From: Xanthobacter flavus
Lineage (GTDB): Bacteria > Pseudomonadota > Alphaproteobacteria > Rhizobiales > Xanthobacteraceae
Reading direction: 5' to 3'
DNA: 64,000 nucleotides
Assembly (NCBI RefSeq): GCF_017875275.1
Contig: NZ_JAGGML010000001.1
Coordinates: 124,001-188,000, forward strand
The notes beneath the pieces were generated by a model. The model made no database searches, had not been told where the DNA came from, and worked only from the letters and a program-made list of their open reading frames with translations. Numbering within the stretch: the first letter of the stretch is position 1; the number at the start of each line of letters is the position of its first letter. Below are positions 1-64,000 of this stretch, in pieces. Position numbers and translations under genes: made by a program.

Positions 1-998
1 GCCTCGGGGGCCTCGCCCGCCCGTACATCGATCCCCTCCTTCCGATAGAGGTCGAAAGCGCTCTCGCCGAGGCCGCGCCGCTCCGCGCGTGCCGCATAGT
101 GTGCCTCCAAGATGGCTGCATTCGCTGCGGCTTCCTCCTCCGCCAGTCCGGCTTCCACAAGCTGGCGTCGCACATCGTCGAAGACCGGGCGCGGACCCAC
201 CTCGATGTTCTGGGCCAGGCGGTCAAATTCCGCCTTGGAGAGCTGGGAGGCGGACCGGCCGAGCACTTCGCCAAGGATGGTCGAACCGACACTGAAGAGG
301 CCCCCGACGCCACCACCGAACGCCGCGCCCACTGCCGTGCTGGAGAGATAATCCCCGGGCGTGCGGGCGACGTGGGTGCCCTGCATGATCGCTTCGTTTG
401 CAAAGCCTCCCGCCGCACCCGCCAGGGCGCCAGCTCCGATGCTCTTCGCGAGCCCAGCTCCGAGCCTGCCGACCCGGTAGACCGCGCCGGCGGGGAGAAA
501 GGTGGTGGGGTTTGCAAAGCCGAGCGGCAAGCCGAGACCGATTGCCCAGTAGGGATGCTGGGCCTTGATCATCTCGTTCTCTTTCTCGTCCTGAAAATTC
601 TGCTTGAGCAGATTCATCTCCGGGGCGGACCCCACATAGGCCGCGCGTCCGCGGAAGGCTGGATCGAACTCGAACTCGTAGCCTTCCATGTCGGGATAGG
701 GGTTGTAGCTCTCGTCCCGCTTCAGCCCCCAGGTCTCGTAGGTGGAGCGGATCGTGGACACGACTTCGTTGTCATATAGGAGGGCGCCGCCCACATCCCG
801 AATTGTGCCGAGCACCCCGCGATCAGGAAGGTTGGGGCCCTGGCGTTCGCGCAACGGCTCCATCGGGCGGGGGATGGTGAACACGTCGGGCTCGCGGGGT
901 GTGACTTCCACCCAGCTTTCCCAAGGTTCTGTCGCCTTCGCGGGCACAGCCGGGCTCGCCTCGCTGGTGGACACCGGCAAGGTGGTTTCATCGACCAT
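1..998 (-). CDS. Internal virion / DNA-ejection protein, T7 gp16 position (partial)
   Basis: The frame is open from ATG 998 to base 1, at least 332 codons, so the C-terminus lies outside the window. GGAG lies 9 nt before the ATG, and the gene starts 6 nt after the preceding stop. The N-terminal 80 residues are acidic and proline-rich. Residues about 150-220 form a long Gly/Ala-rich hydrophobic stretch, followed by a charged helical region, which would suit a membrane-active ejection protein. It is the last visible gene of a series that matches T7 gp8 to gp15, so it occupies the gp16 slot. The function is inferred from position and composition; I recognise no catalytic motif in the visible part. 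Confidence 0.6.
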   Translation of the reverse strand, partial: MVDETTLPVSTSEASPAVPAKATEPWESWVEVTPREPDVFTIPRPMEPLRERQGPNLPDRGVLGTIRDVGGALLYDNEVVSTIRSTYETWGLKRDESYNPYPDMEGYEFEFDPAFRGRAAYVGSAPEMNLLKQNFQDEKENEMIKAQHPYWAIGLGLPLGFANPTTFLPAGAVYRVGRLGAGLAKSIGAGALAGAAGGFANEAIMQGTHVARTPGDYLSSTAVGAAFGGGVGGLFSVGSTILGEVLGRSASQLSKAEFDRLAQNIEVGPRPVFDDVRRQLVEAGLAEEEAAANAAILEAHYAARAERRGLGESAFDLYRKEGIDVRAGEAPE

Positions 999-1004
999 CG
1001 GATG

Positions 1005-3893
1005 TCACTCCGGAATTGTCACACCGCCGACTGCGCCCTTTGGCGCGTCGGAATAGGGTTGGGCTTCCTGGGCGGCGCGGGTCCGGCGGAGCGGATAGCC
1101 CGTGTACGCTTGGGAGATCGTGTCCTTCACCCGCTCGTCTTCATTGGACTTCTGAAGCTGCGCCTGATCGTCCGCTTTCTTCGCGGCCTTGCCATCGAAG
1201 CGGACCCGCACCGGCAAATTGTCTGCCCCGCGCAATTCATCCCATTTGCCGGTTTCGTCCTTGAACCAGACGCCGTAGCGAGGCGGCCGCGCGTTCTCAG
1301 CGCCGGACTCCAGCGCCTTCACATCTGCGGCGGTTTCGGGCGTCGAAATCAGCTCCCAGTCCTGCGCCTTCACCCCCGCCTTCTTCATCACCCCCTCAAC
1401 AGAGGTCTTCATCCAGTCGAAGGAGTTGTTCACCGGCTGGTAGTAGCGCTCCGGGGGATAGTTCATGACGCGGCCGCCCTTGCCCATCAGCGGAAGGCTG
1501 TTCCACCATGAGCGGTCCCCGCCGCCATGAATGTCGGTCTCTCCCCACTGCCGCTGGAGCCGCTCGATGGTCAGCTTCTTCGCGAGGTCGGCATCGCCAT
1601 TCGCGGCGACATACATTTCACGATAGAGCTTGGTGTAATCGTATTGGAGCTTCTGGGATTGGGGCGGGCTGAGCGGAGGTGTGCCGGCATACCCATCCTT
1701 GTCCGCCTGGGTCAGTTCATCGCCGGCCCCCTCGGTTGTCTTCACGTTGGTGGCGAAGATGGCCGGCAAGTCCGCGACGGTGAGTCCGAGCCCGTTGTTC
1801 GTGTCCTTCAGGGTCTTGTCCGCCTCTTTCAAAAGGCGCTCCCGCCCGGCTGCGGCCGCAGGGTCCGAGTCCTTTTTGATGAGGTCGAAAAGCTCCTGCG
1901 CTGTTCGAACGTTCGAGCCCTCTGCGAAAATGGATGCCGCGGTCGCCATCTTCGTCCCGAATGTTCTGGTGAACACGTCGGGACTGCGCTTGTACAGCGC
2001 GCTGAGGGCGCCCATGCTGAAGGTGAACGCGCCCAAGTCGCGCGACCCGTAGAGCGCCGAAAGTGGCCCCTGCACGTCCTTTGGGATCATACCGGTGCGG
2101 TCCAAGATTGCCGCAGCCTGCGCGACAGCTTGGGTGTCCTGCTTTCCCAAGTTCTTGCCGACACTTAGCGCGCCCGAATACAGCTCGACGGCCTTCTTGT
2201 CGTCCTTGTCCAGCGGGTCGAACGCATAGGCCTTGTTCTGGCCGTCGATCTTGTCGATGGCGTCGGCAAGGATATTCGTCTCGCCCTGGCGATCCTCGAT
2301 CAGCTTCTCCAGCTTCACATATTCGCCGGCGTCGGTGATGACCCCGTTCTGCCGGTCCTGGACAAGGTTCGCGATGCCGTAAGTGCCGTCGTGGATGCCG
2401 AACTCGATCTGGTTGACGTAGGAGTCGTGGCGCTCCTTGTCTGCTGCGCGAATGCGGACCTGTTCCTGTCGCAGGCGCGCCTCCGACTGCTGGTCCATCG
2501 CGCTGCTGTAGGTGGCGTATGTGCCCGTGCCCCCAGACCCTTCCACTTTCCGCTGCCAGACGTCCATAAACTGCGCCGAGGTGACGTTCTCCACGCTGCC
2601 GAATTGGGCCTTCATGTCGCTCGGGATGTTGCCCCAGATCGCCAGCTTCGCCCACTTCTCGCCCTTCTGGCGCCCTTCGGCCGTCGAGAGCATGGACTGC
2701 CATGCAGGCTGATTTGGGTTGCGCATATGCGCCGCGAGGCCGGCGGCGCCTTGCTGGTGCATCAGATAGAGCTGGGTGGCCGTCGGGGGGCGACCGAACT
2801 CCTTCTGGAAGTCAGCCGCCCGCTCCTTCAGGATCCGGATTCCAGCCTCCGCATTGGCGCGCGCATCGAAGATGTCCCCGCCCCCGCCATACTTCGCCAT
2901 CTCCTCGTCGGAGAGCTGGAACAGCCCCTTGTAGGAGCCGGTGACGTTGCGGGGATCGCCCGAGCTTTCAATGTCGGCATATGCCTTGAGCAGATTGGGG
3001 TCGAGGCCGTGCTTGGCGGCGAGGTCATCCAGGATTGCGGACACCTGCGGCGCCCGTCGGCTGAGCCCTTCTGCACGGCGCGCCGTTCCACCGCCGCCCG
3101 GCATGGCCGGCGTGACCCCTGCCCGTGCCGCCTGCTGCCGATCCATCTCGGTGGCGAATGTGCTCGCCTTCGCGCGCAGCGCCTTGGCTTCGTCGATCCG
3201 CCCTTCTCGCTCCGCTTGGTCAGCAAGCCTATGGTAGCCGTCAATTCGGCCTTGGATGAGCTTCGGCTCCCACTGCTCGATGATCCGGCTCTTTGCCTCA
3301 GGGGGAAGCCCAGACTGAGCGATGAGCTGGCCTAGCCCCGCATTGGTGGGATCCCACGCTTCAGGGTTTTGCTGGAGCCCATTGACCGCAGAAGTACCAA
3401 AGCGGTTGATCTCGCCCGTGTAGTGGTTGGTGCGTAGCCCCTCCATGGTGGAGCGGCCCCGCGCCTCATACTGCGCACGGGCCTGGGCAACGTCCGCCTC
3501 TTTCCGAGCGCGAAGCTTCGGGTCCGTGATGCCCGCGAGGTAAGCGCCGAAGTTCTTGTCGAACACCTCGCCGAACATCTTGTCCACGCCGGATCCATCC
3601 GCGGGAGCGCTTTTCATGCGCTCGTCCAATTCGCGGTTTACCGCCCCCGTGGTGTTGTAGAAGCCGGTCGTGGCGTTGAAAGCGTTGAGTTGCTCCTGTT
3701 CCGCCTTCTGCTTGTCGGCGATGCCCTGGAGGTCAGAGCCAACCCCGGAAATCGCGCGCCCGAGCCCTGCGACTGCCGCACCCGGCGCGCCAGCATTGGA
3801 GATGTTCGCGCGCGTCGGGGTGACGCGCACATCGCGGTCCACGCCGAAGTCCCGGCGCGGGCTGAAATCTTCGATATCGGGAATTTTGACCAT
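1005..3893 (-). CDS. Internal virion protein with lytic transglycosylase domain (T7 gp15 position)
   Basis: 962 residues. An SLT-type lytic transglycosylase domain covers about residues 286-400, with a candidate catalytic Glu309 in the motif DIESSGDP, then YKGLFQLSDEE and a downstream Tyr-containing helix. The long flanks are helical and charged. Such proteins are packaged in the capsid and cut peptidoglycan during DNA ejection. In T7 the transglycosylase is in gp16, whereas here it is in the preceding protein. I chose ATG 3893 (MVKIPD) because it overlaps the upstream stop as TGATG; an ATG-like start 7 codons earlier would overlap the upstream gene more deeply. It sits between the gp14-like and gp16-like genes. 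Confidence 0.8.
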   Translation of the reverse strand: MVKIPDIEDFSPRRDFGVDRDVRVTPTRANISNAGAPGAAVAGLGRAISGVGSDLQGIADKQKAEQEQLNAFNATTGFYNTTGAVNRELDERMKSAPADGSGVDKMFGEVFDKNFGAYLAGITDPKLRARKEADVAQARAQYEARGRSTMEGLRTNHYTGEINRFGTSAVNGLQQNPEAWDPTNAGLGQLIAQSGLPPEAKSRIIEQWEPKLIQGRIDGYHRLADQAEREGRIDEAKALRAKASTFATEMDRQQAARAGVTPAMPGGGGTARRAEGLSRRAPQVSAILDDLAAKHGLDPNLLKAYADIESSGDPRNVTGSYKGLFQLSDEEMAKYGGGGDIFDARANAEAGIRILKERAADFQKEFGRPPTATQLYLMHQQGAAGLAAHMRNPNQPAWQSMLSTAEGRQKGEKWAKLAIWGNIPSDMKAQFGSVENVTSAQFMDVWQRKVEGSGGTGTYATYSSAMDQQSEARLRQEQVRIRAADKERHDSYVNQIEFGIHDGTYGIANLVQDRQNGVITDAGEYVKLEKLIEDRQGETNILADAIDKIDGQNKAYAFDPLDKDDKKAVELYSGALSVGKNLGKQDTQAVAQAAAILDRTGMIPKDVQGPLSALYGSRDLGAFTFSMGALSALYKRSPDVFTRTFGTKMATAASIFAEGSNVRTAQELFDLIKKDSDPAAAAGRERLLKEADKTLKDTNNGLGLTVADLPAIFATNVKTTEGAGDELTQADKDGYAGTPPLSPPQSQKLQYDYTKLYREMYVAANGDADLAKKLTIERLQRQWGETDIHGGGDRSWWNSLPLMGKGGRVMNYPPERYYQPVNNSFDWMKTSVEGVMKKAGVKAQDWELISTPETAADVKALESGAENARPPRYGVWFKDETGKWDELRGADNLPVRVRFDGKAAKKADDQAQLQKSNEDERVKDTISQAYTGYPLRRTRAAQEAQPYSDAPKGAVGGVTIPE

Positions 3894-4339
3894 CAGCCGT
3901 ATGCCTTCGCCCAAGAGCCAAGACCGCTGACGATGGAGCTACCGGCGCCGATCATCGCCGCCTGCTTCGCGTTCTTCGCTTCCATCTCGGCCGCCTGGGC
4001 CTCCGTCAGCCACATGCGCTTCTTCTCCTGCCCCTCGTAGAGCGAGGTCGCCTCTCGCAATGACCCCTCCTGCTGGGTCACACCGATTTGGTTCAAAGTG
4101 GATGGATCGGCCGTGCCACCGCCGGAGAGCCCGGCCACCGCCTTCTGCGAGGAGATGAAGCGGTTCGTCTTGATCCGCTCGCCCTCAGCCTTGCGCTGGG
4201 CCGCAGCCTGCTCCTGACTGGCGTTGATGAGGTCCTGCTTCTTCTGGTACTCGGCCGCGGCCGCCTGTGCATTGCCGGCCGCGATGGTGCCGACGGCGGA
4301 GACCGCCGATCCGAGTAGGCCGATCAAGGGGGCGAACAT
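3893..4339 (-). CDS. Internal virion protein B (T7 gp14-like)
   Basis: 148 residues. The N-terminal 20 or so residues are hydrophobic (MFAPLIGLLGSAVSAVG), followed by an Ala/Gln/Glu-rich helical body (residues 20-60 and 100-130) and a Gly/Ala tail. This layout, a short hydrophobic N-terminus plus amphipathic helices, is that of T7-like gp14 proteins, which form part of the ejected trans-envelope channel. The stop overlaps the start of the transglycosylase gene, and the start is 2 nt after the GNAT gene's stop, so translation is coupled. The assignment rests on features and synteny, not on clear sequence identity. Confidence 0.65.
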   Translation of the reverse strand: MFAPLIGLLGSAVSAVGTIAAGNAQAAAAEYQKKQDLINASQEQAAAQRKAEGERIKTNRFISSQKAVAGLSGGGTADPSTLNQIGVTQQEGSLREATSLYEGQEKKRMWLTEAQAAEMEAKNAKQAAMIGAGSSIVSGLGSWAKAYG

Positions 4340-4341
4340 CG

Positions 4342-4710
4342 TCAGGGCTCCCAGGCGAAGAGGCGCATGCCGAAGCGGGTCCCCACCTCCCGGAAGCCGA
4401 GGCGAGCGAGAAAGGCGGGCGCGGTCGGGATGATCGGCGAGGCGACGGCGAGCACCCGCTCGTGGCCGGCGTCGCGCGCAGCCTCGAGCACCCGGCGGCA
4501 CTCCCGCCAGAAGGCGAGCCGATGGTGGCGCGCCTCGCGCGTGACCTTGCACCAGGCGATGACCTCGCCGCTCTCGCAGTAATCGAGGCCGCCGGCGGCG
4601 ACAAACCGCCCGTCCACGAAGCCGATCAGGCCCACGGTCCGCTCGCCGGCCGCGCGGCCACAGTGCCGCGGCAGGTCCTCAGGGACCAGGGGGCGAATTT
4701 CAGGATTCAT
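4342..4710 (-). CDS. GNAT-fold protein, internal virion protein A (T7 gp13-like)
   Basis: 122 residues with an acetyltransferase-like pattern: an N-terminal IRPLVPEDLP strand-helix, a central YCESGEVIAWCKVT strand pair, a helix rich in Arg/Glu, and the C-terminal FLARLGFREVG element typical of GNAT folds. T7 gp13 also has a GNAT-like fold and lies between the tail nozzle gene and gp14, exactly as here. Acetyltransferase activity is not implied, because the phage homologues are thought to act in virion assembly. The start at 4710 overlaps the end of the tail nozzle gene by 11 nt. Confidence 0.65.
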   Translation of the reverse strand: MNPEIRPLVPEDLPRHCGRAAGERTVGLIGFVDGRFVAAGGLDYCESGEVIAWCKVTREARHHRLAFWRECRRVLEAARDAGHERVLAVASPIIPTAPAFLARLGFREVGTRFGMRLFAWEP

Positions 4711-7687
4711 TGGTGGTGATCCCGAAGATGGTGCCCAGCACCGCCGCGGAATAAGGCGCCGCGCATTCGAGGCAGATGCGGGAATCCGTGTCGAAGCCGC
4801 CGCCCCACATGCCCATGGGCGCGTCATAGACCGTGTAGACCGCATCCTCCGCCTGGATCTCATCCCCCTCGATGGTAGGCATGGGGTCCATGAGGCCGAA
4901 GTCCGGCCCGTAGCGCAGCGCCTTCCTGTGCGCATGGGCAAGGGCGAAGCCGAACGACTTCACCGCCTTCTTCTGCAACAGCGCGGTGCCCACCCGCCCG
5001 CCATAGGCGAGCTTTGGCGACTTGTACCGGGCGCGGTAGGGGAGCCCGACTTTCAGGTCCGCCGAGACCACCACCGCCGCGCCGTCCAGCACGAGGCGGC
5101 CGTTGCTGATGGTCCCATAGGGCTTGTATTCGCTGCCGTCGGCGAGCACCTCGTCCCCGCGCAGCGCCACCACCTGCTTGCCTTCCAGGTGGCGGAAGGC
5201 GTCCGCCGCGGATGGGCTGCGCACGAAGGAGTCGCCGCCGACGAGCCCTCCCCTGCCCTCCTTCTCCCGCGCCCACTTCTCCAGATAGCGGCGCGTGCCG
5301 TCGGCTGTGGTGCGCCGGACGATGTAATAGACCGCATCCTCGCCCTTGGCCGGCAGGACCGCCACGTCCTCGATGACGCCGTCCGTCTCCACCGTGGACC
5401 AGCAGTCCACCTCTTCGAGGAAGTCCGTCATGAACATGGCGACCGTGCCATCCGGGCGGATGGCATGCACCCGCGTGTCCGGCTGGCGCTGGATGGCGAT
5501 GGCGTCCACGCCCTCCAGGATTTCGTCGTTCAAGAGGTTCAGATCGCGCGCCTGATAGTCCTGCACCTGCGGGCTGTAGCTGAACTCCATGAGCCGCGTC
5601 TCGGAGCGATGCGCATAGATCGCCCGCGCGTCGAGGCGGCAGGGCTGTATATCGGGCGAGGTGCCATGGGTGGTCGCCGGCCGCGGCGTGAAAGCTCCCC
5701 CGGTCAGCGGCTCGTCGAAGGAGGACGAGCGGATAGACGAGATGCTGCCCTCGGTCCCCACCACCAGGCGGGACATGGGCAGGATGAAGCGGATGTTGTC
5801 CACGGTGCCGGTGGTGGAGACCGAGCGCGAGATCGCCGCGCTATCGCCGCTGTCGTTCGCCTCGATGTCATGGGACACGTAATTGTCCGAGACCGAGCCG
5901 TACATCTGGTCGCCCTTGGCCCAGAACAGCCGGCTTTCCGTGATGCCCACGGCCGTCGGCCAGCCCCGGTAGTCCGACCATTCCCCCTCCTTCCAGAAGT
6001 CCGAAAAGGTGGAATTGAAGAAGGGCTTCAGCACCTCAATTTCGCACTCGGTAGAGGAGACCACCCGCGTGATACGGCACCGCCCCTTGCCGCCGCCCCA
6101 GGGGTATTGCTGGTTCACGGTGAGGGAGCCGGACCGGTAGGTGCCATCCCGAAAGCCGAACTTGTGGAAATTGATCGCGTTGTTGTCGGTGATGAAGTCG
6201 GTGGTCTTCTCGCTCTTGTTGATCGAGGCGTTGTTCTTCGTGAAGGTGTTCTTCGACATGTTCGCGGCGTAGGGATCACCCTTGATCTTGTAGCCGCCGT
6301 CCGGATCGTCCCGCGAAACCATGTGGTAGGCGGACCCGTCGTAAAACCCTTGATAATTCGTCACGATCCAGCGCTCGGAGAAGAGCTGGTCGTTCTGGAT
6401 GAAGCAGGTCCCCGTCACCCGCATCGGGTCCGTGTAGGCGTTGGAGGCCCCGAGGGTGAAGGTCTGGTTGTAGTTCTGGTTGAACACCTCGAAGAGGGCG
6501 TTGAGGTGCCCGGCGCGGAAGAAGGGGCGATCGGCGAAGATGCGGCCGTTGCCCTCGGTCACATCGACCCGGAGCTTTACCTGCTTCACCGTGACGTCTG
6601 CCGAGAACGGCCCGTCCTCCGGCCGGTAGATCACATGGGAGAAGGAGACCGGCGAGCGGCGCTCGAGGATGCTCGGTGCGCGCTTCTCCCGGGCCATGAA
6701 CATCTGGTCACCCGACTGGTACCAGCGCAGCCGCTTCAGGTTGGCGAAGTCGCCCGAATAATAGTCCGCGTTGTAGCCGCCGTCGGCATAGTAGGGCAGC
6801 AGCAGCGGCCCGGCCGGCTCGAAGGCGATGGACTTGACGATGATCTCCCGCTGGAGCCGGCTCTCGAACTCAAACGTGTAGTCCCCGAGGTCCGGCGGGA
6901 GCACGATCGAGTGGTAGCCGGTGTCCAGCTCGGTATCGAAGACGGCGGGCCCGGACGGCGTGTTCACCCGGAAGATGACCGGCCCCCGGGTCACGTTGAT
7001 GCGCACGCCCACCGCGGCGCGCCCGGCGCTGATGGGAATGGTCTGCCACACCCGGACCGATCCGCCGCGGGGGATCACGTTCAGGACGAGGCCGCGGCCA
7101 TCGGCCACCGCCGTGGGATAGATCGGCGTGATGGTGCTCGCCGAGGAACCGCCGCCCGTCTGCGCCGCACCAAGGCCGTTCAGCAAGTTGTTCAGCCAGT
7201 CGGAGAGGTCGCCGATATCGAAGGACGGCTTGTCGTCGTCCTCCGGCGCCGGCGCGTCTGCGGGGGTTCCCGACACCCACGAGGACCAGCCGGTGAGGCC
7301 GTTGAGCCAGTTGCCGTTGACGAAGGCGGCGCCGGCATCACTCCGCTGAATGGGCTCCAGGCGCTCGATGAGCTCTCCCGGGTGCTCGCCCACCGTGACC
7401 TCGTCCCGCTGCCGCCAGAAGCGCAGGCCCAGCCGGCAGAACTCCACCAGCGCCATATCCTCCATGCTGAAGACAAAGGGCACCATCCGGGAGCGCGCGC
7501 CATGCTCGGCGATGGGCTCCAGGAACTCCAGCGGCGGGCGCATGAGCATGGGCCCATAGGTCTTCGGCACGAAGTTGCGCTGGAGCTCGGCGGCGAGGCG
7601 CATCTGGGCGAGATCGACGCGGGCGAGCGCCGTCTTCGCCACCTCGCCCCTGTTGAAGGTGACGACTTCGGGACGCAGCGTTGCCAT
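4700..7687 (-). CDS. Tail nozzle / tail tubular protein B-like (T7 gp12 position)
   Basis: 995 residues, beta-rich throughout and without a signal peptide. The N-terminus (VTFNRGEVAKTALARVDL) and later segments such as ITESRLFWAKGDQMYGS and IRSSSFDEPLTGG resemble nozzle proteins of podoviruses, which form the distal tail tube. A low-complexity linker with Pro/Asp repeats occurs near residues 140-190. ATG 7687 is chosen because it overlaps the stop of the gp11-like gene (TGATG). A long open frame on the opposite strand (about 4928-7708) is only the GC-bias shadow of this gene. The family call is from position and general resemblance. Confidence 0.7.
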   Translation of the reverse strand: MATLRPEVVTFNRGEVAKTALARVDLAQMRLAAELQRNFVPKTYGPMLMRPPLEFLEPIAEHGARSRMVPFVFSMEDMALVEFCRLGLRFWRQRDEVTVGEHPGELIERLEPIQRSDAGAAFVNGNWLNGLTGWSSWVSGTPADAPAPEDDDKPSFDIGDLSDWLNNLLNGLGAAQTGGGSSASTITPIYPTAVADGRGLVLNVIPRGGSVRVWQTIPISAGRAAVGVRINVTRGPVIFRVNTPSGPAVFDTELDTGYHSIVLPPDLGDYTFEFESRLQREIIVKSIAFEPAGPLLLPYYADGGYNADYYSGDFANLKRLRWYQSGDQMFMAREKRAPSILERRSPVSFSHVIYRPEDGPFSADVTVKQVKLRVDVTEGNGRIFADRPFFRAGHLNALFEVFNQNYNQTFTLGASNAYTDPMRVTGTCFIQNDQLFSERWIVTNYQGFYDGSAYHMVSRDDPDGGYKIKGDPYAANMSKNTFTKNNASINKSEKTTDFITDNNAINFHKFGFRDGTYRSGSLTVNQQYPWGGGKGRCRITRVVSSTECEIEVLKPFFNSTFSDFWKEGEWSDYRGWPTAVGITESRLFWAKGDQMYGSVSDNYVSHDIEANDSGDSAAISRSVSTTGTVDNIRFILPMSRLVVGTEGSISSIRSSSFDEPLTGGAFTPRPATTHGTSPDIQPCRLDARAIYAHRSETRLMEFSYSPQVQDYQARDLNLLNDEILEGVDAIAIQRQPDTRVHAIRPDGTVAMFMTDFLEEVDCWSTVETDGVIEDVAVLPAKGEDAVYYIVRRTTADGTRRYLEKWAREKEGRGGLVGGDSFVRSPSAADAFRHLEGKQVVALRGDEVLADGSEYKPYGTISNGRLVLDGAAVVVSADLKVGLPYRARYKSPKLAYGGRVGTALLQKKAVKSFGFALAHAHRKALRYGPDFGLMDPMPTIEGDEIQAEDAVYTVYDAPMGMWGGGFDTDSRICLECAAPYSAAVLGTIFGITTNES

Positions 7688-8319
7688 CAGGGCCTCGCAG
7701 AGCCGTAGGCGTTGGGCCAGCGGCCACGCCGGCTGTTCACCCAGGAGGACGTCGGGAGCGGCTGTGAGCCGAGGTTGCCGGCATCGAGCGCCAGGGCCTC
7801 CACCAGGGCCTTGTCGGCCGCCTTCTCCAGCGTGACCGCCGCCTCTTTGCTGCCGATGGCCTTGGGCGCGATCTTGGCGGCGAGCATCAGGCTCATGGCG
7901 TGCGCGAAGTGGGCGGACCACTGCCCGACGTCCCCGCCGAACTGGTCGTGGCAGGACACATAGCGCACGTAGAGCGGGCTGATGTTGGCGTACCAGTGCC
8001 CGCCCTGATCGAGGAAGGGCACGAGGCCGGCCCGCATCTGCTCACTGGCGGCGATCACGTGCGTGCGCTTCCAGTCGCAGGGCTTGGAGAAGGCGTGGTC
8101 ATAGCCGAAAGCGGGGGTGAACCCCTCATCCGGGTCGATCATCACGGCGCGCAGGGCGAAGGACCACGAGCCGGCCTCCAGGCACCGGTCCCGCACGTCG
8201 CACCAGTTCCGGTCGAGGAGGCGCTTCGCCTCCCCGCCCCCGGTGTCCTGCATGTCGGCGAGCGTGCGCTGGCCCAGCTCCGTCAAAGCGGAGTTGTAGA
8301 TCGACAGGACCGAGGCCAT
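7687..8319 (-). CDS. Tail tubular protein A-like (T7 gp11 position)
   Basis: 210 residues, close to the 196 of T7 gp11. The opening (MASVLSIYNSALTELGQ) and the later WYANISPLYVRYVS and MSLMLAAKIAPKAIGSKEAA segments are characteristic of podoviral tail tubular A or adaptor proteins, which ring the portal exit and carry the nozzle. Start ATG 8319 is just 1 nt after the upstream stop, and the gene ends overlapping the nozzle gene start. Confidence 0.75.
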   Translation of the reverse strand: MASVLSIYNSALTELGQRTLADMQDTGGGEAKRLLDRNWCDVRDRCLEAGSWSFALRAVMIDPDEGFTPAFGYDHAFSKPCDWKRTHVIAASEQMRAGLVPFLDQGGHWYANISPLYVRYVSCHDQFGGDVGQWSAHFAHAMSLMLAAKIAPKAIGSKEAAVTLEKAADKALVEALALDAGNLGSQPLPTSSWVNSRRGRWPNAYGSARP

Positions 8320-8320
8320 G

Positions 8321-8794
8321 TCAGGCCACCACCGCCATGGCCTGCTCGGCCAGGAGACGCTCCACCTCTGCCACCGCGTCCTCGCGCGTCGCCAGCTCGC
8401 GGGCCACCACCTCCAGCGTTTCGGTACGGATGACGCACCACTTGGCCGTCGGACCCTGCCACTTGGCGAAGAAGGCCGGCCGCTGGGCGCGCTCCTCGGC
8501 GGAGGCCTCGCGTTGCTCCACCAGTCGCTCCATGGCGACGGGATCGACATAGGCGCGCAGCACGCGCAGCTTCGGGCCGGAGATATCCACGGCGAGCACC
8601 CGCAACTCCACGTCGAGCGACTGGTCCAGCGCGAAGATGTTCACGAGGTCGCCGGGCTTCAGGAGCGCCCGGATGTGGGTCCACCAGGACGGGTTCGACA
8701 GATCGTCGATATGGACGCCCGCCGGCACCTTGATGGTGTAGGAGACGCAGGCGAAGGGCGTCTCCTTCAGGTCGTTCACGAACGGCTTGTACAT
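8321..8794 (-). CDS. Phage structural protein of unknown function
   Basis: 157 residues. The first half is beta-rich (VSYTIKVPAGV, FALDQSLDVELRVLAV) and the second half is a charged helical region ending in a Glu-rich helix and a hydrophobic tail. ATG 8794 is preceded by GGAG at a good distance; a TTG four codons upstream is less likely. It lies between the capsid pair and the tail tubular A gene, where head-completion or fibre-attachment proteins occur, but I recognise no family. A terminator separates it from the capsid genes, so it may have its own promoter or be read through. Confidence 0.6.
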   Translation of the reverse strand: MYKPFVNDLKETPFACVSYTIKVPAGVHIDDLSNPSWWTHIRALLKPGDLVNIFALDQSLDVELRVLAVDISGPKLRVLRAYVDPVAMERLVEQREASAEERAQRPAFFAKWQGPTAKWCVIRTETLEVVARELATREDAVAEVERLLAEQAMAVVA

Positions 8795-8804
8795 GCTGGG
8801 CTCC

Positions 8805-8838
8805 AAAGAAAAGCCCCGCCGAGCGGGCCCGGCGGGGC
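8805..8838 (-). terminator. Rho-independent terminator after the capsid genes
   Basis: Perfect 8-bp stem GCCCCGCC / GGCGGGGC (8813-8820 and 8831-8838) with a 10-nt loop, followed on the minus strand by a TTTTCTTT tract. It would stop or attenuate transcription after the major capsid and small decoration-like genes, matching the need for high capsid expression. Confidence 0.8.
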
Positions 8839-8863
8839 GTGTGTTTCAGCGATGGTCGGGCCG

Positions 8864-9124
8864 TCAGGTGATGGAGAGGCCCGCCGAGAGGGTGGCGCCA
8901 GCGCCCGACACCGCGGTCACGCGATGGAAGGTGATGGCGTTGGTGTCGGTCTTCGACACGATGACGATGTCCCCCACCTTCATGCCCATCTTCAGCGCAT
9001 CCGCGATGTAGCCGGCGCCGGCCACGGTCGCGGTCGCGTCCGTGCTGGCGTAGCGCCACATCTTGAAGTCGCCGCCGAGGGGCTCGAAGGAGACGGTGAC
9101 GAGGTTGTCCCGATTGTAGGCCAT
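8864..9124 (-). CDS. Small virion protein, possible head decoration
   Basis: 86 residues, beta-rich with Gly/Ala/Thr turns (ATATVAGAGYIADALKMGMKVGD, ITFHRVTAVSGAGATL). It starts 4 nt after the major capsid gene's stop and is followed directly by a strong terminator, so it would be co-expressed with the capsid protein at high level. Small beta proteins in this position often decorate capsids. I do not recognise the family and the role is inferred. Confidence 0.6.
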   Translation of the reverse strand: MAYNRDNLVTVSFEPLGGDFKMWRYASTDATATVAGAGYIADALKMGMKVGDIVIVSKTDTNAITFHRVTAVSGAGATLSAGLSIT

Positions 9125-9128
9125 GGGC

Positions 9129-9977
9129 TCACTCCGCCACGTATTCGGAGCCGTCGTGCGCCACCAGCACGAGAGCGCTGTTCTGCAGCAGCTTCGCGCC
9201 GTGGAACACGGAGGCCCGGAAGAAGTAGAAGTCGTCTTCCTCGTTGTAGCCGGCGGCCGTGCTCATCCCGGCCGTGTCGATGGCATGGCCGAGGGCGTTC
9301 TTGTGGTACATGAAGCAGGTCTCGTTGGCCGTGCCCACGCCCGGAAGGCGGTTGTGCACGATCCACTTCAGGCCCGCGTACATGTAGCGGTTGCCCTCCT
9401 GCGGGGAGGCCCCGCCGGCGGTGAGCGGGGTGGCGCCCCGATAGAGGGACGACGCGAACTCCGGCACCTGGAGCATGTAGGCTTCATAGGCCGGAGAGAT
9501 GACGAAGTGGATGTTGCCATCCAGATCGATCTTGTTGTTCAGCAGGATGGTGCGCGCCCGCAGGGTGTTGCTGAGGCTCGCCTTCTTGGCGGCGCCCGTG
9601 TCCTGCGTGCCCTGCTGGAGTTCGGCGATGATGACGTCGTCGATCTCGCGATTGATGACGCCCACCGACTCCACCTGCTGGAGCTGGCGCATGTCGGCCT
9701 GGGCGGTGAAGAAGTTGAAGCGGGTCTGCTCCACCTTGTCGTGGGCCTCGACCAGCGGAGCGGTGATCTGCTGGACGTTGTTCTTGCGGGCGGGAATGCG
9801 ACCGTTCATGCCGCGCGTGGTCGCCGAGGCGCCGCCGGAGCCGCCCAGGGGGAACACCACCTGGTTGCCGGCGATCATGCCCTCGGTGATGCAGGTGTCG
9901 CGCAGCAGCGCATTGCGCTGTTCGAACACCTTCACCCACTCGCGGCGGTAAACGGTCATGGGAGCCGTATCGGCCAT
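9129..9977 (-). CDS. Major capsid protein
   Basis: 282 residues with the layout of HK97-fold capsid proteins of the phage-capsid-2 type: an N-terminal arm (YRREWVKVFEQRNALLRD), a beta-rich E-loop-like region with ASATTRGMNGR, a long spine helix near VEAHDKVEQTRFNFF, and a C-terminal P/A-domain including VISPAYEAYMLQVPEF. It follows the scaffold gene in the usual podoviral order portal, scaffold, capsid. Length is short for an HK97 fold but usual for this subgroup. Confidence 0.85.
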   Translation of the reverse strand: MADTAPMTVYRREWVKVFEQRNALLRDTCITEGMIAGNQVVFPLGGSGGASATTRGMNGRIPARKNNVQQITAPLVEAHDKVEQTRFNFFTAQADMRQLQQVESVGVINREIDDVIIAELQQGTQDTGAAKKASLSNTLRARTILLNNKIDLDGNIHFVISPAYEAYMLQVPEFASSLYRGATPLTAGGASPQEGNRYMYAGLKWIVHNRLPGVGTANETCFMYHKNALGHAIDTAGMSTAAGYNEEDDFYFFRASVFHGAKLLQNSALVLVAHDGSEYVAE

Positions 9978-10123
9978 GACTGTTCTCCAGATCTGACGAT
10001 GTAGGGGGTCAGCCGCTCGATGCGGGGTGGCCGGCTGTCGCCGCTGCCGCTCTTGTGCGGGTGTTCCGTCTCAGGCGGCCGGCAATGCCGGGGTGGCCCC
10101 GATCAGGAACGAAAAGCGAACTC

Positions 10124-10152
10124 TATGTAACGAATATTGATAATTCAGGCAA
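10124..10152 (-). promoter_or_regulatory. Possible promoter before the major capsid gene
   Basis: In the 194-bp gap between scaffold and capsid genes the minus strand reads TTGCCT, 17 nt, TACATA. The matches to -35 (4 of 6) and -10 (3 of 6) are modest, but this is an AT-rich patch in otherwise GC-rich DNA. It would give the capsid genes their own transcript, bounded by the terminator at 8805-8838. Confidence 0.3.
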
Positions 10153-10171
10153 GACTCATCACGAACGACCA

Positions 10172-11134
10172 TCACGCAACCTTCTGGCCGCGCGCCTCCA
10201 TGTAGGAGAGGAGGCGGGAATACTCCTCCTGGATGGCGGGCGAGCGGTACTTCGACCAGTCCTTGGTGCGCAGGTCCTCGATTTCCTTGATGCGCTCGGC
10301 GGCGCTGGCCGGGGTGACGGAGCCGTCTCCGGCATATTCGCGGATGGAGGGGTTCGCGTTGACCCCGACGTTCACCAGGAAGCGCAAGACGTCAGGGTTG
10401 TTGCCGAGCTTCTTCCCGTCGGCGCCGCGCGCGCCCATGATGGCGCCGAAGAGCTCCTCGTTGCCTTCAAAGATGGCCTGCACCGTCTGGATGTTGCGGC
10501 CGAACTCGTGGCCCCAGTCCTTGCGCAGCAGCTCGGCGCCGTCGCTCTGGTCCTTATCATCCTGCACCAGGCGTGCCTCGGCGGCCTTCTGCTGGGCCGC
10601 GAGATACCAGTTCACCTGCCCCTTAACGAGATTTGGCGGGATGTGGTTGGCGTGGGCGAACGCCCGGTATTCCTCCAGCGTCGCCTTGGTCGCCTCGTCC
10701 GGGGTGAAGCCCACCGGAAACTGGATGTCATAGCCGTCCGGCTTCTCCGGGATCCCGTTGGCCTTGCGATAGTCGGCGATCTGCTCCGGGGTGGGGTTCT
10801 CCGGCAGCTTCTTGACCGTCTTCAGCTCGCCGGACGCGAGCTTGTCCACCAGCTCCTTGTGCGCCTTCACGAAGGCCTTGCCGTCGGAATAGCGGTCCAG
10901 GACCTTGGAGGTGGCATCGTCCCCGCCCGCCCAGTCCGAGCGCAGGGTGGCCCAGTCGGCGGCGGGCGCGCTCTTGCCGGCATCCTGCTGCCCCTGTGGC
11001 GCGCCGCCCTCGCCGATGGTCTTCCCGGCGGGCTTGGCGCCATCCTGCTGCTGGGCCGCGGCCTGCTGCTGCGCGGCGGCGGCCTGCGCATCGTTGCCCT
11101 GCTGCTGTGCAGGGGCCTGCTGCTGATCGCTCAT
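10172..11134 (-). CDS. Capsid scaffolding protein
   Basis: 320 residues. The first 45 residues are almost entirely Gln and Ala (low complexity), then a charged helical body (VLDRYSDGKAFVKAHKELVDK, ATLEEYRAFAHANHIP, VQAIFEGNEELFGAIMG) and a C-terminal basic helix. This is the standard composition of podoviral scaffolds that guide procapsid assembly. The start codon overlaps the preceding stop (ATGA), and the gene lies between portal and capsid. Confidence 0.85.
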   Translation of the reverse strand: MSDQQQAPAQQQGNDAQAAAAQQQAAAQQQDGAKPAGKTIGEGGAPQGQQDAGKSAPAADWATLRSDWAGGDDATSKVLDRYSDGKAFVKAHKELVDKLASGELKTVKKLPENPTPEQIADYRKANGIPEKPDGYDIQFPVGFTPDEATKATLEEYRAFAHANHIPPNLVKGQVNWYLAAQQKAAEARLVQDDKDQSDGAELLRKDWGHEFGRNIQTVQAIFEGNEELFGAIMGARGADGKKLGNNPDVLRFLVNVGVNANPSIREYAGDGSVTPASAAERIKEIEDLRTKDWSKYRSPAIQEEYSRLLSYMEARGQKVA

Positions 11135-11487
11135 TTCGGTTCCTTTGTGGCGGGCCTCGTCTCCAGCACGAGGCGGGTGTTGAGCATTCGGACGATCTGC
11201 TGGCCGGCGAAGGTCCGCCCCTGGGCGAAGGCCATGCCGAGGCCCGTTGGATCGTCAGGCCAGCGGAAGGATAGGTCATAGGTCCGGCAGGCCTTGTGGA
11301 TGATCCAGTCGAGGGCAAGCTGCTGCTGCTCCGGGCTCGCCGCGCCAGCAGCCAGCGCCTGGACGGCGGCGTGCTCGGCGACGGAGAACGCGGCCGGAAG
11401 GTGCGGAGCATCGGCGCGCAGGGTGAAGGGCTTGGCCTTCGGAGCGACGACGCGCTCCCCAGCGGGATCAGGGGTCGGCTTCTTCAT
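11131..11487 (-). CDS. Bbp19-like small phage protein
   Basis: 118 residues. The C-terminal half (ALDWIIHKACRTYDLSF, then FAQGRTFAGQQIVRMLN) has the pattern of the short Bbp19-type proteins found next to portal and scaffold genes in podoviruses: an aromatic-rich helix followed by a GR-x-x-G helix. The first half is a Pro/Ala-rich extension. It overlaps both the portal stop and the scaffold start by ATGA. Molecular role not known. Confidence 0.65.
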   Translation of the reverse strand: MKKPTPDPAGERVVAPKAKPFTLRADAPHLPAAFSVAEHAAVQALAAGAASPEQQQLALDWIIHKACRTYDLSFRWPDDPTGLGMAFAQGRTFAGQQIVRMLNTRLVLETRPATKEPK

Positions 11488-13220
11488 GCTGCGGCTCCGC
11501 CGAGGCCCTGAAGCAGGCTCGGAATGTTGATGCCGGCAGCGGCGGCGTCCTTCGCGGCACCGGCGACCGCGCCGGCGGCCTCACCGCCCTGCTGCACCTG
11601 TTGCATGGCCGCTTCGGCCTGCTGCTGCTTCGCCTGGGCTTCACGCTCCTGCTGCACCTGGTCCTCGGGCTTGATCCAGCCGGACGGCCAGCCGAGGCCG
11701 CGCAGGGATTCCCGGGTGGCTTTGTTGAGGTCCACGTTCTGCGGAACGGTCGGGTCGAACGCCGCGGCGCCCTGCATGAGCTGGAGGCCGGTGCCGAGCT
11801 GCTGGGCCTTCACCTCTTCTGCCGCCTGCCGCAGCGGGGACTTGTACGTGAAGGCCAGTTCCCGCCCGCGCAGGACCGCGGGGATTTCCTCGCGCGGCCC
11901 GAAGAGATCGGTCTGGAAGCCGATGGCGATGGACTTCTCCAGCACCCGCCCGTTGTACTCGGTCTCCAGCGGGCCGAAGAGCGGGGTCGCAGCGCGCGCG
12001 AACTCCTCCATCCGCTTCTGCACCTCGAAGGCCGTCATGTCCTTGAACTCGGGCAGCGTCAGCTTGTTGAGGTAGAAGAGGTCCTTCATCATCGCCATGT
12101 GGCGGTCGTAGAACTCCTTGGCCGGCTCGAACGCCTGGGTCTCGAACAACGCCTCCACCACCTTGCCGGTCCGGTCGTCATAGTCCGGGTCCACATAGGT
12201 GACGCCTCCGGCATAGACGTTGACCCCGCCCCTCAGCTTCTCCCCGCGAGCGATCAGCGGCGGGTCCACTCCCTTCTCCGCCGATTCCAGCATGGAGAGC
12301 GTCATGCGCTGGAGAAGCCGGGCGTCGGGCAGGCCGATGATGGTCGGCGGCGCGAAGGCGTAGGGGGACAACGTCGAGAGCCGCCAGCGCACGATCACAT
12401 AGGGATTGATGCGCAGCGGGGTCTCCCGCATGACGTGCTCGTGGGCCTTGTCCACGACGATCTGCATGAAGGGGAACGCCTCGCGCCGCCTCGCCTTCGC
12501 GTTCTCGCTCTCCCCGGTATAGGCGTAGTCCCACACCTCCACCGGCACCACGACGGAGAAGCACGGCACGTCGCCGTAGGGGTTCTTCTCCATCATCTCC
12601 ACCACCTTGTCGCAGACGTGCTGCCGGCCGAACTCCTGCAAGAGGCCGCGCGCCGTGCCCTTGAAGCGGCGCGCCACCGTGTCCACCTCGCGCAGGGCGT
12701 TCTCCGCCCAGGCCACATCCCTGAGGTGCCAGTTCTGGAGCAGGAAGCCGATGCCCGCCGGATGGCGCTCCACCGTGAGCACTGCGTTGCCGAACGCCAC
12801 GAAGTCATGGTCCGCCGCCGTGGTGGCGCGCATGAACAGCGCCTTGGGATCCTCCAGCGCCCGCCAGAGCCTCAGGCCGCTGCGCTCCAGCCACGGCGCG
12901 GCGGAGTCGTGCTGATCGATCTCCTCCCGGCCGGAGGACATGCCGAACCACTTCTGGCCCGGCGGGCGGAGCATCGCCTGGATGGACGAGGCCAGCTCCT
13001 CCCGCAGCTTCACCGGATAGGAGGTCATGAGGTGGTCGGCGAACTCGGCGCCCGGCGTGCGCTGGAGCGTGAACTCCGCGCGCTCCGGATAGAACTGGTC
13101 CGCGATCTGCTGCCACAGGCTCTCCATGGTGGCGCGGTTCGAGAACAGCCGGTCTCCAAGCTCGATCACCACCTTCGCCTTATCCGAGGGGGTGCGTTCG
13201 TCCTTCCAGCGCTGCCTCAT
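11484..13220 (-). CDS. Portal protein (head-tail connector)
   Basis: 578 residues, the usual size for T7-type portals. Recognisable segments are SLWQQIADQFYPERAEF near the N-terminus, LREELASSIQAMLRPPGQKWF, LTVERHPAGIGFLLQNWHLRDVAW and the long helix leading to FYDRHMAMMKDLFYLNKL. The C-terminus is a Gln/Ala coiled-coil barrel region ending in a Gly/Ala tail. It forms the dodecameric DNA channel and terminase docking site. ATG 13220 overlaps the tail-protein stop (ATGA), and the longer open frame upstream is the shadow of that gene. Confidence 0.9.
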   Translation of the reverse strand: MRQRWKDERTPSDKAKVVIELGDRLFSNRATMESLWQQIADQFYPERAEFTLQRTPGAEFADHLMTSYPVKLREELASSIQAMLRPPGQKWFGMSSGREEIDQHDSAAPWLERSGLRLWRALEDPKALFMRATTAADHDFVAFGNAVLTVERHPAGIGFLLQNWHLRDVAWAENALREVDTVARRFKGTARGLLQEFGRQHVCDKVVEMMEKNPYGDVPCFSVVVPVEVWDYAYTGESENAKARRREAFPFMQIVVDKAHEHVMRETPLRINPYVIVRWRLSTLSPYAFAPPTIIGLPDARLLQRMTLSMLESAEKGVDPPLIARGEKLRGGVNVYAGGVTYVDPDYDDRTGKVVEALFETQAFEPAKEFYDRHMAMMKDLFYLNKLTLPEFKDMTAFEVQKRMEEFARAATPLFGPLETEYNGRVLEKSIAIGFQTDLFGPREEIPAVLRGRELAFTYKSPLRQAAEEVKAQQLGTGLQLMQGAAAFDPTVPQNVDLNKATRESLRGLGWPSGWIKPEDQVQQEREAQAKQQQAEAAMQQVQQGGEAAGAVAGAAKDAAAAGINIPSLLQGLGGAAA

Positions 13221-16200
13221 GCCGGCACCTCGATCACGGAATAGGTGGAGGGGCCGAGCACGCCGCCGGCGCGCCGCATCACGTAGACTGCGACATAGCC
13301 GGCGAGCTGGCCGTAAGCCGCCTGCTGCGCGGCCTCGGAGAAGGTGAAGGCCGGGCCGGTGACCTCCGTGTAGGAGAGGCGCGCCCCGGTGGTGACGGAG
13401 ATGTTGATGACCGCAAAGCCCTCGCCGGCGCCGCCGTCCCAGCTCACCGTGATGTCGTCGTTCGCCTCGCGCGTGGCACCGACGCCCGTCGGCGGCCCCA
13501 TCACCGTCCAGGCGGGCGCCGAACCGGCGCGGTCCAGCATTTCCGCCACAGCCTCCGCCAGCTCGGCGGCCGTCGTCTGGTAGACCGGCGCGAGATAGTG
13601 GATGCGGCCGGGACCCGGCATCTCCACCACGTAATTGTGCCAGTCCTCGGCGCCGGGCACCCAGGACCCAATCCGGATGTTCGCGTCCGCCGCGGCGACG
13701 GCAAGCTGGACGTCGCGATAGGCCTTGTAGGTGGCCCCGATCGGCTCCGGCGGCGGTTCCCCTGCCCCGTAGAAGGCGCGGCCGAGCGTCTGGGTCCAGA
13801 TCGGCAGCGCTGCGTTCCCCAGCCCCGCCCTGAGGTCCGTGAAGATCCGCTCCATGGCGGTGCGGAAGCGCGTTGCATCCGAATGGCGGGTGGTCTCGAA
13901 CTCGGAGGTGGCGGAGGCGTCGTTCTCGCCCTGCGCCCAGATGATGGCGGAGACGGGCACCCCGAGCCCCGTGCCGATGGCAATCGCCTGCGACAGGCGC
14001 GGCCCGCTGATGCCCGCGTCGAGGTCCCACCAATAATTGGTCCCGGACGACGGATTGTCGTCGGCCCAGCGATCCGCCGCGGAGGAGCCCCAGGCGGCCT
14101 GCACCGGGATCACCTCCACGTTGCTCAGGCCCAGCGCTGCGGCGAGTGCCCGCCGGAATGCCGCCGCCGAGCCCTGCGCCAGCGTCGCGCCCGAGAGCGT
14201 GGTGAAGTGGCCGAGGGCGTTCGACTGCCCGCAGAACATAACCGCCCGCTTCACGATGGCGGCGTTGTTGACGGGCACGGCTCCCGAAAGGGCCGCCGCC
14301 GCCTCGCCGTCGGTGGCAACCCGCCACACCAGGAAGGTGGGGGCGAAGCCGAAGTCGTCGGCGGAGAGCTCAACCGGATAATCGAACCGCACCCGCCCCT
14401 CGACCACCGTCGGGGTGTCGATCTCCACCGTGCGCACCGCCGCGCGCGTGGAGGGGTCGTAGATCGTGAGGGTGTAGCTCACCTCCCCGGGGTCCTCGCC
14501 ATTCGGGCTCCAGGAGAAGCGCACGTCGCCGAAGCTGTTGCCCACCATCTGGAGGTCCGCCGGCGGCTTGCGGACATCGTCGAAGTCGCCGGGATCCTCA
14601 TAGGGCGGGACGGGATTGCCGCCCGTGCCCGGCGCCGGAATGAATGAGAAGCCGCCCGAACGGATCGGCCCGCCCTCATAATCGGCGCATCCGCAGGAGC
14701 AGGCCTCGGTCTCGGCGGATGCCTGCCACACGAAGCCGTCCCGCCACACCTGCGGCCGGGCCCACACATAGGTCTCGGCCACGCCCCACTGGAATCCGTC
14801 GTTCAGCGCCTGGTCGATGCGGGGCCAGATCGTGTCGGCGGTGTCGGGCAGGAGGTTGAAGCCGCCGAAGAAGTGGAGGCGGTCGAGGCTGTAGCCGAGC
14901 TTGCCGATCCCGGCGGCCAGCGTGCCGGAATGGAGCGTCCACTCCCCGGTGATGATCCAGTCGTAATCCTCGAGCTGGACGATGTCCCAGGCCGGCGAGC
15001 GCCACGCCCGATAGGGGAAGTTCAGCACCTCGAGGATCGGCGCAGCCGGGTTCAGCACCTGCGGAGTGAAGATCAGGATCAGGCTCGTGGCGTCGGGATG
15101 CGCAGCCTTCACGTGGTCCCGCAGGTAGAGCGTCGAGGCGCCGAGCTTGTCCCGGAGCCATGAGAGATAGGGCCCGTGCGGGCCGACCGGATCGAAAGAC
15201 GACTGGAGGAAGGGTGTCGGCACCGCGAACCCGGTCTCGGTGGTGAAGAGCGCTCGCGTGCCCGCGTCGTAGATGCACGGCGAGCCGTCGGTATAGGTCC
15301 CGTCCCACCACCAGGGCTCGCCCACCTGGAAGAACAGCGGGGCGCCCATGGCCTTCAGCGTGTCCATGCACCAGCCGAAGATGGCGCTGAGATAGTCGAG
15401 GCCCGCAGTGTTCGTGGGCGCGATCAGCGTCGAGGGCGGTTCCCAGCCGGTCTGGGCCGGGGCATCGTTCCATGCCCGCTGCATCCAGGCCGAGGGGCAC
15501 ACGCTCTTGAGGATCTCATAGGAGAGCGAGACCACGATGCGAAAGCCCGTGCCGGCGAGCCGCATGAACAGATCGGTGAGCCACGTCCGGGTAGGCGCGT
15601 TGAGCACGGGCTTGCCCGGATCGACGATGAAACGCCCCTCCCCCGCGTCCCAAGTCACCTGGTGCATGTGGGTGATGCCCAGATAGAGCACATACCAGCC
15701 GCGGTATCCGAGGCGCCGCACGCCATCCACGATCCGCTGCGGCGTCAGGTGATAGGCATCGTCCAGACCATCGGCGATGCGGAGGCTATGGGCGGCCTGG
15801 GGCGCGGTGCACACGCTGAGGCTGGTCCGGGAGCCGGTGCAAAAGATGTTGTAGAGCTCCAGCGTCGCCTCCACCTCCTCAATGGGGAGCCGCGCCGTAT
15901 TGTCCTCCAGCGGCACATAGGCCGGCGGGATGACGCCGATGAAGAACCGCTTGATGTTGTGCCAGGGGATCGTCACCGCCTCGGCGGGCAGATTGAAGCC
16001 GCCCTCGACGCTGGAGAAGTCGAGGAGCACGCGCCCGTTCAGCGGCGTGCCGGCGATCCGGTAATTCTCCAGGCGGACGTAATAGGGCGTCTCCGCCTCG
16101 TTGTTCTCGATGGCGGTGAGGACCAGCCCGCGGTCGTGGTCGAGCGGCAGGAGGTTCTTCAGCCGGAAATCGAACCTGAGGACGCAGCCGCGATAGTCGG

Positions 16201-16429
16201 TGTCGGTGGCGTAGCGATAGAGCTGGTGGCTCTCCGCATCCACGCTGTGCCAGATCAGCCCCACCAGGTCCTTGTCGGTCCTGAAGGTGCAGGACAGATT
16301 CAGCGCCCGGTCGCCGGCGGTCACCAGCGAGGCAGCGCACTGGATGTTGAAGTCGATCTGCCAATAGGCCGGGTCGAAGCGCAGGATGCTGCCGTCCTGC
16401 GGTCCCGGTGCCTTGGCGAGCAGGCTCAT
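13217..16429 (-). CDS. Large tail protein: TIM-barrel-like region, SGNH/SASA esterase domain, fibronectin-III-like end
   Basis: 1,070 residues. Residues about 1-220 are beta-rich. Residues 225-560 look like a glycosidase-type TIM barrel, as in gene-transfer-agent tail proteins (YLGITHMHQ, EPWWWDG, DWIITGEW). Residues 610-720 look like a fibronectin-III fold. Residues 727-965 form an SGNH/sialate-O-acetylesterase domain with block I GQSN (Ser736), block III WAQGEND (831-837) and a candidate His944. A second FnIII-like domain ends the protein. The likely role is host-surface binding and deacetylation of a polysaccharide receptor. It lies between terminase and portal, unlike the T7 fibre gene. 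Its start overlaps nothing essential, and its end overlaps the portal gene by ATGA. Confidence 0.75.
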   Translation of the reverse strand: MSLLAKAPGPQDGSILRFDPAYWQIDFNIQCAASLVTAGDRALNLSCTFRTDKDLVGLIWHSVDAESHQLYRYATDTDYRGCVLRFDFRLKNLLPLDHDRGLVLTAIENNEAETPYYVRLENYRIAGTPLNGRVLLDFSSVEGGFNLPAEAVTIPWHNIKRFFIGVIPPAYVPLEDNTARLPIEEVEATLELYNIFCTGSRTSLSVCTAPQAAHSLRIADGLDDAYHLTPQRIVDGVRRLGYRGWYVLYLGITHMHQVTWDAGEGRFIVDPGKPVLNAPTRTWLTDLFMRLAGTGFRIVVSLSYEILKSVCPSAWMQRAWNDAPAQTGWEPPSTLIAPTNTAGLDYLSAIFGWCMDTLKAMGAPLFFQVGEPWWWDGTYTDGSPCIYDAGTRALFTTETGFAVPTPFLQSSFDPVGPHGPYLSWLRDKLGASTLYLRDHVKAAHPDATSLILIFTPQVLNPAAPILEVLNFPYRAWRSPAWDIVQLEDYDWIITGEWTLHSGTLAAGIGKLGYSLDRLHFFGGFNLLPDTADTIWPRIDQALNDGFQWGVAETYVWARPQVWRDGFVWQASAETEACSCGCADYEGGPIRSGGFSFIPAPGTGGNPVPPYEDPGDFDDVRKPPADLQMVGNSFGDVRFSWSPNGEDPGEVSYTLTIYDPSTRAAVRTVEIDTPTVVEGRVRFDYPVELSADDFGFAPTFLVWRVATDGEAAAALSGAVPVNNAAIVKRAVMFCGQSNALGHFTTLSGATLAQGSAAAFRRALAAALGLSNVEVIPVQAAWGSSAADRWADDNPSSGTNYWWDLDAGISGPRLSQAIAIGTGLGVPVSAIIWAQGENDASATSEFETTRHSDATRFRTAMERIFTDLRAGLGNAALPIWTQTLGRAFYGAGEPPPEPIGATYKAYRDVQLAVAAADANIRIGSWVPGAEDWHNYVVEMPGPGRIHYLAPVYQTTAAELAEAVAEMLDRAGSAPAWTVMGPPTGVGATREANDDITVSWDGGAGEGFAVINISVTTGARLSYTEVTGPAFTFSEAAQQAAYGQLAGYVAVYVMRRAGGVLGPSTYSVIEVPA

Positions 16430-16647
16430 TAGGAGGTGCCCGAAGCCTTGGTGGCGGTGTAGGGCCCAGTGCCCGGCTGGGCGATCGTGCCCTGCGAGAG
16501 CGTCTTCGACCGGCGCGAGGACGAGGTGGCGAGGGTGTCCTGCACCCGGCGCCGGCGCGCCTCCACGATAGAGGGATCCTCGCTGTCCGGCATGCGCTGG
16601 GGCGGCGGCGGATCGGGCACCTTGGTGTCAAAGCAGAAGCGGGCCAT
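16429..16647 (-). CDS. Short proline-rich phage protein
   Basis: 72 residues, beginning MARFCFDTKVPDPPPPQ and continuing with a basic helix (VEARRRRVQDTLATSS) and a Ser/Thr/Gly tail. Short proteins with a Pro-rich head and an Arg-rich helix are common beside terminase, portal or internal virion genes in podoviruses, and their role is unknown. The start overlaps the terminase stop as TGATG, and the end touches the start of the tail gene. Confidence 0.6.
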   Translation of the reverse strand: MARFCFDTKVPDPPPPQRMPDSEDPSIVEARRRRVQDTLATSSSRRSKTLSQGTIAQPGTGPYTATKASGTS

Positions 16648-18266
16648 CAGCCGTGTTTCCTCTTGATGTGGGCATAGCCCCGGTTGGCGGTGGTCTCCTG
16701 ACCGCGGGGCGTGATGCCCCATTCGCGGTTGCGGGCGGCGACGGCCTCGGCGGAGGCGCGCTCGCCCTCGGACCAGGCCATGACGACGGCGTCGCCCTTG
16801 TCCGGCGAGCGGCCGATGCGCTCCTTGATGTCTTCCTTCGGCTCGACCTTGATGCCGGAGCGGGTGAGCTCGAAGCGGGCGGCGCATAGGTCGACCCTCA
16901 GCTCATCGTCCGGCGGCAGCACCACGTGGGAGCCGCCGGGCTGGGCGGGATCGAGCGCCTCGCGCAGCCGCCAGATGGCCTCGGCGCGCTTGTTGAAAAA
17001 GGCGAGGTTGGCGGCGTCCTTGGTGCGCGCGGTGCTGGGGGCCGCGCCGTTGAAGCCCACGACGGTGAAGCCGTTGCTCTTGAGCATGTTGGTTGGCAGG
17101 CCGCCGTAGCCGCCGCCCATGTCCATCACGACGGGGCAGCGGTCGCGCATCACGGCCGCCACCTCGCGCACCACCGCCGAGGCGTCGTCCACTCGGATGC
17201 CCTTCACCTCCACCAGCGGCTGGTAATAGCCGCCATACCGGGGCGAGAGGATGCAGCGATCACGCCCGCCGCCGTTGGGATCACAGGCGATCACCGTCAT
17301 GGGGATCAGCCCGAACGGGGTCTCCGCCGTCCACCGCTGCTGCGCCTCCATGACCCAGCGCGTGGGGATCACCTGGTTCTCGTCGTCCTTCAGGGAGACG
17401 TCGAACCGGCCTTCAAGATAGGCGGAGCGGTAGGGCTCCGGCATGGCGGCGAGCGTGTTCTGATAGCCCGCGTCGATCATGTCCGGGTTGTCGGCCACCC
17501 CGGAGCGGATGAAGGTTCGCGAGCGCGCCAACACCGGCTCGCCCGTCGCGGGGTTGATGACCGGCTGTCCCGTATTCGGGTGGTAGACCGGCCCCGGCCC
17601 CCACACCTCCGTGTCCTCGCCGTCGATGATGGCGTACCAGCGCAGCTCGCCGGGCTTGGCGGGCCGAGGGTGGCGCGGATCGAGCCACGGCCCCCACCGG
17701 CGGATGATCCAGTAGCCCTCCACGGTGGTGGGCGGATTGCCTGCGGAGACGACGCGGCAGCGCTGACCCACCTTGGAGGTGCGGTTCCAGCCGGTCACGA
17801 AGGTGTACTGGCTCTCCGTGAAGTCGGGCAGCTCATCGAAGCCGATCAGGTCGAAGGGCCGGCCCTTGAATGCCTGCTTGTCCTCCTCGCGCGCCATGGC
17901 CGCGAACTGCACGATGCGCTCGGGCAGGCGGAAGATGGGCGGCGGGGAGCGGTTGAGGCCGTTGGTGTGGCCGACGATCTGGCCGGAGCGGTCCACGAGG
18001 GCGCCCAGGTCCGTGTACTGGCGGCGGTAGATGATGGACCGCTCGTGCTGCGTCAGCGCGAGGCCCAGCAGGAGGTCGCTCTTTCCGCCGCCGGCGGCAC
18101 CGCCGTAGAACAGTTCGTCCGCAGGGCTGTTCTGGGCGGCGAGCTGGGGCCCGAAGTTTGGCACCCACAGGTCCGGCACCGCGGCGCGCACCTGCGCCTT
18201 CAGGCGGGCGAGCTCTTCGGGCGGGAGCCCATCGAGCATGTGCCGCACCTCGGCGAGATCAGGCAC
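16647..18266 (-). CDS. Terminase large subunit
   Basis: 539 residues. The ATPase carries Walker A GGAAGGGKS (55-63) and Walker B FDLIGFDE (138-145), followed by a coupling motif near VSAGNPPTT. The C-terminal nuclease half shows acidic sites in VIACDPNGGG, VVMDMGGG and KGDAVVMAW. It powers genome packaging into the procapsid. The first 30 residues form a small helical extension. The start overlaps the preceding proteasome-like gene by 8 nt. Confidence 0.92.
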   Translation of the reverse strand: MPDLAEVRHMLDGLPPEELARLKAQVRAAVPDLWVPNFGPQLAAQNSPADELFYGGAAGGGKSDLLLGLALTQHERSIIYRRQYTDLGALVDRSGQIVGHTNGLNRSPPPIFRLPERIVQFAAMAREEDKQAFKGRPFDLIGFDELPDFTESQYTFVTGWNRTSKVGQRCRVVSAGNPPTTVEGYWIIRRWGPWLDPRHPRPAKPGELRWYAIIDGEDTEVWGPGPVYHPNTGQPVINPATGEPVLARSRTFIRSGVADNPDMIDAGYQNTLAAMPEPYRSAYLEGRFDVSLKDDENQVIPTRWVMEAQQRWTAETPFGLIPMTVIACDPNGGGRDRCILSPRYGGYYQPLVEVKGIRVDDASAVVREVAAVMRDRCPVVMDMGGGYGGLPTNMLKSNGFTVVGFNGAAPSTARTKDAANLAFFNKRAEAIWRLREALDPAQPGGSHVVLPPDDELRVDLCAARFELTRSGIKVEPKEDIKERIGRSPDKGDAVVMAWSEGERASAEAVAARNREWGITPRGQETTANRGYAHIKRKHG

Positions 18267-18708
18267 CCGTAAGCCTCACCACATCAATGCCGCCGCCGAG
18301 GCCCGCGCCGAGCATGCATGCCGCCTGCACCGCCTGGATGGCGTCCGCTCCCACGGCCATGGCGCCCATGGCGTAGGACTCGCCCCCGCCGACGGCGAAA
18401 TACTCTCCGGTCACTTCGACCGGGAAGCCATGGCCGTCGAAATAGTGCACCCGCCCCGTCGGCGAGACGAAGATCGCATCCATGTCGGCGAGGTTGCCCC
18501 GCGGCGGCACGAACTCGTCGCCCATGTGCAGGAGCGCCTCGGCCCATTCGCGGACACCCGCCATCGCCGACAGGTGCCCGCACGCGCCCACCAGCCAGCC
18601 GGCGGAGGTGCGCGTGATCTTGGCGACCCCGCCGGCCAGCATGCCGTGGGTGGAGGTGACGGCGCGGTCGGCCGCCATCACCCCGGCTCGATAGGCGATG
18701 ACCGTCAT
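18259..18708 (-). CDS. Proteasome-beta/HslV-like Ntn hydrolase
   Basis: 149 residues. After removal of the initiator Met the chain would begin with Thr, as in proteasome beta subunits and HslV. Asp13 (MAADRAVT) and Lys29 (GGVAKITR) follow, 16 residues apart like the HslV Asp17/Lys33 pair. The later GEYFAVGGGESYAMGAM and helix match the Ntn sandwich. The expected role would be proteolysis, possibly of scaffold or capsid precursor, or of host proteins. The start overlaps the preceding stop (TAATG) and the end runs 8 nt into terL, so it is tied to the packaging genes. Activity is inferred. Confidence 0.7.
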   Translation of the reverse strand: MTVIAYRAGVMAADRAVTSTHGMLAGGVAKITRTSAGWLVGACGHLSAMAGVREWAEALLHMGDEFVPPRGNLADMDAIFVSPTGRVHYFDGHGFPVEVTGEYFAVGGGESYAMGAMAVGADAIQAVQAACMLGAGLGGGIDVVRLTGA

Positions 18709-19238
18709 TACGCCGCCGCCGCTTCGATGCCGGCCACCGTGCCGTTGGCGGCGATGGTGAAGCCCTGCCACTTGGCCGCGCCGGTGCACCAGATCACCAC
18801 CAGCGCTCCGGCCGGGATCGCCGATTCAGCATTCGCCCCGGAGCCGCCGTTGATCGAGACAGTCGCCGGACTGTGGGAGCGCAGCTCGTATCCCGTGGCG
18901 GCCGGGAGCAGCACGAGAAACTTGGTGCCCGTGAGCGGGTTGGGGAGCGTGATGATCTTGTTCACGTCATCGGAGGTCACCTGGGCCATGCTGACCGCGC
19001 CCGCCACCTGCCCGGTGCCGGTGCCGTCCGCCGTGGCGGCATACGTGGCGCCCACGGTCGGCTGCATGGCGATGAAGGTGAAGGCACCATCCAGCAACTG
19101 GTTGCCGCCGGTGGTGACCACCTCCCCCGCTCCGGTCACCGGCGGCTGCTCTACCCCGTCGAGAACGATCTTGGTGGGGGCCGAGCGGGTGACACCGAGC
19201 TTGCGCCCGTGGATGGAGAGATAATCGTCGTAGGACAT
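18708..19238 (-). CDS. Virion-associated beta-rich protein, unknown function
   Basis: 176 residues, rich in Gly, Ala and Thr with alternating hydrophobic strands (VNKIITLPNPLTGTKFLVLLP, ALVVIWCTGAAKWQGFTI). No signal peptide and no recognised family. This composition is usual for fibre, decoration or tail-accessory proteins. It is the first gene after the small terminase and is translationally coupled to the Ntn hydrolase gene downstream. Confidence 0.55.
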   Translation of the reverse strand: MSYDDYLSIHGRKLGVTRSAPTKIVLDGVEQPPVTGAGEVVTTGGNQLLDGAFTFIAMQPTVGATYAATADGTGTGQVAGAVSMAQVTSDDVNKIITLPNPLTGTKFLVLLPAATGYELRSHSPATVSINGGSGANAESAIPAGALVVIWCTGAAKWQGFTIAANGTVAGIEAAAA

Positions 19239-19353
19239 CGGACCCTCGCTTGTTGCTGGTTGCTGTGGGCTGGGCGCGCGAATTCAACCGGAGGTCGGTA
19301 AAAACCCCGGTTCCGGCCGCACCTCGCGCCGGACTTTCAACCTGTGGTGTGGG

Positions 19354-19677
19354 TTACTGCTCTCCCCGCAGCATGTGCAGGATGCGCCGGGCAAGGTCGT
19401 TGCGGCTCATGTCCGCCACCTCAATGGGCCCGCCTTCCCGGCCGGTGTGCTGGATCGCCTGGAGCCGCGGGTGGATGTAGGGCGCGGCCATCTGCGCGAA
19501 CTTCGCGGCTTCGACCATTTCGTTGCGCTCCGCGGCCTCACGCATCGCCAAGAGCATGACCTCGATGGGTGTGATGCCCTCCGCCACTGCGCGCTGCGCG
19601 ACTTCCCGCCGGCGCTTGGTCTTACAGCCTTTCGGCCGGCCGGCGCCGGGGCGCTTTCCACCACGGGGGGCAGCCAT
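19354..19677 (-). CDS. Terminase small subunit candidate
   Basis: 107 residues. The N-terminus is very basic with an AT-hook-like GKRPGAGRPKG motif, then a helical region (EGITPIEVMLLAMREAAERNEM, AAKFAQMAAPYIHPRL). This pattern, a GRP-type hook plus an oligomerising helix pair, is typical of many alphaproteobacterial phage TerS proteins, which bind the packaging site. It is first in the late leftward series. ATG 19677 is used; open codons upstream lack a ribosome site. Confidence 0.65.
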   Translation of the reverse strand: MAAPRGGKRPGAGRPKGCKTKRRREVAQRAVAEGITPIEVMLLAMREAAERNEMVEAAKFAQMAAPYIHPRLQAIQHTGREGGPIEVADMSRNDLARRILHMLRGEQ

Positions 19678-19758
19678 TTGATTATTTGAATTCCGTTTGA
19701 TTTTCAACGCACGGTAGTGCCAAGCTCCGGGCGTCAATTGACCTTAGGGGAAATGCCC

Positions 19759-19953
19759 ATGTCCGACTTCAAAACAGGCGACACCGTCAGGCTCAAATCG
19801 GGATCACCGCTCATGACAATCAGCCGCTTCTATTCGGCCGCAGGCGGAAAAGTGATTGCTGAATGCATCTGGTTTGATGGGGTCGAAAAGAAGTCTGGCG
19901 ATTTCCCAGTGGAAACGCTCGAGCCTGACGACGGAGGCCCTGTAATCGCTTGA
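19759..19953 (+). CDS. DUF2158 (YodC-like) small protein
   Basis: 64 residues: FKTGDTVRLKSGSPLMTI followed by AECIWFDG and FPVETL, the full signature of the DUF2158/YodC family, an SH3-like small beta protein of unknown role. ATG 19759 has AGGGG 8 nt upstream; the ATG two codons earlier is too close. It stands alone on the plus strand between the late genes and the replication genes, so it is probably cargo with its own promoter. Confidence 0.75.
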   Translation: MSDFKTGDTVRLKSGSPLMTISRFYSAAGGKVIAECIWFDGVEKKSGDFPVETLEPDDGGPVIA

Positions 19954-19958
19954 TTGAA

Positions 19959-19998
19959 CCCCGCCGCCGCGAAAGAGGGAACAAACTCGGCGGCGGGG
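19959..19998 (+). terminator. GC-rich hairpin after the DUF2158 gene
   Basis: Perfect 11-bp inverted repeat, CCCCGCCGCCG (19959-19969) and CGGCGGCGGGG (19988-19998), with an 18-nt loop, 5 nt after the stop codon. There is no T tract, so it may act as a Rho-linked or bidirectional stop or protect an RNA end. Confidence 0.5.
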
Positions 19999-20128
19999 TA
20001 ATGCGTCGGGTCCGTCCCCGGAGGTCGACGCAAGAGCGATTCATGGAGAATGCCTAGAACGAATCACGAACTGATTCCGAGGTCAACGTCTGTGATGCGT
20101 TTCGCTCGCGATATTCATGACGCTGATA

Positions 20129-20899
20129 TCAGCCGGCCTTGCGCTGCATTTCCTCGATGACCGAGTTGCAGGCGTCCAGCAGTGGGTCCCGGTGGCGGGT
20201 GCCGGGCCGGTAGAAGCCGGCCACGATGTTCAGGACGCGCTTGATCTCCGCGCTCACAACTCGGTGCTGCGGCGCGCCGCGACTGGTCAGCTCGTGGGGA
20301 CCCGCACCGCCGATCACCACGGACACGAGCACGGTCCAATCACGACGGCCCAAGCGAGCCTCAACAAAACGAAGCCGGTCCTGCGCCTCGACACGCGCGA
20401 GATGCTCGCGGCTCCCATGGCCGCCACCGGACACGGTCGGTTCGAATCCACGGCACCGGAGCGAGCGATAGGCCGATTCCCAATCCCGCGCGAAATCCTG
20501 CGCCGCGCGCTGCTGCTGCACCTCCAGGCCGCGGAGAGATACACCCTTCACTTCGACCTTCCGGAGAAGGCCATCGCCGTCCAGGACCGTCTCCTGCTTC
20601 GGCCGGGCCTTCGCCCGAGCCTTCCGCTCCACCTTGCTCGGCTTGGTGGGCCTGGTGTGGCCGGTGAGGTTAAGCGGGTCGCTGGCCTTGCGCTTGGTCG
20701 TCTCGGCGCCCTCCACCTTGGTGCGCAGGGCGACGAACGCCCGCGCCCACTCGGTATCCCGGCCGGCGTCCCAGTCCTGGGCGCCGTACATCATGGCGCG
20801 CGCGTGCTCCCGCTCCAGGTCATGGGCGAGCGAGCGCTCATAGCCCTTGCGGGCGCGGGCGATGCGGGCGGCGGCGATGAGCTTCTCTGCGCGGGTCAT
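20129..20899 (-). CDS. Unknown phage protein, possible late regulator
   Basis: 256 residues. The N-terminal 60 residues are basic helices. A Lys/Arg/Pro-rich linker spans about 75-105. The C-terminal domain (EHLARVEAQDRLRFVEARLG to IKRVLNIVAGFYRPG) is helical and resembles in outline the DUF6456-type domains found in alphaproteobacterial phages. It overlaps the helicase gene stop by 4 nt and is the last gene before the late region, where antiterminators or late activators usually sit. That role is speculation; no DNA-binding motif is certain. Confidence 0.5.
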   Translation of the reverse strand: MTRAEKLIAAARIARARKGYERSLAHDLEREHARAMMYGAQDWDAGRDTEWARAFVALRTKVEGAETTKRKASDPLNLTGHTRPTKPSKVERKARAKARPKQETVLDGDGLLRKVEVKGVSLRGLEVQQQRAAQDFARDWESAYRSLRCRGFEPTVSGGGHGSREHLARVEAQDRLRFVEARLGRRDWTVLVSVVIGGAGPHELTSRGAPQHRVVSAEIKRVLNIVAGFYRPGTRHRDPLLDACNSVIEEMQRKAG

Positions 20900-22251
20900 G
20901 TCAGCTCCTCGAAGCGGGTGAGCTTGCCAATCCATTTCAGGGTTCGCTCCTCAAATGGCTTGCGACGTCTGTGCTTGAGCGAGATCACCTGGGCCTTGCC
21001 GGCGCAGAGGGCGAGCTGGGTCTCCCAGTTGCCGTGTTTCTCGGCGCCGGCGTCCTTGTGCGGCCGGTTCTGGCGCAGCCAGCTCTCCTTGCGCCAGACG
21101 GCGAGCACGATGTCCCCGTCCCGCTCGATAGATGGCGCGTCGGCATCGTTGATCTGCGGCGTAGGATCGTCCCGCCGCTGGGCGCCGCGGGTGCGCTGGG
21201 CGAGCACCAGCACGGGCACCATGAGATCCTTCGCTAGGACCTTGAGGTCGCCGGTGATCTCCGCCAGGCGCTCGAAGCGGTCCTTATGCCGGGCCTCGGA
21301 CTTGATCTTGTCGAGCTGGTCGATGATGAGCATGCCCAGCCCGCGGGTGCGCTTCAGGGCGATGCAGTGGGCCCTGATCTGGCGGATTGTCATGCGGGAA
21401 TCGTCCAGCACCATCATGTCCGGGCCGGCGAGCCACTGCTGAGCCTGCAGCATGGCATCGCGGTCGGCGAAGCTGAACGCCCCCTCCTGAATGTCTCCCA
21501 CCGTGATCCCGGAGGCGGCGGCAAGCTCGCGCGCGGCCACCTGCTCCGCGGTCATTTCCATCTGGCAGAGGAGGACCGGGCGGGACATGGCCACGTGCAT
21601 CCCCACCTGCATGGCGAGCGCCGACTTGCCGTCGCCCTGCGAGCCGACGAGGAAGACGAGATCGCCGGCGAGCATGCGGCCGACGATTTCGTCGAGGCTG
21701 GGAATGCCCGTGCCGAAGCCGGGCATCACGTCCCGCTCATTGGCCATCCGGGAGGCGCCGGCAACGCTCCGGGCGAGGTCGCCGATCCGCTGGGGGCGCT
21801 TGGGGCTCGCCACCTGCATGACGTCCAGGATGGCCGCGCTCGCGTCGGCGGCGAGGTCCATCGCGCCCTTCTCTCCGGCCTTCACCCCCTTCAGCACGCT
21901 CTCGGCGAGGTGGATGAGCTGCCGGCGCGCCGCCGCCTCGGCGATGTCAGGCACGAAGTCCTCGACCGAGCCCACGTCCTCCGCGTCCTTCAGAAGCACC
22001 GCGAGGTAGCTCATCATGGAGCGGCCCTCCTCGTCCTCCGCTGGCAGGCGGGAGGCGACGAGGGACAGGGACAGCCGTCCCTCCGTGCAGATGTCCCTGA
22101 TGACGGAGAACACCTGCTGGTGGAGCGGGTGGAAGAACTGATCCGCGCGCAGCCGATCCGCGACGCCCCAGAAAGCGGTGTCGCTCTTCAGGCAGGCGCC
22201 CAAGACCGCGCGTTCGGCGGCTAGGTTGTGGGGGAGCTCACGCCGAGACAT
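20896..22251 (-). CDS. Replicative DNA helicase, DnaB family
   Basis: 451 residues. An N-terminal DnaB helical domain (NLAAERAVLGACL) is followed by a RecA-type core: Walker A GSQGDGKS (203-210), Walker B GMLIIDQLD, an Arg/Gln-rich region with VLVLAQRTRGAQRRDD, and a final DNA-binding basic tail. It unwinds the phage origin with the primase encoded 1.4 kb upstream in the same direction. It reads from ATG 22251, with a divergent restriction gene upstream. Confidence 0.9.
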   Translation of the reverse strand: MSRRELPHNLAAERAVLGACLKSDTAFWGVADRLRADQFFHPLHQQVFSVIRDICTEGRLSLSLVASRLPAEDEEGRSMMSYLAVLLKDAEDVGSVEDFVPDIAEAAARRQLIHLAESVLKGVKAGEKGAMDLAADASAAILDVMQVASPKRPQRIGDLARSVAGASRMANERDVMPGFGTGIPSLDEIVGRMLAGDLVFLVGSQGDGKSALAMQVGMHVAMSRPVLLCQMEMTAEQVAARELAAASGITVGDIQEGAFSFADRDAMLQAQQWLAGPDMMVLDDSRMTIRQIRAHCIALKRTRGLGMLIIDQLDKIKSEARHKDRFERLAEITGDLKVLAKDLMVPVLVLAQRTRGAQRRDDPTPQINDADAPSIERDGDIVLAVWRKESWLRQNRPHKDAGAEKHGNWETQLALCAGKAQVISLKHRRRKPFEERTLKWIGKLTRFEELT

Positions 22252-22396
22252 GGGCGTGCCTCTTCCAAAAAGCCGACCGCGGCAATCTCAGGAACACGAC
22301 ATCACGACTTTGTAATATGGGAAAACAAAGACCCGTTATGAGGCGAAAATAATTCGCTTTACTTGGAAGGCTCCTTTCGCGAATGGAGCATTCCAA

Positions 22397-23665
22397 ATGT
22401 CCGCAGATCAAGGGCTTCGGTCCCTCATCATCAGCATCAAAGAGGCCGACGCACTCGCCACGCAACTCGGATGCAATCCGCGCCGAGTAGAAACCATGCT
22501 CCAGCGCCGCGGTGGCGATTACGTAAAGCTTATGACCGACATCATCAGGAACCCTGAGTTGACATCGGCGATGGTCAAACTCGTGAGGGCTGGCCATTGG
22601 GAAATGACGTTTGAGGCGATCGCCCTGAAATTTTCCAACACCGGCCTGTTTGATAAGGCAACCCTCGAAGTTGCGATATGGAAGCTCCGGCAAGTTGGCT
22701 GTGATGTGACCGATCGCGGTGCTCTCAATGAACTCCCCGTTGATCCTAGTACGAACGAGGAGCATGTGGCCCCCGACTGCGCGCTGGTTGCGCTCAAGGG
22801 CGACGATGGCTACCCCAAGCTGTCCGGAACGCCAGTCGGGAGAAGATGCCAAATGACTTGGGGCTTCGAGCGCGGCCGCACCTACAATCGACGGCGCGAT
22901 ATTCACGCGCGCTTCGGCGGCCAGCAGCAAGGCGGCATCATCACTCCGGCCGAGCATCCGGTGGTCATCATCATCACCGGCGAAGAAGGCGGCCAGCACG
23001 GTTACACCGACAACATCCGGGAGGACGGCGTCTTCGAATATTTTGGCGAAGGGCAGATCGGAGACATGCAGCTGATCCGCGGAAACCGCGCGATTGCGGA
23101 GCATTCGAAGGAGGGGAAGGCCCTCCTCATGTTTCGAAAGGTCGCGCGAGACGGAAGCCTGCGCTTCGAAGGCGAATGGATCTGCGAGGATGTGCTGAGG
23201 CGCCCCGGACCAGATAGGGACGGCGCGGTCCGCACCGCTTTGGTCTTTGAGCTCCGCTCCATCGAGACCGTCTCGGAGGTGGAGGAAGACGCCGCGCCTG
23301 CAAGCGATACGACTTCCATCGAAGAGCTCAGGCTTGAAGCAATTGCGGCAGCTAGCATCGGCCGAGTCGTCGGCACGAGCCCGCGGAACGTCTTCGCCCG
23401 CAGCCGCGCCGTACATTCCTATGTGCTTCGCCGCGCGGGTGGACACTGCGAGGGGTGCGGAAGCCCGGCCCCCTTTTTGAGAGCCGACGGTAGCCCGTAC
23501 CTCGAACCTCATCATATCCGCCGCCTCAGTGACGGTGGGCCCGACGACATTCGCTTTGTCATTGCCCTGTGCCCAAACTGCCACCGGCGTGTTCACGTAG
23601 GCGCGGACGGCCAGAGCTATAACGAGCAGCTTCGGGCCAGGATGGGCAGCATAGAGCCATCCTGA
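22397..23665 (+). CDS. SRA-like plus HNH endonuclease (McrA/ScoMcrA-type modification-dependent restriction)
   Basis: 422 residues. Residues 1-130 are helical and unrecognised. Residues 155-270 resemble the SRA-type modified-base reader of ScoMcrA-like enzymes (WGFERGRTYNRRRDIH, FGGQQQGGI, GYTDNIREDG, LLMFRKV). Residues 345-405 are an HNH/zinc module: C351-x2-C354, HH372-373, C392-x2-C395-H396 and H400. It should cut DNA carrying modified cytosine or another modification. It runs against the replication genes and is more AT-rich in part, so it is probably defensive cargo acquired by the phage. A hairpin covers its stop codon. Confidence 0.75.
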   Translation: MSADQGLRSLIISIKEADALATQLGCNPRRVETMLQRRGGDYVKLMTDIIRNPELTSAMVKLVRAGHWEMTFEAIALKFSNTGLFDKATLEVAIWKLRQVGCDVTDRGALNELPVDPSTNEEHVAPDCALVALKGDDGYPKLSGTPVGRRCQMTWGFERGRTYNRRRDIHARFGGQQQGGIITPAEHPVVIIITGEEGGQHGYTDNIREDGVFEYFGEGQIGDMQLIRGNRAIAEHSKEGKALLMFRKVARDGSLRFEGEWICEDVLRRPGPDRDGAVRTALVFELRSIETVSEVEEDAAPASDTTSIEELRLEAIAAASIGRVVGTSPRNVFARSRAVHSYVLRRAGGHCEGCGSPAPFLRADGSPYLEPHHIRRLSDGGPDDIRFVIALCPNCHRRVHVGADGQSYNEQLRARMGSIEPS

Positions 23666-23674
23666 CGGCTCTAT
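23651..23674 (+). terminator. Hairpin over the stop of the HNH gene
   Basis: Perfect 8-bp inverted repeat ATAGAGCC (23651-23658) / GGCTCTAT (23667-23674) with an 8-nt loop that contains the TGA stop. It lies between convergent genes and could end transcription from both, although no T tract follows. Confidence 0.45.
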
Positions 23675-23691
23675 CGTAGTGGCAAGCATCG

Positions 23692-24786
23692 TCAGGCCGC
23701 CCCCCTCGCCGCGTTCCACACGTCCAGGAAATCGCTGTTGAACGGCGGTTGGTTGATCACCGTCGGGATGCCGGCCGGCGCGAGCCGGTCCCGTAGCTTC
23801 CGCGCCGCGGCGATGCCCGGCGCCGTGCCGATGGAGCCGTCATCCAGCCTGCGCGGAAGGTCGCCGTCGGGATAGAGCCGCAGGCGCTGCACCTCGATGG
23901 GCGGCTCAAAGGTCATCATTCCGGAGGTGGAGAGCATCGCCCACACCGGGTGCCGGTAGCCCTCAAGGCTCCAGGCGGCCAGTGCGGTCTCCAGCCCCTC
24001 CCCGCCTCCGATCATCTCGGCGAGCCCGCCAATGCGCACCGCACCGCCGCGGGCCGGGCCGAAGCCCACCTTCGGGTTCTCGACCGGCGCCTTCCCGGCG
24101 GTCTCGGGGTTCAGGAAGATGCGCCACACCGCGATGGTGTTGCCGGCCATGTCCTGCACCCGGGCGACGAGGCAAGGGAACACGCGGCCATCGCGCACCT
24201 TGCGGCCGTCCTGCCACTCCGCTTCGAGCTCGTACTCGAGCCCGGTGTGGAAGCCGAGCACGTCCGGCCAGCCCACAGGCGGCGTGGGGATGCCGCGTCC
24301 GTGCAGGTAGCGCTCTGCCAGCGTGCCGGCGATGGGCATGCACTGGGCCCACATCTCGCCGGCGGTGTCGGCGCGGCGGGCGCGGCGCTGCTCTTCCTTC
24401 CGCACCGCCTGCGCCCGGCGCTCCTCGCTCTCACGGCGCGCGCGAGCGGCGGCCTCGTGGTCTACCTGCCCCCGAATGCCGAGAAAGGCCCGGGCCTCCT
24501 CGAAGGCGCGACGGAAGTCGTCGCGGCCGGGCTCGCCCACCGTGCCGTTCAGGAGGTAGGCGAGCAGCTTCACCGGGCCGCCGCCGATCTGCTGGGAGAA
24601 GCGGTAGAACTGGCCCCGGTGCTGGCCCTGAAGGTTCACCTGGAAGCTGCCCAGCTTCTTCGGGCCCTTCGATGTCAGGTAGGCCTTGCCGCGGTGCTCG
24701 ATCCAGCCGGGCGCATAGGTGTCGAGCACTTGCTCGATCTGCTTCGTCAGCTCGCCGGCGATGTGGTCGGAGTCGTCTTCCCTCAT
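23692..24786 (-). CDS. Phage DNA primase / Toprim protein
   Basis: 364 residues. The N-terminus (YLTSKGPKKLGSFQVNLQGQHRGQFYRFS) is a primase-like nucleic-acid-binding fold, followed by an Arg/Glu coiled coil (110-140). Next come AERYLHGRGIP and a Toprim-type half with GGGEGLETALAAW and LRLYPDGD, the acidic metal sites. It lacks a CHC2 zinc finger at the N-terminus. It makes primers for phage replication with DnaB. The start overlaps the wHTH gene stop (ATGA). Confidence 0.8.
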   Translation of the reverse strand: MREDDSDHIAGELTKQIEQVLDTYAPGWIEHRGKAYLTSKGPKKLGSFQVNLQGQHRGQFYRFSQQIGGGPVKLLAYLLNGTVGEPGRDDFRRAFEEARAFLGIRGQVDHEAAARARRESEERRAQAVRKEEQRRARRADTAGEMWAQCMPIAGTLAERYLHGRGIPTPPVGWPDVLGFHTGLEYELEAEWQDGRKVRDGRVFPCLVARVQDMAGNTIAVWRIFLNPETAGKAPVENPKVGFGPARGGAVRIGGLAEMIGGGEGLETALAAWSLEGYRHPVWAMLSTSGMMTFEPPIEVQRLRLYPDGDLPRRLDDGSIGTAPGIAAARKLRDRLAPAGIPTVINQPPFNSDFLDVWNAARGAA

Positions 24787-25145
24787 GACAACGCCCTCAC
24801 CTTTGCCTTGTCTTCGTTGGTGATCCAGTAGCCGGGCGCGCCGCGCCCGACCTTGCTGTGAATGGCCACGCCATGGGGCGCGAGCTTGCGCCGGAGGCTG
24901 AAGATGAAGGCGGCCACGATCTTGTCGTCCGGCGGGTCCTCCACCGCGACGCTGTAGAGCGCCGTCATGACCGCCTCCTTCGTCACGATGGTCCGGGCGA
25001 GGAGGAGCGAGAGCACTCTGCCCACCGTCCGCGACAAGCCCAGGCTCGGCGGCAAGTCGGCGTTCAGGAGCAAACCCTCCAGCTCCTGCACCCTCAGCCT
25101 GAGGAACTCGTTTTCCTCTCGCAGCCGTTCCAACTCTGTGGCCAT
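24783..25145 (-). CDS. CtrA-like winged-helix DNA-binding protein with coiled-coil head
   Basis: 120 residues. Residues 1-28 form a leucine-zipper-like coil (ELERLREENEFLRLRVQELE). Residues 33-112 are an OmpR/PhoB-type winged helix: a helix pair around VGRVLSLLLARTIVTKEAVMTALY, a recognition helix KIVAAFIFSLRRKLAP, and the wing GAPGYWI. There is no receiver domain. Similar proteins occur in alphaproteobacterial phages and resemble the CtrA DNA-binding domain. The coil suggests dimerisation. It is in the early replication operon, so it may regulate phage or host cell-cycle genes. Confidence 0.75.
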   Translation of the reverse strand: MATELERLREENEFLRLRVQELEGLLLNADLPPSLGLSRTVGRVLSLLLARTIVTKEAVMTALYSVAVEDPPDDKIVAAFIFSLRRKLAPHGVAIHSKVGRGAPGYWITNEDKAKVRALS

Positions 25146-25152
25146 GGCCCGC

Positions 25153-25776
25153 TCATTCGGCCGCCGCGAAGAGCCCGTGCTTCAGCGGATCCACGATGCC
25201 GCGCAGGTGCCAGACCACACCCACCGCGTCGGCGGCGTCGGCGTTCTTCACCTCCACCCCGATGCGGCCGCACTGGGCTTTCGCCTGGGCCTTGAGCCAC
25301 GCAGAGCCGTCCGTGGTGCCCTTGGGCGCCTTGGAGAAGCCGAGGAAGCTCTTTCGCCATGCGTCCTGCGAGAAGACGTGCACGGGAATGTTGAGGCGGG
25401 CGCACAGCTCGCACGCCTCTCCCACGAAGCTGTAGATGCGGAAGATGGTGGCCATGGTGGTGCCGCCCTTCTCCTCGTAGCGGATCGCGGTGCCGGCCCA
25501 TTCGGTGTTCCGGTCCACGATGGGCTTGCGATAGGTGACGTTCGGGGGGAGCGGCTTCTCGATCCCCACCGCCTCAATGCCCTCGGCGACCAGCAACGGC
25601 CGCAGCCAGTCCCGGAACTCGCGCGCGAGCCGGCCCTCATAGGCGAAGTCCACCTCGCCGGGGCCGAGGCCGAACGGCCGCTTCTCCTTGGGGCGGAAGC
25701 TCAGCGCTCGGACCTCCTCGCCGAGGATGAGGCCCACGCCGGTGTTAGTCGCGATATCAAGGCCGGCGATGCGCAT
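25153..25776 (-). CDS. RuvC-like Holliday junction resolvase
   Basis: 207 residues with an RNase-H fold: Asp7 in IAGLDIATNTG, Glu73 in AVGIEKP, and Asp180/Asp183 in NADAADAVGV, making the four-acid RuvC active site. It would resolve branched DNA during replication and recombination before packaging. ATG 25776 is used (MRIAGLD), which begins 1 nt after the previous stop. Confidence 0.8.
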   Translation of the reverse strand: MRIAGLDIATNTGVGLILGEEVRALSFRPKEKRPFGLGPGEVDFAYEGRLAREFRDWLRPLLVAEGIEAVGIEKPLPPNVTYRKPIVDRNTEWAGTAIRYEEKGGTTMATIFRIYSFVGEACELCARLNIPVHVFSQDAWRKSFLGFSKAPKGTTDGSAWLKAQAKAQCGRIGVEVKNADAADAVGVVWHLRGIVDPLKHGLFAAAE

Positions 25777-25777
25777 G

Positions 25778-26425
25778 TCAGGCGACCGATTCCGGGGCCG
25801 CAGCTTCCCAATCCTTGTCCGACTGGCCCGCGGGCAGCGCATCGTCGAAGGGATCGGTGGCCGGAACGTCCGCCTTTGCCTTGGGGGGCTTGATGGCGTC
25901 CTTCATCAAGGAGCGGTTCACCTCCTGACCGGCGTCATAGCCCTCCAGCCACTTGCGGAACTGGGAGGTGGCGGCGTCATAGGGCGCCCGGCGCTCCTTG
26001 CCGGCCATGCCGGCGCGCTTCCCCTCGCCGAAGGCACGCTCATCCCCCGGGGTGCGGTCCTCATCAAAGAGGCTCGCCTGCATGCCGATCGGGAGGCCCT
26101 TCCACCTCGCGACGCGGGCTTTCCGGTCCATCTCCTCTTTGAACTTGGCCTCGCCTTCAGGCGTCTCCAACTGGATCGACAGCTTGATGTCATCCAAGGC
26201 GCCGTCGCCCAGCTCGGATTTCGCGAGCTTACAGGCGTTCTTGAAGTCCGCGTCGGCCTTCTTTTTCAGCGCGAGGAAGTGCTCGTACTTCGTCTTGTGC
26301 TGCTCAAAGAGCGCCTGCTCCTGCTCGTCCGTGAGCTGGTTGTGGTTCGCCGGGGGCGGAGGCGATGCGTTCGCGTTCGCGGGGACGATCTTCGGCTTGT
26401 TCTTCGACCCTTTAGGACGTGCCAT
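25778..26425 (-). CDS. Phage protein with RMF-like segment
   Basis: 215 residues. A basic head (MARPKGSKNKPK) is followed by a coiled-coil region (55-120). A segment near 130-170 (FGEGKRAGMAGKERRAPY, WLEGYDAGQE) follows the ribosome-modulation-factor-like repeat pattern seen in many phage proteins. An acidic tail ends it. Role unknown. It sits between the methyltransferase and resolvase genes. Confidence 0.6.
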   Translation of the reverse strand: MARPKGSKNKPKIVPANANASPPPPANHNQLTDEQEQALFEQHKTKYEHFLALKKKADADFKNACKLAKSELGDGALDDIKLSIQLETPEGEAKFKEEMDRKARVARWKGLPIGMQASLFDEDRTPGDERAFGEGKRAGMAGKERRAPYDAATSQFRKWLEGYDAGQEVNRSLMKDAIKPPKAKADVPATDPFDDALPAGQSDKDWEAAAPESVA

Positions 26426-26435
26426 GGTGTGCTCC

Positions 26436-27053
26436 TCACATTGCCTTGGTGGTGGGCCGGCGGAGCCAGCCGAATTCGGAGCGAGCGGGCGCCGGCGCGG
26501 TCAGGTCCCACACCAACCAACACCAGTCGGATGAGCCGTTACCGGCCTTCCCGCCATCGGCGAGGAAGGAGCCCGGCGGGCAGGACACGCGGGGCGTGAT
26601 GACCCAGATGCGGTGCGGCGGGTGTTCGGCGAACAGCCCGTTCGCCCGATCAGCACCAGCGAGGAAGCGCACATCCACGAAAGCCGCGACCTTGGCGCTC
26701 GCTTGCCCTATGGCATGGCGGATGAAGGCCTCAGCGCCCTTCGCGCGGAAGAACGGCGGGTTCATCACGATGTTCGGATGAGGCCCATTGGCATCGCCCG
26801 CCAGAAAGTCCGCTTCTGCGACGAACCAGGTGGGCTGCGGCCAGACTCGCTGGCGGATATCCGAGCCATAGGCCTGCACGCCGCAATCAATGAGCGTGCG
26901 CACGATGTTGCCCTGACCACAGCAGGGATCGAACACACGCCCGGCAAAGCGCTCGACAGTGAGGAGCGCCTCGGTCGCGGCGGGCGGCTCGACATACCAG
27001 TCCAGTTGGTCACGCTCCCAGACGTGGGCTTTCTTTTCGACGGCCGCGGTCAT
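26436..27053 (-). CDS. DNA N6-adenine methyltransferase-like protein
   Basis: 205 residues with SAM-binding motif I FDPCCGQGN (41-49) and the catalytic NPPF motif (98-101), both diagnostic of amino-methyltransferases acting on DNA. No target-recognition domain is evident, as in small phage-encoded Dam-like enzymes. It could protect phage DNA from host restriction. ATG 27053 overlaps the preceding stop (ATGA). Confidence 0.75.
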   Translation of the reverse strand: MTAAVEKKAHVWERDQLDWYVEPPAATEALLTVERFAGRVFDPCCGQGNIVRTLIDCGVQAYGSDIRQRVWPQPTWFVAEADFLAGDANGPHPNIVMNPPFFRAKGAEAFIRHAIGQASAKVAAFVDVRFLAGADRANGLFAEHPPHRIWVITPRVSCPPGSFLADGGKAGNGSSDWCWLVWDLTAPAPARSEFGWLRRPTTKAM

Positions 27054-27298
27054 GCGCCCGCCCTCCCCCGCTGGACGCCCATCCACTCCAGGCGCCGCGC
27101 CATCGAGTTGAACCGGGCGATGCGCCGCTCGATGCGCTCCCGATCCTCGGTGTCGAAGACATCCGTGCGCAGCAGCTCGTATTGGTCGGCGTACGCTGCG
27201 CGCCGGAAGTCCTCGGGCGTGGCGAGGCCGGGCTGGGCATCGAACCGGCTCGCCACCTTGTGGACCTCGTGGCCTTCAGCCGGCCTTTGCGGCGTCAT
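27050..27298 (-). CDS. Small phage protein, unknown
   Basis: 82 residues, mostly helical and charged (EDFRRAAYADQYELLRTDVFDTEDRERIERRIARF), with an Arg-rich tail. No family recognised. It is coupled to the methyltransferase gene by ATGA and overlaps the next upstream gene by 23 nt. Confidence 0.55.
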   Translation of the reverse strand: MTPQRPAEGHEVHKVASRFDAQPGLATPEDFRRAAYADQYELLRTDVFDTEDRERIERRIARFNSMARRLEWMGVQRGRAGA

Positions 27299-27470
27299 GG
27301 CTCTTTCCCCTCTTGTTCGCGGCGTCGCCGAGGTGCTGGTGGAGCTTCTCCAGGTCGGGAAGCAGGTGCTCCGCATCCTTGCGGGCGAGCGCGCGGCGAT
27401 CCCGGATGCAGGTCTTCAGCACCGTGCCGAGGGCGGAATGCATTCGCCGGAGTTCGTCGGAGGTCAGCAT
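27276..27470 (-). CDS. Small phage protein, unknown
   Basis: 64 residues, one long amphipathic helix (residues 4-50, LGTVLKTCIRDRRALARKDAEHL region) and a Lys-rich tail. It overlaps both neighbours in the early operon: TGATG at its start, 23 nt at its end. Nothing further can be said from the sequence. Confidence 0.5.
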   Translation of the reverse strand: MLTSDELRRMHSALGTVLKTCIRDRRALARKDAEHLLPDLEKLHQHLGDAANKRGKSHDAAKAG

Positions 27471-27856
27471 CAGGGCCCGCCGATCAGCGGTCCCGAAGGC
27501 CGCCCCAGAAGGCGCCCCACCAAGCCGCCTTGATCGATCGCCTTAGCGCCCGGTCCCGAAGCCGCGCTCGCGCGCTGATCGGCAAGAGCCGCCTCAAGAG
27601 CAGCCACACGCTCAAGAACCTGGGCGAGTAGCTCATCAGTTTCGGCACGAAGCGCCTCCTCTTGCTCTTGCTTCGACCTGACGGTCTCGATTTCGTGGGC
27701 GTCGATGCGGCGGGCCTTGCCGTACCAGAGGTCGAACACCCGCCAATAGGCGAGGCCAGTGCGGCGCGCCGCTCGGGAAATGCGTTCCTTCACGCTGCCG
27801 CCTGGGCCAGCGACGGCGCGAAGGCCGTCCTGCATTTCCTCGGCGAGGGCACTCAT
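27470..27856 (-). CDS. Phage HTH/coiled-coil protein, unknown function
   Basis: 128 residues. The first part (VKERISRAARRTGLAYWRVFDLWYGKARRI) looks like a small helix-turn-helix that recurs in alphaproteobacterial phages. Residues 60-100 form a Glu/Leu coiled coil. I chose ATG 27856 because it overlaps the upstream stop by ATGA and has GGGAG 6 nt upstream; ATG 27883 is possible. It is the third gene of the leftward early operon. Confidence 0.55.
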   Translation of the reverse strand: MSALAEEMQDGLRAVAGPGGSVKERISRAARRTGLAYWRVFDLWYGKARRIDAHEIETVRSKQEQEEALRAETDELLAQVLERVAALEAALADQRASAASGPGAKAIDQGGLVGRLLGRPSGPLIGGP

Positions 27857-28272
27857 GTGCTGCTCCCAAGACTTTTGGGACATCTCCCAATTTCTCCGTG
27901 CTTGGATGGGCCAAGCGAGGAGATGGACACAGGAGATGGATCGGTGAGGACGGGAGCGACACGGCGCGGTGCTTCCAGGCGGGCGCCGGGGTCGCGGGAC
28001 GCGGGAACAGGATCGGGCGTGAAGCGACGGGCCGCCGCCATGGCGACCTTGGCGACGAGCATCCACACGGTGGACTTACGCGGATGGCCAGGAATGACGA
28101 AGCCGCCGGCTCGCGCCGGAAGCCCGGTCACATCGCTGGCTGTCTCCAAGGCGGCAACCTGATAATCGGAGACTTCATCGAGGCCCGAGATGTTGGTGAC
28201 CGTCGCTTCTGCGATTGTGCGGGCCCGGCTCTTGTCGCCGCTGGGCCAGAGCTCGATCCGAATGGCGAGCAT
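27853..28272 (-). CDS. Phage protein, unknown
   Basis: 139 residues. The N-terminal 60 residues are beta-rich (LAIRIELWPSGDKSRARTIAEATVTNISGLDEVSDYQV) and then comes VIPGHPRKSTVWMLVAKVAMAA, a hydrophobic helix. The tail is Pro/Ser-rich. Similar small proteins appear beside early regulators in related prophages, but I recognise no function. It overlaps the genes on both sides. Confidence 0.55.
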   Translation of the reverse strand: MLAIRIELWPSGDKSRARTIAEATVTNISGLDEVSDYQVAALETASDVTGLPARAGGFVIPGHPRKSTVWMLVAKVAMAAARRFTPDPVPASRDPGARLEAPRRVAPVLTDPSPVSISSLGPSKHGEIGRCPKSLGSST

Positions 28273-28514
28273 CACGCCACCTCGGAGGTGGATGCGCGGA
28301 CCTTGCGAGTAGCGCGGCGTGCTGCTTGGAGGCTTTCCCAGGTCACACCCTGGATGCTCCTCTCGCTGGCGGCTTTTATGAGCCGATCCCAATATTCAAT
28401 CGGGATCGACCCTCTGGCTTTCATGGTCCGGGCGTGGCTGTCGGGAATCTCCAGGATTGCGGAGATCACGGACACGCCGCCAAAATCGGAGAAGATCTGA
28501 TCAAAGCCGCTCAT
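28272..28514 (-). CDS. Cro-like HTH protein
   Basis: 80 residues. Residues 1-50 form a Cro/Carph-type helix-turn-helix (FGGVSVISAILEIPDSHARTMKARGSIP with YWDRLIKAA after it), the GSIP-x-x-x-W element being usual for such phage regulators. A basic tail follows. It is the first gene leftward from the operator array and diverges from the CI-like repressor, so it is the expected lytic counterpart. No Shine-Dalgarno sequence is present and the predicted start of transcription lies about 2 nt before the ATG. Confidence 0.75.
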   Translation of the reverse strand: MSGFDQIFSDFGGVSVISAILEIPDSHARTMKARGSIPIEYWDRLIKAASERSIQGVTWESLQAARRATRKVRASTSEVA

Positions 28515-28522
28515 GACATCTA

Positions 28523-28551
28523 TCGCTACATGGCGTGGCGATATCAGTCAA
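28523..28551 (-). promoter_or_regulatory. Leftward early promoter (PR-like)
   Basis: On the minus strand TTGACT, 17 nt, TAGCGA. Its surroundings nearly repeat the rightward promoter at 31560-31588 (CTGTATTGAC, then ATATCGC, then GTAGCG in both). Operator 28524-28540 covers its spacer and -10, and operator 28549-28565 covers its -35, so bound repressor would block it. Confidence 0.65.
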
Positions 28552-28589
28552 TACAGCATGTGGCGCTTTAGGCGCTACATTCTGAGGCG
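28524..28589. promoter_or_regulatory. Three 17-bp repressor operators between cI-like and cro-like genes
   Basis: Three imperfect inverted repeats of the form CGCTAC-N5-GTRGCG: 28524-28540 (CGCTACATGGCGTGGCG), 28549-28565 (CAATACAGCATGTGGCG) and 28573-28589 (CGCTACATTCTGAGGCG). Centres are 25 and 24 bp apart, as in a lambda-like OR region. The third site ends immediately before the repressor ATG at 28590, where binding would allow autorepression. Confidence 0.7.
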
Positions 28590-29309
28590 ATGGAAAAGGA
28601 TCCGGTGAAAATCGCTCAGGGCAAGCGGCTGGCAGAAGCCAGGAAACTCGCGGGCTATCGCTCCGCGCGAGAGGCGGCGCTGGAGAACAACTGGCCGGAA
28701 AGCTCATACCGCGCCCACGAGGGGGGCACCAGAACCATCGGCCAGAACGACGCCGAGCGGTATGCAAAGCGATTCGGGAACACCACCGCTGAACATATCC
28801 TTTTCGGTTCAGGAGGCATCGACGCGGCAGCACCACCGGCGAAGTCCGCTATGCCCGAGCCGAATGCAACCTACCCGTTGCCAGTGACCTTCTCGCATAA
28901 GAAGCTGCCGGTTTATGGCCACGCGGCAGGCGGCATGGACGACGACGGCAAGTTCATTCTCAACGGGCAGAAAATCGCTGACGTGCTCTGCCCGCCCGCC
29001 CTCGAAAATGTCGTGGGCGCCTATGCGGTTTATCACACGGGCGATTCGATGCTCCCCCGGTATGAGCCGGGAGACCTACTCACCATCCACCCCGGGCTGC
29101 CCGTCAAGAAGGGCGACTATGTCTTGGTTCAGATCCGCGGCGAGGACGGTGACCCGCCCTATGGCTACGTGAAGCGGTTCGTCACCAAGAACGCCAAGGA
29201 GCTGGTCCTCGAGCAGCTAAACCCGCCGGATGGCCATAGCCACACCCTCCGATTCCCGGCGGATCGCGTCCTGACGGTGCACCGGATTTTCTCATCTGGG
29301 ATTGGTTGA
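28590..29309 (+). CDS. CI-like S24 repressor
   Basis: 239 residues. Residues 8-70 form an HTH_3-like DNA-binding domain (KRLAEARKLAGYRSAREAALENNWPESSYR reads as the helix pair). Residues 105-235 are an S24/LexA-type self-cleavage domain with Ser153 in GDSMLPRYEPGD, Lys195 in GYVKRF, and a candidate Ala113-Gly114 cleavage bond. It should hold the prophage silent and be inactivated by RecA on DNA damage. Divergent from the Cro-like gene, with an operator right before its ATG. Confidence 0.88.
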   Translation: MEKDPVKIAQGKRLAEARKLAGYRSAREAALENNWPESSYRAHEGGTRTIGQNDAERYAKRFGNTTAEHILFGSGGIDAAAPPAKSAMPEPNATYPLPVTFSHKKLPVYGHAAGGMDDDGKFILNGQKIADVLCPPALENVVGAYAVYHTGDSMLPRYEPGDLLTIHPGLPVKKGDYVLVQIRGEDGDPPYGYVKRFVTKNAKELVLEQLNPPDGHSHTLRFPADRVLTVHRIFSSGIG

Positions 29310-29403
29310 CTTCTCCCCACATTCCACAACCGCAGATTCGATTCGACTCGCGCTACAGCTTCGGCAAAAATGGGAACATAACGTGAACTTATTGGGGCGC
29401 AGC

Positions 29404-29646
29404 ATGAGCGGCGAGCCGGGAGAAGTGTTGCTATCAAAGGTTTTCTCAACGCTGGTTTTGTGCCGCGACTGCGGCCGCGGAGGCGTCTTGTTCGCCCGTG
29501 AGCTGGGTCGATGGCAGCTTCCCCTGGACGCAACCACAACCCATCTGCGGGACCGCCTGTTCTGCCGCTCGTGCCGCGACAAGGGACTGCCCGGCAAAAG
29601 GATGACCGTGGAGGCGTTCCCTGCCCCCGAAGGAGCTGTGGCATGA
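29404..29646 (+). CDS. Zinc-ribbon-like small protein, unknown
   Basis: 80 residues with two Cys pairs, CRDC and CRSC, about 40 residues apart, enough for one zinc ribbon. ATG 29404 has GGGG 8 nt before it; in-frame GTG 29383 is an alternative. It follows the repressor in the same direction and may be expressed in the lysogen. No known family. Confidence 0.55.
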   Translation: MSGEPGEVLLSKVFSTLVLCRDCGRGGVLFARELGRWQLPLDATTTHLRDRLFCRSCRDKGLPGKRMTVEAFPAPEGAVA

Positions 29647-29903
29647 CCGAACCGACAACCATTCACGTCCTTCAAGCGTTCATCGAGGTGGACGGCTTTG
29701 CCTGCGCTGAGGAGCCGATCCAGTGCGTATCCGCCTCGGACGCCCGCGCGAAAGCCCGCGCGCTGAAGGACAAGAAGGCGGGTATCATCGCGTGGTCCCG
29801 AACTTCCGCCGATCCCTCTCTGGGAGAGTGGAGCGCTCCGGTGGTTCTCGCGAGATATGGCAAGATTCCAGAGGAATTTGAGACCGGAGGAGGCGTGGAC
29901 TGA
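29643..29903 (+). CDS. Small phage protein, unknown
   Basis: 86 residues: a strand-helix pattern (HVLQAFIEVDGFACAEEPIQC, ASDARAKARALKDKKAGIIAWSRTS) that may be a small alpha/beta fold. The start overlaps the preceding stop (ATGA), so the two are one transcript with the repressor. Function not recognisable. Confidence 0.5.
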   Translation: MTEPTTIHVLQAFIEVDGFACAEEPIQCVSASDARAKARALKDKKAGIIAWSRTSADPSLGEWSAPVVLARYGKIPEEFETGGGVD

Positions 29904-29922
29904 CCACTGAAACGAGAATTAA

Positions 29923-30558
29923 CTACTGCTGGAATGAATTGGATTTTTCATCCCAGACCTTGATTCCAATTTTGATCGCTTCGGGATTCGACACGAAATT
30001 CATGTCCGATGCGGAAGCGCGGAACATCACCCTTAGAAATTCGAGATCGGTCCCTATCGTTTTCAGATAGTCGGCGACATCGAGAACGGTCTTTTGGGTG
30101 TCGCGCTCCAGCTCCCTCATGTCGGCCGCGGTGTACGCTTTGCCATCTGGGATTTGGCTTTCCCAAGAATGGAAGCCCAAAAGGCTGGTGGACGACTTCG
30201 TCCGCCAAGGCTTTCCCGCGCCATCCTGCCCTGCCAGGAACGCCAGGGCGCAAGCGCTTAGGCAAATCGCCCCGTTTCCCTCAATGACGGTTCGCACTCC
30301 GAGTTCGTGGAATGCAAGGCCCAGGCGCATTCCTTCGTAGAGCCGGCCACCCGGGGAATCCAGATAGATGGCCACCCGCTTTCTGGTCGGGACCGAAGCG
30401 AGATATTTCCGAAAGCGGGCCGCATCGCCCGGCTCAATCTTCCCTCTGGCCATCACGGCCGCCAGCGTCGCGCTATCGTTCTCGTGCCGGGAAAACTCCA
30501 GCGCAAGGGCGGAAGTGGTGCCAACAATTAATGCTACGATTGCCGCAACGATCCGCAT
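29923..30558 (-). CDS. Exported ClpP-like protein
   Basis: 211 residues. A signal peptide with a likely cut after ALA near residue 19 is followed by a ClpP/crotonase-like fold: strand YLDSPGGRLYEGMRLG (67-71 is DSPGG), then GAICLSACALAFLAG with candidate nucleophile Ser101, then LLGFHSW with a possible catalytic His. It resembles predicted periplasmic ClpP-like proteins rather than cytosolic ClpP. It is alone on the minus strand next to the immunity genes, so it is probably a cargo gene expressed in the lysogen. Substrate unknown. Confidence 0.65.
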   Translation of the reverse strand: MRIVAAIVALIVGTTSALALEFSRHENDSATLAAVMARGKIEPGDAARFRKYLASVPTRKRVAIYLDSPGGRLYEGMRLGLAFHELGVRTVIEGNGAICLSACALAFLAGQDGAGKPWRTKSSTSLLGFHSWESQIPDGKAYTAADMRELERDTQKTVLDVADYLKTIGTDLEFLRVMFRASASDMNFVSNPEAIKIGIKVWDEKSNSFQQ

Positions 30559-30612
30559 TGTCCCGCGCCAATTGGAGACCCGTATACTACCGAACCGCGA
30601 CAGGGGGAATCA

Positions 30613-30990
30613 ATGCACTCAAGGCTTGGACTGAACGAAGGGGATCTGACCTACCTCATCAATAAGGCTTCTGAAATCGGACAACTTCATGGACAATTAG
30701 AACAGCGCCGCAAGTATGTTAATTTCCAATGGGCGGCGGGAGTGATTTTTCTATTACTTGGGATTGCAGACATTATTTACCCGGCCCAGAAGTGCGGGCC
30801 GGTGCGAGACGGGATGATAACCTACGGCACCCTCTGCGGCACCCTCGGACTATTCTTTTTGGCGTTCGCTTTTTCCAATCATGAAACGCTAAAGTTTCTA
30901 CGGGAAAAAATCCGTGACACCACTGCGGTGTTTGAAAGCGAACGCCGTCACGCCATCAAATCTATCTCTGGTTCAACGACTGAGAAGTGA
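30613..30990 (+). CDS. Two-TM membrane protein, possible superinfection-exclusion type
   Basis: 125 residues. Two hydrophobic helices at about 40-58 (WAAGVIFLLLGIADII) and 70-88 (LCGTLGLFFLAFAF) are joined by a short loop with Cys residues, with charged helices before and after. The coding region is clearly more AT-rich than the phage genes. Small membrane proteins beside the repressor often alter superinfection, but this is inference. No family recognised. Confidence 0.55.
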   Translation: MHSRLGLNEGDLTYLINKASEIGQLHGQLEQRRKYVNFQWAAGVIFLLLGIADIIYPAQKCGPVRDGMITYGTLCGTLGLFFLAFAFSNHETLKFLREKIRDTTAVFESERRHAIKSISGSTTEK

Positions 30991-31545
30991 ACTATTGGTA
31001 CCTCGCGCCCGCATATCTCATTCCATAAGTCCTGCAACAATAACAAAATATTGAATCTGTTTAAGGTATATCACTCTATAAACCCTATCTTATTATCGAC
31101 TTTACGCTCCAACCTCCCAACCATACCAGCTCGTTAGAACATGCAGCGTCTCCCGGCGCGTGCGCGGCGCTGCGGCCTTCCGCCGGCGGGCCATCGTGGG
31201 CCGGCCGGACGTCGCACGAACCAGGTTCCGCTGCATGCTGGCCGAGGGGAGGCTTTGGACACCCCCACGTCTCGCATGCGAGCTGCGGCCCTATCGGGCG
31301 CTTCGCCGCAGCCTGCCGCCGTATTCGTCCGCAGTGCCCTGCGTCGGGGTCCGCCGCTTTGGTTCGGCGTGGACTGTGACCCGCTCCCTCTTTCACCCGG
31401 CGCCTCGGTAATCCGCCAGACGATTCCCCGCCTACTCAGCCGGGACCCTTCTCAGGGAATCGTTGCCACCGCTCGTCTCTGCCCGCTCCTCGCACGGCAC
31501 GTCGAGCCATCGACACAGGCGAACATACGTCTCGACACAAAAAAA
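30991..31545. other. Non-coding stretch between cargo genes and rightward operon
   Basis: About 555 bases. The first 140 are AT-rich (around 31000-31130) and the rest is GC-rich. Open frames exist on both strands (for example 31160-31411 plus, 31085-31396 minus), but their composition is that of chance frames rich in Arg, Pro and Ala, without ribosome sites. I see no gene I can support. It may hold a remnant or an untranslated RNA. Confidence 0.4.
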
Positions 31546-31588
31546 CGCTACACCCTGTATTGACGAATATCGCTACACGGCGTAGCGT
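31546..31588 (+). promoter_or_regulatory. Rightward early promoter with two repressor operators (PL-like)
   Basis: Promoter TTGACG (31560-31565), 17 nt, TAGCGT (31583-31588). Operators CGCTACACCCTGTATTG (31546-31562) and CGCTACACGGCGTAGCG (31571-31587, a perfect repeat with 5-nt centre) overlap the -35 and the spacer/-10; their centres are 25 bp apart. The same sites are found at the repressor gene 3 kb away, so the repressor should control both operons. Confidence 0.7.
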
Positions 31589-31615
31589 CACTACATCGAA
31601 AGGGGAGCGGACACG

Positions 31616-31972
31616 ATGACCAGCCAGACCGATGTTGCCGAGGCGAAACCGGCACCCGGCCCATACGAGGTCGGAGAGGACGACGAACTCAACGGGTGCC
31701 CTTTCATTCCGATCATCGCGGCTGACCGCGGCTGCATCGCGGAGGTGGTCCCTGATTATTCCGAAGACCGGCCACATCTCGGCAAACGCGAACGAGCGAC
31801 AGCTCTCCTCCTCGTCGCCGCGCCGGAGCTGCTGAGGGAAGTCATCCAATGCTCCGTGGAGCTGCGCGAGGCTGCCAAGCTCATTCGCGACCGCTTACCG
31901 GGCGTTGCCGGCATCTATGACGCCGCTGCCCAACGCGCGGAAATGACCGCCGCCAAAGCGAAGGGGCGCTGA
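31616..31972 (+). CDS. First gene of the rightward operon, unknown
   Basis: 118 residues. The head GPYEVGEDDELNG and the helix ATALLLVAAPELLREVIQCSVELREAAKLI give the layout of small phage proteins that precede recombination genes (a beta hairpin then a long helix). AGGGGAG lies about 10 nt before ATG 31616. Function unknown. Confidence 0.6.
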   Translation: MTSQTDVAEAKPAPGPYEVGEDDELNGCPFIPIIAADRGCIAEVVPDYSEDRPHLGKRERATALLLVAAPELLREVIQCSVELREAAKLIRDRLPGVAGIYDAAAQRAEMTAAKAKGR

Positions 31973-31973
31973 G

Positions 31974-32366
31974 ATGCGGTCCCACCTCGCCCCCCGCCTT
32001 GAGATCGACCAGGAAGCCGTCGCGGCGCTGGCCAACGAGCAGTACCTCGCTTGGCGCGCCTCCTGGCAGAAGCGCTCTCCCGAGTGCCGCCCGAGCGACA
32101 AGGATCTGCTCCGTCAGGCCGGCACCTGGGCGCGTGCGACCGCTGAGGCGGCCCAATCCCTTGCCGTGGAGCGCGACCGCCGCGCCCGGCTCACCGAGGC
32201 GCAGCGTGAGATCGAGGATCTCCTCGACTGGCGCGCCCGGATCAGCAACCCACTCACCTGCCCGGACAGCCTCTTTCAGGCCTGTGGCAGCGAGCGCGTG
32301 AACACCGAACTGGCGCGGGTTGATGCGCGCCTTTCCGCCCTTGCCGCCGACAGGAGCGCCGCATGA
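31974..32366 (+). CDS. Phage helical protein, unknown
   Basis: 130 residues, almost entirely helical, with a coiled-coil-like centre (RATAEAAQSLAVERDRRARL) and a second helix at the C-terminus. It begins 1 nt after the previous stop. No recognised domain. Confidence 0.55.
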   Translation: MRSHLAPRLEIDQEAVAALANEQYLAWRASWQKRSPECRPSDKDLLRQAGTWARATAEAAQSLAVERDRRARLTEAQREIEDLLDWRARISNPLTCPDSLFQACGSERVNTELARVDARLSALAADRSAA

Positions 32367-32584
32367 GCAAGCACGACGAGATCCAGTGCGAGTTCCGAGT
32401 CCTCGGAATTCCCGAAGAGGCGCGGGCGATCGACGACAGCCTGACCATCCGCATGGACCGATTCAATTTCCACGGCATCAGCATGCGCGTTGAAAGCCCG
32501 GTTCTGGCTCAGGAGCTGGCCGACGCGATCAACACGGTGCTGGAGGGCCACCGCGCCCGCACCCCCATTCGGCGGGCGGGCTGA
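32363..32584 (+). CDS. Small phage protein, unknown
   Basis: 73 residues with a beta-rich first half (EIQCEFRVLGIPEEA, LTIRMDRFNFHGISMRVES) and a C-terminal helix. ATGA overlap with the previous gene. Codon use fits the operon. Function unknown. Confidence 0.5.
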   Translation: MSKHDEIQCEFRVLGIPEEARAIDDSLTIRMDRFNFHGISMRVESPVLAQELADAINTVLEGHRARTPIRRAG

Positions 32585-32587
32585 CCA

Positions 32588-32839
32588 ATGCGCCTTCCCC
32601 TGCCCTTCCTGCGTCGTCGCAGGTCCAAGACAAGCGCCGCCATCGTGGCCGCGCCTGAGCCGCCGCGCCTTTCCGCATGCCCTGATCCGGGCGCGGCGGC
32701 TCCAACCCTTTCCCCCTTCGCCGAGGCTGTGCTCGCCGGTGCCGTCATCGCGAACCAGGCGGTGGCGGCGGGGCTCACCCTCTCCCTGCTGCCGGGCCAG
32801 CTCTTCGTCGCGGCCGCCTCCGGCTGGAGCGCCCGATGA
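32588..32839 (+). CDS. Small phage protein with hydrophobic C-terminal half
   Basis: 83 residues. A basic head (FLRRRRSK) is followed by an Ala/Pro linker and a hydrophobic, Ala/Leu-rich stretch (residues 43-75, FAEAVLAGAVIANQAVAAG) that could be membrane-bound. It starts 3 nt after the previous stop and overlaps the next tiny gene. Unknown function. Confidence 0.45.
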   Translation: MRLPLPFLRRRRSKTSAAIVAAPEPPRLSACPDPGAAAPTLSPFAEAVLAGAVIANQAVAAGLTLSLLPGQLFVAAASGWSAR

Positions 32840-32949
32840 TCGCTGTCCTCGCCACCTCGGCCGCAGCGCTCGGTCTCGCCATCGCGTTCGGTGTGCTGCT
32901 GGCGGACGCATCGATGTGGATCAGGAGCCGGCGGCGCAACCGCCTCTGA
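32836..32949 (+). CDS. 37-residue single-TM protein
   Basis: A small frame starting at ATG 32836 in an ATGA overlap with the previous stop. One hydrophobic helix (residues 2-22, ending VLLADAS) is followed by an Arg-rich tail (RSRRRNRL), giving a positive-inside single-span peptide. Such peptides are common in early phage operons. Function unknown; the coupling supports its being real. Confidence 0.45.
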   Translation: MIAVLATSAAALGLAIAFGVLLADASMWIRSRRRNRL

Positions 32950-33013
32950 CCAACCCGCGGCCGGCGCCATGCCCGCCGCTTCAACGGCCCAAGGGCCATC
33001 CATGGAGTGAAAG

Positions 33014-33433
33014 ATGGGACTTGCTGAAGCACTTGTTGCGGTGATCACCGAAGGCAGCCCACGGCCCTTCCGACTGGCATCTGCCGAGGAGCAGGCGGCC
33101 ACCTTGAAGGAGGTTGCGCAGCGCTACGCCGCGGGCTGTCCGTTCCAGCCGGGGGACCTCGTGACACCCCGCCCTCATCACAACCTCATCGGCGTCGGCC
33201 GACCGCATGTTGTCCTCGAGGTGATCGACGATCCGCTGGATGCTCCGGTCGCCGGCTCCACGAAGCCGTCCGATTACGGCAACCCGGCCTTCGGCGCCCG
33301 TCTCGATATGCGCACGGCCTCCGTCGCCGATGACGGCGTGGTGTGCGCCTGGTGGGGCGAGAGCTGGCAGTTCGAGCCCTACGTGGCCCCTGAGCAGCCC
33401 CCGGCCGCCGCCCCCGAATCTGCGGCCGCCTGA
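33014..33433 (+). CDS. Phage protein, unknown (SH3-like outline)
   Basis: 139 residues. The centre (FQPGDLVTPRPHHNLIGVGRPHVVLEVID, then DGVVCAWWGESWQFEPY) has the strand pattern of small beta-barrel proteins such as DUF2158 relatives. A helix precedes it and a Pro/Ala tail follows. Part of the recombination operon; function unknown. Confidence 0.55.
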   Translation: MGLAEALVAVITEGSPRPFRLASAEEQAATLKEVAQRYAAGCPFQPGDLVTPRPHHNLIGVGRPHVVLEVIDDPLDAPVAGSTKPSDYGNPAFGARLDMRTASVADDGVVCAWWGESWQFEPYVAPEQPPAAAPESAAA

Positions 33434-33445
33434 GGCCTACGCCCC

Positions 33446-34540
33446 ATGAGCCGCCGGCCGCTGCCGCCCACCTTCCGCACCCTGGGAGAGGTCGCGGTCG
33501 GCGTCGTCGCCAACCTCAAGAAAGCGCCACCCATGGACGTCGAACTCATCAAGATCGAGCCGCAGAACGCGCTCGCGGTCTTCACCACTCCGAAAGCGCT
33601 CGATCCCTACCTCGCCATGGTGCGCAAGGAGATCGACGCCTTTGACGCCGACATCTCCACCGCCAAGGGCCGGGCGGAGGTCAAGTCCTTCGCCTTCAAG
33701 ATCACGAAGGTGAAGACCTATCTCGACGGCACCGGCAAGGCGCTGAACGACGCCCAGAAGGAGATTCCGAAGAAGATCGACGCGGCGCGCAAGCACGCCC
33801 GCGATACCCTCGACGCCTGGGCCGACGAGGTGCGCAAGCCCCTCACGGAGTGGGAGCAGGCCGAGGAGCAGCGCGTCGCCGCCCACAAGTCCGCTATCGC
33901 CCGCATTGAGCAGCTCGGCGCCAAGAGCCAGCTCCAGATTTCCGCGGCCGATATGCGCGCCGCCTTGGACGAGCTGAACTCCATCGTCATCGGCCCGGAC
34001 TGCGAGGAGTACGAAGCCGCCTATGGCCGGGCCAAGGAGATTGCCGTCTTCCAGCTCGGCGCCGGCATCGAGGCGCGGGAGCGCTACGAGGCTGAACAGG
34101 CCGAGCTCGCCGAGCTGCGCCGGTTGAAGGAAGAGCGGGACAAGAAGGACCGCGAAGAGCGGATCGCTCGCGAGGCTGCGGAGAAGGCCAAGCGCGACGC
34201 CGAGGAGAAAGCCGCTGCCGACGCCCGGCGCGCAGAGGAAGCCGCCCGGCGCGAGCGGGAAGCAGCCGAGGCGCGCGAGCAGGAGCTGAAGCGGCAGGCG
34301 GAGGCGGCCGAGCAGCGCGCCCGCGAGACCGAGGCGCGCGTGAAGCGCGAGGCGGAGCAGGCCAAGGCGGCAGAAGCCGCCGCTGCAGCGAAGCGCGAGG
34401 CGAACAAGCGGCACCGGGACAAGGTCCACCGCGACGCGGCCCGCGCCATAGAGGGCATTGGCATTCCCTCCGAGCTGGCCGCGCAGGTGGTGGACCTCAT
34501 TGCGACCGGGCAAGTCCCGCACGTCGCGATCACCTACTGA
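33446..34540 (+). CDS. Long coiled-coil phage protein of the recombination operon
   Basis: 364 residues. Residues 30-200 are helical with conserved-looking ALDPYLAMVRKEIDAFDADIS and AFKITKVKTYLDGTGKALNDAQK segments, similar in outline to the DUF1351-like proteins found beside RecT/Erf. Residues 205-330 are an almost continuous Glu/Arg/Ala coiled coil. The C-terminal 35 residues (RDAARAIEGIGIPSELAAQVV) may bind DNA. GTG or ATG starts: ATG 33446 is kept; Met30 (33533) is the start of the conserved-looking part and may be the true start. Confidence 0.6.
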   Translation: MSRRPLPPTFRTLGEVAVGVVANLKKAPPMDVELIKIEPQNALAVFTTPKALDPYLAMVRKEIDAFDADISTAKGRAEVKSFAFKITKVKTYLDGTGKALNDAQKEIPKKIDAARKHARDTLDAWADEVRKPLTEWEQAEEQRVAAHKSAIARIEQLGAKSQLQISAADMRAALDELNSIVIGPDCEEYEAAYGRAKEIAVFQLGAGIEARERYEAEQAELAELRRLKEERDKKDREERIAREAAEKAKRDAEEKAAADARRAEEAARREREAAEAREQELKRQAEAAEQRARETEARVKREAEQAKAAEAAAAAKREANKRHRDKVHRDAARAIEGIGIPSELAAQVVDLIATGQVPHVAITY

Positions 34541-34550
34541 GGGCCCGGCC

Positions 34551-34748
34551 ATGAAGTCCGACCTCGTGGAGATCAACGTGGACCTCATGGTGCGCACCGA
34601 CCGCGCCATCCAGGTCCGCGACCACAACACCGGGAAGACCGTGTGGCTCCCGCTGTCCCAGATCGAACTCACCCGCGCCGCCGAGGACGAACAGGGCTGG
34701 GTGGTCGATCTCCCCGAATGGTTGGCAATCGAGAAGGAGCTGGTGTGA
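34551..34748 (+). CDS. Small phage protein, unknown
   Basis: 65 residues: beta-rich (DLVEINVDLMVRTDRAIQVRDHN, KTVWLPLSQIEL) with a short helix at the end. It resembles the small proteins found just before phage exonucleases. Stop overlaps the next start (TGATG). Unknown function. Confidence 0.5.
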   Translation: MKSDLVEINVDLMVRTDRAIQVRDHNTGKTVWLPLSQIELTRAAEDEQGWVVDLPEWLAIEKELV

Positions 34749-35512
34749 TGTTCATCCGCGTCATCGACTTGGAGACCACCGGCTTCGAGCCGCCCGAGCA
34801 CGCCGTCTGCGAGATCGGCTGGTGCGACGTTGTCGGTGTCGTTGCCAATCCCGCCACCGGTTTGACCTATTGGCGCGTTGCCGGCGGCGATGGTGGTCTG
34901 GTGAACCCCGGCCGGCCCATCCCGCCCGAGACGTCCGCCATCCACCACATCACCGATGAGGACGTCAGTGGAGCCCCAACGTGGGACATCGCCGCTGCCG
35001 GGGTGCTTCGTCCATCCAGGGGAACACCCGTCGCCTTCGCAGCGCACAGCGCGAAGATGGAGCGCCAGTGGTGTACCGATGAACTGACCGGCGGCCTGCC
35101 GTGGATCTGCACCTATAAGGCCGCCCTGCGGCTCTGGCGCGACGCTCCGGCTCATTCCAACCAGGCGCTGCGCTACTGGCGCCGGCCGGCGGACCTCGAC
35201 CGCGGGATGGCGGCGCTCTCCCACCGCGCCTTCCCCGATGCCTACGTGACCGCCTTCCACCTGCGGGACCTGCTGGCCCTCGCCCCGCTGGAGGACCTGA
35301 TCCGCTGGACCGACGAGCCCGCGCTCCAGGTGCGCTGCCACATCGGCAAATGGCGCGGCCACCTCTGGTCGGAGGTCGATTTCGGCTTCCTCGAATGGAT
35401 CGCCGCGCGGGACTTCGACGAGGACGTCCTTTTCACCGTGAACCACGAGATGGAACAGCGCCGGAAGGCTTACGCCGCGGCCAGCGCTCCGGACAGCGAG
35501 GAGGCGTTCTGA
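34748..35512 (+). CDS. DnaQ-like 3'-5' exonuclease (first copy)
   Basis: 254 residues with an RNase-H/DEDD fold: motif I VIDLETTGFE (Asp7, Glu9), motif II AAHSAKMERQW, and motif III HRAFPDAYVTAFH, together a DEDDh-type site. The C-terminal 60 residues (LIRWTDEPALQVRCHIGKWRGHLWSEV) are an added segment found in phage versions. It should degrade single strands or ends during recombination. Directly upstream of the RecE-like gene. Confidence 0.8.
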   Translation: MFIRVIDLETTGFEPPEHAVCEIGWCDVVGVVANPATGLTYWRVAGGDGGLVNPGRPIPPETSAIHHITDEDVSGAPTWDIAAAGVLRPSRGTPVAFAAHSAKMERQWCTDELTGGLPWICTYKAALRLWRDAPAHSNQALRYWRRPADLDRGMAALSHRAFPDAYVTAFHLRDLLALAPLEDLIRWTDEPALQVRCHIGKWRGHLWSEVDFGFLEWIAARDFDEDVLFTVNHEMEQRRKAYAAASAPDSEEAF

Positions 35513-35513
35513 C

Positions 35514-36440
35514 ATGACCGCTCAGTTCCCCATCCACCCTCTCCTTCCGTTCGAGCGCGTGAAGGAGCCCGGCGTCTATGCCCTCGACGTCGAGCGCTAC
35601 CACGGCGACTGCACCGACGGTCCCGGTGTGTCCTCCTCTGGCCTGCGCACGATCGAGCTGCGCAGCCCAGCCCACTATTGGGCCACCAGCTATCTGAACC
35701 CGCAGCGGATCGAGCAGGAGCAGTCCGACGCCCTCGACTTCGGGCAAGCGGCGCACACCCTGCTCTTGGGCGAGGCCGGCTTCCGCCAGCACTTCGTGGT
35801 GCGGCCGGACGAGTACCCGGACTACCGCACCAAGGCTGCGAGGGAATGGCGCGACTTCCAGCGGGAGGCGGGCAAGACTGTCCTGACGCCCGACCAGGTC
35901 CAGCACATCAAGGGGATCGCGGCCTCGCTGGCGCGCCACCCGCTCGTGCGCCAGGGCCTCCTTCAGGGCGAGGTCGAGCGCTCCATCATCTACCGCGACC
36001 CCGTCACCGGCATCTGGCTGAAGATCCGGCCGGACGTTCTTCCGGTGAGCGACGGGGTGGTGGTGGACCTCAAGACGGCCGCCGACGCCGCGCCGCGGGC
36101 CATGGAGCGTGCCATCCTTGAACGCGGCTATGACATGGCCGGCGCCCTCACCGGCATGGGCCTGAAGGCCGTGTGCAACATCGACATGACCGCCTTCGTG
36201 CTGGTGTGCGTCGAGAAGGTGCCGCCCTACGCGGTGAGCATCGTGGAGGTGGACGCAAGCTGGATCGGCTACGCCCGCCGGCGGGTGCGCCGCGCCATCG
36301 ACACCTTCGCGCGCTGCATGGAGAGCGGCGAATGGCCGGCCTTCGAGGGCGAGGCCAAGCTGTTCATTCCCGAATGGCTGCGCAAGCGCCTCGATGCCGA
36401 GACCGACGTGGGCCTCCTCCCGCAGGAGGATGCGGCGTGA
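35514..36440 (+). CDS. RecE-like exodeoxyribonuclease (PD-D/ExK)
   Basis: 308 residues. VSSSGLRTIELRSPAHYW near the N-terminus, then DFGQAAHTLLL, and the catalytic core WLKIRPDVLPVSDGVVVDLKTAADA (PD...D-x-K), followed by a helix with YDMAGALTGM. This is the layout of the RecE/exonuclease VIII C-terminal nuclease domain (DUF3799 type). It resects double-strand ends to give 3' tails for RecT. The stop overlaps the GTG start of recT. Confidence 0.85.
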   Translation: MTAQFPIHPLLPFERVKEPGVYALDVERYHGDCTDGPGVSSSGLRTIELRSPAHYWATSYLNPQRIEQEQSDALDFGQAAHTLLLGEAGFRQHFVVRPDEYPDYRTKAAREWRDFQREAGKTVLTPDQVQHIKGIAASLARHPLVRQGLLQGEVERSIIYRDPVTGIWLKIRPDVLPVSDGVVVDLKTAADAAPRAMERAILERGYDMAGALTGMGLKAVCNIDMTAFVLVCVEKVPPYAVSIVEVDASWIGYARRRVRRAIDTFARCMESGEWPAFEGEAKLFIPEWLRKRLDAETDVGLLPQEDAA

Positions 36441-37615
36441 ACCAGGTCGCCACCATCGGCCCCTTCGAAGCTTTCAGGGCGCAGGTGCTGCCGCCGGAGC
36501 GGGCGAGCGGGCTGTTCGCCTCCCTCCCCGCCCACGTGAAGCCCGAGCGCTTCGAGCGCAACCTCGCCATCGCGCTGCGCCAGCATCCGAACCTCCTGAA
36601 GTGCGACCCCGAGGCCGTGTTCAACGAGGTGTCGAAGGCGGCGGCGCTGGGGCTGCTGCTGGATCCCCAGCTCGGCGAGGCCTACCTCATCACCGGCTGG
36701 AACAACCAGGAACGCCGCCTCGCGCCCCAGCTTCGCGTGGGCTATCGCGGCCTCATCAAGCTCGGCCGCCAGTCCGGCGAGATCGCAGCCTCCTATGCCC
36801 ACGAGGTGTGCGAGCGCGACGAGTTCGAGTGCGTGCTGGGCGACAACAAGCGCCTGCACCACAAACCGAACCTCGCCCAGGACCGAGGCGAGGCCTACGC
36901 CTACTACGCCGTGGTGAAACTGGCGGGCGGCGAAACCGACTTCGAGGTGATGTCCATCCGGGAGGTCCACCGCATCCGCGACCGATCTGACGGATGGAAA
37001 GCCTTCCAGGAGAAGAAGATCAAGTCCACGCCGTGGGCCACCGACGAAGGCGAGATGGCGAAGAAGACCGTCATCCGCCGGCTCATGAAGCGCATGCCCG
37101 CGTCCCCCGAGCTCGCCGACGCACTGCGCATCGAAGACGAAGCCGATTATCGCGACTTCCGCGACGTGACGCCGGAGCGCCCGACGCTCGCGTCCCGTCT
37201 GAAAGCGGGCACGACCGCGCCCGGCTTTTCGCTTGAGCACGTCGAGCGTGAGACGGCCGGCGAGCAGCGGGATGAAGAACAAGGCGGTGAAGAGCAGGTG
37301 CTCGACACGCCCACCGAGACCTCGCCGGTGTCGCCCGGCGAGCAGGAGGACAGGCCGGGTGCGTCCGCCCCCCAACCCCAGCCCGGCCTGTCCTCCGCAC
37401 AGTTCACGGCCTACCACCAAGCGCTCGCTCGCGCGGTGCAGCCCGCCAGCCTCAAAGGGCTGCACGAAGCCTTCGTGGGCAAAGCCGTTGGAGCCCCGCC
37501 CGATGAAGACACCGCCATCCTCCGGGAGATTTACGCACTGCACGTGCGCCGCTTGAAGGGCGAGATCTCCGCCGAGGACGTCACCCTCCAGGTCAGGGAG
37601 CTCGCAGGAGCATGA
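36437..37615 (+). CDS. recT: RecT single-strand annealing protein
   Basis: 392 residues from GTG 36437. The annealing core is residues about 1-250: LAIALRQHPNLLKCDPEAVFNEVSKAAALGLLLDP, GEAYLITGW, LRVGYRGLIKLGRQSG, YAYYAVVKLAGG and WATDEGEMAKKTVIRRLMK are RecT hallmarks. Residues 260-330 are an acidic Pro/Glu linker, followed by a small C-terminal helical domain that may bind SSB or RecE. It anneals phage ends after RecE resection. Overlaps recE by GTGA and the next exonuclease by ATGA. Confidence 0.9.
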   Translation: MNQVATIGPFEAFRAQVLPPERASGLFASLPAHVKPERFERNLAIALRQHPNLLKCDPEAVFNEVSKAAALGLLLDPQLGEAYLITGWNNQERRLAPQLRVGYRGLIKLGRQSGEIAASYAHEVCERDEFECVLGDNKRLHHKPNLAQDRGEAYAYYAVVKLAGGETDFEVMSIREVHRIRDRSDGWKAFQEKKIKSTPWATDEGEMAKKTVIRRLMKRMPASPELADALRIEDEADYRDFRDVTPERPTLASRLKAGTTAPGFSLEHVERETAGEQRDEEQGGEEQVLDTPTETSPVSPGEQEDRPGASAPQPQPGLSSAQFTAYHQALARAVQPASLKGLHEAFVGKAVGAPPDEDTAILREIYALHVRRLKGEISAEDVTLQVRELAGA

Positions 37616-38211
37616 GCGCCGTGCTGTTCATGGACGCCGAGACGTCCGACCTCCTGAAGCGGGACCGCCCGCTCGACGATCCCTCCCAGCCCTGGGCGGT
37701 GAGCATCGCCGCCCAGCTCGTGATCGACGAATCCGAGAGCGACTTCTTCCACCTGCACATCAAGGCAGAGGGGCGTCAGGTGCGCGCCGGCGCCGAGGCC
37801 GTGCACGGCATCTCCACACGGCTCGCCGCCAAACGGGGTCTCTCCGAGGTGGCCGCGCTTGGGGTGCTCTGCGGCCTCGCGGCGCAGTCCGAGATGGTTG
37901 TGGGCCACGGGATCGACTTCGACCGGCAGATCATCGAGGGCATGCTGCTGCGTCGGGGCAAGGAGACGAAGCTCTGGACCCGTCCTGGGTTAGAGTTCGT
38001 GGACACGATGAAGGCGGCCACGCCCTTCTGCCGAATTGAGGCAGACCGGGAGGACGGCTCCTTCAAATGGCCGAGCCTGGATGAGGCCTGCTCCATCCTG
38101 CTGGGGGAAGAGCCCCGCGCCGGCGCGCATGGGGCGTGGGACGATCTCCAGCGCTGCCGCCGGCTTCATGCATGGTTGCAGGAGCGCGGTGCCTGGGAGT
38201 GCGCAGCATGA
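37612..38211 (+). CDS. DnaQ-like exonuclease (second copy)
   Basis: 199 residues. DEDD-type motifs: FMDAETSDL (motif I), HGIDFDRQIIEGM (motif II) and HGAWDDLQRCRRL (motif III). It is shorter than the first copy and not closely similar to it. Two DnaQ-type nucleases around RecET are unusual. Likely acts on ends or flaps during phage recombination. Start ATG 37612 overlaps the recT stop (ATGA). Confidence 0.8.
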   Translation: MSAVLFMDAETSDLLKRDRPLDDPSQPWAVSIAAQLVIDESESDFFHLHIKAEGRQVRAGAEAVHGISTRLAAKRGLSEVAALGVLCGLAAQSEMVVGHGIDFDRQIIEGMLLRRGKETKLWTRPGLEFVDTMKAATPFCRIEADREDGSFKWPSLDEACSILLGEEPRAGAHGAWDDLQRCRRLHAWLQERGAWECAA

Positions 38212-38627
38212 GCCGCCCCATGCGCATCGTGCGTCCCGCCACCGCCTTCGCCGCCGCGCCGCCTAAAGGCAAGCGCCGGCCGCGCCGGCTGCACCAGCAG
38301 CACGTCAAGTTCATCCGCTCCCTGCCCTGCTGCGTCTGTGGCTCCCGGAAGCAGGTGGAGGGCGCCCACGTGCGCATGGCATCCGCGCTTCATGGGAAGC
38401 GTGAGACCGGCGGCGCCGAGCGCCCGAGCGACGAATGGACCGTGCCGCTGTGCCGGCACCACCACCAAGATGATCCGAAGGCGCAACACCGGATCGGCGA
38501 GGAGGCGTTCTGGCAGCTTCACGGCATCGACCCGTTTGTGCTGGCGCTCGCCCTGTGGTGCGCCACCGGAGACGAGGACCGGGCTGAGGCGGTTATCGCC
38601 GAGACCAGGGCGAGGGCTGCCCGATGA
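38208..38627 (+). CDS. HNH-like DUF968-type phage protein
   Basis: 139 residues. A basic head (KGKRRPRRLHQQHVKFIRS) is followed by CCVCGSRKQVEGAHVRM and PLCRHHHQDDPKAQHRIGEEAFWQLHG, an HNH/zinc arrangement as in DUF968 or lambda NinX/Orf-type recombination proteins. It probably nicks or resolves recombination structures. ATGA overlap with the previous gene; start ATG 38208. Confidence 0.7.
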   Translation: MSRPMRIVRPATAFAAAPPKGKRRPRRLHQQHVKFIRSLPCCVCGSRKQVEGAHVRMASALHGKRETGGAERPSDEWTVPLCRHHHQDDPKAQHRIGEEAFWQLHGIDPFVLALALWCATGDEDRAEAVIAETRARAAR

Positions 38628-39205
38628 CCGCCGCCTACCCGCTTTCCTGGCCCGAGAGCTTTCCCCGGGCGCGAACCCGCGAGAAAGGCCAGTTCCGCAC
38701 GACGCTCGCCGGCGCGCTGGAGAATGTGCGCTCTTCGCTCCTGGCCTTCGGGCGCGATAGCGGGAGTCCAGTCGCGGGAATCGTCCTGTCGTCCAACGTG
38801 TCGCTTGGTGAAAGCCGGCCGGCGGACCCAGGCGTCGCCGTGTGGTTCACCTGGGACGGCGAGCAGCGCTGCATCCCGGTGGACCGATACGACACGCCCG
38901 CCGCGAACCTGCAGGCGATCCACCACGTGCTCGAAGCCCGGCGCACCGAGCTGCGGCATGGGACGCTCTCGCTCGTGCGCGCGACCTTCAAGGGGTTCAT
39001 CCCCGCACTGCCGGCGCCGGGCCGGCGGCCGTGGCGCGAGGTGTTGGGCTTCGACGCTGGTGGCAAGCCGATCACCGCCGAGATGGTCGAGACGGCCTAT
39101 CGCGGCCTCGCGAAGGAGCACCACCCTGACCATGGCGGCACGCACGACGCCATGGCCGAGCTCACCGCTGCGCGCGACGCCGCCCTGAAGGAGATTTCGC
39201 GATGA
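38624..39205 (+). CDS. J-domain protein
   Basis: 193 residues. The C-terminal 55 residues are a DnaJ J domain: VETAYRGLAKEHHPDHGG with the HPD signature, followed by a helix of Ala/Glu/Lys. The N-terminal 130 residues are beta-rich with no recognised family (GIVLSSNVSLGES, CIPVDRYDTPAANLQ). It could recruit host DnaK to phage replication or recombination complexes. ATGA overlaps on both sides. Confidence 0.7.
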   Translation: MTAAYPLSWPESFPRARTREKGQFRTTLAGALENVRSSLLAFGRDSGSPVAGIVLSSNVSLGESRPADPGVAVWFTWDGEQRCIPVDRYDTPAANLQAIHHVLEARRTELRHGTLSLVRATFKGFIPALPAPGRRPWREVLGFDAGGKPITAEMVETAYRGLAKEHHPDHGGTHDAMAELTAARDAALKEISR

Positions 39206-39411
39206 GCTGGGCCCGGGCCGAGGTTATGATCAACCATGACGCGGGAACGGCGATGAAGCTTCCTTCCGATTTCGAGCGGGCCCGTGACGCCCTGATCGTC
39301 GCGGTGCTGATCGTCGTCGGCATCTTCCTCGTCTTTGTCATCCTGCTGGCGCAGACGCGCGCCGCACCCGCCGGGCCCATTTTCCCCGCCATCGAGGAGA
39401 CCTGGCGCTGA
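39202..39411 (+). CDS. Small single-TM phage protein
   Basis: 69 residues with one membrane helix at about 30-50 (LIVAVLIVVGIFLVFVILL) and a soluble N-terminal third. It overlaps the J-domain gene by ATGA and touches the next small gene. Function unknown; it could be a membrane anchor or a candidate holin, but nothing lytic is nearby. Confidence 0.5.
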   Translation: MSWARAEVMINHDAGTAMKLPSDFERARDALIVAVLIVVGIFLVFVILLAQTRAAPAGPIFPAIEETWR

Positions 39412-39557
39412 TGGCGCGCCGCAGGCAAGAGCTGCTGCCCCCGCTATCCCCAGCTCGCCCGCCCCATCCGGACGTGATCGCGCTCGCCGAGGCCATTGCC
39501 CGGATGATGGCCCGGCGGGATCATGAGCGGGAAAATGGCGTGGGGAACGAAAAGTGA
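39411..39557 (+). CDS. 48-residue protein before the recombinase
   Basis: Starts at ATG 39411 directly after the previous stop and overlaps the recombinase GTG start by 3 nt. A Pro-rich head (LLPPLSPARPPHPD) is followed by a helix (VIALAEAIARMMARRDHERE). Short proteins of this layout occur just before serine recombinases in alphaproteobacterial elements. A recombination directionality role is possible but unproven. Confidence 0.5.
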   Translation: MARRRQELLPPLSPARPPHPDVIALAEAIARMMARRDHERENGVGNEK

Positions 39558-41161
39558 ACCAGCAGCGGCGCGCGGGCGTCTATGCCCGCTTCTCATCCGA
39601 CAAACAGGACGGGCGCTCCATCGAGGATCAGGCCGCCCTATGCGCCGCCTATGCCGAGCGGCAGGGCTGGGTGGTCGCTGAAGTCTATTCGGGCTTCGCC
39701 GTGTCGGGCGCCAGCGTGCATGGCCGATTTGCCTTCGAGAGGCTGGTGCAGGATGCCCGGCGCGGGGCCTTCGACGTCATCCTCACCGAGGACCTTGATC
39801 GCCTTTCCCGCAATCAGGCGGACATCGCCGCCCTCTACGAGCGCATGACCTTCGCCGGAGTGGAAATCTGGACCGTCGCCGACGGCCGGGTGTCGGAGAT
39901 GCACGTGGGCCTCAAGGGCACCATGTCAGCCCTCTTCCTTCGGAACCTCGCCTTGAAGACCCACCGCGGCCTCCAAGGGCGGATCCGCGAAGGCAAGAGC
40001 GCCGGCGGCCGTTGCTTCGGCTATCGGGTGGCGGGGACGGGCGTGCGCGAGATCCACGACGGCGAGGCCGAGGTGGTCCGCCGCATCTTCACGGAATTCG
40101 CCGACGGCAGCTCCCCGCGCGAGATCGTCGCCCGCCTGAATGCGGAGGGCGTGACCGGCCCCCGAGGGGGGCAGTGGAACGCCTCCACCATCAACGGCTC
40201 TCGGGAGCGCGCGAACGGCATCATTCGCAACGAGCTCTACGCCGGCCGGCTGGTCTGGAATCGGCAGCGGTTCGTGAAGGATCCCGATACAGGCAAGCGG
40301 GTGTCGCGCCCGAACGCCGCCGGCGCGCGGCATGTGGTTGAGTTGCCTGAGCTGCGGATCGTCCCGCCCGAGCTGTGGGACCAGGTGCAGCGCCGGCTCA
40401 CCGGCCGCGGGCCCAACGCACCCATGCAGCGCAAGCCCCGCCACTTGCTGTCCGGCCTCTGCCGATGCGGCGCCTGCGGCGGCTCCTTCATCGTGGCCGC
40501 TCCGAACAAGCTGGGCTGCTCCACGCGGCGCGAGAAGGGAACCTGCGACAACCGCCGGCTCATCTCCCTCAAGATGCTCGAGCAGCGGATCCTCGGCGCC
40601 CTGCAGGAGCACCTCCTCCACCCCGAGGTGCTGGAGCGGGTGACAGCGGCCTATCTCGCCGAGCGCCGACGGCTCCGCGCCAACTCAACCAGGGCGGAAG
40701 CGCAGCGCCTGAAGCGGCTGGGCGAGATCGAGCGCGAGACTACGCGAATTGTGGACACCATCGCGAAGACAGACCTTCCGGACCCCACCGCCCTGGTGGC
40801 GCGCCTCAATGCCCTCACGGCAGAGGCGAAGGCGCTGCAGGGGAAGCCGGAGGGGGCCGAGCCGGAGGTGATCGAGTTCCACCCGGCCATCGTCAGCCGC
40901 TATTCGGAAATTGTGCGCAAGCTGCGGGCCGAGATCGAAAGCCGGCCGGCCGAGGAACGGGCACCCGTCATAGAGATGGCACGCCGGCTCATCGAGCGCG
41001 TCGTGATCTTTCCAAACGATGATGTGCAGGGAAGGGACCTGGAACTACACGGCACCCTCGCCGCGCTGTTAGGCGCGACAGAGGGAGACCGAGATAGTAT
41101 GGGTCGAATGGTTGCGGGGGCACGCAACCATCTCAAATTGCTATTTCGAGCCGCAGCATAG
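39554..41161 (+). CDS. Large serine recombinase (phage integrase)
   Basis: 535 residues from GTG 39554. The resolvase domain (1-150) has the nucleophile Ser14 in YARFSSDKQ and the motif TEDLDRLSRNQAD. A recombinase domain follows (about 170-300, FADGSSPREIVARLNAEGV). A zinc ribbon lies at about 305-335 (CRCGACGG, then CSTRREKGTCDN), and a coiled coil near 370-420. It integrates and, with a directionality factor, excises the prophage. Being the last gene on this side it marks the right end, with attR expected in the next hundred bases. Confidence 0.92.
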   Translation: MNQQRRAGVYARFSSDKQDGRSIEDQAALCAAYAERQGWVVAEVYSGFAVSGASVHGRFAFERLVQDARRGAFDVILTEDLDRLSRNQADIAALYERMTFAGVEIWTVADGRVSEMHVGLKGTMSALFLRNLALKTHRGLQGRIREGKSAGGRCFGYRVAGTGVREIHDGEAEVVRRIFTEFADGSSPREIVARLNAEGVTGPRGGQWNASTINGSRERANGIIRNELYAGRLVWNRQRFVKDPDTGKRVSRPNAAGARHVVELPELRIVPPELWDQVQRRLTGRGPNAPMQRKPRHLLSGLCRCGACGGSFIVAAPNKLGCSTRREKGTCDNRRLISLKMLEQRILGALQEHLLHPEVLERVTAAYLAERRRLRANSTRAEAQRLKRLGEIERETTRIVDTIAKTDLPDPTALVARLNALTAEAKALQGKPEGAEPEVIEFHPAIVSRYSEIVRKLRAEIESRPAEERAPVIEMARRLIERVVIFPNDDVQGRDLELHGTLAALLGATEGDRDSMGRMVAGARNHLKLLFRAAA

Positions 41162-41240
41162 ATATCCGCTCCGAGGTCGAGGGTGAGGGTTCAATTCCCC
41201 CTGATTTCGAGAAGCCCTGCGTTCCCAGTGACAAGCTAAT
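41162..41240. other. Prophage right end, attachment-site zone
   Basis: The bases just after the recombinase stop contain GGGTTCAATTCCCCC (about 41188-41202), similar to a tRNA T-arm, then unrelated sequence before the arsR promoter. This is where attR should lie. The left attachment site is outside the window, so the core cannot be defined, and the T-arm resemblance may be chance. Confidence 0.35.
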
Positions 41241-41245
41241 TATAA

Positions 41246-41281
41246 AATGCGCTTGAACGCATATGCGCATTAAAGTAAAAG
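41246..41281 (+). promoter_or_regulatory. arsR promoter and ArsR operator
   Basis: Inverted repeat AATGCGC (41246-41252) / GCGCATT (41265-41271) with a 12-nt centre. It overlaps a possible promoter TTGAAC (41253-41258), 17 nt, TAAAAG (41276-41281). The ATG at 41288 is only 7 nt from the -10, so arsR may be leaderless. Autorepression by ArsR is the expected control. Confidence 0.5.
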
Positions 41282-41287
41282 AAGCGT

Positions 41288-41587
41288 ATGCAGTCCGCCC
41301 TCACCCTTCTGTCGGCCCTGGCCGAACCCACCCGCCTCGCGGCGGTCCACCTCCTGTGGGATGGGCACGAGCATTGCGTCTGCGAACTCGTGCGCGTCCT
41401 CGGCGTCACCCAATCCCGCATGTCGCGCCATATGGCGGTGCTCAAGCAGGCTGGCGTCGTGGTGGATCGGCGGGACGCCCAATGGGTGCGCTACCGTCGC
41501 AATCCCGAACTGCCGGCCGAGCAGGCAACCATCATCAATGCTGTCCTCACCACCCTGGACGCTTCATCGAACAGGAGAGCCGCATGA
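41288..41587 (+). CDS. arsR: ArsR-family arsenic repressor
   Basis: 99 residues with a winged helix: helix 3 EHCVCELVRVLGV carries the Cys30/Cys32 pair (CVCEL) typical of trivalent-arsenic-sensing ArsR proteins, and the recognition helix is TQSRMSRHMAVLKQAG. It should release the operator when arsenite or organoarsenicals bind. It is the first gene of the operon and overlaps the permease gene by ATGA. First host-side gene after the prophage. Confidence 0.88.
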   Translation: MQSALTLLSALAEPTRLAAVHLLWDGHEHCVCELVRVLGVTQSRMSRHMAVLKQAGVVVDRRDAQWVRYRRNPELPAEQATIINAVLTTLDASSNRRAA

Positions 41588-42648
41588 GCGCCGACCTGTC
41601 ATTGACCGGGCGCAAGCCACCGAGGGATGCATCGTCACTGACCTGGGCGGCGGTGACGGCCGCGGCGATCGCCCTCTGGTTCGTGGTCTATGCCCAGCTC
41701 GCGCCGTTCTCCCAATGGCTAGTGGCCCGCCTGCCGGTGGAGCAAGGCAGCCATCTCGCTGAAGCGGTCGCGTTCTTCATCTACGACACGCCCAAGGTGC
41801 TGATGCTGCTGACGCTGGTGGTCTTCGCCATGGGCGTGGTGCGCAGCTTCTTCTCCGCCGAGCGCACCCGCGCCCTGCTCGCTGGAAAACGCGAGGGGCT
41901 CGGCAACATTGCGGCCGCCGGCCTCGGCATCGTCACGCCCTTCTGCTCCTGCTCGGCGGTGCCGCTGTTCGTCGGCTTCGTCTCCGCCGGGGTGCCCCTG
42001 GGCGTCACCTTCTCCTTCCTCATCGCCGCGCCCATGGTCAACGAGGTGGCGCTGGGCCTCCTGTTCGCGCTGGTCGGCTGGAAGGTGGCGCTCACCTATC
42101 TGGCATTCGGCCTCTCCATCGCCATTATCGCCGGCTGGGTCATCGGACGCCTGCACCTGGAGGGCTGGCTGGAAGACTGGGTGCGCAACGTGCGTGCCAG
42201 TCCGGTCGAGCTGCCGCCAAACGGTATGACGCTGGTGGATCGCATCAGGGCCGGCCTCGACGCGGTGCGCGACATCGTCGGCAAGGTCTGGATGTGGATC
42301 ATCGCCGGCATCGCAGCGGGCGCCTTCATCCACGGCTATGTGCCGGAAGATCTCCTCGCCTCCATCATGGGGCGGGATGCGTGGTGGTCGGTTCCGGCTG
42401 CGGTGCTGCTGGGCATTCCCATGTATTCCAATGCCGCGGGCATCATCCCGGTGGTCGAGGCCCTGCTGGCGAAGGGGGCAGCGCTGGGCACCGTGCTCGC
42501 CTTCATGATGGCGGTCATCGCCCTGTCGCTGCCGGAAATGATCATCCTGCGCAAAGTCCTAAGCCTCAAGCTGATTGCCGTGTTTGTGGGCGTGGTCGGC
42601 ATCGGCATCCTCGCCGTGGGCTTCCTGTTCAACGCGCTGTTTTCTTAA
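41584..42648 (+). CDS. arsP: ArsP-type organoarsenical permease
   Basis: 354 residues with about ten membrane helices. The motif TPFCSCSAVPLF (Cys121, Cys123) and a second-half IPMYSNAAGIIP segment are signatures of the ArsP/UPF0718 permease family, which exports trivalent methylated and aromatic arsenicals; some members act on other substrates. It is coupled to arsR by ATGA and followed by a small thioredoxin, a frequent pairing for this family. ATG 41584 is the start; longer frames upstream are shadows of arsR. Confidence 0.8.
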   Translation: MSADLSLTGRKPPRDASSLTWAAVTAAAIALWFVVYAQLAPFSQWLVARLPVEQGSHLAEAVAFFIYDTPKVLMLLTLVVFAMGVVRSFFSAERTRALLAGKREGLGNIAAAGLGIVTPFCSCSAVPLFVGFVSAGVPLGVTFSFLIAAPMVNEVALGLLFALVGWKVALTYLAFGLSIAIIAGWVIGRLHLEGWLEDWVRNVRASPVELPPNGMTLVDRIRAGLDAVRDIVGKVWMWIIAGIAAGAFIHGYVPEDLLASIMGRDAWWSVPAAVLLGIPMYSNAAGIIPVVEALLAKGAALGTVLAFMMAVIALSLPEMIILRKVLSLKLIAVFVGVVGIGILAVGFLFNALFS

Positions 42649-42667
42649 AACAAGAAAGGCAAAAGCC

Positions 42668-42904
42668 ATGAAAGACGTGAAGGTGCTGGGCCCCGGCTGC
42701 TCTCGCTGCGAGGCAACGGCGCAGATGGTGCGGGATGAGGCGGCCAAGCTCGGGCTCGACGTCACGGTGGAAAAGGTCACCGACTATGCGGTGATCGCCG
42801 GATACGGCATCGCCTCGACGCCGGGCATCGTCATCGACGGCAAGGTGGTGCACGCCGGCGGCCTGCCGAAGCCGGACGATCTCGCCCGCTGGCTCGCGGC
42901 GTGA
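42668..42904 (+). CDS. Small thioredoxin-like redox protein
   Basis: 78 residues: VKVLGPGCSRCEAT with active-site Cys11-x2-Cys14, a helix, and the cis-Pro loop TPGIVIDGK, i.e. the minimal thioredoxin fold of the redox-active disulfide family. Such genes are commonly next to ArsP-type permeases and may reduce pentavalent organoarsenicals or the permease's Cys pair. GTGA overlap with the OsmC gene. Confidence 0.8.
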   Translation: MKDVKVLGPGCSRCEATAQMVRDEAAKLGLDVTVEKVTDYAVIAGYGIASTPGIVIDGKVVHAGGLPKPDDLARWLAA

Positions 42905-43317
42905 GCGCCGCCATGCTGGAATACAAGGTTCACGCGTCGCGCATCGACGTACACGGCAGCCTCGCCCGCACCAAAGAGGCCGAGATCACCCTCGACACCG
43001 ACATTGGCGGGCGCGCCGATGCTTTCAACCCGGCGGAACTGTTCCTTGCCGCCATCGCGGCCTGCATGATCAAGGGCATCGAGCGGGTGACCCCGATGCT
43101 GAATTTCGAGCTGCGCGGGGTGGATGTCACGCTCCACGCCGTTCGGCAGGACGCGCCGCCGAAGATCATCTCGGTGGATTACGAGCTGATCATCGATACG
43201 GACGAGACGGAGCAGCGCCTGGCTTTGCTCCACACCAACGTCCGCAAGTACGGCACGATTTCGAACACCGTGGCGGAAGCGACCCGATTGGACGGGACGA
43301 TCCGAAGGAAGGCATGA
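42901..43317 (+). CDS. OsmC-family protein
   Basis: 138 residues with the OsmC core: FNPAELFLAAIAACMIKGIERV (catalytic Cys in the helix) and a later strand-helix pair. One expected second Cys is not obvious near the C-terminus, so peroxidase chemistry is uncertain. The GTG at 42901 overlaps the thioredoxin stop; ATG 42913 is also possible. OsmC proteins detoxify hydroperoxides; here the context suggests arsenic-linked oxidative stress. Confidence 0.75.
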   Translation: MSAAMLEYKVHASRIDVHGSLARTKEAEITLDTDIGGRADAFNPAELFLAAIAACMIKGIERVTPMLNFELRGVDVTLHAVRQDAPPKIISVDYELIIDTDETEQRLALLHTNVRKYGTISNTVAEATRLDGTIRRKA

Positions 43318-43384
43318 GGCGCATCAAGGCGCTGCGCGCACCCGCGCGAATGCGATCTGTCGTTATCCATGAAAGGCCAAGTCC

Positions 43385-44572
43385 ATGACGAAACGAGACG
43401 TGGTCATCTGCGCGCCGGTGCGCACGGCGATCGGCACTTATAATGGCGCTCTGAAGGCGGTCCCCGCGACCGAGCTGGGTGCGACAGTCGTGCGCGAGAC
43501 GCTCCGTCGCTCGGGCCTCGATGCAGCCAAGCTGTCGAGCCTCATCATGGGCAATGTGGTCCAGGCCGGCAACAAGATGAACCCCGCCCGCCAGGCGGCC
43601 GTCCATGGCGGCGTACCGGTGGAGGTGCCGGCCATGACTGTGAACCGGGTCTGCGGCTCCGGCGCCCAGGCCGTTGCCTCGGTCGCCCAGGAGATCTGGC
43701 TGGGCTTCGCCGATGCGGCGATCGCCGGCGGCATGGAGAACATGGACGCCGCGCCCTACCTCATGAGCGGCGGGCGCTGGGGCTATCGCATGGGCGATGC
43801 GCAGATCTACGATTCCATGCTGCGCGACGGCTTGAACGACGCCTTCTCGGGCGAGCATTCCGGTTGGCACACCGAAGACCTCGTGACCAAATGTGGTGTC
43901 TCCCGCGAGGATCAGGACCGTTGGGCGGCGCGCTCGCAACAGCGCTTTTCCCAGGCGCAGGCCGCCGGAAAATTCGATGCCGAGATCGTCGGTGTCGAAA
44001 TCAAGGGCCGCAAGGGGCCGGAGATCTTCGCTCGCGACGAGCACAATCGGCCGGACACCACGATCGAATCCCTCACCAAGCTGAAGCCGGCCTTCCGTAA
44101 GGACGGCACCATCACCGCCGGAAACGCGCCCGGTCTCAATACCGGCGCCGCGGCGATGATCCTCGCCGAACGCGATTTCGCCGCGGCGAACGGCCTTGAG
44201 CCGCTGGCGCGGCTCGTCGCCTTCGGCGTCGGCGCGGTGGAGCCAGGCATGTTCGGCATCGGTCCGGTACCAGCCGTGCGCCAGGCGCTGGGGCGTGCGG
44301 GCTGGACGATCGCGGAGGTCGAGCGGGTGGAAATCAACGAGGCCTTCGCGGCGATCGCCCTCGCCGTTACCCGCGAGCTCGGCCTTGCCGAAGAGGTCGT
44401 CAATGTTGAAGGCGGGGCCATCGCCCATGGCCATCCCATCGGCGCGAGCGGGGCGATCCTGACCACGCGGCTCATCCATTCGATGCGGCGCGACGGCCTC
44501 AAGCGTGGCATCGTTACCCTCTGCATCGGCGGCGGCCAGGGCATCGCGCTGGCGATCGAAACACTGGCCTGA
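43385..44572 (+). CDS. Acetyl-CoA acetyltransferase (thiolase II)
   Basis: 395 residues, full length. Nucleophile Cys90 in NRVCGSGAQA, the His in GGAIAHGHPIGASGA and the second Cys in TLCIGGGQG make the complete thiolase site; NEAF is also present. It condenses two acetyl-CoA to acetoacetyl-CoA, the first step of polyhydroxybutyrate synthesis or ketone use. It follows the OsmC gene by 67 nt in the same direction. Whether it belongs to the arsenic response is unclear. Confidence 0.9.
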   Translation: MTKRDVVICAPVRTAIGTYNGALKAVPATELGATVVRETLRRSGLDAAKLSSLIMGNVVQAGNKMNPARQAAVHGGVPVEVPAMTVNRVCGSGAQAVASVAQEIWLGFADAAIAGGMENMDAAPYLMSGGRWGYRMGDAQIYDSMLRDGLNDAFSGEHSGWHTEDLVTKCGVSREDQDRWAARSQQRFSQAQAAGKFDAEIVGVEIKGRKGPEIFARDEHNRPDTTIESLTKLKPAFRKDGTITAGNAPGLNTGAAAMILAERDFAAANGLEPLARLVAFGVGAVEPGMFGIGPVPAVRQALGRAGWTIAEVERVEINEAFAAIALAVTRELGLAEEVVNVEGGAIAHGHPIGASGAILTTRLIHSMRRDGLKRGIVTLCIGGGQGIALAIETLA

Positions 44573-44804
44573 CAGGCAGGTCAGACGCCCGTGCGGGCTG
44601 CCGGCTTCGGCCGCGATCCCGCGCGGGTTCTTTGAAAGTGGCCCTCGCGCCGCCAATTGATTCCACGGCAGAAGAACAAGCCTCCTGGCGGGGGCACTGC
44701 GCAAATTGTCGTTTCTCACGCTGACACGGATGCCCGTTTGCCTTTCAGGCCATCCGCGTTATTCTTCGATTTAAGAAGAATTACAAAGCGGGAGGCCCTA
44801 GCAA

Positions 44805-45680
44805 ATGGGCGCCGGTTCGCGCATCGACCGCAGGGCGGTCCTTGCTGCCGCTGCTTCCATGGTCGGCGCGACGCTCGTGCCCCTGTTGGCGCGCGCCTCG
44901 GCCGGCATCATCCGTTTTGGCCTGACCCCCGTCTTCCTGACCTCCGACCTCGAACTGCTCGGCCGGCTTCAGATTTACCTGCGGCGGGCCACCGGCTTAC
45001 CGGTCGAACTCGTCAGCCGGCGGACCTATCAGGAGATCACCGCGCTGCTGGTCTCGGGTCAGCTCGATGCCGCGTGGATCTGCGGCTATCCGTTCGTCGC
45101 CCATCGTGACGCGCTCCAGCTGGTCGCGGTTCCGCTGTGGCGCGGGCAGCCGCTCTATCAGTCCTGCCTCATCGTCGACCGGGACCGTGACGCACGGGAC
45201 TTCCAGGACCTCAAGGGCGATATCCACGCCTTCTCGGACCCCGATTCCAATTCCGGCTTCCTCGTCACCCGCGCGCTTCTCGCGGAGCACGGCCTGAAGC
45301 CCCCGTCCTTCTTCGCCCGCACCTTCTTCACCTACGGCCATCGCAACGTGATCCGTGCCGTGGCCTCGGGCCTCGCCCAATCCGGTTCCGTGGACGGCTA
45401 CGTCCTGGACGTTATGCGGGAGATCGAGCCGGAGCTGACGTCGCGCGTCGCCATCCTGCGCCGGTCCGAATGGCTCGGCTTCCCGCCCATCGCTGCCCCG
45501 CGCCATCCGCCAGACCCGCAGGCGCTCGCCGCGCTGACGGAGGCGCTTGCGCGCATGAACGAGGACGAGGATGGCAAGGCGGTGCTCGCCATGCTGCGGC
45601 TCGATGGTTTCGCGCCGCAGGAGGCGAGCCTCTTCGACCCCATCGCCGCAAAGGCGGCGCTCGTCGCGGGCACCGGGTGA
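44805..45680 (+). CDS. aioX: AioX arsenite-binding periplasmic protein
   Basis: 291 residues. A twin-arginine signal (RIDRRAVLAAAA) is followed by a PhnD-like binding fold: RFGLTPVFLTSDLELLGRL, DAAWICGYPFVAH and DPDSNSGFLVTRALL. Cys93 in WICGYPF matches the Cys needed for arsenite sensing in known AioX proteins. It presents arsenite to AioS. The GTG of the kinase overlaps its stop. About 230 bases upstream have no gene. Confidence 0.85.
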   Translation: MGAGSRIDRRAVLAAAASMVGATLVPLLARASAGIIRFGLTPVFLTSDLELLGRLQIYLRRATGLPVELVSRRTYQEITALLVSGQLDAAWICGYPFVAHRDALQLVAVPLWRGQPLYQSCLIVDRDRDARDFQDLKGDIHAFSDPDSNSGFLVTRALLAEHGLKPPSFFARTFFTYGHRNVIRAVASGLAQSGSVDGYVLDVMREIEPELTSRVAILRRSEWLGFPPIAAPRHPPDPQALAALTEALARMNEDEDGKAVLAMLRLDGFAPQEASLFDPIAAKAALVAGTG

Positions 45681-45685
45681 CGCCC

Positions 45686-47137
45686 ATGATCGCGCGCCTT
45701 GACCCCCGCCAGTGGCCCGTCACCCTCAAGGTGCCCCTAGCGGTTGCGGCGCTCATGGTGCTGGTGGGGCTTGCACTCTCCGAGCGCGTGCTGAGCCGGC
45801 TGGGGGAGACGCAGGAGCGCCAGTTGCGCGCCTTGGCGCAGACCTATCTGGACAGCCTCTCCTCCGCGGTCGCACCCGCGATCCTAAGAGACGATGTCTG
45901 GGAAGTTTATGACGCCATCATGCGGGCACAGGCCCTCAACAAGAGCCTGCATCCGTTGAGCGCCGTGATCACCGACGCGGAGGGCCTCGTGATCGCGGCG
46001 TCCGATCCCCGTCGCTTCCCCATTGGGGTGCGTCTCCCGTCCGATCTCGCTCCGCTCGCAACCGGCCGGGATTTCAGATTCGAGGCGGGCGCCAGATCCG
46101 CCACCGCGACGCGCGTGCTTTCCTATCCTGGACGCATCGTCGGAATCATCCACGCCACTTTCGACACCAGCCATCTGGCTTTGGAGCGGCGCGACGTCGT
46201 CCTCGCGCTCGCGGCCACGAACGGGATGGTCACGCTGCTGCTCGCCGTGGCCGGCTGGTTGCTCGTCGCCCGCATGATGGCGCCGGTGCGCACGCTCTCG
46301 CGCTATCTGGGCGCTGCGAGCGAAGGGCGGGCGACGCCCGTTCCCCCGGAGGCGGTCGCGCGCAACGGCGCTGAATTCGCCCGCCTGTTCCTAGCCTACA
46401 ATGCGCTGGTCCGGTCCATGTACGAGCGGGAGGACCTAGCCCGACAATTGGCGGACGAGCATCGGCTCGGCAGCCTCGGGCGGCTCACCTCGGCGCTCGC
46501 CCACGAGATCAACAACCCGCTGGGCGGCCTTTTTAACGCGCTGGCGACGCTGAAGACCCATGGACACCATGCGGCGGTCCGAAAATCGTCCCTCGGCCTT
46601 CTCGAACGAGGCCTCGTCGGTATCCGCGACGTGGTGCGCACCACCCTCGCTTTGTATCGGCCGGAGCAGGCGCCGCGACCCCTCGCCATGGCCGATTTCG
46701 AGGACCTGCAGCTACTGATTGCCCCCGCGGCGCGCCGGAAGGGTGTCGATCTGAGGTTCTCCGGTCCCGTCGACGTGTTGCTTCCTCTGCCCAGCACCCC
46801 GGTGCGCCAGGCCGTGCTGAACCTGCTGCTGAATGCGGTTTCCGCCGCCCCGCCGGGAAGCGAAGTGGCGGTGGATGCGTCGCTCACGCCGACGGCCCTG
46901 CATGTAATCGTGTCGGATCGAGGCAGCGGCCTGCCCGAGCCTGCGGGGTGCCTTCTTGCGGCTGGCGGGGAAACGGGTGGCCCACCCTGGGGCGGCGGCC
47001 TCGGCTTGTGGACCACCCGGCGCATCCTGGACGACCTCGGTGCCTCGGCCGAGGTCGAGCGGCCTGAAACGGGGGGAACGCGGATCCGTCTTCTCTTCCC
47101 TTTCATCGCCCCAATGGAGCTCGCCCATGTCGCATGA
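45686..47137 (+). CDS. aioS: AioS sensor histidine kinase
   Basis: 483 residues. Membrane helices at about 15-31 and 175-196 enclose a periplasmic domain with a degenerate PAS-like segment, then HAMP-like residues (200-250), the H-box LAHEINNPLGG (His273), and an ATPase with NLLLNAV (N-box), SDRGSGLPE (G1) and GGGLGLW (G2). It senses AioX-bound arsenite and phosphorylates AioR. ATG 45686 has a GGTGA element; GTG 45677 would overlap aioX. Confidence 0.88.
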   Translation: MIARLDPRQWPVTLKVPLAVAALMVLVGLALSERVLSRLGETQERQLRALAQTYLDSLSSAVAPAILRDDVWEVYDAIMRAQALNKSLHPLSAVITDAEGLVIAASDPRRFPIGVRLPSDLAPLATGRDFRFEAGARSATATRVLSYPGRIVGIIHATFDTSHLALERRDVVLALAATNGMVTLLLAVAGWLLVARMMAPVRTLSRYLGAASEGRATPVPPEAVARNGAEFARLFLAYNALVRSMYEREDLARQLADEHRLGSLGRLTSALAHEINNPLGGLFNALATLKTHGHHAAVRKSSLGLLERGLVGIRDVVRTTLALYRPEQAPRPLAMADFEDLQLLIAPAARRKGVDLRFSGPVDVLLPLPSTPVRQAVLNLLLNAVSAAPPGSEVAVDASLTPTALHVIVSDRGSGLPEPAGCLLAAGGETGGPPWGGGLGLWTTRRILDDLGASAEVERPETGGTRIRLLFPFIAPMELAHVA

Positions 47138-48449
47138 GCCTCCCGTCATCGGCCTCGTGGAGGACGATCCCATCATGGGCGAGAGCCTCGCGCAGCGGCT
47201 CGGCCTGGAGGGAATGAGGGTGCATTGGTGGCGGACCGGCTGCGCAGCGGTGGCGGATATCCGGAAGATTCGCTTCGAGGCTATCGTATGCGACATCCGC
47301 CTTCCGGATCTCGATGGGGAGGCTGTGTTCCGGGAAGCGGCGCACGTGCCTCGGACGCCGCCTTTCCTGTTCGTGACCGGCCATGGCGACATCGACCAAG
47401 CGGTGCGCCTGATGCGGTCCGGCGCGGCGGACTACGTCACCAAGCCCTTCGAGATGGAGGACTTCCTGGCGCGGCTCACCGACTTGCTGATGCCGCATGG
47501 AACCACGGAAGGCGGCACGTTGGGCGTCTCACCCGCCATCCGGCAGGTGGAGGCTCTGTTGTGCAGGATGGCTCGCCTGTCCTCCAATCTGCTCATCACG
47601 GGGGAGACAGGGACAGGTAAGGATGTAGCCGCCCGCTTCATCCATGCGCAATCGCGGCACGCGACCGCGCCGTTTATCGCGGTCAACTGCGCCGCCATTC
47701 CCGCCGACTTGATGGAAAGCGAGCTGTTCGGCCACGAGCGAGGCGCGTTCACCGGTGCCGCGCAGCGCCATCTCGGCTATGTGGAGCGCGCCGGCGACGG
47801 CACGCTGTTTCTCGACGAGATCGGGGAATTGCGTCCGGAGTTGCAGGCAAAACTCCTGCGGCTGATCGAGAGCAAGACGTTTCAGAGGGTCGGCGGTGAG
47901 CGCGAGATCGCCTTCGGCGGCCGTATCGTGACGGCCACCAACGCCGATCTGGCGCTGCGAGTTGTCGAGCGACAATTCCGCGAGGATCTCCTTTACCGCA
48001 TCAACGCGGTCAGCATTCGCCTGCCATCTCTGCGGGAGCGCCCCGATGACATCCCATGGCTCATGGAGCGCTTCTTTACGGAATATAGCGCGGACACCGA
48101 GACCAACCTGAAAGGGATCAGCGCCCTCGCCGAGGAGGCCGCGATGCAGCATCCTTGGCCCGGGAATGTGCGGGAGCTGCGGAACCGGATGGAGCGTGCG
48201 GTCGCTCTTGCCTTGGGCCCCTGGCTGATGCCCGGGGATCTCTTTCCCGAGATCGTTCGCGAAGGCGCTGACGCCGGCCTACGGATCGGCTCACTGGAAT
48301 CCGCGCGCCAGGAGGCGGAGAAGCGTCACATCCTCCGGGCGCTGTCCGCGACCGCGGGCGAACTCTCCGCCGCCGCCCGGCTCCTCGGCGTTGGGCGCAC
48401 CACCCTGTGGGAGAAGATGCGCCGCCTCGGTTTGGGTAGCGACGGCTGA
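47127..48449 (+). CDS. aioR: AioR sigma-54 response regulator
   Basis: 440 residues. Receiver domain with Asp56 in VCDIRLPD and TGHGDIDQAV; AAA+ domain with Walker A GETGTGKD, the sigma-54 contact loop GAFTGA, Walker B DGTLFLDEIGE and R-finger region; C-terminal Fis-type HTH (AARLLGVGRTTLWEKM). It should activate the -24/-12 promoter before aioB. Overlaps aioS by 11 nt. Confidence 0.92.
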   Translation: MSHEPPVIGLVEDDPIMGESLAQRLGLEGMRVHWWRTGCAAVADIRKIRFEAIVCDIRLPDLDGEAVFREAAHVPRTPPFLFVTGHGDIDQAVRLMRSGAADYVTKPFEMEDFLARLTDLLMPHGTTEGGTLGVSPAIRQVEALLCRMARLSSNLLITGETGTGKDVAARFIHAQSRHATAPFIAVNCAAIPADLMESELFGHERGAFTGAAQRHLGYVERAGDGTLFLDEIGELRPELQAKLLRLIESKTFQRVGGEREIAFGGRIVTATNADLALRVVERQFREDLLYRINAVSIRLPSLRERPDDIPWLMERFFTEYSADTETNLKGISALAEEAAMQHPWPGNVRELRNRMERAVALALGPWLMPGDLFPEIVREGADAGLRIGSLESARQEAEKRHILRALSATAGELSAAARLLGVGRTTLWEKMRRLGLGSDG

Positions 48450-48557
48450 CGGCGCGTTCGGGTTTCCGGACAGACGGCGCCGCAGCATGTTCGGGACGGC
48501 GGACGTGCTCGCCTCATCTCGCTCGTTAAATCATTGAATTCTCTACTCAGCTCCGCA

Positions 48558-48573
48558 TGGCGCAGCTTCTGCA
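48558..48573 (+). promoter_or_regulatory. Sigma-54 promoter of aioBA
   Basis: TGGCGCAGCTTCTGCA matches the -24/-12 form TGGCAC-N5-TTGCW with the GG and GC dinucleotides in exact spacing (10 nt between). It lies 47 bases before the aioB ATG and just after the sigma-54 activator gene. Known aioBA operons of Rhizobiales are RpoN-dependent, which fits. Confidence 0.75.
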
Positions 48574-48620
48574 GGACGTCTTGCGTCCGAAAGGACCAAT
48601 ACGCTCTGGGAGGAGCTTTC

Positions 48621-49142
48621 ATGAAAAGATGTCCCAGCCTCGTCGATGCCGGCCGCCGCAGCTTCCTGACCGGCGCCGGCCTTGCGACCGCAGGCGCCGC
48701 CGTCGCCTCCGTTCTGCCGGCCCAAGCCAAGGCGGCCCCTGCGGTCGCGTTGGTGAGATATCCAGCGAACCGCCTCGCCAATGTGAAGGACCTGAAAGTT
48801 AATGAGCCGCTGGACGTGGCCTATCCCGATGACGACGCGCCCGGCGTCCTTCTGAAGCTCGGGACACGCGTGGCCGGAGGCGCCGGACCCGACGGCGACA
48901 TCGTCGGCTTCACCACCGTCTGCCCGCACAAGGGATTTCCCCTTTCTTACAGCACGACGGACAAGACGCTGAACTGCCCCGGCCATTATTCCCGCTTCGA
49001 TTGCGAGAAAGGCGGCCAGCAGATCTGGGGCCAGGCGACGCAGAACCTGCCGCAATACGCGCTGCGTGTGGACGCGAAGGGCGACATCTATGCCGAAGGC
49101 GTGGATGAGCTGCTCTACGGCCGCCTCTCCAACGTGCTCTGA
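48621..49142 (+). CDS. aioB: Arsenite oxidase small subunit (Rieske), AioB
   Basis: 173 residues. Tat signal GRRSFLTG at 11-18, then a Rieske domain with Cys101-Pro-His103 and Cys119-Pro-Gly-His122 binding the 2Fe-2S cluster. The extra disulfide Cys residues of some AioB proteins are Phe106 and Gly121 here, the NT-26-type pattern. It passes electrons from AioA to cytochrome c. GGGAGGAGC precedes ATG 48621. Exported folded with AioA. Confidence 0.93.
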   Translation: MKRCPSLVDAGRRSFLTGAGLATAGAAVASVLPAQAKAAPAVALVRYPANRLANVKDLKVNEPLDVAYPDDDAPGVLLKLGTRVAGGAGPDGDIVGFTTVCPHKGFPLSYSTTDKTLNCPGHYSRFDCEKGGQQIWGQATQNLPQYALRVDAKGDIYAEGVDELLYGRLSNVL

Positions 49143-49153
49143 GGGAGGACACC

Positions 49154-51616
49154 ATGGCTTACAAGCGCCAGATCGGCCAATTGCCCATCATTCCCGCCAA
49201 TGCGACCGTCCACAACGTCGTCTGCCACTATTGCATCGTCGGCTGCGGCTACAAGGCCTATAGTTGGGACGCCCGATACGAGGGCGGCACGGCGCCGGGC
49301 GAGAACGCCTTCGGCGTCGATCTCTCCAGGCAACAGCCGGCAGAGACCGCAGCCTGGTATGCGCCGTCCATGTACAACATCGTCAGGCAGAACGGGCGAG
49401 ACGTGCACATCGTCATCAAGCCCGACAAGGCGTGCGTGGTGAATTCCGGCCTCGGCTCCGTGCGCGGCGCGCGGATCGCCGAGATGAGCTATTCGCGCCA
49501 GCGCAACACCCAGCTCCAGCGCCTCACCGATCCCCAGGTCTGGCGCTACGGACAGCTCCAGCCCACGAGCTGGGACGACGCCCTCGACCTCGTCGCCCGC
49601 GTCACCGCAGCGGTGATCGCTGAGCAGGGCGAGGACGGCCTGTTCGTGTCCGCCTTCGACCACGGCGGCGCGGGCGGCGGATACGAGAACACCTGGGGCA
49701 CCGGAAAGCTCTATTTCGGCGCCATGAAGGTAAAGAACATCCGCATCCACAATCGCCCGGCCTACAATTCGGAGGTCCACGGCTCGCGCGACATGGGGGT
49801 GGGCGAGCTCAACAATTGCTACGAGGACGCGGAGCTCGCCGACACCCTCGTAGCGGTGGGCACGAACGCGCTGGAAACCCAGACCAACTATTTCCTGAAC
49901 CACTGGGTGCCCAACCTGCGCGGAACCTCCCTCGACAAGAAGAAGGCGGAGTTCGGCAGCGAGCCGGTGGCCAAGGCGCGCATCGTCATCGTCGATCCGC
50001 GCCGCACCGTCACCGTGAATGCCAGCGAGGTGGAGGCGGGCAAGGAGAACGTGCTCCATCTCGCCCTCAATTCCGGCACCGACCTGATCCTGTTCAACGC
50101 CTGGCTCACCTACGCGGCGGAGAAGGGGTGGATCGACAAGGGTTTCATCGCGGCCTCCACGAAGGACTTCGACAAGGCCCTGGCGGCCAACAAGGTGAGC
50201 GTGGCGGAAGCCGCTCGCGCCACCGGCCTCAGCGAGGCGGACATCGTCAAGGCGGTCACCTGGATCGGCGAGCCCAAGGCCGGCGGGGCACGTCGGCGGA
50301 CCATGTTCGCCTATGAGAAGGGCCTCATCTGGGGCAATGACAACTACCGCACCAACCAGGCGCTGGTGAATCTCGCCCTCGCTACCGGCAATATCGGCCG
50401 TCCGGGCGGCGGCTGCGTGCGCATGGGCGGCCACCAGGAGGGTTATTGCCGCCCGTCCGACGCCCATGTGGGCCGGCCCGCAGCCTATGTGGACAAGCTG
50501 CTGATCGAGGGCAAGGGCGGCGTGCACCACATCTGGGGCTGCGACCACTACAAGACCACGCTCAACGCCATGGCTTTCAAGCGCGCCTACAAGATGCGCA
50601 CGGACCTCGTGAAGGACGCCATGGCCAGCGTGCCCTACGGCGACCGCGATGCCATGGTGGCCGCCATCTTGGGCGCCATCCGCAAGGGTGGGCTGTTCAG
50701 CGTCGACGTGGACATCGTGCCGACCCATATCGGCGAGGCCGCCCATGTGATGCTGCCCGCCGCGACATCCGGCGAGATGAACCTCACCTCCATGAACGGC
50801 GAGCGGCGCATGCGCCTTACCGAGCGCTACATGGACCCGCCGGGCCAGGCCATGCCCGATTGCCTCATCGCCGCGCGGATCGCCAATCACATGGAGCGGG
50901 TGCTGCGCGCCATGGGCAAAACGGAGGTGGCGGACAAGTTCAAGGGCTTCGACTGGAAGAGCGAGGAAGACGCCTTCATGGACGGCTACGCCAAGAACGA
51001 AAAGGGCGGCGCGTTCGTCACCTACGATCGCCTGCGGACCATGGGCACTAACGGCTTCCAGGAGCCCGCCACGGCCTTCGCAGACGGCAAGATCGTCGGC
51101 ACCAAGCGGCTGTTCGCCGATGGCAAGTTCAACAAGCCGGACGGCAAGGCGGTGTTCGCCGAAACCCGGTGGCGCGGCCTCCAGGCCCCCGGCAAACAGG
51201 CGGAGAAGGACAAGTTCGCCTTCCTCATCAATAACGGGCGGGCGAACCTCGTCTGGCAGAGCGCCTATCTTGACGTGGAGAATGAGCTGGTCATGGATCG
51301 CTGGCCCTATCCCTTCATCGAGATGAACCCGCAGGACATGGGCGAGCTTGGCCTCAAGAGCGGCGATCTCGTGGAGGTCTACAACGAGAACGGCTCCACC
51401 CAGGCCATGGCCTATCCCACCCCCACGGCGAAGCGGAAGGAGACTTTCATGCTGTTCGGCTTCCCGACCGGCGTGCAGGGCAATGTGGTGTCCGCGGGGG
51501 TCAACGAGGACATCATCCCCAACTACAAGCAGACGTGGGGCAACATCCGCAAGATCGCCGACGCGCCGGAAGGCGTGCGGCACCTGACCTTCAAGTCGAA
51601 GGAGTATCCGGCCTGA
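49154..51616 (+). CDS. aioA: Arsenite oxidase large subunit, AioA
   Basis: 820 residues, a DMSO-reductase-family molybdopterin enzyme. Cys24-x2-Cys27-x3-Cys31 (VVCHYCIVGCGYK) binds a 3Fe-4S cluster, as in AioA rather than nitrate reductases. Later motifs include the pterin-binding segments around VGTNALETQTNY and MGGHQEGYCRPSDAHVGRP, and the C-terminal barrel domain. It oxidises arsenite to arsenate in the periplasm; it has no own signal and travels with AioB. No cytochrome c or moeA gene follows, unlike some rhizobial clusters. Confidence 0.95.
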   Translation: MAYKRQIGQLPIIPANATVHNVVCHYCIVGCGYKAYSWDARYEGGTAPGENAFGVDLSRQQPAETAAWYAPSMYNIVRQNGRDVHIVIKPDKACVVNSGLGSVRGARIAEMSYSRQRNTQLQRLTDPQVWRYGQLQPTSWDDALDLVARVTAAVIAEQGEDGLFVSAFDHGGAGGGYENTWGTGKLYFGAMKVKNIRIHNRPAYNSEVHGSRDMGVGELNNCYEDAELADTLVAVGTNALETQTNYFLNHWVPNLRGTSLDKKKAEFGSEPVAKARIVIVDPRRTVTVNASEVEAGKENVLHLALNSGTDLILFNAWLTYAAEKGWIDKGFIAASTKDFDKALAANKVSVAEAARATGLSEADIVKAVTWIGEPKAGGARRRTMFAYEKGLIWGNDNYRTNQALVNLALATGNIGRPGGGCVRMGGHQEGYCRPSDAHVGRPAAYVDKLLIEGKGGVHHIWGCDHYKTTLNAMAFKRAYKMRTDLVKDAMASVPYGDRDAMVAAILGAIRKGGLFSVDVDIVPTHIGEAAHVMLPAATSGEMNLTSMNGERRMRLTERYMDPPGQAMPDCLIAARIANHMERVLRAMGKTEVADKFKGFDWKSEEDAFMDGYAKNEKGGAFVTYDRLRTMGTNGFQEPATAFADGKIVGTKRLFADGKFNKPDGKAVFAETRWRGLQAPGKQAEKDKFAFLINNGRANLVWQSAYLDVENELVMDRWPYPFIEMNPQDMGELGLKSGDLVEVYNENGSTQAMAYPTPTAKRKETFMLFGFPTGVQGNVVSAGVNEDIIPNYKQTWGNIRKIADAPEGVRHLTFKSKEYPA

Positions 51617-51628
51617 CGGCGGGCACCA

Positions 51629-51654
51629 TCGGCCGGCGTTCTGGCGCCGGCCGA
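51629..51654. terminator. Hairpin between aioA and the exporter gene
   Basis: Perfect 10-bp inverted repeat TCGGCCGGCG / CGCCGGCCGA with a 6-nt loop, between convergent genes and 12 nt after the aioA stop. No T tract on either strand, but the strong stem fits a bidirectional transcription end. Confidence 0.6.
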
Positions 51655-51664
51655 GACCGCACCC

Positions 51665-52513
51665 TCATCCGTGGCGCCACACTTTCACCGATGACACGAC
51701 GAGGATCAGCGCCAGGATGGGAAGCAAGACCTGCTCGGGCACAAGCCCAAGGAGGTGCCCGCCGATGAAGGCGCCCACGATGGAGCCCACCGCCATCACG
51801 GCCACGAACACCTTGTTCTGCGCGACGGTGGCGAAGGCGTTGTCGCGGCTGTAGCGGGTGAAGCCGACGATCATGGTGGGCAGGCTCACCGCCAGCGACA
51901 GGCTGCCGGCGAGCTTGATGTCCGCGCCGAAGAGAAGCACCAGCGTCGGAATCAGCAGCTCACCGCCGGCCACGCCCATCAGCGAGGCGACCACGCCAAT
52001 GGCGAATCCCGCAATGACGCCGGCCACGATCAGCCAGGGTCCCGAAAGCAGCGCGGACGCTGCGGTCGATCCGTGTCCGAACAGGAGGGCGACGGCGATC
52101 AGCACCAGCAGGACTGCCAAGACCCGGTAGAGGGTGCGGGAGCTGAGCCGGGTGGCCCAGCCGGCGCCGAACCAGGCGCCAACGAGGCTACCCGCCAACA
52201 GGTTGAGGATGATCGGCCAGTTGGTCGCGATCGCGCTGAAGGGCACCGTCGCCGCCCTGAACGGCAGCGCGCTAGCGACGACGACCAGGCTCATGGCCTT
52301 GTTGAGGATGACCGCTTCGAGCGCCCGGAAGCGGAATGGGCCGATCAGCAGCGGCAGGCGGAACTCTGCGCCACCAAGCCCGATGAGACCGCCGAGCATG
52401 CCGATGAGGGCGCCCCCGGCGAAGGCCGGCACCGGCGGGGGGCCAGGGTTGGACCCCCGCTCGTCCCGTGTGTTGGCACGCTCGGACGACAGTGGAATGG
52501 ACTGCTGGGACAT
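51665..52513 (-). CDS. TauE/SafE-family permease
   Basis: 282 residues with about eight membrane helices and the family's two GGLIGLGGAE / SLMGVAGGELLIP type repeats. These permeases move sulfite, sulfonates or other anions. GGAGG lies 7 nt before ATG 52513. Such genes recur next to aio and arsenic-resistance loci, so an arsenic- or sulfur-oxyanion role is possible. It diverges from the binding-domain regulator, which may control it. Confidence 0.8.
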   Translation of the reverse strand: MSQQSIPLSSERANTRDERGSNPGPPPVPAFAGGALIGMLGGLIGLGGAEFRLPLLIGPFRFRALEAVILNKAMSLVVVASALPFRAATVPFSAIATNWPIILNLLAGSLVGAWFGAGWATRLSSRTLYRVLAVLLVLIAVALLFGHGSTAASALLSGPWLIVAGVIAGFAIGVVASLMGVAGGELLIPTLVLLFGADIKLAGSLSLAVSLPTMIVGFTRYSRDNAFATVAQNKVFVAVMAVGSIVGAFIGGHLLGLVPEQVLLPILALILVVSSVKVWRHG

Positions 52514-52563
52514 GGATGAGCCTCCGGCCATGATCGTTCGGACGGAGCCGCCATCATGGTATG

Positions 52564-52711
52564 AAATGATATGAATTGATACGAAAACAAACGATTTGAC
52601 GGGTATATTGCTGGTTTAATGAGCCGAGCGTGGCGAATAGATGTTGTTTTGTAAAGATAGAATGGTCAGGACGGCTGGCCGAAGGCCGAGCTATATGCCA
52701 AATGATATGAA
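52564..52711. repeat. Direct repeats in the divergent promoter region
   Basis: AAATGATATGAA occurs at 52564-52575 and 52700-52711, each followed by a second TGAATT-like element. The 227-bp gap between the two divergent genes is AT-rich. The repeats are good candidates for binding sites of the excisionase-type regulator encoded from 52741. Confidence 0.55.
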
Positions 52712-52740
52712 ATTAGATGAATTGAGATGCCGGACATGCC

Positions 52741-53694
52741 ATGGATACGCCTAACGCCCTGACTGTCGAAGATGTGGCCGAGCGGCTGCACGTCAGCCGG
52801 AGCGGCATTTATGCTCTGATCAAGGCAGGCGGGATCGGCTTCTACAAGGTCGGCCGTAAGATCCGCTTCACCGAGGCGAACGTGCGCGACTATATCGAGC
52901 GCTCCGGCAGGGCCGCGCGCGCGCCCGAGCTGGCAGGCCGCCCGGCATTCGACGAGAACCGGTATTTTGACCTGAAGGCGGAGCGTCGGGCCGGGGACGG
53001 CTTCATCATCTGCGGCCAGGACCTCATCCTCGACATCCTGTCCAACTTCATGCGCATGCACGGCGTCATGGCGCTCAGGGCCTATATCGGCAGCTACGAC
53101 AGCCTCGTCTCGCTCTATTACGGCAAGGTCTCCGTCGCGAGCGCACATCTGTGGGACAGCGCCGGCGACGACTACAACGTGCCCTATGTCCGTGCCTTAC
53201 TGCCTGGCGTGCGCTGCGCGGTGGTCAACGTCACCTACCGCATGCAGGGCCTCTACGTCGCCAAAGGCAACCCGAAGGCCATCCGAACATGGCAGGACTT
53301 CGCCCGCGACGACATCACCATGATCAACCGCGAGAAGGGGGCGGGATCGCGGGTGCTGCTCGACGAGAACCTGAAGCTCCTCGATCTCTACGCCAGCCGG
53401 ATTAAGGGCTACGATAGCGAGAACCAATCCCATCTCGCCGTGGCGAGCGCAGTGGGCCGTGGCGACGCCGACGTGGCGGTGGGGATGGAAAAGGTCGCCC
53501 GCCAAGTAGATAATGTGGACTTCGTCCCACTGAAGAGGGAACGCTACGACCTTGTGGTCCGTAAAGAGCATCTCGACACACCGGAGGTCGCGACGATGCT
53601 CAAGATCCTGCGCTCGGAGCGGTTCCAGAACGAGTTCAAGAGCATCGGCGGATATGACATCACCGACATCGGGAAGATCGTGGCTGAGACGTGA
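52741..53694 (+). CDS. HTH (excisionase type) plus periplasmic-binding-like regulator
   Basis: 317 residues, no signal peptide. Residues 1-60 are an excisionase/MerR-type HTH (LTVEDVAERLHVSRSGIYALIKAG, FYKVGRKIRF). Residues 80-310 are a type-2 periplasmic-binding fold, similar to the molybdate-binding domain family (FIICGQDLILDIL, VVNVTYRMQGLYVAKGNPK, DITMINREKGAGSRVLLDE). Thus a one-component sensor of an oxyanion such as molybdate, tungstate, phosphate or arsenate. Since AioA needs molybdenum cofactor, molybdate is one candidate. It is divergent from the TauE permease. Confidence 0.75.
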   Translation: MDTPNALTVEDVAERLHVSRSGIYALIKAGGIGFYKVGRKIRFTEANVRDYIERSGRAARAPELAGRPAFDENRYFDLKAERRAGDGFIICGQDLILDILSNFMRMHGVMALRAYIGSYDSLVSLYYGKVSVASAHLWDSAGDDYNVPYVRALLPGVRCAVVNVTYRMQGLYVAKGNPKAIRTWQDFARDDITMINREKGAGSRVLLDENLKLLDLYASRIKGYDSENQSHLAVASAVGRGDADVAVGMEKVARQVDNVDFVPLKRERYDLVVRKEHLDTPEVATMLKILRSERFQNEFKSIGGYDITDIGKIVAET

Positions 53695-53778
53695 GGCCGA
53701 ATCTACTGCCGTCGCTGAAGCGCCCGAATGCCAAGTCCACGAGCGAACTTCCCGCCGCCTCCCACCGAGCCGAACGCC

Positions 53779-54588
53779 TCAGCCGAACCGGCCGGTGATA
53801 TAGGAGCGCGTGCGCTCCTCGGTTGGGTTGGTGAAGATCAGGCTGGCCACGTCGTATTCCACCATGTGGCCGAGATGCATGAAGGCGGTGAAATCCGAGA
53901 TGCGCGCCGCCTGCTGCATGTTGTGGGTGACGATCACGATGGTGTAGGCGCCCCGCAACTCGTCCATCAGTTCCTCGATCTTCGCCGTGGCGATGGGGTC
54001 GAGGGCCGAAGTGGGTTCGTCGAGCAGGATGAGCTCCGGATCTGGGGCGAGGGTGCGGGCGATGCACAGGCGCTGCTGCTGGCCGCCCGACAATCCATAG
54101 GCGGATTCCTGGAGGCGGTCCTTCACCTCGTCCCATAGGGCGGCTTGGCGTAGCGCGGCTTCCACGCGCCCATCCACTTCGGAGCGATTCCGGATGCCCC
54201 GGATGTGGAGGCCGGATGCCACATTCTCATAGACCGATTTCGGAAACGGGTTGGGCTTCTGGAACACCATGCCGATGCGCAAACGCGCGAGCATTGGATC
54301 TACTTCCGGCGCCACGATGTTGATCCCCTCCGGATAGAGGATGATCTCGCCCTGATACCGGTTGCCCGGATATAGGTCATGCATGCGGTTGAAGCAGCGC
54401 AGGAGCGTGGACTTTCCACATCCCGACGGCCCAATGAGGGCGGTGACCTTACCCTCGACGATCGGAAGCTCCACCCCCTTGAGCGCCTGGTTGTCGCCGT
54501 AGAAGAAATTGAGGTTGCGAACAGAAGCGCGCAGGGGGGCGGGCTCCTTGCTGGCCACGGCGTCCAATGCTGGGGTCACGGCGGTCAT
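53779..54588 (-). CDS. pstB: Phosphate ABC transporter ATP-binding protein PstB
   Basis: 269 residues. Walker [11 protein letters not shown]-loop VFQKPNPFP, signature LSGGQQQRL, Walker B LILLDEP and switch His in VTHNMQQA; the PstB-specific [10 protein letters not shown] element is present. It drives phosphate import with PstSCA. ATG 54588 follows GGAGA; ATG 54618, overlapping the pstA stop, would add 10 residues. No phoU follows, and the convergent regulator gene comes next. Confidence 0.92.
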
Positions 54589-54617
54589 CTCGTTCTCCGA
54601 AAGGCCGGGCTGCAGCA

Positions 54618-55559
54618 TCAGCGCATGCTCCGGCGGATCTTGTAGCGCAGCCAGATGGCGATCGCATTCATCAGCAGCGTCATAAGCAGCAGAATGAGAC
54701 CGGTTGCTGCTGCGTTCACGTGGAACGCCGCCTGGGGACGTGAAACCCAGTTGAACATCTGGATCGGCATCACCGTGAACGGCGAGTTGAGCCAGTTGAA
54801 ATTGATGAACGGAAAGGTGTCCTGGACCGGTGAAGGCGGCAGGAAGGCGATGAAGGTGAGCGCGCCGATGGTGATGATGGGCGCGGTCTCGCCGATGGCC
54901 CGTGACATACCGACGATGGCACCCGTGAGGATGCCGGGACGCGCGGTGGGCAGGATGTAGCCGCTCACCGTCTGCCATTTGTCGGCGCCAAGCGCATAGG
55001 CGCCCTCGCGGATCTCGAGCGGGATGGAGCGCACCGCCTCGCGTGTGGCGACTATGATGATGGGCAGGATGAGAAGCGCCAGCGTGATGCCCGCAACTAG
55101 AATCGTCTGGCCCATGGCGAAGCTCTGCACGAACAGGCCGAGGGCGAGCAGCCCATAGATGATGGAGGGCACGCCCGCGAGATTGGTCACATTGATTTCG
55201 ATGAGATGGGTGATCCAGTTCCGCGGCGCATATTCCTCAAGATAGAGGCCTGCTGCGACGCCGAGCGGCACCGCCAGCGCCGTCGTCACCAGCATCACCA
55301 GCGTGGTGCCGACCCAGGCGGACAGAATGCCGGCCTCCGAAGCGCGTCGGGAGGGGAAGCTCGTCAGGAAATCAAGATCAATGCGGCCAAGCCCGTCCAC
55401 CATGAAGTCCACGATGAGCGACAGCAGAACGATCATGGAAATGACGAGCACGCTGAGGCCCAGGATCGCGAAATTGCGGTCGGACCGATGCGCCCGAGCG
55501 ACGATTTCCGCGTCGGAGAGGCGGCGGGAGGGTTGAGCGGCGAGCGGCTTCACGGCCAT
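54618..55559 (-). CDS. pstA: Phosphate ABC permease PstA
   Basis: 313 residues, six membrane helices, with the permease EAA-type loop [17 protein letters not shown] and the conserved Arg/Glu region in [12 protein letters not shown]-terminal 30 residues are cytoplasmic. ATG 55559 has GAGGGG just before; GTG 55577 inside pstC is an alternative. Works with PstC as the membrane channel. Confidence 0.9.
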
Positions 55560-55563
55560 CCCC

Positions 55564-56511
55564 TCAATAGACTTCACGGTATTTCTGGCGGAGCCAGAAG
55601 GCGAGAATGTTGAAGGCGAAAGTCATGAGGAACAGCGTCATGCCCGCCGCGAAGATGGTGAGATAAGCGATGGAGCCATGTGGCACGTCGCCGAGGCTGA
55701 TCTGGACGATATAGGAGGTGATCGTGGCTGCGCCCTCCAGAGGGTTCAGGGCGAGCTTCGCCTGCTGGCCCGCAGCAATGGCCACCACCATGGTCTCGCC
55801 CACCGCCCGCGACATGCCGAGGATGTAGGCCGCCGTCACCCCGGAGAAGGCGCCGGGGATCACCACCCGCGTCGCCGTCTGGAGCCGCGTGAAGCCCAGC
55901 GCATAGGCCCCCTCCCTCAGTTCCGCAGGGACCGCGCGCATGGCGTCCTCGCTCACGGAAACGATGTAGGGCAGGATCATGATGCCCATGACGATGCCCG
56001 GCACGAGCAGGTTGAAGCCCGCCAGCCCGGGAATGAAGATCTGGAAGATGGGCGTGAGGAACAAAAGAGCGAAATAGCCGAATGCCACAGTGGGCACGCC
56101 TGCGATAAGCTCCAGAAACGGCTTGATGGTCTCGCGCACCTGTGGCCGCGCGAACTCCGACAGATAGATTGCGAGCACGGTACCGGCTGGAATCGCGACG
56201 AGCAGGGCGATGAGCGAACTCACCAAAGTACCGGATACCAGAGTCATGATGCCGAAGTGCTTGTCCTGAAACACCGGCGTCCATTGTGTGTCGGTCAGGA
56301 AGGAGATGATCGACACCTGTGCGAAGAATTTCAGGCTTTCGGACAGGAGGACGTAGACGATGCCCGCCGTGACCAGGACAGAGAGTGCGGCACTGAGAAA
56401 CAGGACAACGCGCATGATGCGGTCCACCACCCGGCGTCGCGCCAGGAAGACCGGAGAAACCGTCAGGCGCAACCGGCCTGTTCTTGAGTCTGGAGACACC
56501 GGTGCGACCAC
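55564..56511 (-). CDS. pstC: Phosphate ABC permease PstC
   Basis: 315 residues with six membrane helices, EAA loop [17 protein letters not shown] and the typical MSRAVGETMVVAIAAG. The first start candidates are TTG 56517 and GTG 56511; the latter has a well-spaced GAGGG. It pairs with PstA. 66 nt separate it from pstS. Confidence 0.9.
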   Translation of the reverse strand: MVAPVSPDSRTGRLRLTVSPVFLARRRVVDRIMRVVLFLSAALSVLVTAGIVYVLLSESLKFFAQVSIISFLTDTQWTPVFQDKHFGIMTLVSGTLVSSLIALLVAIPAGTVLAIYLSEFARPQVRETIKPFLELIAGVPTVAFGYFALLFLTPIFQIFIPGLAGFNLLVPGIVMGIMILPYIVSVSEDAMRAVPAELREGAYALGFTRLQTATRVVIPGAFSGVTAAYILGMSRAVGETMVVAIAAGQQAKLALNPLEGAATITSYIVQISLGDVPHGSIAYLTIFAAGMTLFLMTFAFNILAFWLRQKYREVY

Positions 56512-56577
56512 GTCCAACCCTCACCTGAATGGAGGGAGGCGCCGGAGCACCTCCCTCAGGTCCCTCAAGATCACCTG

Positions 56578-57579
56578 TCAGTAGACGAGCTTTTCCTTGA
56601 CGAGATCCTCGACGGAGACGCCGACCTTGGACCCGGTGAAGCCGGTGCCGATCTCACGCTTCTTGAAGCGCTCCTGGAACACCTTCAGGGCGGCCTCGGG
56701 CAGCGGCACATAGCCGACTTCCTTGACCAGCTCGACCGCGTGCTTCGGGTCCTGGTAGAACTCAACGAACTTCGCCACCTCCGGACGGGTTTCGGCCGCC
56801 TTCTTGTTCACGTAGATGAAGATCGGCCGCGACAGAGGCTGGTACTTGCCGGTGCGGGCGTTCTCGACCGACGGCTCCACGGCGGGCGCGGCGTCATCGA
56901 CCTTGATCTTCACCGCCTTCAGCTTGCCGGTGTTCTCTTCATAGTAAGCAAGGCCGAAAAAGCCGAGGGCGTTGGGATCGCCCGCCACGCCCTGGACCAG
57001 CACGTTGTCATCCTCCGATGCGGTGAAGTCGCCGCGGCTGGAATGCTCCTTGCCGACGATGGCGGCGGTGAAATAGTCGTAAGTGCCTGAGTCGACGCCC
57101 GCGCCGTAGAGCACCAGCGGCCGATCCGGGTAGCTGTCGCGGACCTGCTTCCAGTTGGTGATCTTGCCCTGGGCCTCGGGCTCCCAGATCTTCTTCAGAT
57201 CCGCAACCGTCATCTCGCTCGCCCAGGTGTTGGACGGGTGGACGATGACCGTGAGCGCATCAAGGGCGACCGGCAATTCGATATACTCGATGCCGGCTTC
57301 CTTGCAGGCCTTCTGCTCGGCGGAGGTGATGGGGCGCGAGGCGTCAGAGATGTCGATCTCTCCGCGGCAGAACTTCTTGAAGCCGCCGCCGGTACCGGAG
57401 ATGCCGACCGTCACCTTGATATCCTTGTTCGCCTTCTGGAATTCCTCCGCCATGGCTTCGGTCACGGGGAATACCGTGGACGACCCGTCGACCTTGACCA
57501 GTGCCTGGGCAGCGGCGCCGTTGAAGGCCGCGCCGGTAGCGAGCAGCGCGAGGGCGCTCGCGAGAGTGATGATCTTCAT
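56578..57579 (-). CDS. pstS: Phosphate-binding protein PstS (SphX-like type)
   Basis: 333 residues with a Sec signal peptide ending near AAAQA, and phosphate-binding loops [20 protein letters not shown] and [10 protein letters not shown]. The [10 protein letters not shown] form belongs to the SphX/PstS family common in alphaproteobacteria and cyanobacteria, distinct from the E. coli type encoded divergently 545 bases away. First gene of pstSCAB. A Pho-box-like site lies upstream. Confidence 0.9.
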
Positions 57580-57655
57580 GAGGATGCCGTCTCCCTGGAC
57601 AGTGCCGCTAGGGCTTCTGATGCTCACCTAGCCTCACGGGCTCTAAGCATGTTAT

Positions 57656-57673
57656 GTAACAAATTCATGACAA
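57656..57673 (-). promoter_or_regulatory. Pho-box-like site before pstS
   Basis: On the minus strand TTGTCAT-GAAT-TTGTTAC: two 7-nt direct repeats 11 bp apart. The first differs from CTGTCAT at one base, the second at three. PhoB control of pstS is well known, which supports the call; no phoB is in the window. Confidence 0.5.
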
Positions 57674-58124
57674 TTTGTGTATATCGAGCGATATTCCTGA
57701 ATCAACAGAGATTTTATCGAATATGACGCAACGTAGTTCTAGGCTATGGTTGGCTTTATTTCATGTAAATCATATGGACATCGTGGCAATTGTCCATGGT
57801 TGATTGCAATTTTTGAGAGGCTATCCGACTTCGATTGACGTATATTACTTATATAAAGTCCATATGAAGCGCCTATTATTCATTTCTCCTCCCGAACAAA
57901 TTTGCCTCTCAACCTCGCGAGCATTCCGTCTCTACATTACATCATTTCCATTTGTATCGACATATCGATAATTTATACTATCGCTGCGATTGGCGCGACG
58001 TAAATGGCGTCACAAGAGTGACATGAAGGCCATATAGCGATCTGTCCACTCCTATCGACATAATGACTCGTATGGAGCTATCTGTTTCCAGCGATATGTC
58101 GCTAGGACCCAAGGGAGGCCAGCC
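57674..58124. promoter_or_regulatory. Divergent control region between the two pstS genes
   Basis: An AT-rich, gene-free stretch. It holds several TATCG-containing inverted repeats: ATATCGAGCGATAT (57681-57694, beside the Pho box), an ATATCGATA element (57962-57970), GTCACAAGAGTGAC (58009-58022 region) and AGCGATATGTCGCT (58090-58103, just before the second pstS). These look like operators of an ArsR-type repressor, probably the ArsR half of the fusion encoded at 59199. Which site serves which gene is inference. Confidence 0.5.
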
Positions 58125-59153
58125 GTGAATCGCATTCTTGTCTGGACAGCTGCGGCGACGCTCGCGGCCCTGTCGATGTTCGCGCCTCCGGCGCGCGCCG
58201 CGGAGGTGCGGGGTGCCGGCTCCACCTTCGCCTATCCGATCATCTGGAAATGGGCGGAGGCGTTTCGTGAGCGCACAGGCCACATCGTAGGATACCAGTC
58301 GGTGGGTTCGTCGGCCGGCGTCAACCGTATTAAGGACGGGGTGGTGGATTTCGGCGCGTCCGACAAGCCGCTGAAGCCGGAAGAACTGGAGAAATATGGC
58401 CTCGGCCAGTTCCCCATCGTGTTCGGTGGCGTCGTTCCGGTGTTCAACGTGGACGGCGTGGGGCCCGGCCAGCTCCGCTTCACCGGCGCCCTTCTCGCTG
58501 ACATCTATCTCGGCAAGGTCACGACCTGGTCCGATCCCGCCATCAGGGCCCTCAATCCCGACGTCAAGCTGCCCAACGCGAAGATCGTGGTGGTGCACCG
58601 TTCCGATGGATCTGGAACCACGTTCAACTGGGTGTCCTACCTTGCCAAGGCGAGCCCGGAGTGGAAGCAGCAGGTCGGCGAAGGCAGCGCAGTCGCCTGG
58701 CCGGTGGGGTATGGCGCGCGCGGTAACGAAGGGGTCTCGACCGAGGTCAAGCGGGTCCCGAATGCCATCGGCTATGTCGAATACACCTATGTGGTGCAGG
58801 TGAAGCTGGCCTATGGCCTCGTCCAGAACCGTGCTGGCAAGTTCATCGCACCCAGCGCGGCGGCGTTCCAGGCGGCGGCGCTGAGCTTCGATTGGGCCGG
58901 CGCCAAGGACTTTTTCGTCGTCATCACCGATTCCCCCGCCGAGGATGCCTATCCTATTGCGGCGACCACCTTCGCTCTCATGTACCGCGAGCCGAAGGTG
59001 CCGGCGAACAGCCAAGCCGCCTTCGAGTTCTGGCGTTTCGCCCTGGGCGAGGGCGAGAAATTTGCGTCCGAGCTCGGCTATGTTCCCTTGCCGCCGGCTC
59101 TGGTCCAGCAGGTCAAGGACTATTGGGCCAGGACCTTCAAGGGCGGCGCCTGA
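58125..59153 (+). CDS. Second phosphate-binding protein PstS (E. coli type)
   Basis: 342 residues from GTG 58125, with GGGAGG upstream and a signal peptide ending near ARA-AE. Binding loops GAGSTFAYPIIWKWAEAF, GSSAGVNRIKDGVVDFGASD and HRSDGSGTTFNW match the E. coli PstS type. It heads the arsenate operon. Arsenic-linked PstS proteins in related bacteria are thought to bind phosphate with greater selectivity over arsenate or to respond to it; here that is inference from position. Confidence 0.85.
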   Translation: MNRILVWTAAATLAALSMFAPPARAAEVRGAGSTFAYPIIWKWAEAFRERTGHIVGYQSVGSSAGVNRIKDGVVDFGASDKPLKPEELEKYGLGQFPIVFGGVVPVFNVDGVGPGQLRFTGALLADIYLGKVTTWSDPAIRALNPDVKLPNAKIVVVHRSDGSGTTFNWVSYLAKASPEWKQQVGEGSAVAWPVGYGARGNEGVSTEVKRVPNAIGYVEYTYVVQVKLAYGLVQNRAGKFIAPSAAAFQAAALSFDWAGAKDFFVVITDSPAEDAYPIAATTFALMYREPKVPANSQAAFEFWRFALGEGEKFASELGYVPLPPALVQQVKDYWARTFKGGA

Positions 59154-59198
59154 GGCACTTGGGCTGACGCGTGAGCAGCATTCGAACGGTGAGACAAG

Positions 59199-60086
59199 AT
59201 GGACGAGACGAAGCTGAATGGGGAAGACGCCACGCGGATCTTCGATGCGCTGTCCCAAGGCACGCGCTTCGAGACTTATCGTCTTCTGCTGCGCTATGTG
59301 CCCTATGGCCTTCAGGCGGGCGACATCGCCCGCCTGCTGGCGGTAGCGCACAATACCATGTCGGTGCACCTCGGCGTGCTGGAGCGTGCCGGCCTTGTCA
59401 CGTCGCGGCGCGAGGGACGGTCCATCATCTATGCCGTCAGCTTGTCCACAGCGGGCCCTGTGCTGAGCCAACTGATGGCGGAGATGGGTTTTGCCGTCTC
59501 CCCCCGGTGCGGGACCGGCCCCGCGGCCTTTCCACAGCTGCGTCCTGCCGCTGGGAATGATCGCGTCTACAATGTTCTGCTGGTCTGCTCGGCCAACTCG
59601 GCACGGTCGCTGATCGCGGAGGCGTTGCTCAACCGCGAGGGGCGAGGCCGCTTCAAGGCCTACTCGGCCGGCAGTCGGCCGAAGCTCAAGCCGCACTCGA
59701 TGGCTATCGATCTGCTCGACTCGCTCGGCTACGACACGACGAACCTCGCCTCCAAGAGCTGGGATGGGTTCGCCAGGCCGGATGCGCCCCAGATGGATTT
59801 CGTCATCACTACCTGCGACGCCGCAGCTGGGGAAATCTGCCCTGCCTTCCCCGGTCATCCGCTACAGGCCCATTGGGGTCTGCCCGACCCGATCCGGGTG
59901 AAGGGAACCGAAGCTGAGCAGAAGGCTGCCTTCGTTGCCACCTACCGTCGGCTCGCCGGGCGTATCTCCGCCTTCGTCAACCTGCCATTTGAGCAGCTCG
60001 ATCTTGCTTCGCTCAAGGAGCGCATCGGCGAGATCGGGAAAATGGAGGGAGCGACGGACCTCACACTCTCGGGACAGGCCGCGTGA
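59199..60086 (+). CDS. ArsR-ArsC fusion (repressor plus arsenate reductase)
   Basis: 295 residues. Residues 1-95 are an ArsR-type winged helix (IFDALSQGTRFETYRLLLRY, NTMSVHLGVLERAGLV) lacking the CVC pair; Cys104 is the nearest Cys. Residues 125-260 are a low-molecular-weight phosphatase-like arsenate reductase: P-loop VCSANSARS with Cys130 and the TTCDAAAGEICPAFPG element with further Cys. It would reduce arsenate to arsenite and may sense arsenic. The last 30 residues are an added helix. Followed by acr3. Confidence 0.85.
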   Translation: MDETKLNGEDATRIFDALSQGTRFETYRLLLRYVPYGLQAGDIARLLAVAHNTMSVHLGVLERAGLVTSRREGRSIIYAVSLSTAGPVLSQLMAEMGFAVSPRCGTGPAAFPQLRPAAGNDRVYNVLLVCSANSARSLIAEALLNREGRGRFKAYSAGSRPKLKPHSMAIDLLDSLGYDTTNLASKSWDGFARPDAPQMDFVITTCDAAAGEICPAFPGHPLQAHWGLPDPIRVKGTEAEQKAAFVATYRRLAGRISAFVNLPFEQLDLASLKERIGEIGKMEGATDLTLSGQAA

Positions 60087-60167
60087 ACTGTCGTCGTCCT
60101 GAAACAGACCGCGCCCACGCTCTCGCCGCAATCGGCCGCAGCTGGCGGCCTTGGGAGATCCCGCACC

Positions 60168-61229
<1,062 letters not shown>

Positions 61230-61281
61230 GATCATCGCGGCAACGCCGCACCTTTTCAAAGTTTGCGAGGATGACGGTGCC

Positions 61282-62325
61282 ATGAGAGTAGGGATCAACG
61301 GCCTCGGCCGCATTGGACGGCTTTCGCTTCGCGCGGCCATGGGGGCGGCCTACCGCCCGGACAATGATCCGCGCGGCAACAACCGGCTCGAGATCGTTCA
61401 TCTCAACGAGATCAAGGGTGGGGCGGAAGCCATCGCCCATCTCCTCGAATTCGACAGCGTACAGGGGCGCTGGCGTGCGCCCATCGCAGCCGAGGGCGCG
61501 GATAGTGTGCGCATCGGCGAGAAGAGCTTGTCTTTCTCCTCTCACGCGACGCCGGGCGATATCCCCTGGGGCGATCTCGGCGTGGACCTCGTACTGGAGT
61601 CCACCGGCAAGTTTCTCACCCCCGCCGTGCTCGAAGGTCACCTGAAGCGCGGCGCCAAGCGCGTAATCGTCGCCGCGCCGGTGAAAGACCCGTCCGTGCT
61701 GAACGTTGTGGTGGGGGTGAACGAGCAGCTCTACGACCGAGAGACGCATCCCATCGTCACCGCTGCCTCCTGCACCACCAACTGCCTCGCCCCGGTGGTG
61801 AAGGTGGTGCACGAGGCCATCGGCATCCGCCACGGCCAGATCACCACCATCCACGATCCCACCAACACCAACGTGGTGGTGGACGCGCCCCACAAGGACC
61901 TGCGCCGCGCCCGCTCGGCCATGCTCTCGCTGCAGCCTACTACCACCGGCAGCGCCACCGCCATCGCCCTCATCTATCCCGAGCTGAAGGGCAAGCTGAA
62001 CGGCCATGCGGTGCGCGCCCCGGTGCTCAACGCCTCGCTCACCGACTGCGTGTTCGAGCTCAACCGCGAGACCACGGCGGACGAGGTGAACGCGTTGTTC
62101 GCCAAGGCCGCCGCGGGTGCGCTCAACGGTATCCTCGGCTTCGAGCCGCGCCCTTTGGTGTCGGCGGACTACGCCCGCGACACCCGCTCCGCAATCGTTG
62201 ATGGGCCGTCCACCCTCGTCACCGACGGCACCTTGCTCAAGGTCTATGCCTGGTACGATAACGAGATGGGCTATGCCTGCCGCATGGTGGACCTTGCCTG
62301 CCACCTCGAACGCGTGGGGCTGTGA
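61282..62325 (+). CDS. ArsJ-linked glyceraldehyde-3-phosphate dehydrogenase
   Basis: 347 residues. NAD-binding [17 protein letters not shown], catalytic Cys164 in [10 protein letters not shown], and the C-terminal [12 protein letters not shown]. It is the ars-operon type of GAPDH that, with arsenate in place of phosphate, makes 1-arseno-3-phosphoglycerate. The ArsJ gene starts 1 nt after its stop, which makes the arsenic role very likely; it is not necessarily the cell's glycolytic enzyme. Confidence 0.9.
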
Positions 62326-62326
62326 G

Positions 62327-63601
62327 ATGGCGGCGTCATCCTCCGCGGGCCTGCGCAACTACGCCATCGTCACCGCGGCCTATTGGGGCTTCACGCTGAC
62401 CGACGGCGCCTTGCGCATGCTGGTGCTGTTCACCTTCTTCAAGCTCGGCTACTCGCCCTTCACCCTCGCCTTCCTGTTCTTGCTCTACGAGGCGGCGGGC
62501 ATCGGGGCGAACTTCATCGGCGGCTGGCTCGCCGCCCGCTTCGGCATCACCCGTATGCTGACAGTCGGGCTCACGACCCAGATCGCCGGCTTCCTGCTGC
62601 TCTCCGCCATGTCGCCCACCTGGGAAACGGCCGTTCTTGTTGCCTGGGTGGTGGCGGCGCAGGGCGTGTGCGGCGTGGCGAAGGACCTCACCAAGACCGC
62701 CTCCAAGTCCGCCATCAAGGTGACGGAGGCCGAGGCCAAGGGTAACGCCGAGGGGCGCCTGTTTCGCTGGGTGGCGTGGTTCACCGGTTCCAAGAATGCC
62801 ATGAAGGGCTTCGGCTTCTTTCTTGGCGGCGTGCTCCTGGAGGCGTTCGGCTTTCGCTTGTCGCTGTGGCTCATGGCTGCCGTGCTGGCGCTGGTGCTTC
62901 TCGGCGTGCTGCTGTCCCTGCCGCCTATGATGGGCAAGGCCAAGGCGAGTAGTTCGGCAAGAGAATTGTTCGGCAAGAGCCGGGGTGTGAACCTGCTCGC
63001 TGCTGCCCGCGTCGCCTTGTTCGGCGCGCGGGACGTGTGGTTCGTGGTGGGCGTGCCGGTCTTCCTCTATGGGATGGGCTGGACCTTTCCCATGGTGGGC
63101 GGCTTCCTCGCGCTGTGGACCATCGGCTACGGCATCGTGCAGGCATCCGCGCCCGCCGTGGTGAGCCGCAGCCCGGACGGCCTGTCCAAGGAAGTGCCAG
63201 CGGCGCGCTGGTGGGCGCTCGGCCTCGCTCTGGTGCCGGTGGCCATCGCCGTGCTCCTCGCCGTGACACCCCTGCGGCCGGACATCATCGTCGTGATCGG
63301 GCTCGCCATCTTCGGCGCCGCCTTCGCCGTGAACTCCTCCCTGCATTCCTACCTGATCCTGGCCTATGCCGGATCGGAGAAGGCAGCCGAGGACGTCGGC
63401 TTCTATTATGCCGCGAACGCCGCCGGGCGCTTCGCCGGAACCCTCCTCAGCGGCCTGCTCTACCAGGTGGGGGGCATCACGACCTGCCTCGCCGGCTCCG
63501 CCGTCATGCTCGGCATCTGCTGGCTCACCACCCTGCTGCTGCCGACCCACGCCAGCGCCCTGGAGAAGGCCAGGCCCGGCAGTGCCCTGCCGAGCAGTTG
63601 A
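62327..63601 (+). CDS. arsJ: ArsJ organoarsenical efflux permease
   Basis: 424 residues, an MFS transporter of about 12 helices. Markers: NYAIVTAAYWGFTLTDGALRMLVL, the GVAKDLTKTASKSAIK loop and GSKNAMKGFGFFLGG. ArsJ exports 1-arseno-3-phosphoglycerate, which breaks down to arsenate outside. ATG 62327 follows the GAPDH stop. Confidence 0.92.
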   Translation: MAASSSAGLRNYAIVTAAYWGFTLTDGALRMLVLFTFFKLGYSPFTLAFLFLLYEAAGIGANFIGGWLAARFGITRMLTVGLTTQIAGFLLLSAMSPTWETAVLVAWVVAAQGVCGVAKDLTKTASKSAIKVTEAEAKGNAEGRLFRWVAWFTGSKNAMKGFGFFLGGVLLEAFGFRLSLWLMAAVLALVLLGVLLSLPPMMGKAKASSSARELFGKSRGVNLLAAARVALFGARDVWFVVGVPVFLYGMGWTFPMVGGFLALWTIGYGIVQASAPAVVSRSPDGLSKEVPAARWWALGLALVPVAIAVLLAVTPLRPDIIVVIGLAIFGAAFAVNSSLHSYLILAYAGSEKAAEDVGFYYAANAAGRFAGTLLSGLLYQVGGITTCLAGSAVMLGICWLTTLLLPTHASALEKARPGSALPSS

Positions 63602-63672
63602 GCCGGCCGCATCGTAGTCGGTGCGTCACACAACAGTCGTACTGAAGATGCGATCCAATCGGAGATGAAGCC

Positions 63673-64000
63673 ATGTCGCTCCTGCGCTCCCTGACCTGTG
63701 CCGCCATGCTCGCGGCGACCATGCTGGCGCCGTCCTTTGCCCAGGCCGAATTCAAGCTCGACCCGCGCTTTTCCGACACCAATGGCGACATGGTGGCCGA
63801 TACCCCGTCGGACCCGGCGAAGCAGCTCGACCCCGACACCCTCATCTTCGCCTATACCCCGGTGGAGGACCCCGCAGTCTATGCGAAGGTGTGGGCCGAA
63901 TTCCTCGACCATCTCGCCAAGGTGACGGGCAAGAAGGTGCAGTTCTTCCCCGTGCAGTCCAATGCCGCGCAGCTGGAAGCCATGCGCGCCGGGCGCCTGC
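63673..64000 (+). CDS. PhnD-like periplasmic binding protein (partial)
   Basis: At least 109 residues, cut by the window edge. A signal peptide (MSLLRSLTCAAM start, cleavage near AQA) is followed by LIFAYTPVEDPAVYAKVW and KVTGKKVQFFPVQS, the opening of the PhnD family (phosphonate/phosphite/phosphate-like ligands; AioX belongs here too). It lies 71 nt after arsJ in the same direction, so it may serve another oxyanion importer or sensor continuing beyond the window. GGAG precedes ATG 63673. Confidence 0.75.
   Translation, partial: MSLLRSLTCAAMLAATMLAPSFAQAEFKLDPRFSDTNGDMVADTPSDPAKQLDPDTLIFAYTPVEDPAVYAKVWAEFLDHLAKVTGKKVQFFPVQSNAAQLEAMRAGRL

Follow-up and report, generated by a model that had tools for sequence, protein, structure and literature searches.

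The window, that is, the whole stretch of 64,000 nucleotides of Xanthobacter flavus DNA analysed here, contains a prophage in which the gene for a CI-like repressor (239 aa; 28590-29309, plus strand) and that for a Cro-like protein (80 aa; 28272-28514, minus strand) are divergently oriented. On the leftward side, the minus strand encodes a DUF7146/Toprim primase-like protein (23692-24786) and a DnaB-like helicase (20896-22251; Pfam DnaB_C, 4.8e-45). On the rightward side, the plus strand carries a first gene (31616-31972) that has a leader and a purine-rich ribosome-binding site and no match in Pfam or NCBIfam, followed by genes for a PD-(D/E)XK nuclease-like protein (DUF3799; 35514-36440), a RecT family protein (36173-37615 for the open reading frame as called, the true start probably being later), and, at the end of the arm, a large serine recombinase that is likely the integrase (39554-41161). 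These contents bear out the leftward replication operon and the rightward recombination/integration operon suggested by an earlier sequence-only reading. A conserved non-coding block at 31113-31508 was considered as a structured RNA and rejected, its stability being no higher than that of shuffles (z 0.78); no plasmid match was found for this block, and an Rfam scan of 28200-31700 returned no match.

The dormant phage appears to be silenced by one repressor and five matching sites at two promoters. We put the probability at about 0.88 that this is the immunity region of a temperate phage, in which a dimeric CI-like repressor would close both early promoters through five 17-bp palindromes.

Predicted operators and promoters

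The sites, the promoters, and the gene order are seen directly in the DNA. Three of the 17-bp sites lie between the divergent genes, namely O1 (OR1-like; 28524-28540), O2 (OR2-like; 28549-28565), and O3 (OR3-like; 28573-28589), and an OL2-like (31546-31562) and an OL1-like site (31571-31587) lie beyond the repressor gene. The sequence-only reading had placed all five correctly, as well as their spacing within the clusters, with centres 25, 24, and 25 bp apart. In coordinate order, the sites have 1, 3, 2, 2, and 0 mismatches to CGCTAC-N5-GTAGCG, the sole perfect palindrome being that at 31571. A matrix scan of the window gave no third OL site above threshold.

The two promoters described earlier as TTGAC-N17-TAGCG are likewise present at the expected positions, both with a spacer of 17. 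PR (28523-28551, minus strand; TTGACT-N17-TAGCGA) has its -35 element TTGACT at 28551-28546 and its -10 element TAGCGA at 28528-28523, and PL (31560-31588, plus strand; TTGACG-N17-TAGCGT) has the corresponding elements TTGACG at 31560-31565 and TAGCGT at 31583-31588. A generic sigma-70 scan of 28000-32000 reported neither of them, and only one unrelated site, at chance level. O1, whose spacing is conserved among the compared loci, covers the spacer and -10 of PR, and O2 overlaps its -35; at PL, the right half of the OL2-like site is part of the -35, and the OL1-like site covers the spacer and -10. On the basis of conservation, we propose a repressor promoter, PRM (28553-28581, plus strand; ACAGCA-N17-TACATT), lying within O2 and O3.

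Rarity of the composite motif

Taken alone, the 17-mer is not above chance, the window holding 40 matches with up to 3 mismatches versus 35.2 in shuffles. CGCYAC-N5-GTRGCG matches exactly at five places genome-wide, two of which are sites of this prophage; at the one inspected of the three non-prophage matches (3166537), the partner site is absent. Such counts could fit a chance palindrome or the site of a host regulator. We nevertheless regard that explanation as extremely improbable, both because the composite GTRTTGAC-N6-CGCYAC-N5-GTRGCG is found in exact form only within this prophage and because other phages that share this helix-turn-helix have the same layout. In the window, the composite has two exact matches and one with 3 mismatches, where 0.02 are expected at ≤3 mismatches, and in the 5.35-Mb genome, it has exactly two exact matches versus none for a reversed-pattern control. 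Only exact matches stand out genome-wide, since at ≤3 mismatches there are 8, compared to 4 in the control. The earlier expectation that the motif should be infrequent elsewhere in the genome therefore holds for the composite, and the bare 17-mer does have exact matches elsewhere.

An operator matrix built solely from 12 repressor-side sites of four phages ranks the five sites as the five best in the window, with scores of 16.9-19.8, followed by 10.2 for the next; the best score across 40 Markov-simulated windows was 16.5. The training had included three of the five but neither of the PL sites. The same matrix picks up the far pair of sites, spaced 25 bp, not only in the window but also in a Bosea genome (L014), L075, and L076. 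The exact composite was found in the own genome only in the order sample (1/357) and the class sample (1/385), and in 4/296 genomes of the family sample, the own included; these counts are lower bounds, since an exact pattern is restrictive (in L014 and L075, it matches only at PL).

Conservation of the layout in related phages

The operators had been thought specific to this phage, a view that did not survive comparison: 19 distinct repressor-side regions, those of the Bosea genome and the Bradyrhizobium phage ppBeUSDA76-2 among them, have these operators in this layout. Scanning IMG/VR with the composite pattern gave 24 stretches on 22 contigs, 18 of which carry a repressor with the helix-turn-helix of the window phage and differing C-termini. 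Of 27 loci entered, four (L084, L088, L097, and L106) gave no repressor above threshold and L101 lacked room upstream; L077, where the script misplaced the sites although three are visible in the matrix scan, and L107, which has no recognizable O3, were left out of later counts, so that 20 regions remain. L115 is added to these in the 21-locus set, and the 19-region counts exclude L010 and L104, which nearly duplicate the window phage.

The PL pair, searched for with permitted spacings of 23-26 and 34-36, is present in 16 of the 20 oriented regions, with a spacing of 25 in 15 and of 35 in one, and the four regions that lack it have ≤2.1 kb of available sequence beyond O1. Its distance ranges from 0.46 to 4.1 kb in the 16 regions, a variation that precludes a phasing argument for looping between the clusters. 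GC occupies the centre of 19/19 OR2 sites and of 0/18 OL2 sites.

Covariation of operators and helix-turn-helix

The operators are directly seen to covary with the helix-turn-helix of the repressor. In the Xanthobacter tagetidis prophage (L013), the S24 part of the repressor is 81% identical over residues 88-239 and the helix-turn-helix is not shared; here, another repeated motif, a candidate operator, is found both upstream of the repressor gene and in the PL region, making this prophage a natural domain swap. By eye, the gene on its cro side also looks different. Conversely, the match of the L025/L076 repressor is confined to the helix-turn-helix (65% over residues 6-84), and the operators are retained. 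Among further relatives, other half-sites are found in L046-L049 (51-69% identical helix-turn-helix residues), and CGCTAC is largely kept in L050 (47%). The link is strong but not strict, because CGCTAC-type sites adjoin an unrelated helix-turn-helix in L084, and in L088/L097 the sites are kept with a divergent helix-turn-helix and without a recognizable O3.

Covariation also bears on whether Cro might be the main reader of these sites, with the repressor binding elsewhere. All 21 repressor-side regions examined do have a Cro-like open reading frame after PR, lambda Cro and CI share operators, and the cro-side difference in X. tagetidis would suit Cro as an additional reader. The sites nonetheless largely track the helix-turn-helix of the repressor, and in X. 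tagetidis the two clusters are jointly different, which makes Cro improbable as the main reader. The rarity of the composite, the far pair, the shared helix-turn-helix, and the X. tagetidis swap together point to a lambda-like two-region immunity system, and comparison with relatives supports the proposal of one CI-like repressor with predicted operators over two early promoters.

According to a 2025 paper, the phiLM21-like Sinorhizobium prophages lack operators identical to either the lambda or the 16-3 ones, and what their true operators are is left open there (PMC12429752). In the present case, a repressor can be matched to its predicted operators from sequence, each phage having two predicted clusters; immunity groups could then be assigned from genomes.

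Repressor and Cro-like proteins

The repressor has an S24-type C-terminal domain (Pfam PF00717), for which cleavage is predicted, and the structure model suggests a lambda-like helix-turn-helix. Pfam reports no helix-turn-helix, the assignment resting on the model (pTM 0.53), for which the first Foldseek match is the lambda repressor (E 2.8e-6, with a whole-chain TM-score of only 0.35). One serine and one lysine are invariant across 14 aligned repressors and presumably form the catalytic pair of S24. Cleavage of this type would not be general to the group, because length and alignment suggest that the S24 domain is missing from L083, L090, L115 (116 aa), and L091 (175 aa). The Cro-like protein has a carph-isopro domain below cut-off and weak matches, by sequence and fold, to solved Cro proteins.

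Proposed mechanism and the repressor promoter

We propose that O1 and O2, when bound by the repressor, close the leftward promoter PR and thus cro and the replication genes, and that occupation of the OL pair, located 3 kb away, closes PL, the rightward promoter, and thus recombination and the integrase; binding would presumably be cooperative. Upon DNA damage, the repressor would cleave itself through its S24 domain, probably triggered by RecA, and both arms would open, with Cro then also binding these sites.

O2 and O3 would lie over the -35 and -10 of PRM, respectively, and the repressor therefore most likely restrains its own production. The -10 is placed by the T at position 9 in 18/19 O3 sites and by a gap of 7-10 nt to the cI start codon in 21/21 loci. 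From this position, transcription is predicted to start at the repressor ATG, giving a leaderless cI mRNA in all 21 loci. On the other side, an open reading frame starts 6-10 nt after the PR -10 in 21/21 loci, 20 of which were aligned, and the cro start of the window phage lies 8 nt after it. The cI and cro mRNAs are thus both most likely leaderless, each beginning at its own AUG. In the immB region of the telomere phage PY54, RACE showed both cI and cro to be expressed as leaderless mRNAs; PY54 differs from the system proposed here in that its Cro binds just one site, OR3, and seems not to repress its own production (PMC4488713).

The layout resembles that of phage lambda (NC_001416) in having divergent cro and cI genes with three 17-bp operators between them, spaced 23-24 bp in lambda, and additional operators past cI at the second early promoter (found in 16/20 regions here). 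However, the operator sequence differs, two OL sites are seen here versus three in lambda, O3 adjoins the cI ATG instead of leaving a gap of 10 bp, O1 is 9 bp rather than 26 from the cro ATG, and O2 spans the proposed PRM -35. The proposed PRM is about one helical turn nearer to cI than in lambda. The three-operator order, the 24-25 bp spacing, and the poor PRM -35 (2-3 of 6 consensus bases), of the kind seen in activator-dependent promoters, could suggest that the repressor, bound at O2, activates PRM in exactly the manner of lambda CI at OR2. This we consider unlikely, since the O2 centre is 33 bp before the cI ATG (42 bp in lambda) and O2 spans the proposed -35; with operators about 10 bp closer to cI, repression would be expected instead. 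Of the label lambda-like given by the sequence-only reading, two-region immunity therefore stands and lambda-type activation of PRM is not expected. The geometry of PRM makes it possible to test clearly whether positive autoregulation is dispensable to a lambda-like switch.

The C repressor of Rhizobium phage 16-3 (DQ500118) is related in its S24 half (43.6% over residues 88-237), and its record is annotated with OR1 and OR2 upstream and OL1 and OL2 downstream of the repressor gene, much as in the layout described here, and with a Pc -10 that ends 6 nt before the c start, a similarly short gap. In contrast to the present region, the annotation has two OR sites, operators of 12-14 bp, and another spacing. 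The full-length query matches 16-3 only over residues 88-237, and a 75-residue N-terminal query did not retrieve it at E 1e-3; the window phage therefore does not seem to share a homologous DNA-binding domain and the same operators with this family.

An inverted repeat at the predicted PL start

In many relatives, an inverted repeat across the predicted PL start pairs with the ribosome-binding site of the first gene; in the window phage, this repeat is marginal. The pairing test covered 18 PL leaders, or 14 loci in a version with one locus per related group, and 3/18 PR controls were also <0.05 singly. Folding of whole leaders gave z ≤ -2 in 9/20; in several leaders, the start codon was either missed or misplaced. 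The PL transcript would start inside one arm of the repeat, the other arm holding the ribosome-binding site, so that the hairpin could silence read-through RNA. We tentatively suggest, as something short of an even chance, that the switch of this group works by repression alone and is doubly guarded, with PRM wholly inside O2 and O3, a repressor that only limits itself, leaderless cI and cro, and a hairpin lock at PL through which read-through RNA from the cI operon stays untranslated and true PL RNA is translated; the hairpin part would apply to many relatives and hardly to the window phage. Control of phage T4 gene e, a lysozyme gene rather than a lysogeny switch and one for which we claim no homology, works in the manner proposed for these relatives, its long transcripts hiding the ribosome-binding site in a helix (PMC3014915).

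Specificity of the promoter-operator combination

The sequence-only reading had placed five 17-bp operators over two near-identical promoters in this prophage, and all of these sites and both promoters were found in the window as described: O1, O2 and O3 (28524-28540, 28549-28565 and 28573-28589) between the genes for the CI-like repressor (28590-29309, plus strand) and the Cro-like protein (28272-28514, minus strand), and OL2 and OL1 (31546-31562 and 31571-31587) at PL, the rightward promoter. By itself, the 17-mer CGCYAC-N5-GTRGCG is a weak signal, with 40 window matches at up to 3 mismatches versus 35.2 in shuffles, and five exact places in the 5.35-Mb single-contig genome, two of which are prophage sites. 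The composite GTRTTGAC-N6-CGCYAC-N5-GTRGCG is a strong signal only when exact. The window holds two exact matches and one with 3 mismatches (0.02 expected), and the whole genome two exact matches versus none to the reversed pattern; at up to 3 mismatches, the genome-wide counts are 8 versus 4 in the reversed control. The proposal that the operator is specific to this phage is not supported, since the layout recurs in other phages. As for the suggested genome scan, frequent occurrence elsewhere in the genome would have counted against the reading; this is not seen for the exact composite, and the bare 17-mer has three further exact places. A literature search found this operator system described nowhere within its coverage, which did not extend to the phage 16-3 papers, so it may be described elsewhere in print.

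The regulators and neighboring genes

An S24 peptidase domain is present in the repressor, whose predicted structure (mean pLDDT 81.7, pTM 0.53) consists of five N-terminal helices and a β C-terminal domain. Foldseek ranks the lambda repressor first for this model (3bdn, E 2.8e-6, whole-chain TM 0.35), and single DNA-binding domains fit better (e.g., 7t8i, target TM 0.82). For the Cro-like protein, the evidence comprises a sub-threshold carph-isopro domain, a profile search against solved structures led by a Cro, that of phage P22 (1rzs, E 0.035), with another Cro, 3bd1, at E 0.41, and a model-based fold search topped by 3bd1 (Cro of the Xylella prophage element Xfaso 1, E 0.029); each is weak alone. 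A DnaB-like helicase and a primase-like protein are encoded among the leftward genes; those on the rightward side encode RecT, a serine recombinase and a PD-(D/E)XK nuclease-like protein, among others. Running counter to the leftward operon is a plus-strand ORF (22397-23665) with, by eye, an HNH-like C-terminus. Two genes between the repressor and PL (29923-30558 and 30613-30990) occupy the position of lambda rexAB and gave no Pfam match; judged by eye, the first, on the minus strand, may encode a secreted protein and the second a small membrane protein.

Conservation of the layout and variation of the half-site

A matrix trained on 12 repressor-side sites from the window, a Bosea locus (L014) and loci L016 and L025, with no far site included, recovers the far pair at PL in the window, as well as one pair with 25-bp spacing in L014 and in each of the longer stretches around L016 and L025 (L075 and L076, respectively). 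In IMG/VR, the composite matched 24 stretches, located on 22 contigs. The same helix-turn-helix is present in the repressors of 18 of these contigs; among the other four, L088 and L097 have a repressor with a divergent helix-turn-helix and L084 one whose helix-turn-helix is unrelated, and the L106 stretch contains no repressor. In L084, the CGCTAC-type promoter-operator next to that repressor lies at 1594-1610. The PL pair is seen in 16 of the 20 oriented regions kept, the remaining four reaching at most 2.1 kb beyond O1, and Bradyrhizobium phage ppBeUSDA76-2 (L115) has, read by eye, the same 3+2 layout.

Repressors sharing the common helix-turn-helix vary widely in their C-termini, those of L083 and L090 being short (the whole protein has 116 residues). 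Four apparently lack the S24 domain (L083:2256-2603, L090:6804-7151, L115:3995-4342 and L091:2556-3080). The first three retain the 3+2 layout, and L091 has a wider PL pair (3972-4023), spaced 35 bp rather than 25, that is, one extra helical turn. As operators are kept where S24 is apparently missing, cooperativity or induction must differ in these phages.

The repressor of a Xanthobacter tagetidis prophage (L013) is 81% identical to the window repressor in its C-terminal part and has a different helix-turn-helix. The matrix scores just one CGCTAC-type site above threshold in L013, unpaired; a TCAAGCA-type motif, a candidate operator, is instead repeated upstream of the repressor (5665-5714) and in the PL region (8195-8244). 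The DNA just upstream of the window PL (31113-31508) is 91% identical to L013 over 396 bp, and the similarity stops near the operators. This non-coding block is closer to L013 than is the adjacent repressor C-half (79%), has one match in its own genome, ends just short of the PL operators, and showed no Rfam match or unusual stability. In more distant helix-turn-helix relatives the half-site differs: L047/L078 has three CATTAC-type sites spaced 25 and 24, L048 and L049 two sites each spaced 25, and L050 largely keeps CGCTAC. Scanned with the matrix, which is unsuited to them, L078, L079, L080 and L081 each lacked a second pair above threshold.

The proposed repressor promoter and predicted leaderless starts

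Position 9 of O3 is T in 18 of 19 distinct regions (O1, 3; O2, 0), which places a TANNNT -10 element of PRM, the proposed repressor promoter, in O3. The center is GC in 19/19 OR2 sites versus 0/18 OL2 sites (Fisher 6e-11; p-values are merely indicative because the compared sequences are related), and we read this as the PRM -35 element lying within O2. The -10 element precedes the repressor start by 7–10 nt and, at PR, the leftward early promoter, the cro start by 6–10 nt, each in 21/21 loci; from gaps this short, both mRNAs are predicted to be leaderless. For PY54, PMC4488713 describes leaderless cI and cro mRNAs demonstrated by RACE. Lambda has 10 bp between OR3 and cI and 26 bp between OR1 and the cro start, whereas the window phage has 0 and 9 bp, and the O2 center lies 33 bp from the cI start compared to 42 in lambda. 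Since the operators are nearer cI than in lambda, PRM would be expected to be repressed, not activated, by the repressor.

Predicted pairing in the PL leader

The 12 nt directly downstream of the PL -10 element are predicted to pair with the next 28 nt more strongly than with shuffled segments in 14/18 loci (p<0.05 each; Fisher 4e-14 overall); with each related group reduced to a single locus, 14 loci remain and the value is 4e-11. The PR control gives 0.64 overall, 3/18 loci falling below 0.05 singly. The paired arm contains a ribosome-binding-site-like string (loose pattern) in 15/18, and both criteria hold in 11/18. The same test found no pairing in L083 (p 0.51), and in the window it is marginal (p 0.048) and engages bases around the start codon rather than the ribosome-binding site. 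Whole-leader folding is less clear (z ≤ -2 in 9/20, several starts being misplaced). Because the predicted PL start lies inside the 5' arm, the full stem would form only in longer transcripts. Control of this kind operates at T4 gene e (PMC3014915); for the present group it is a prediction.
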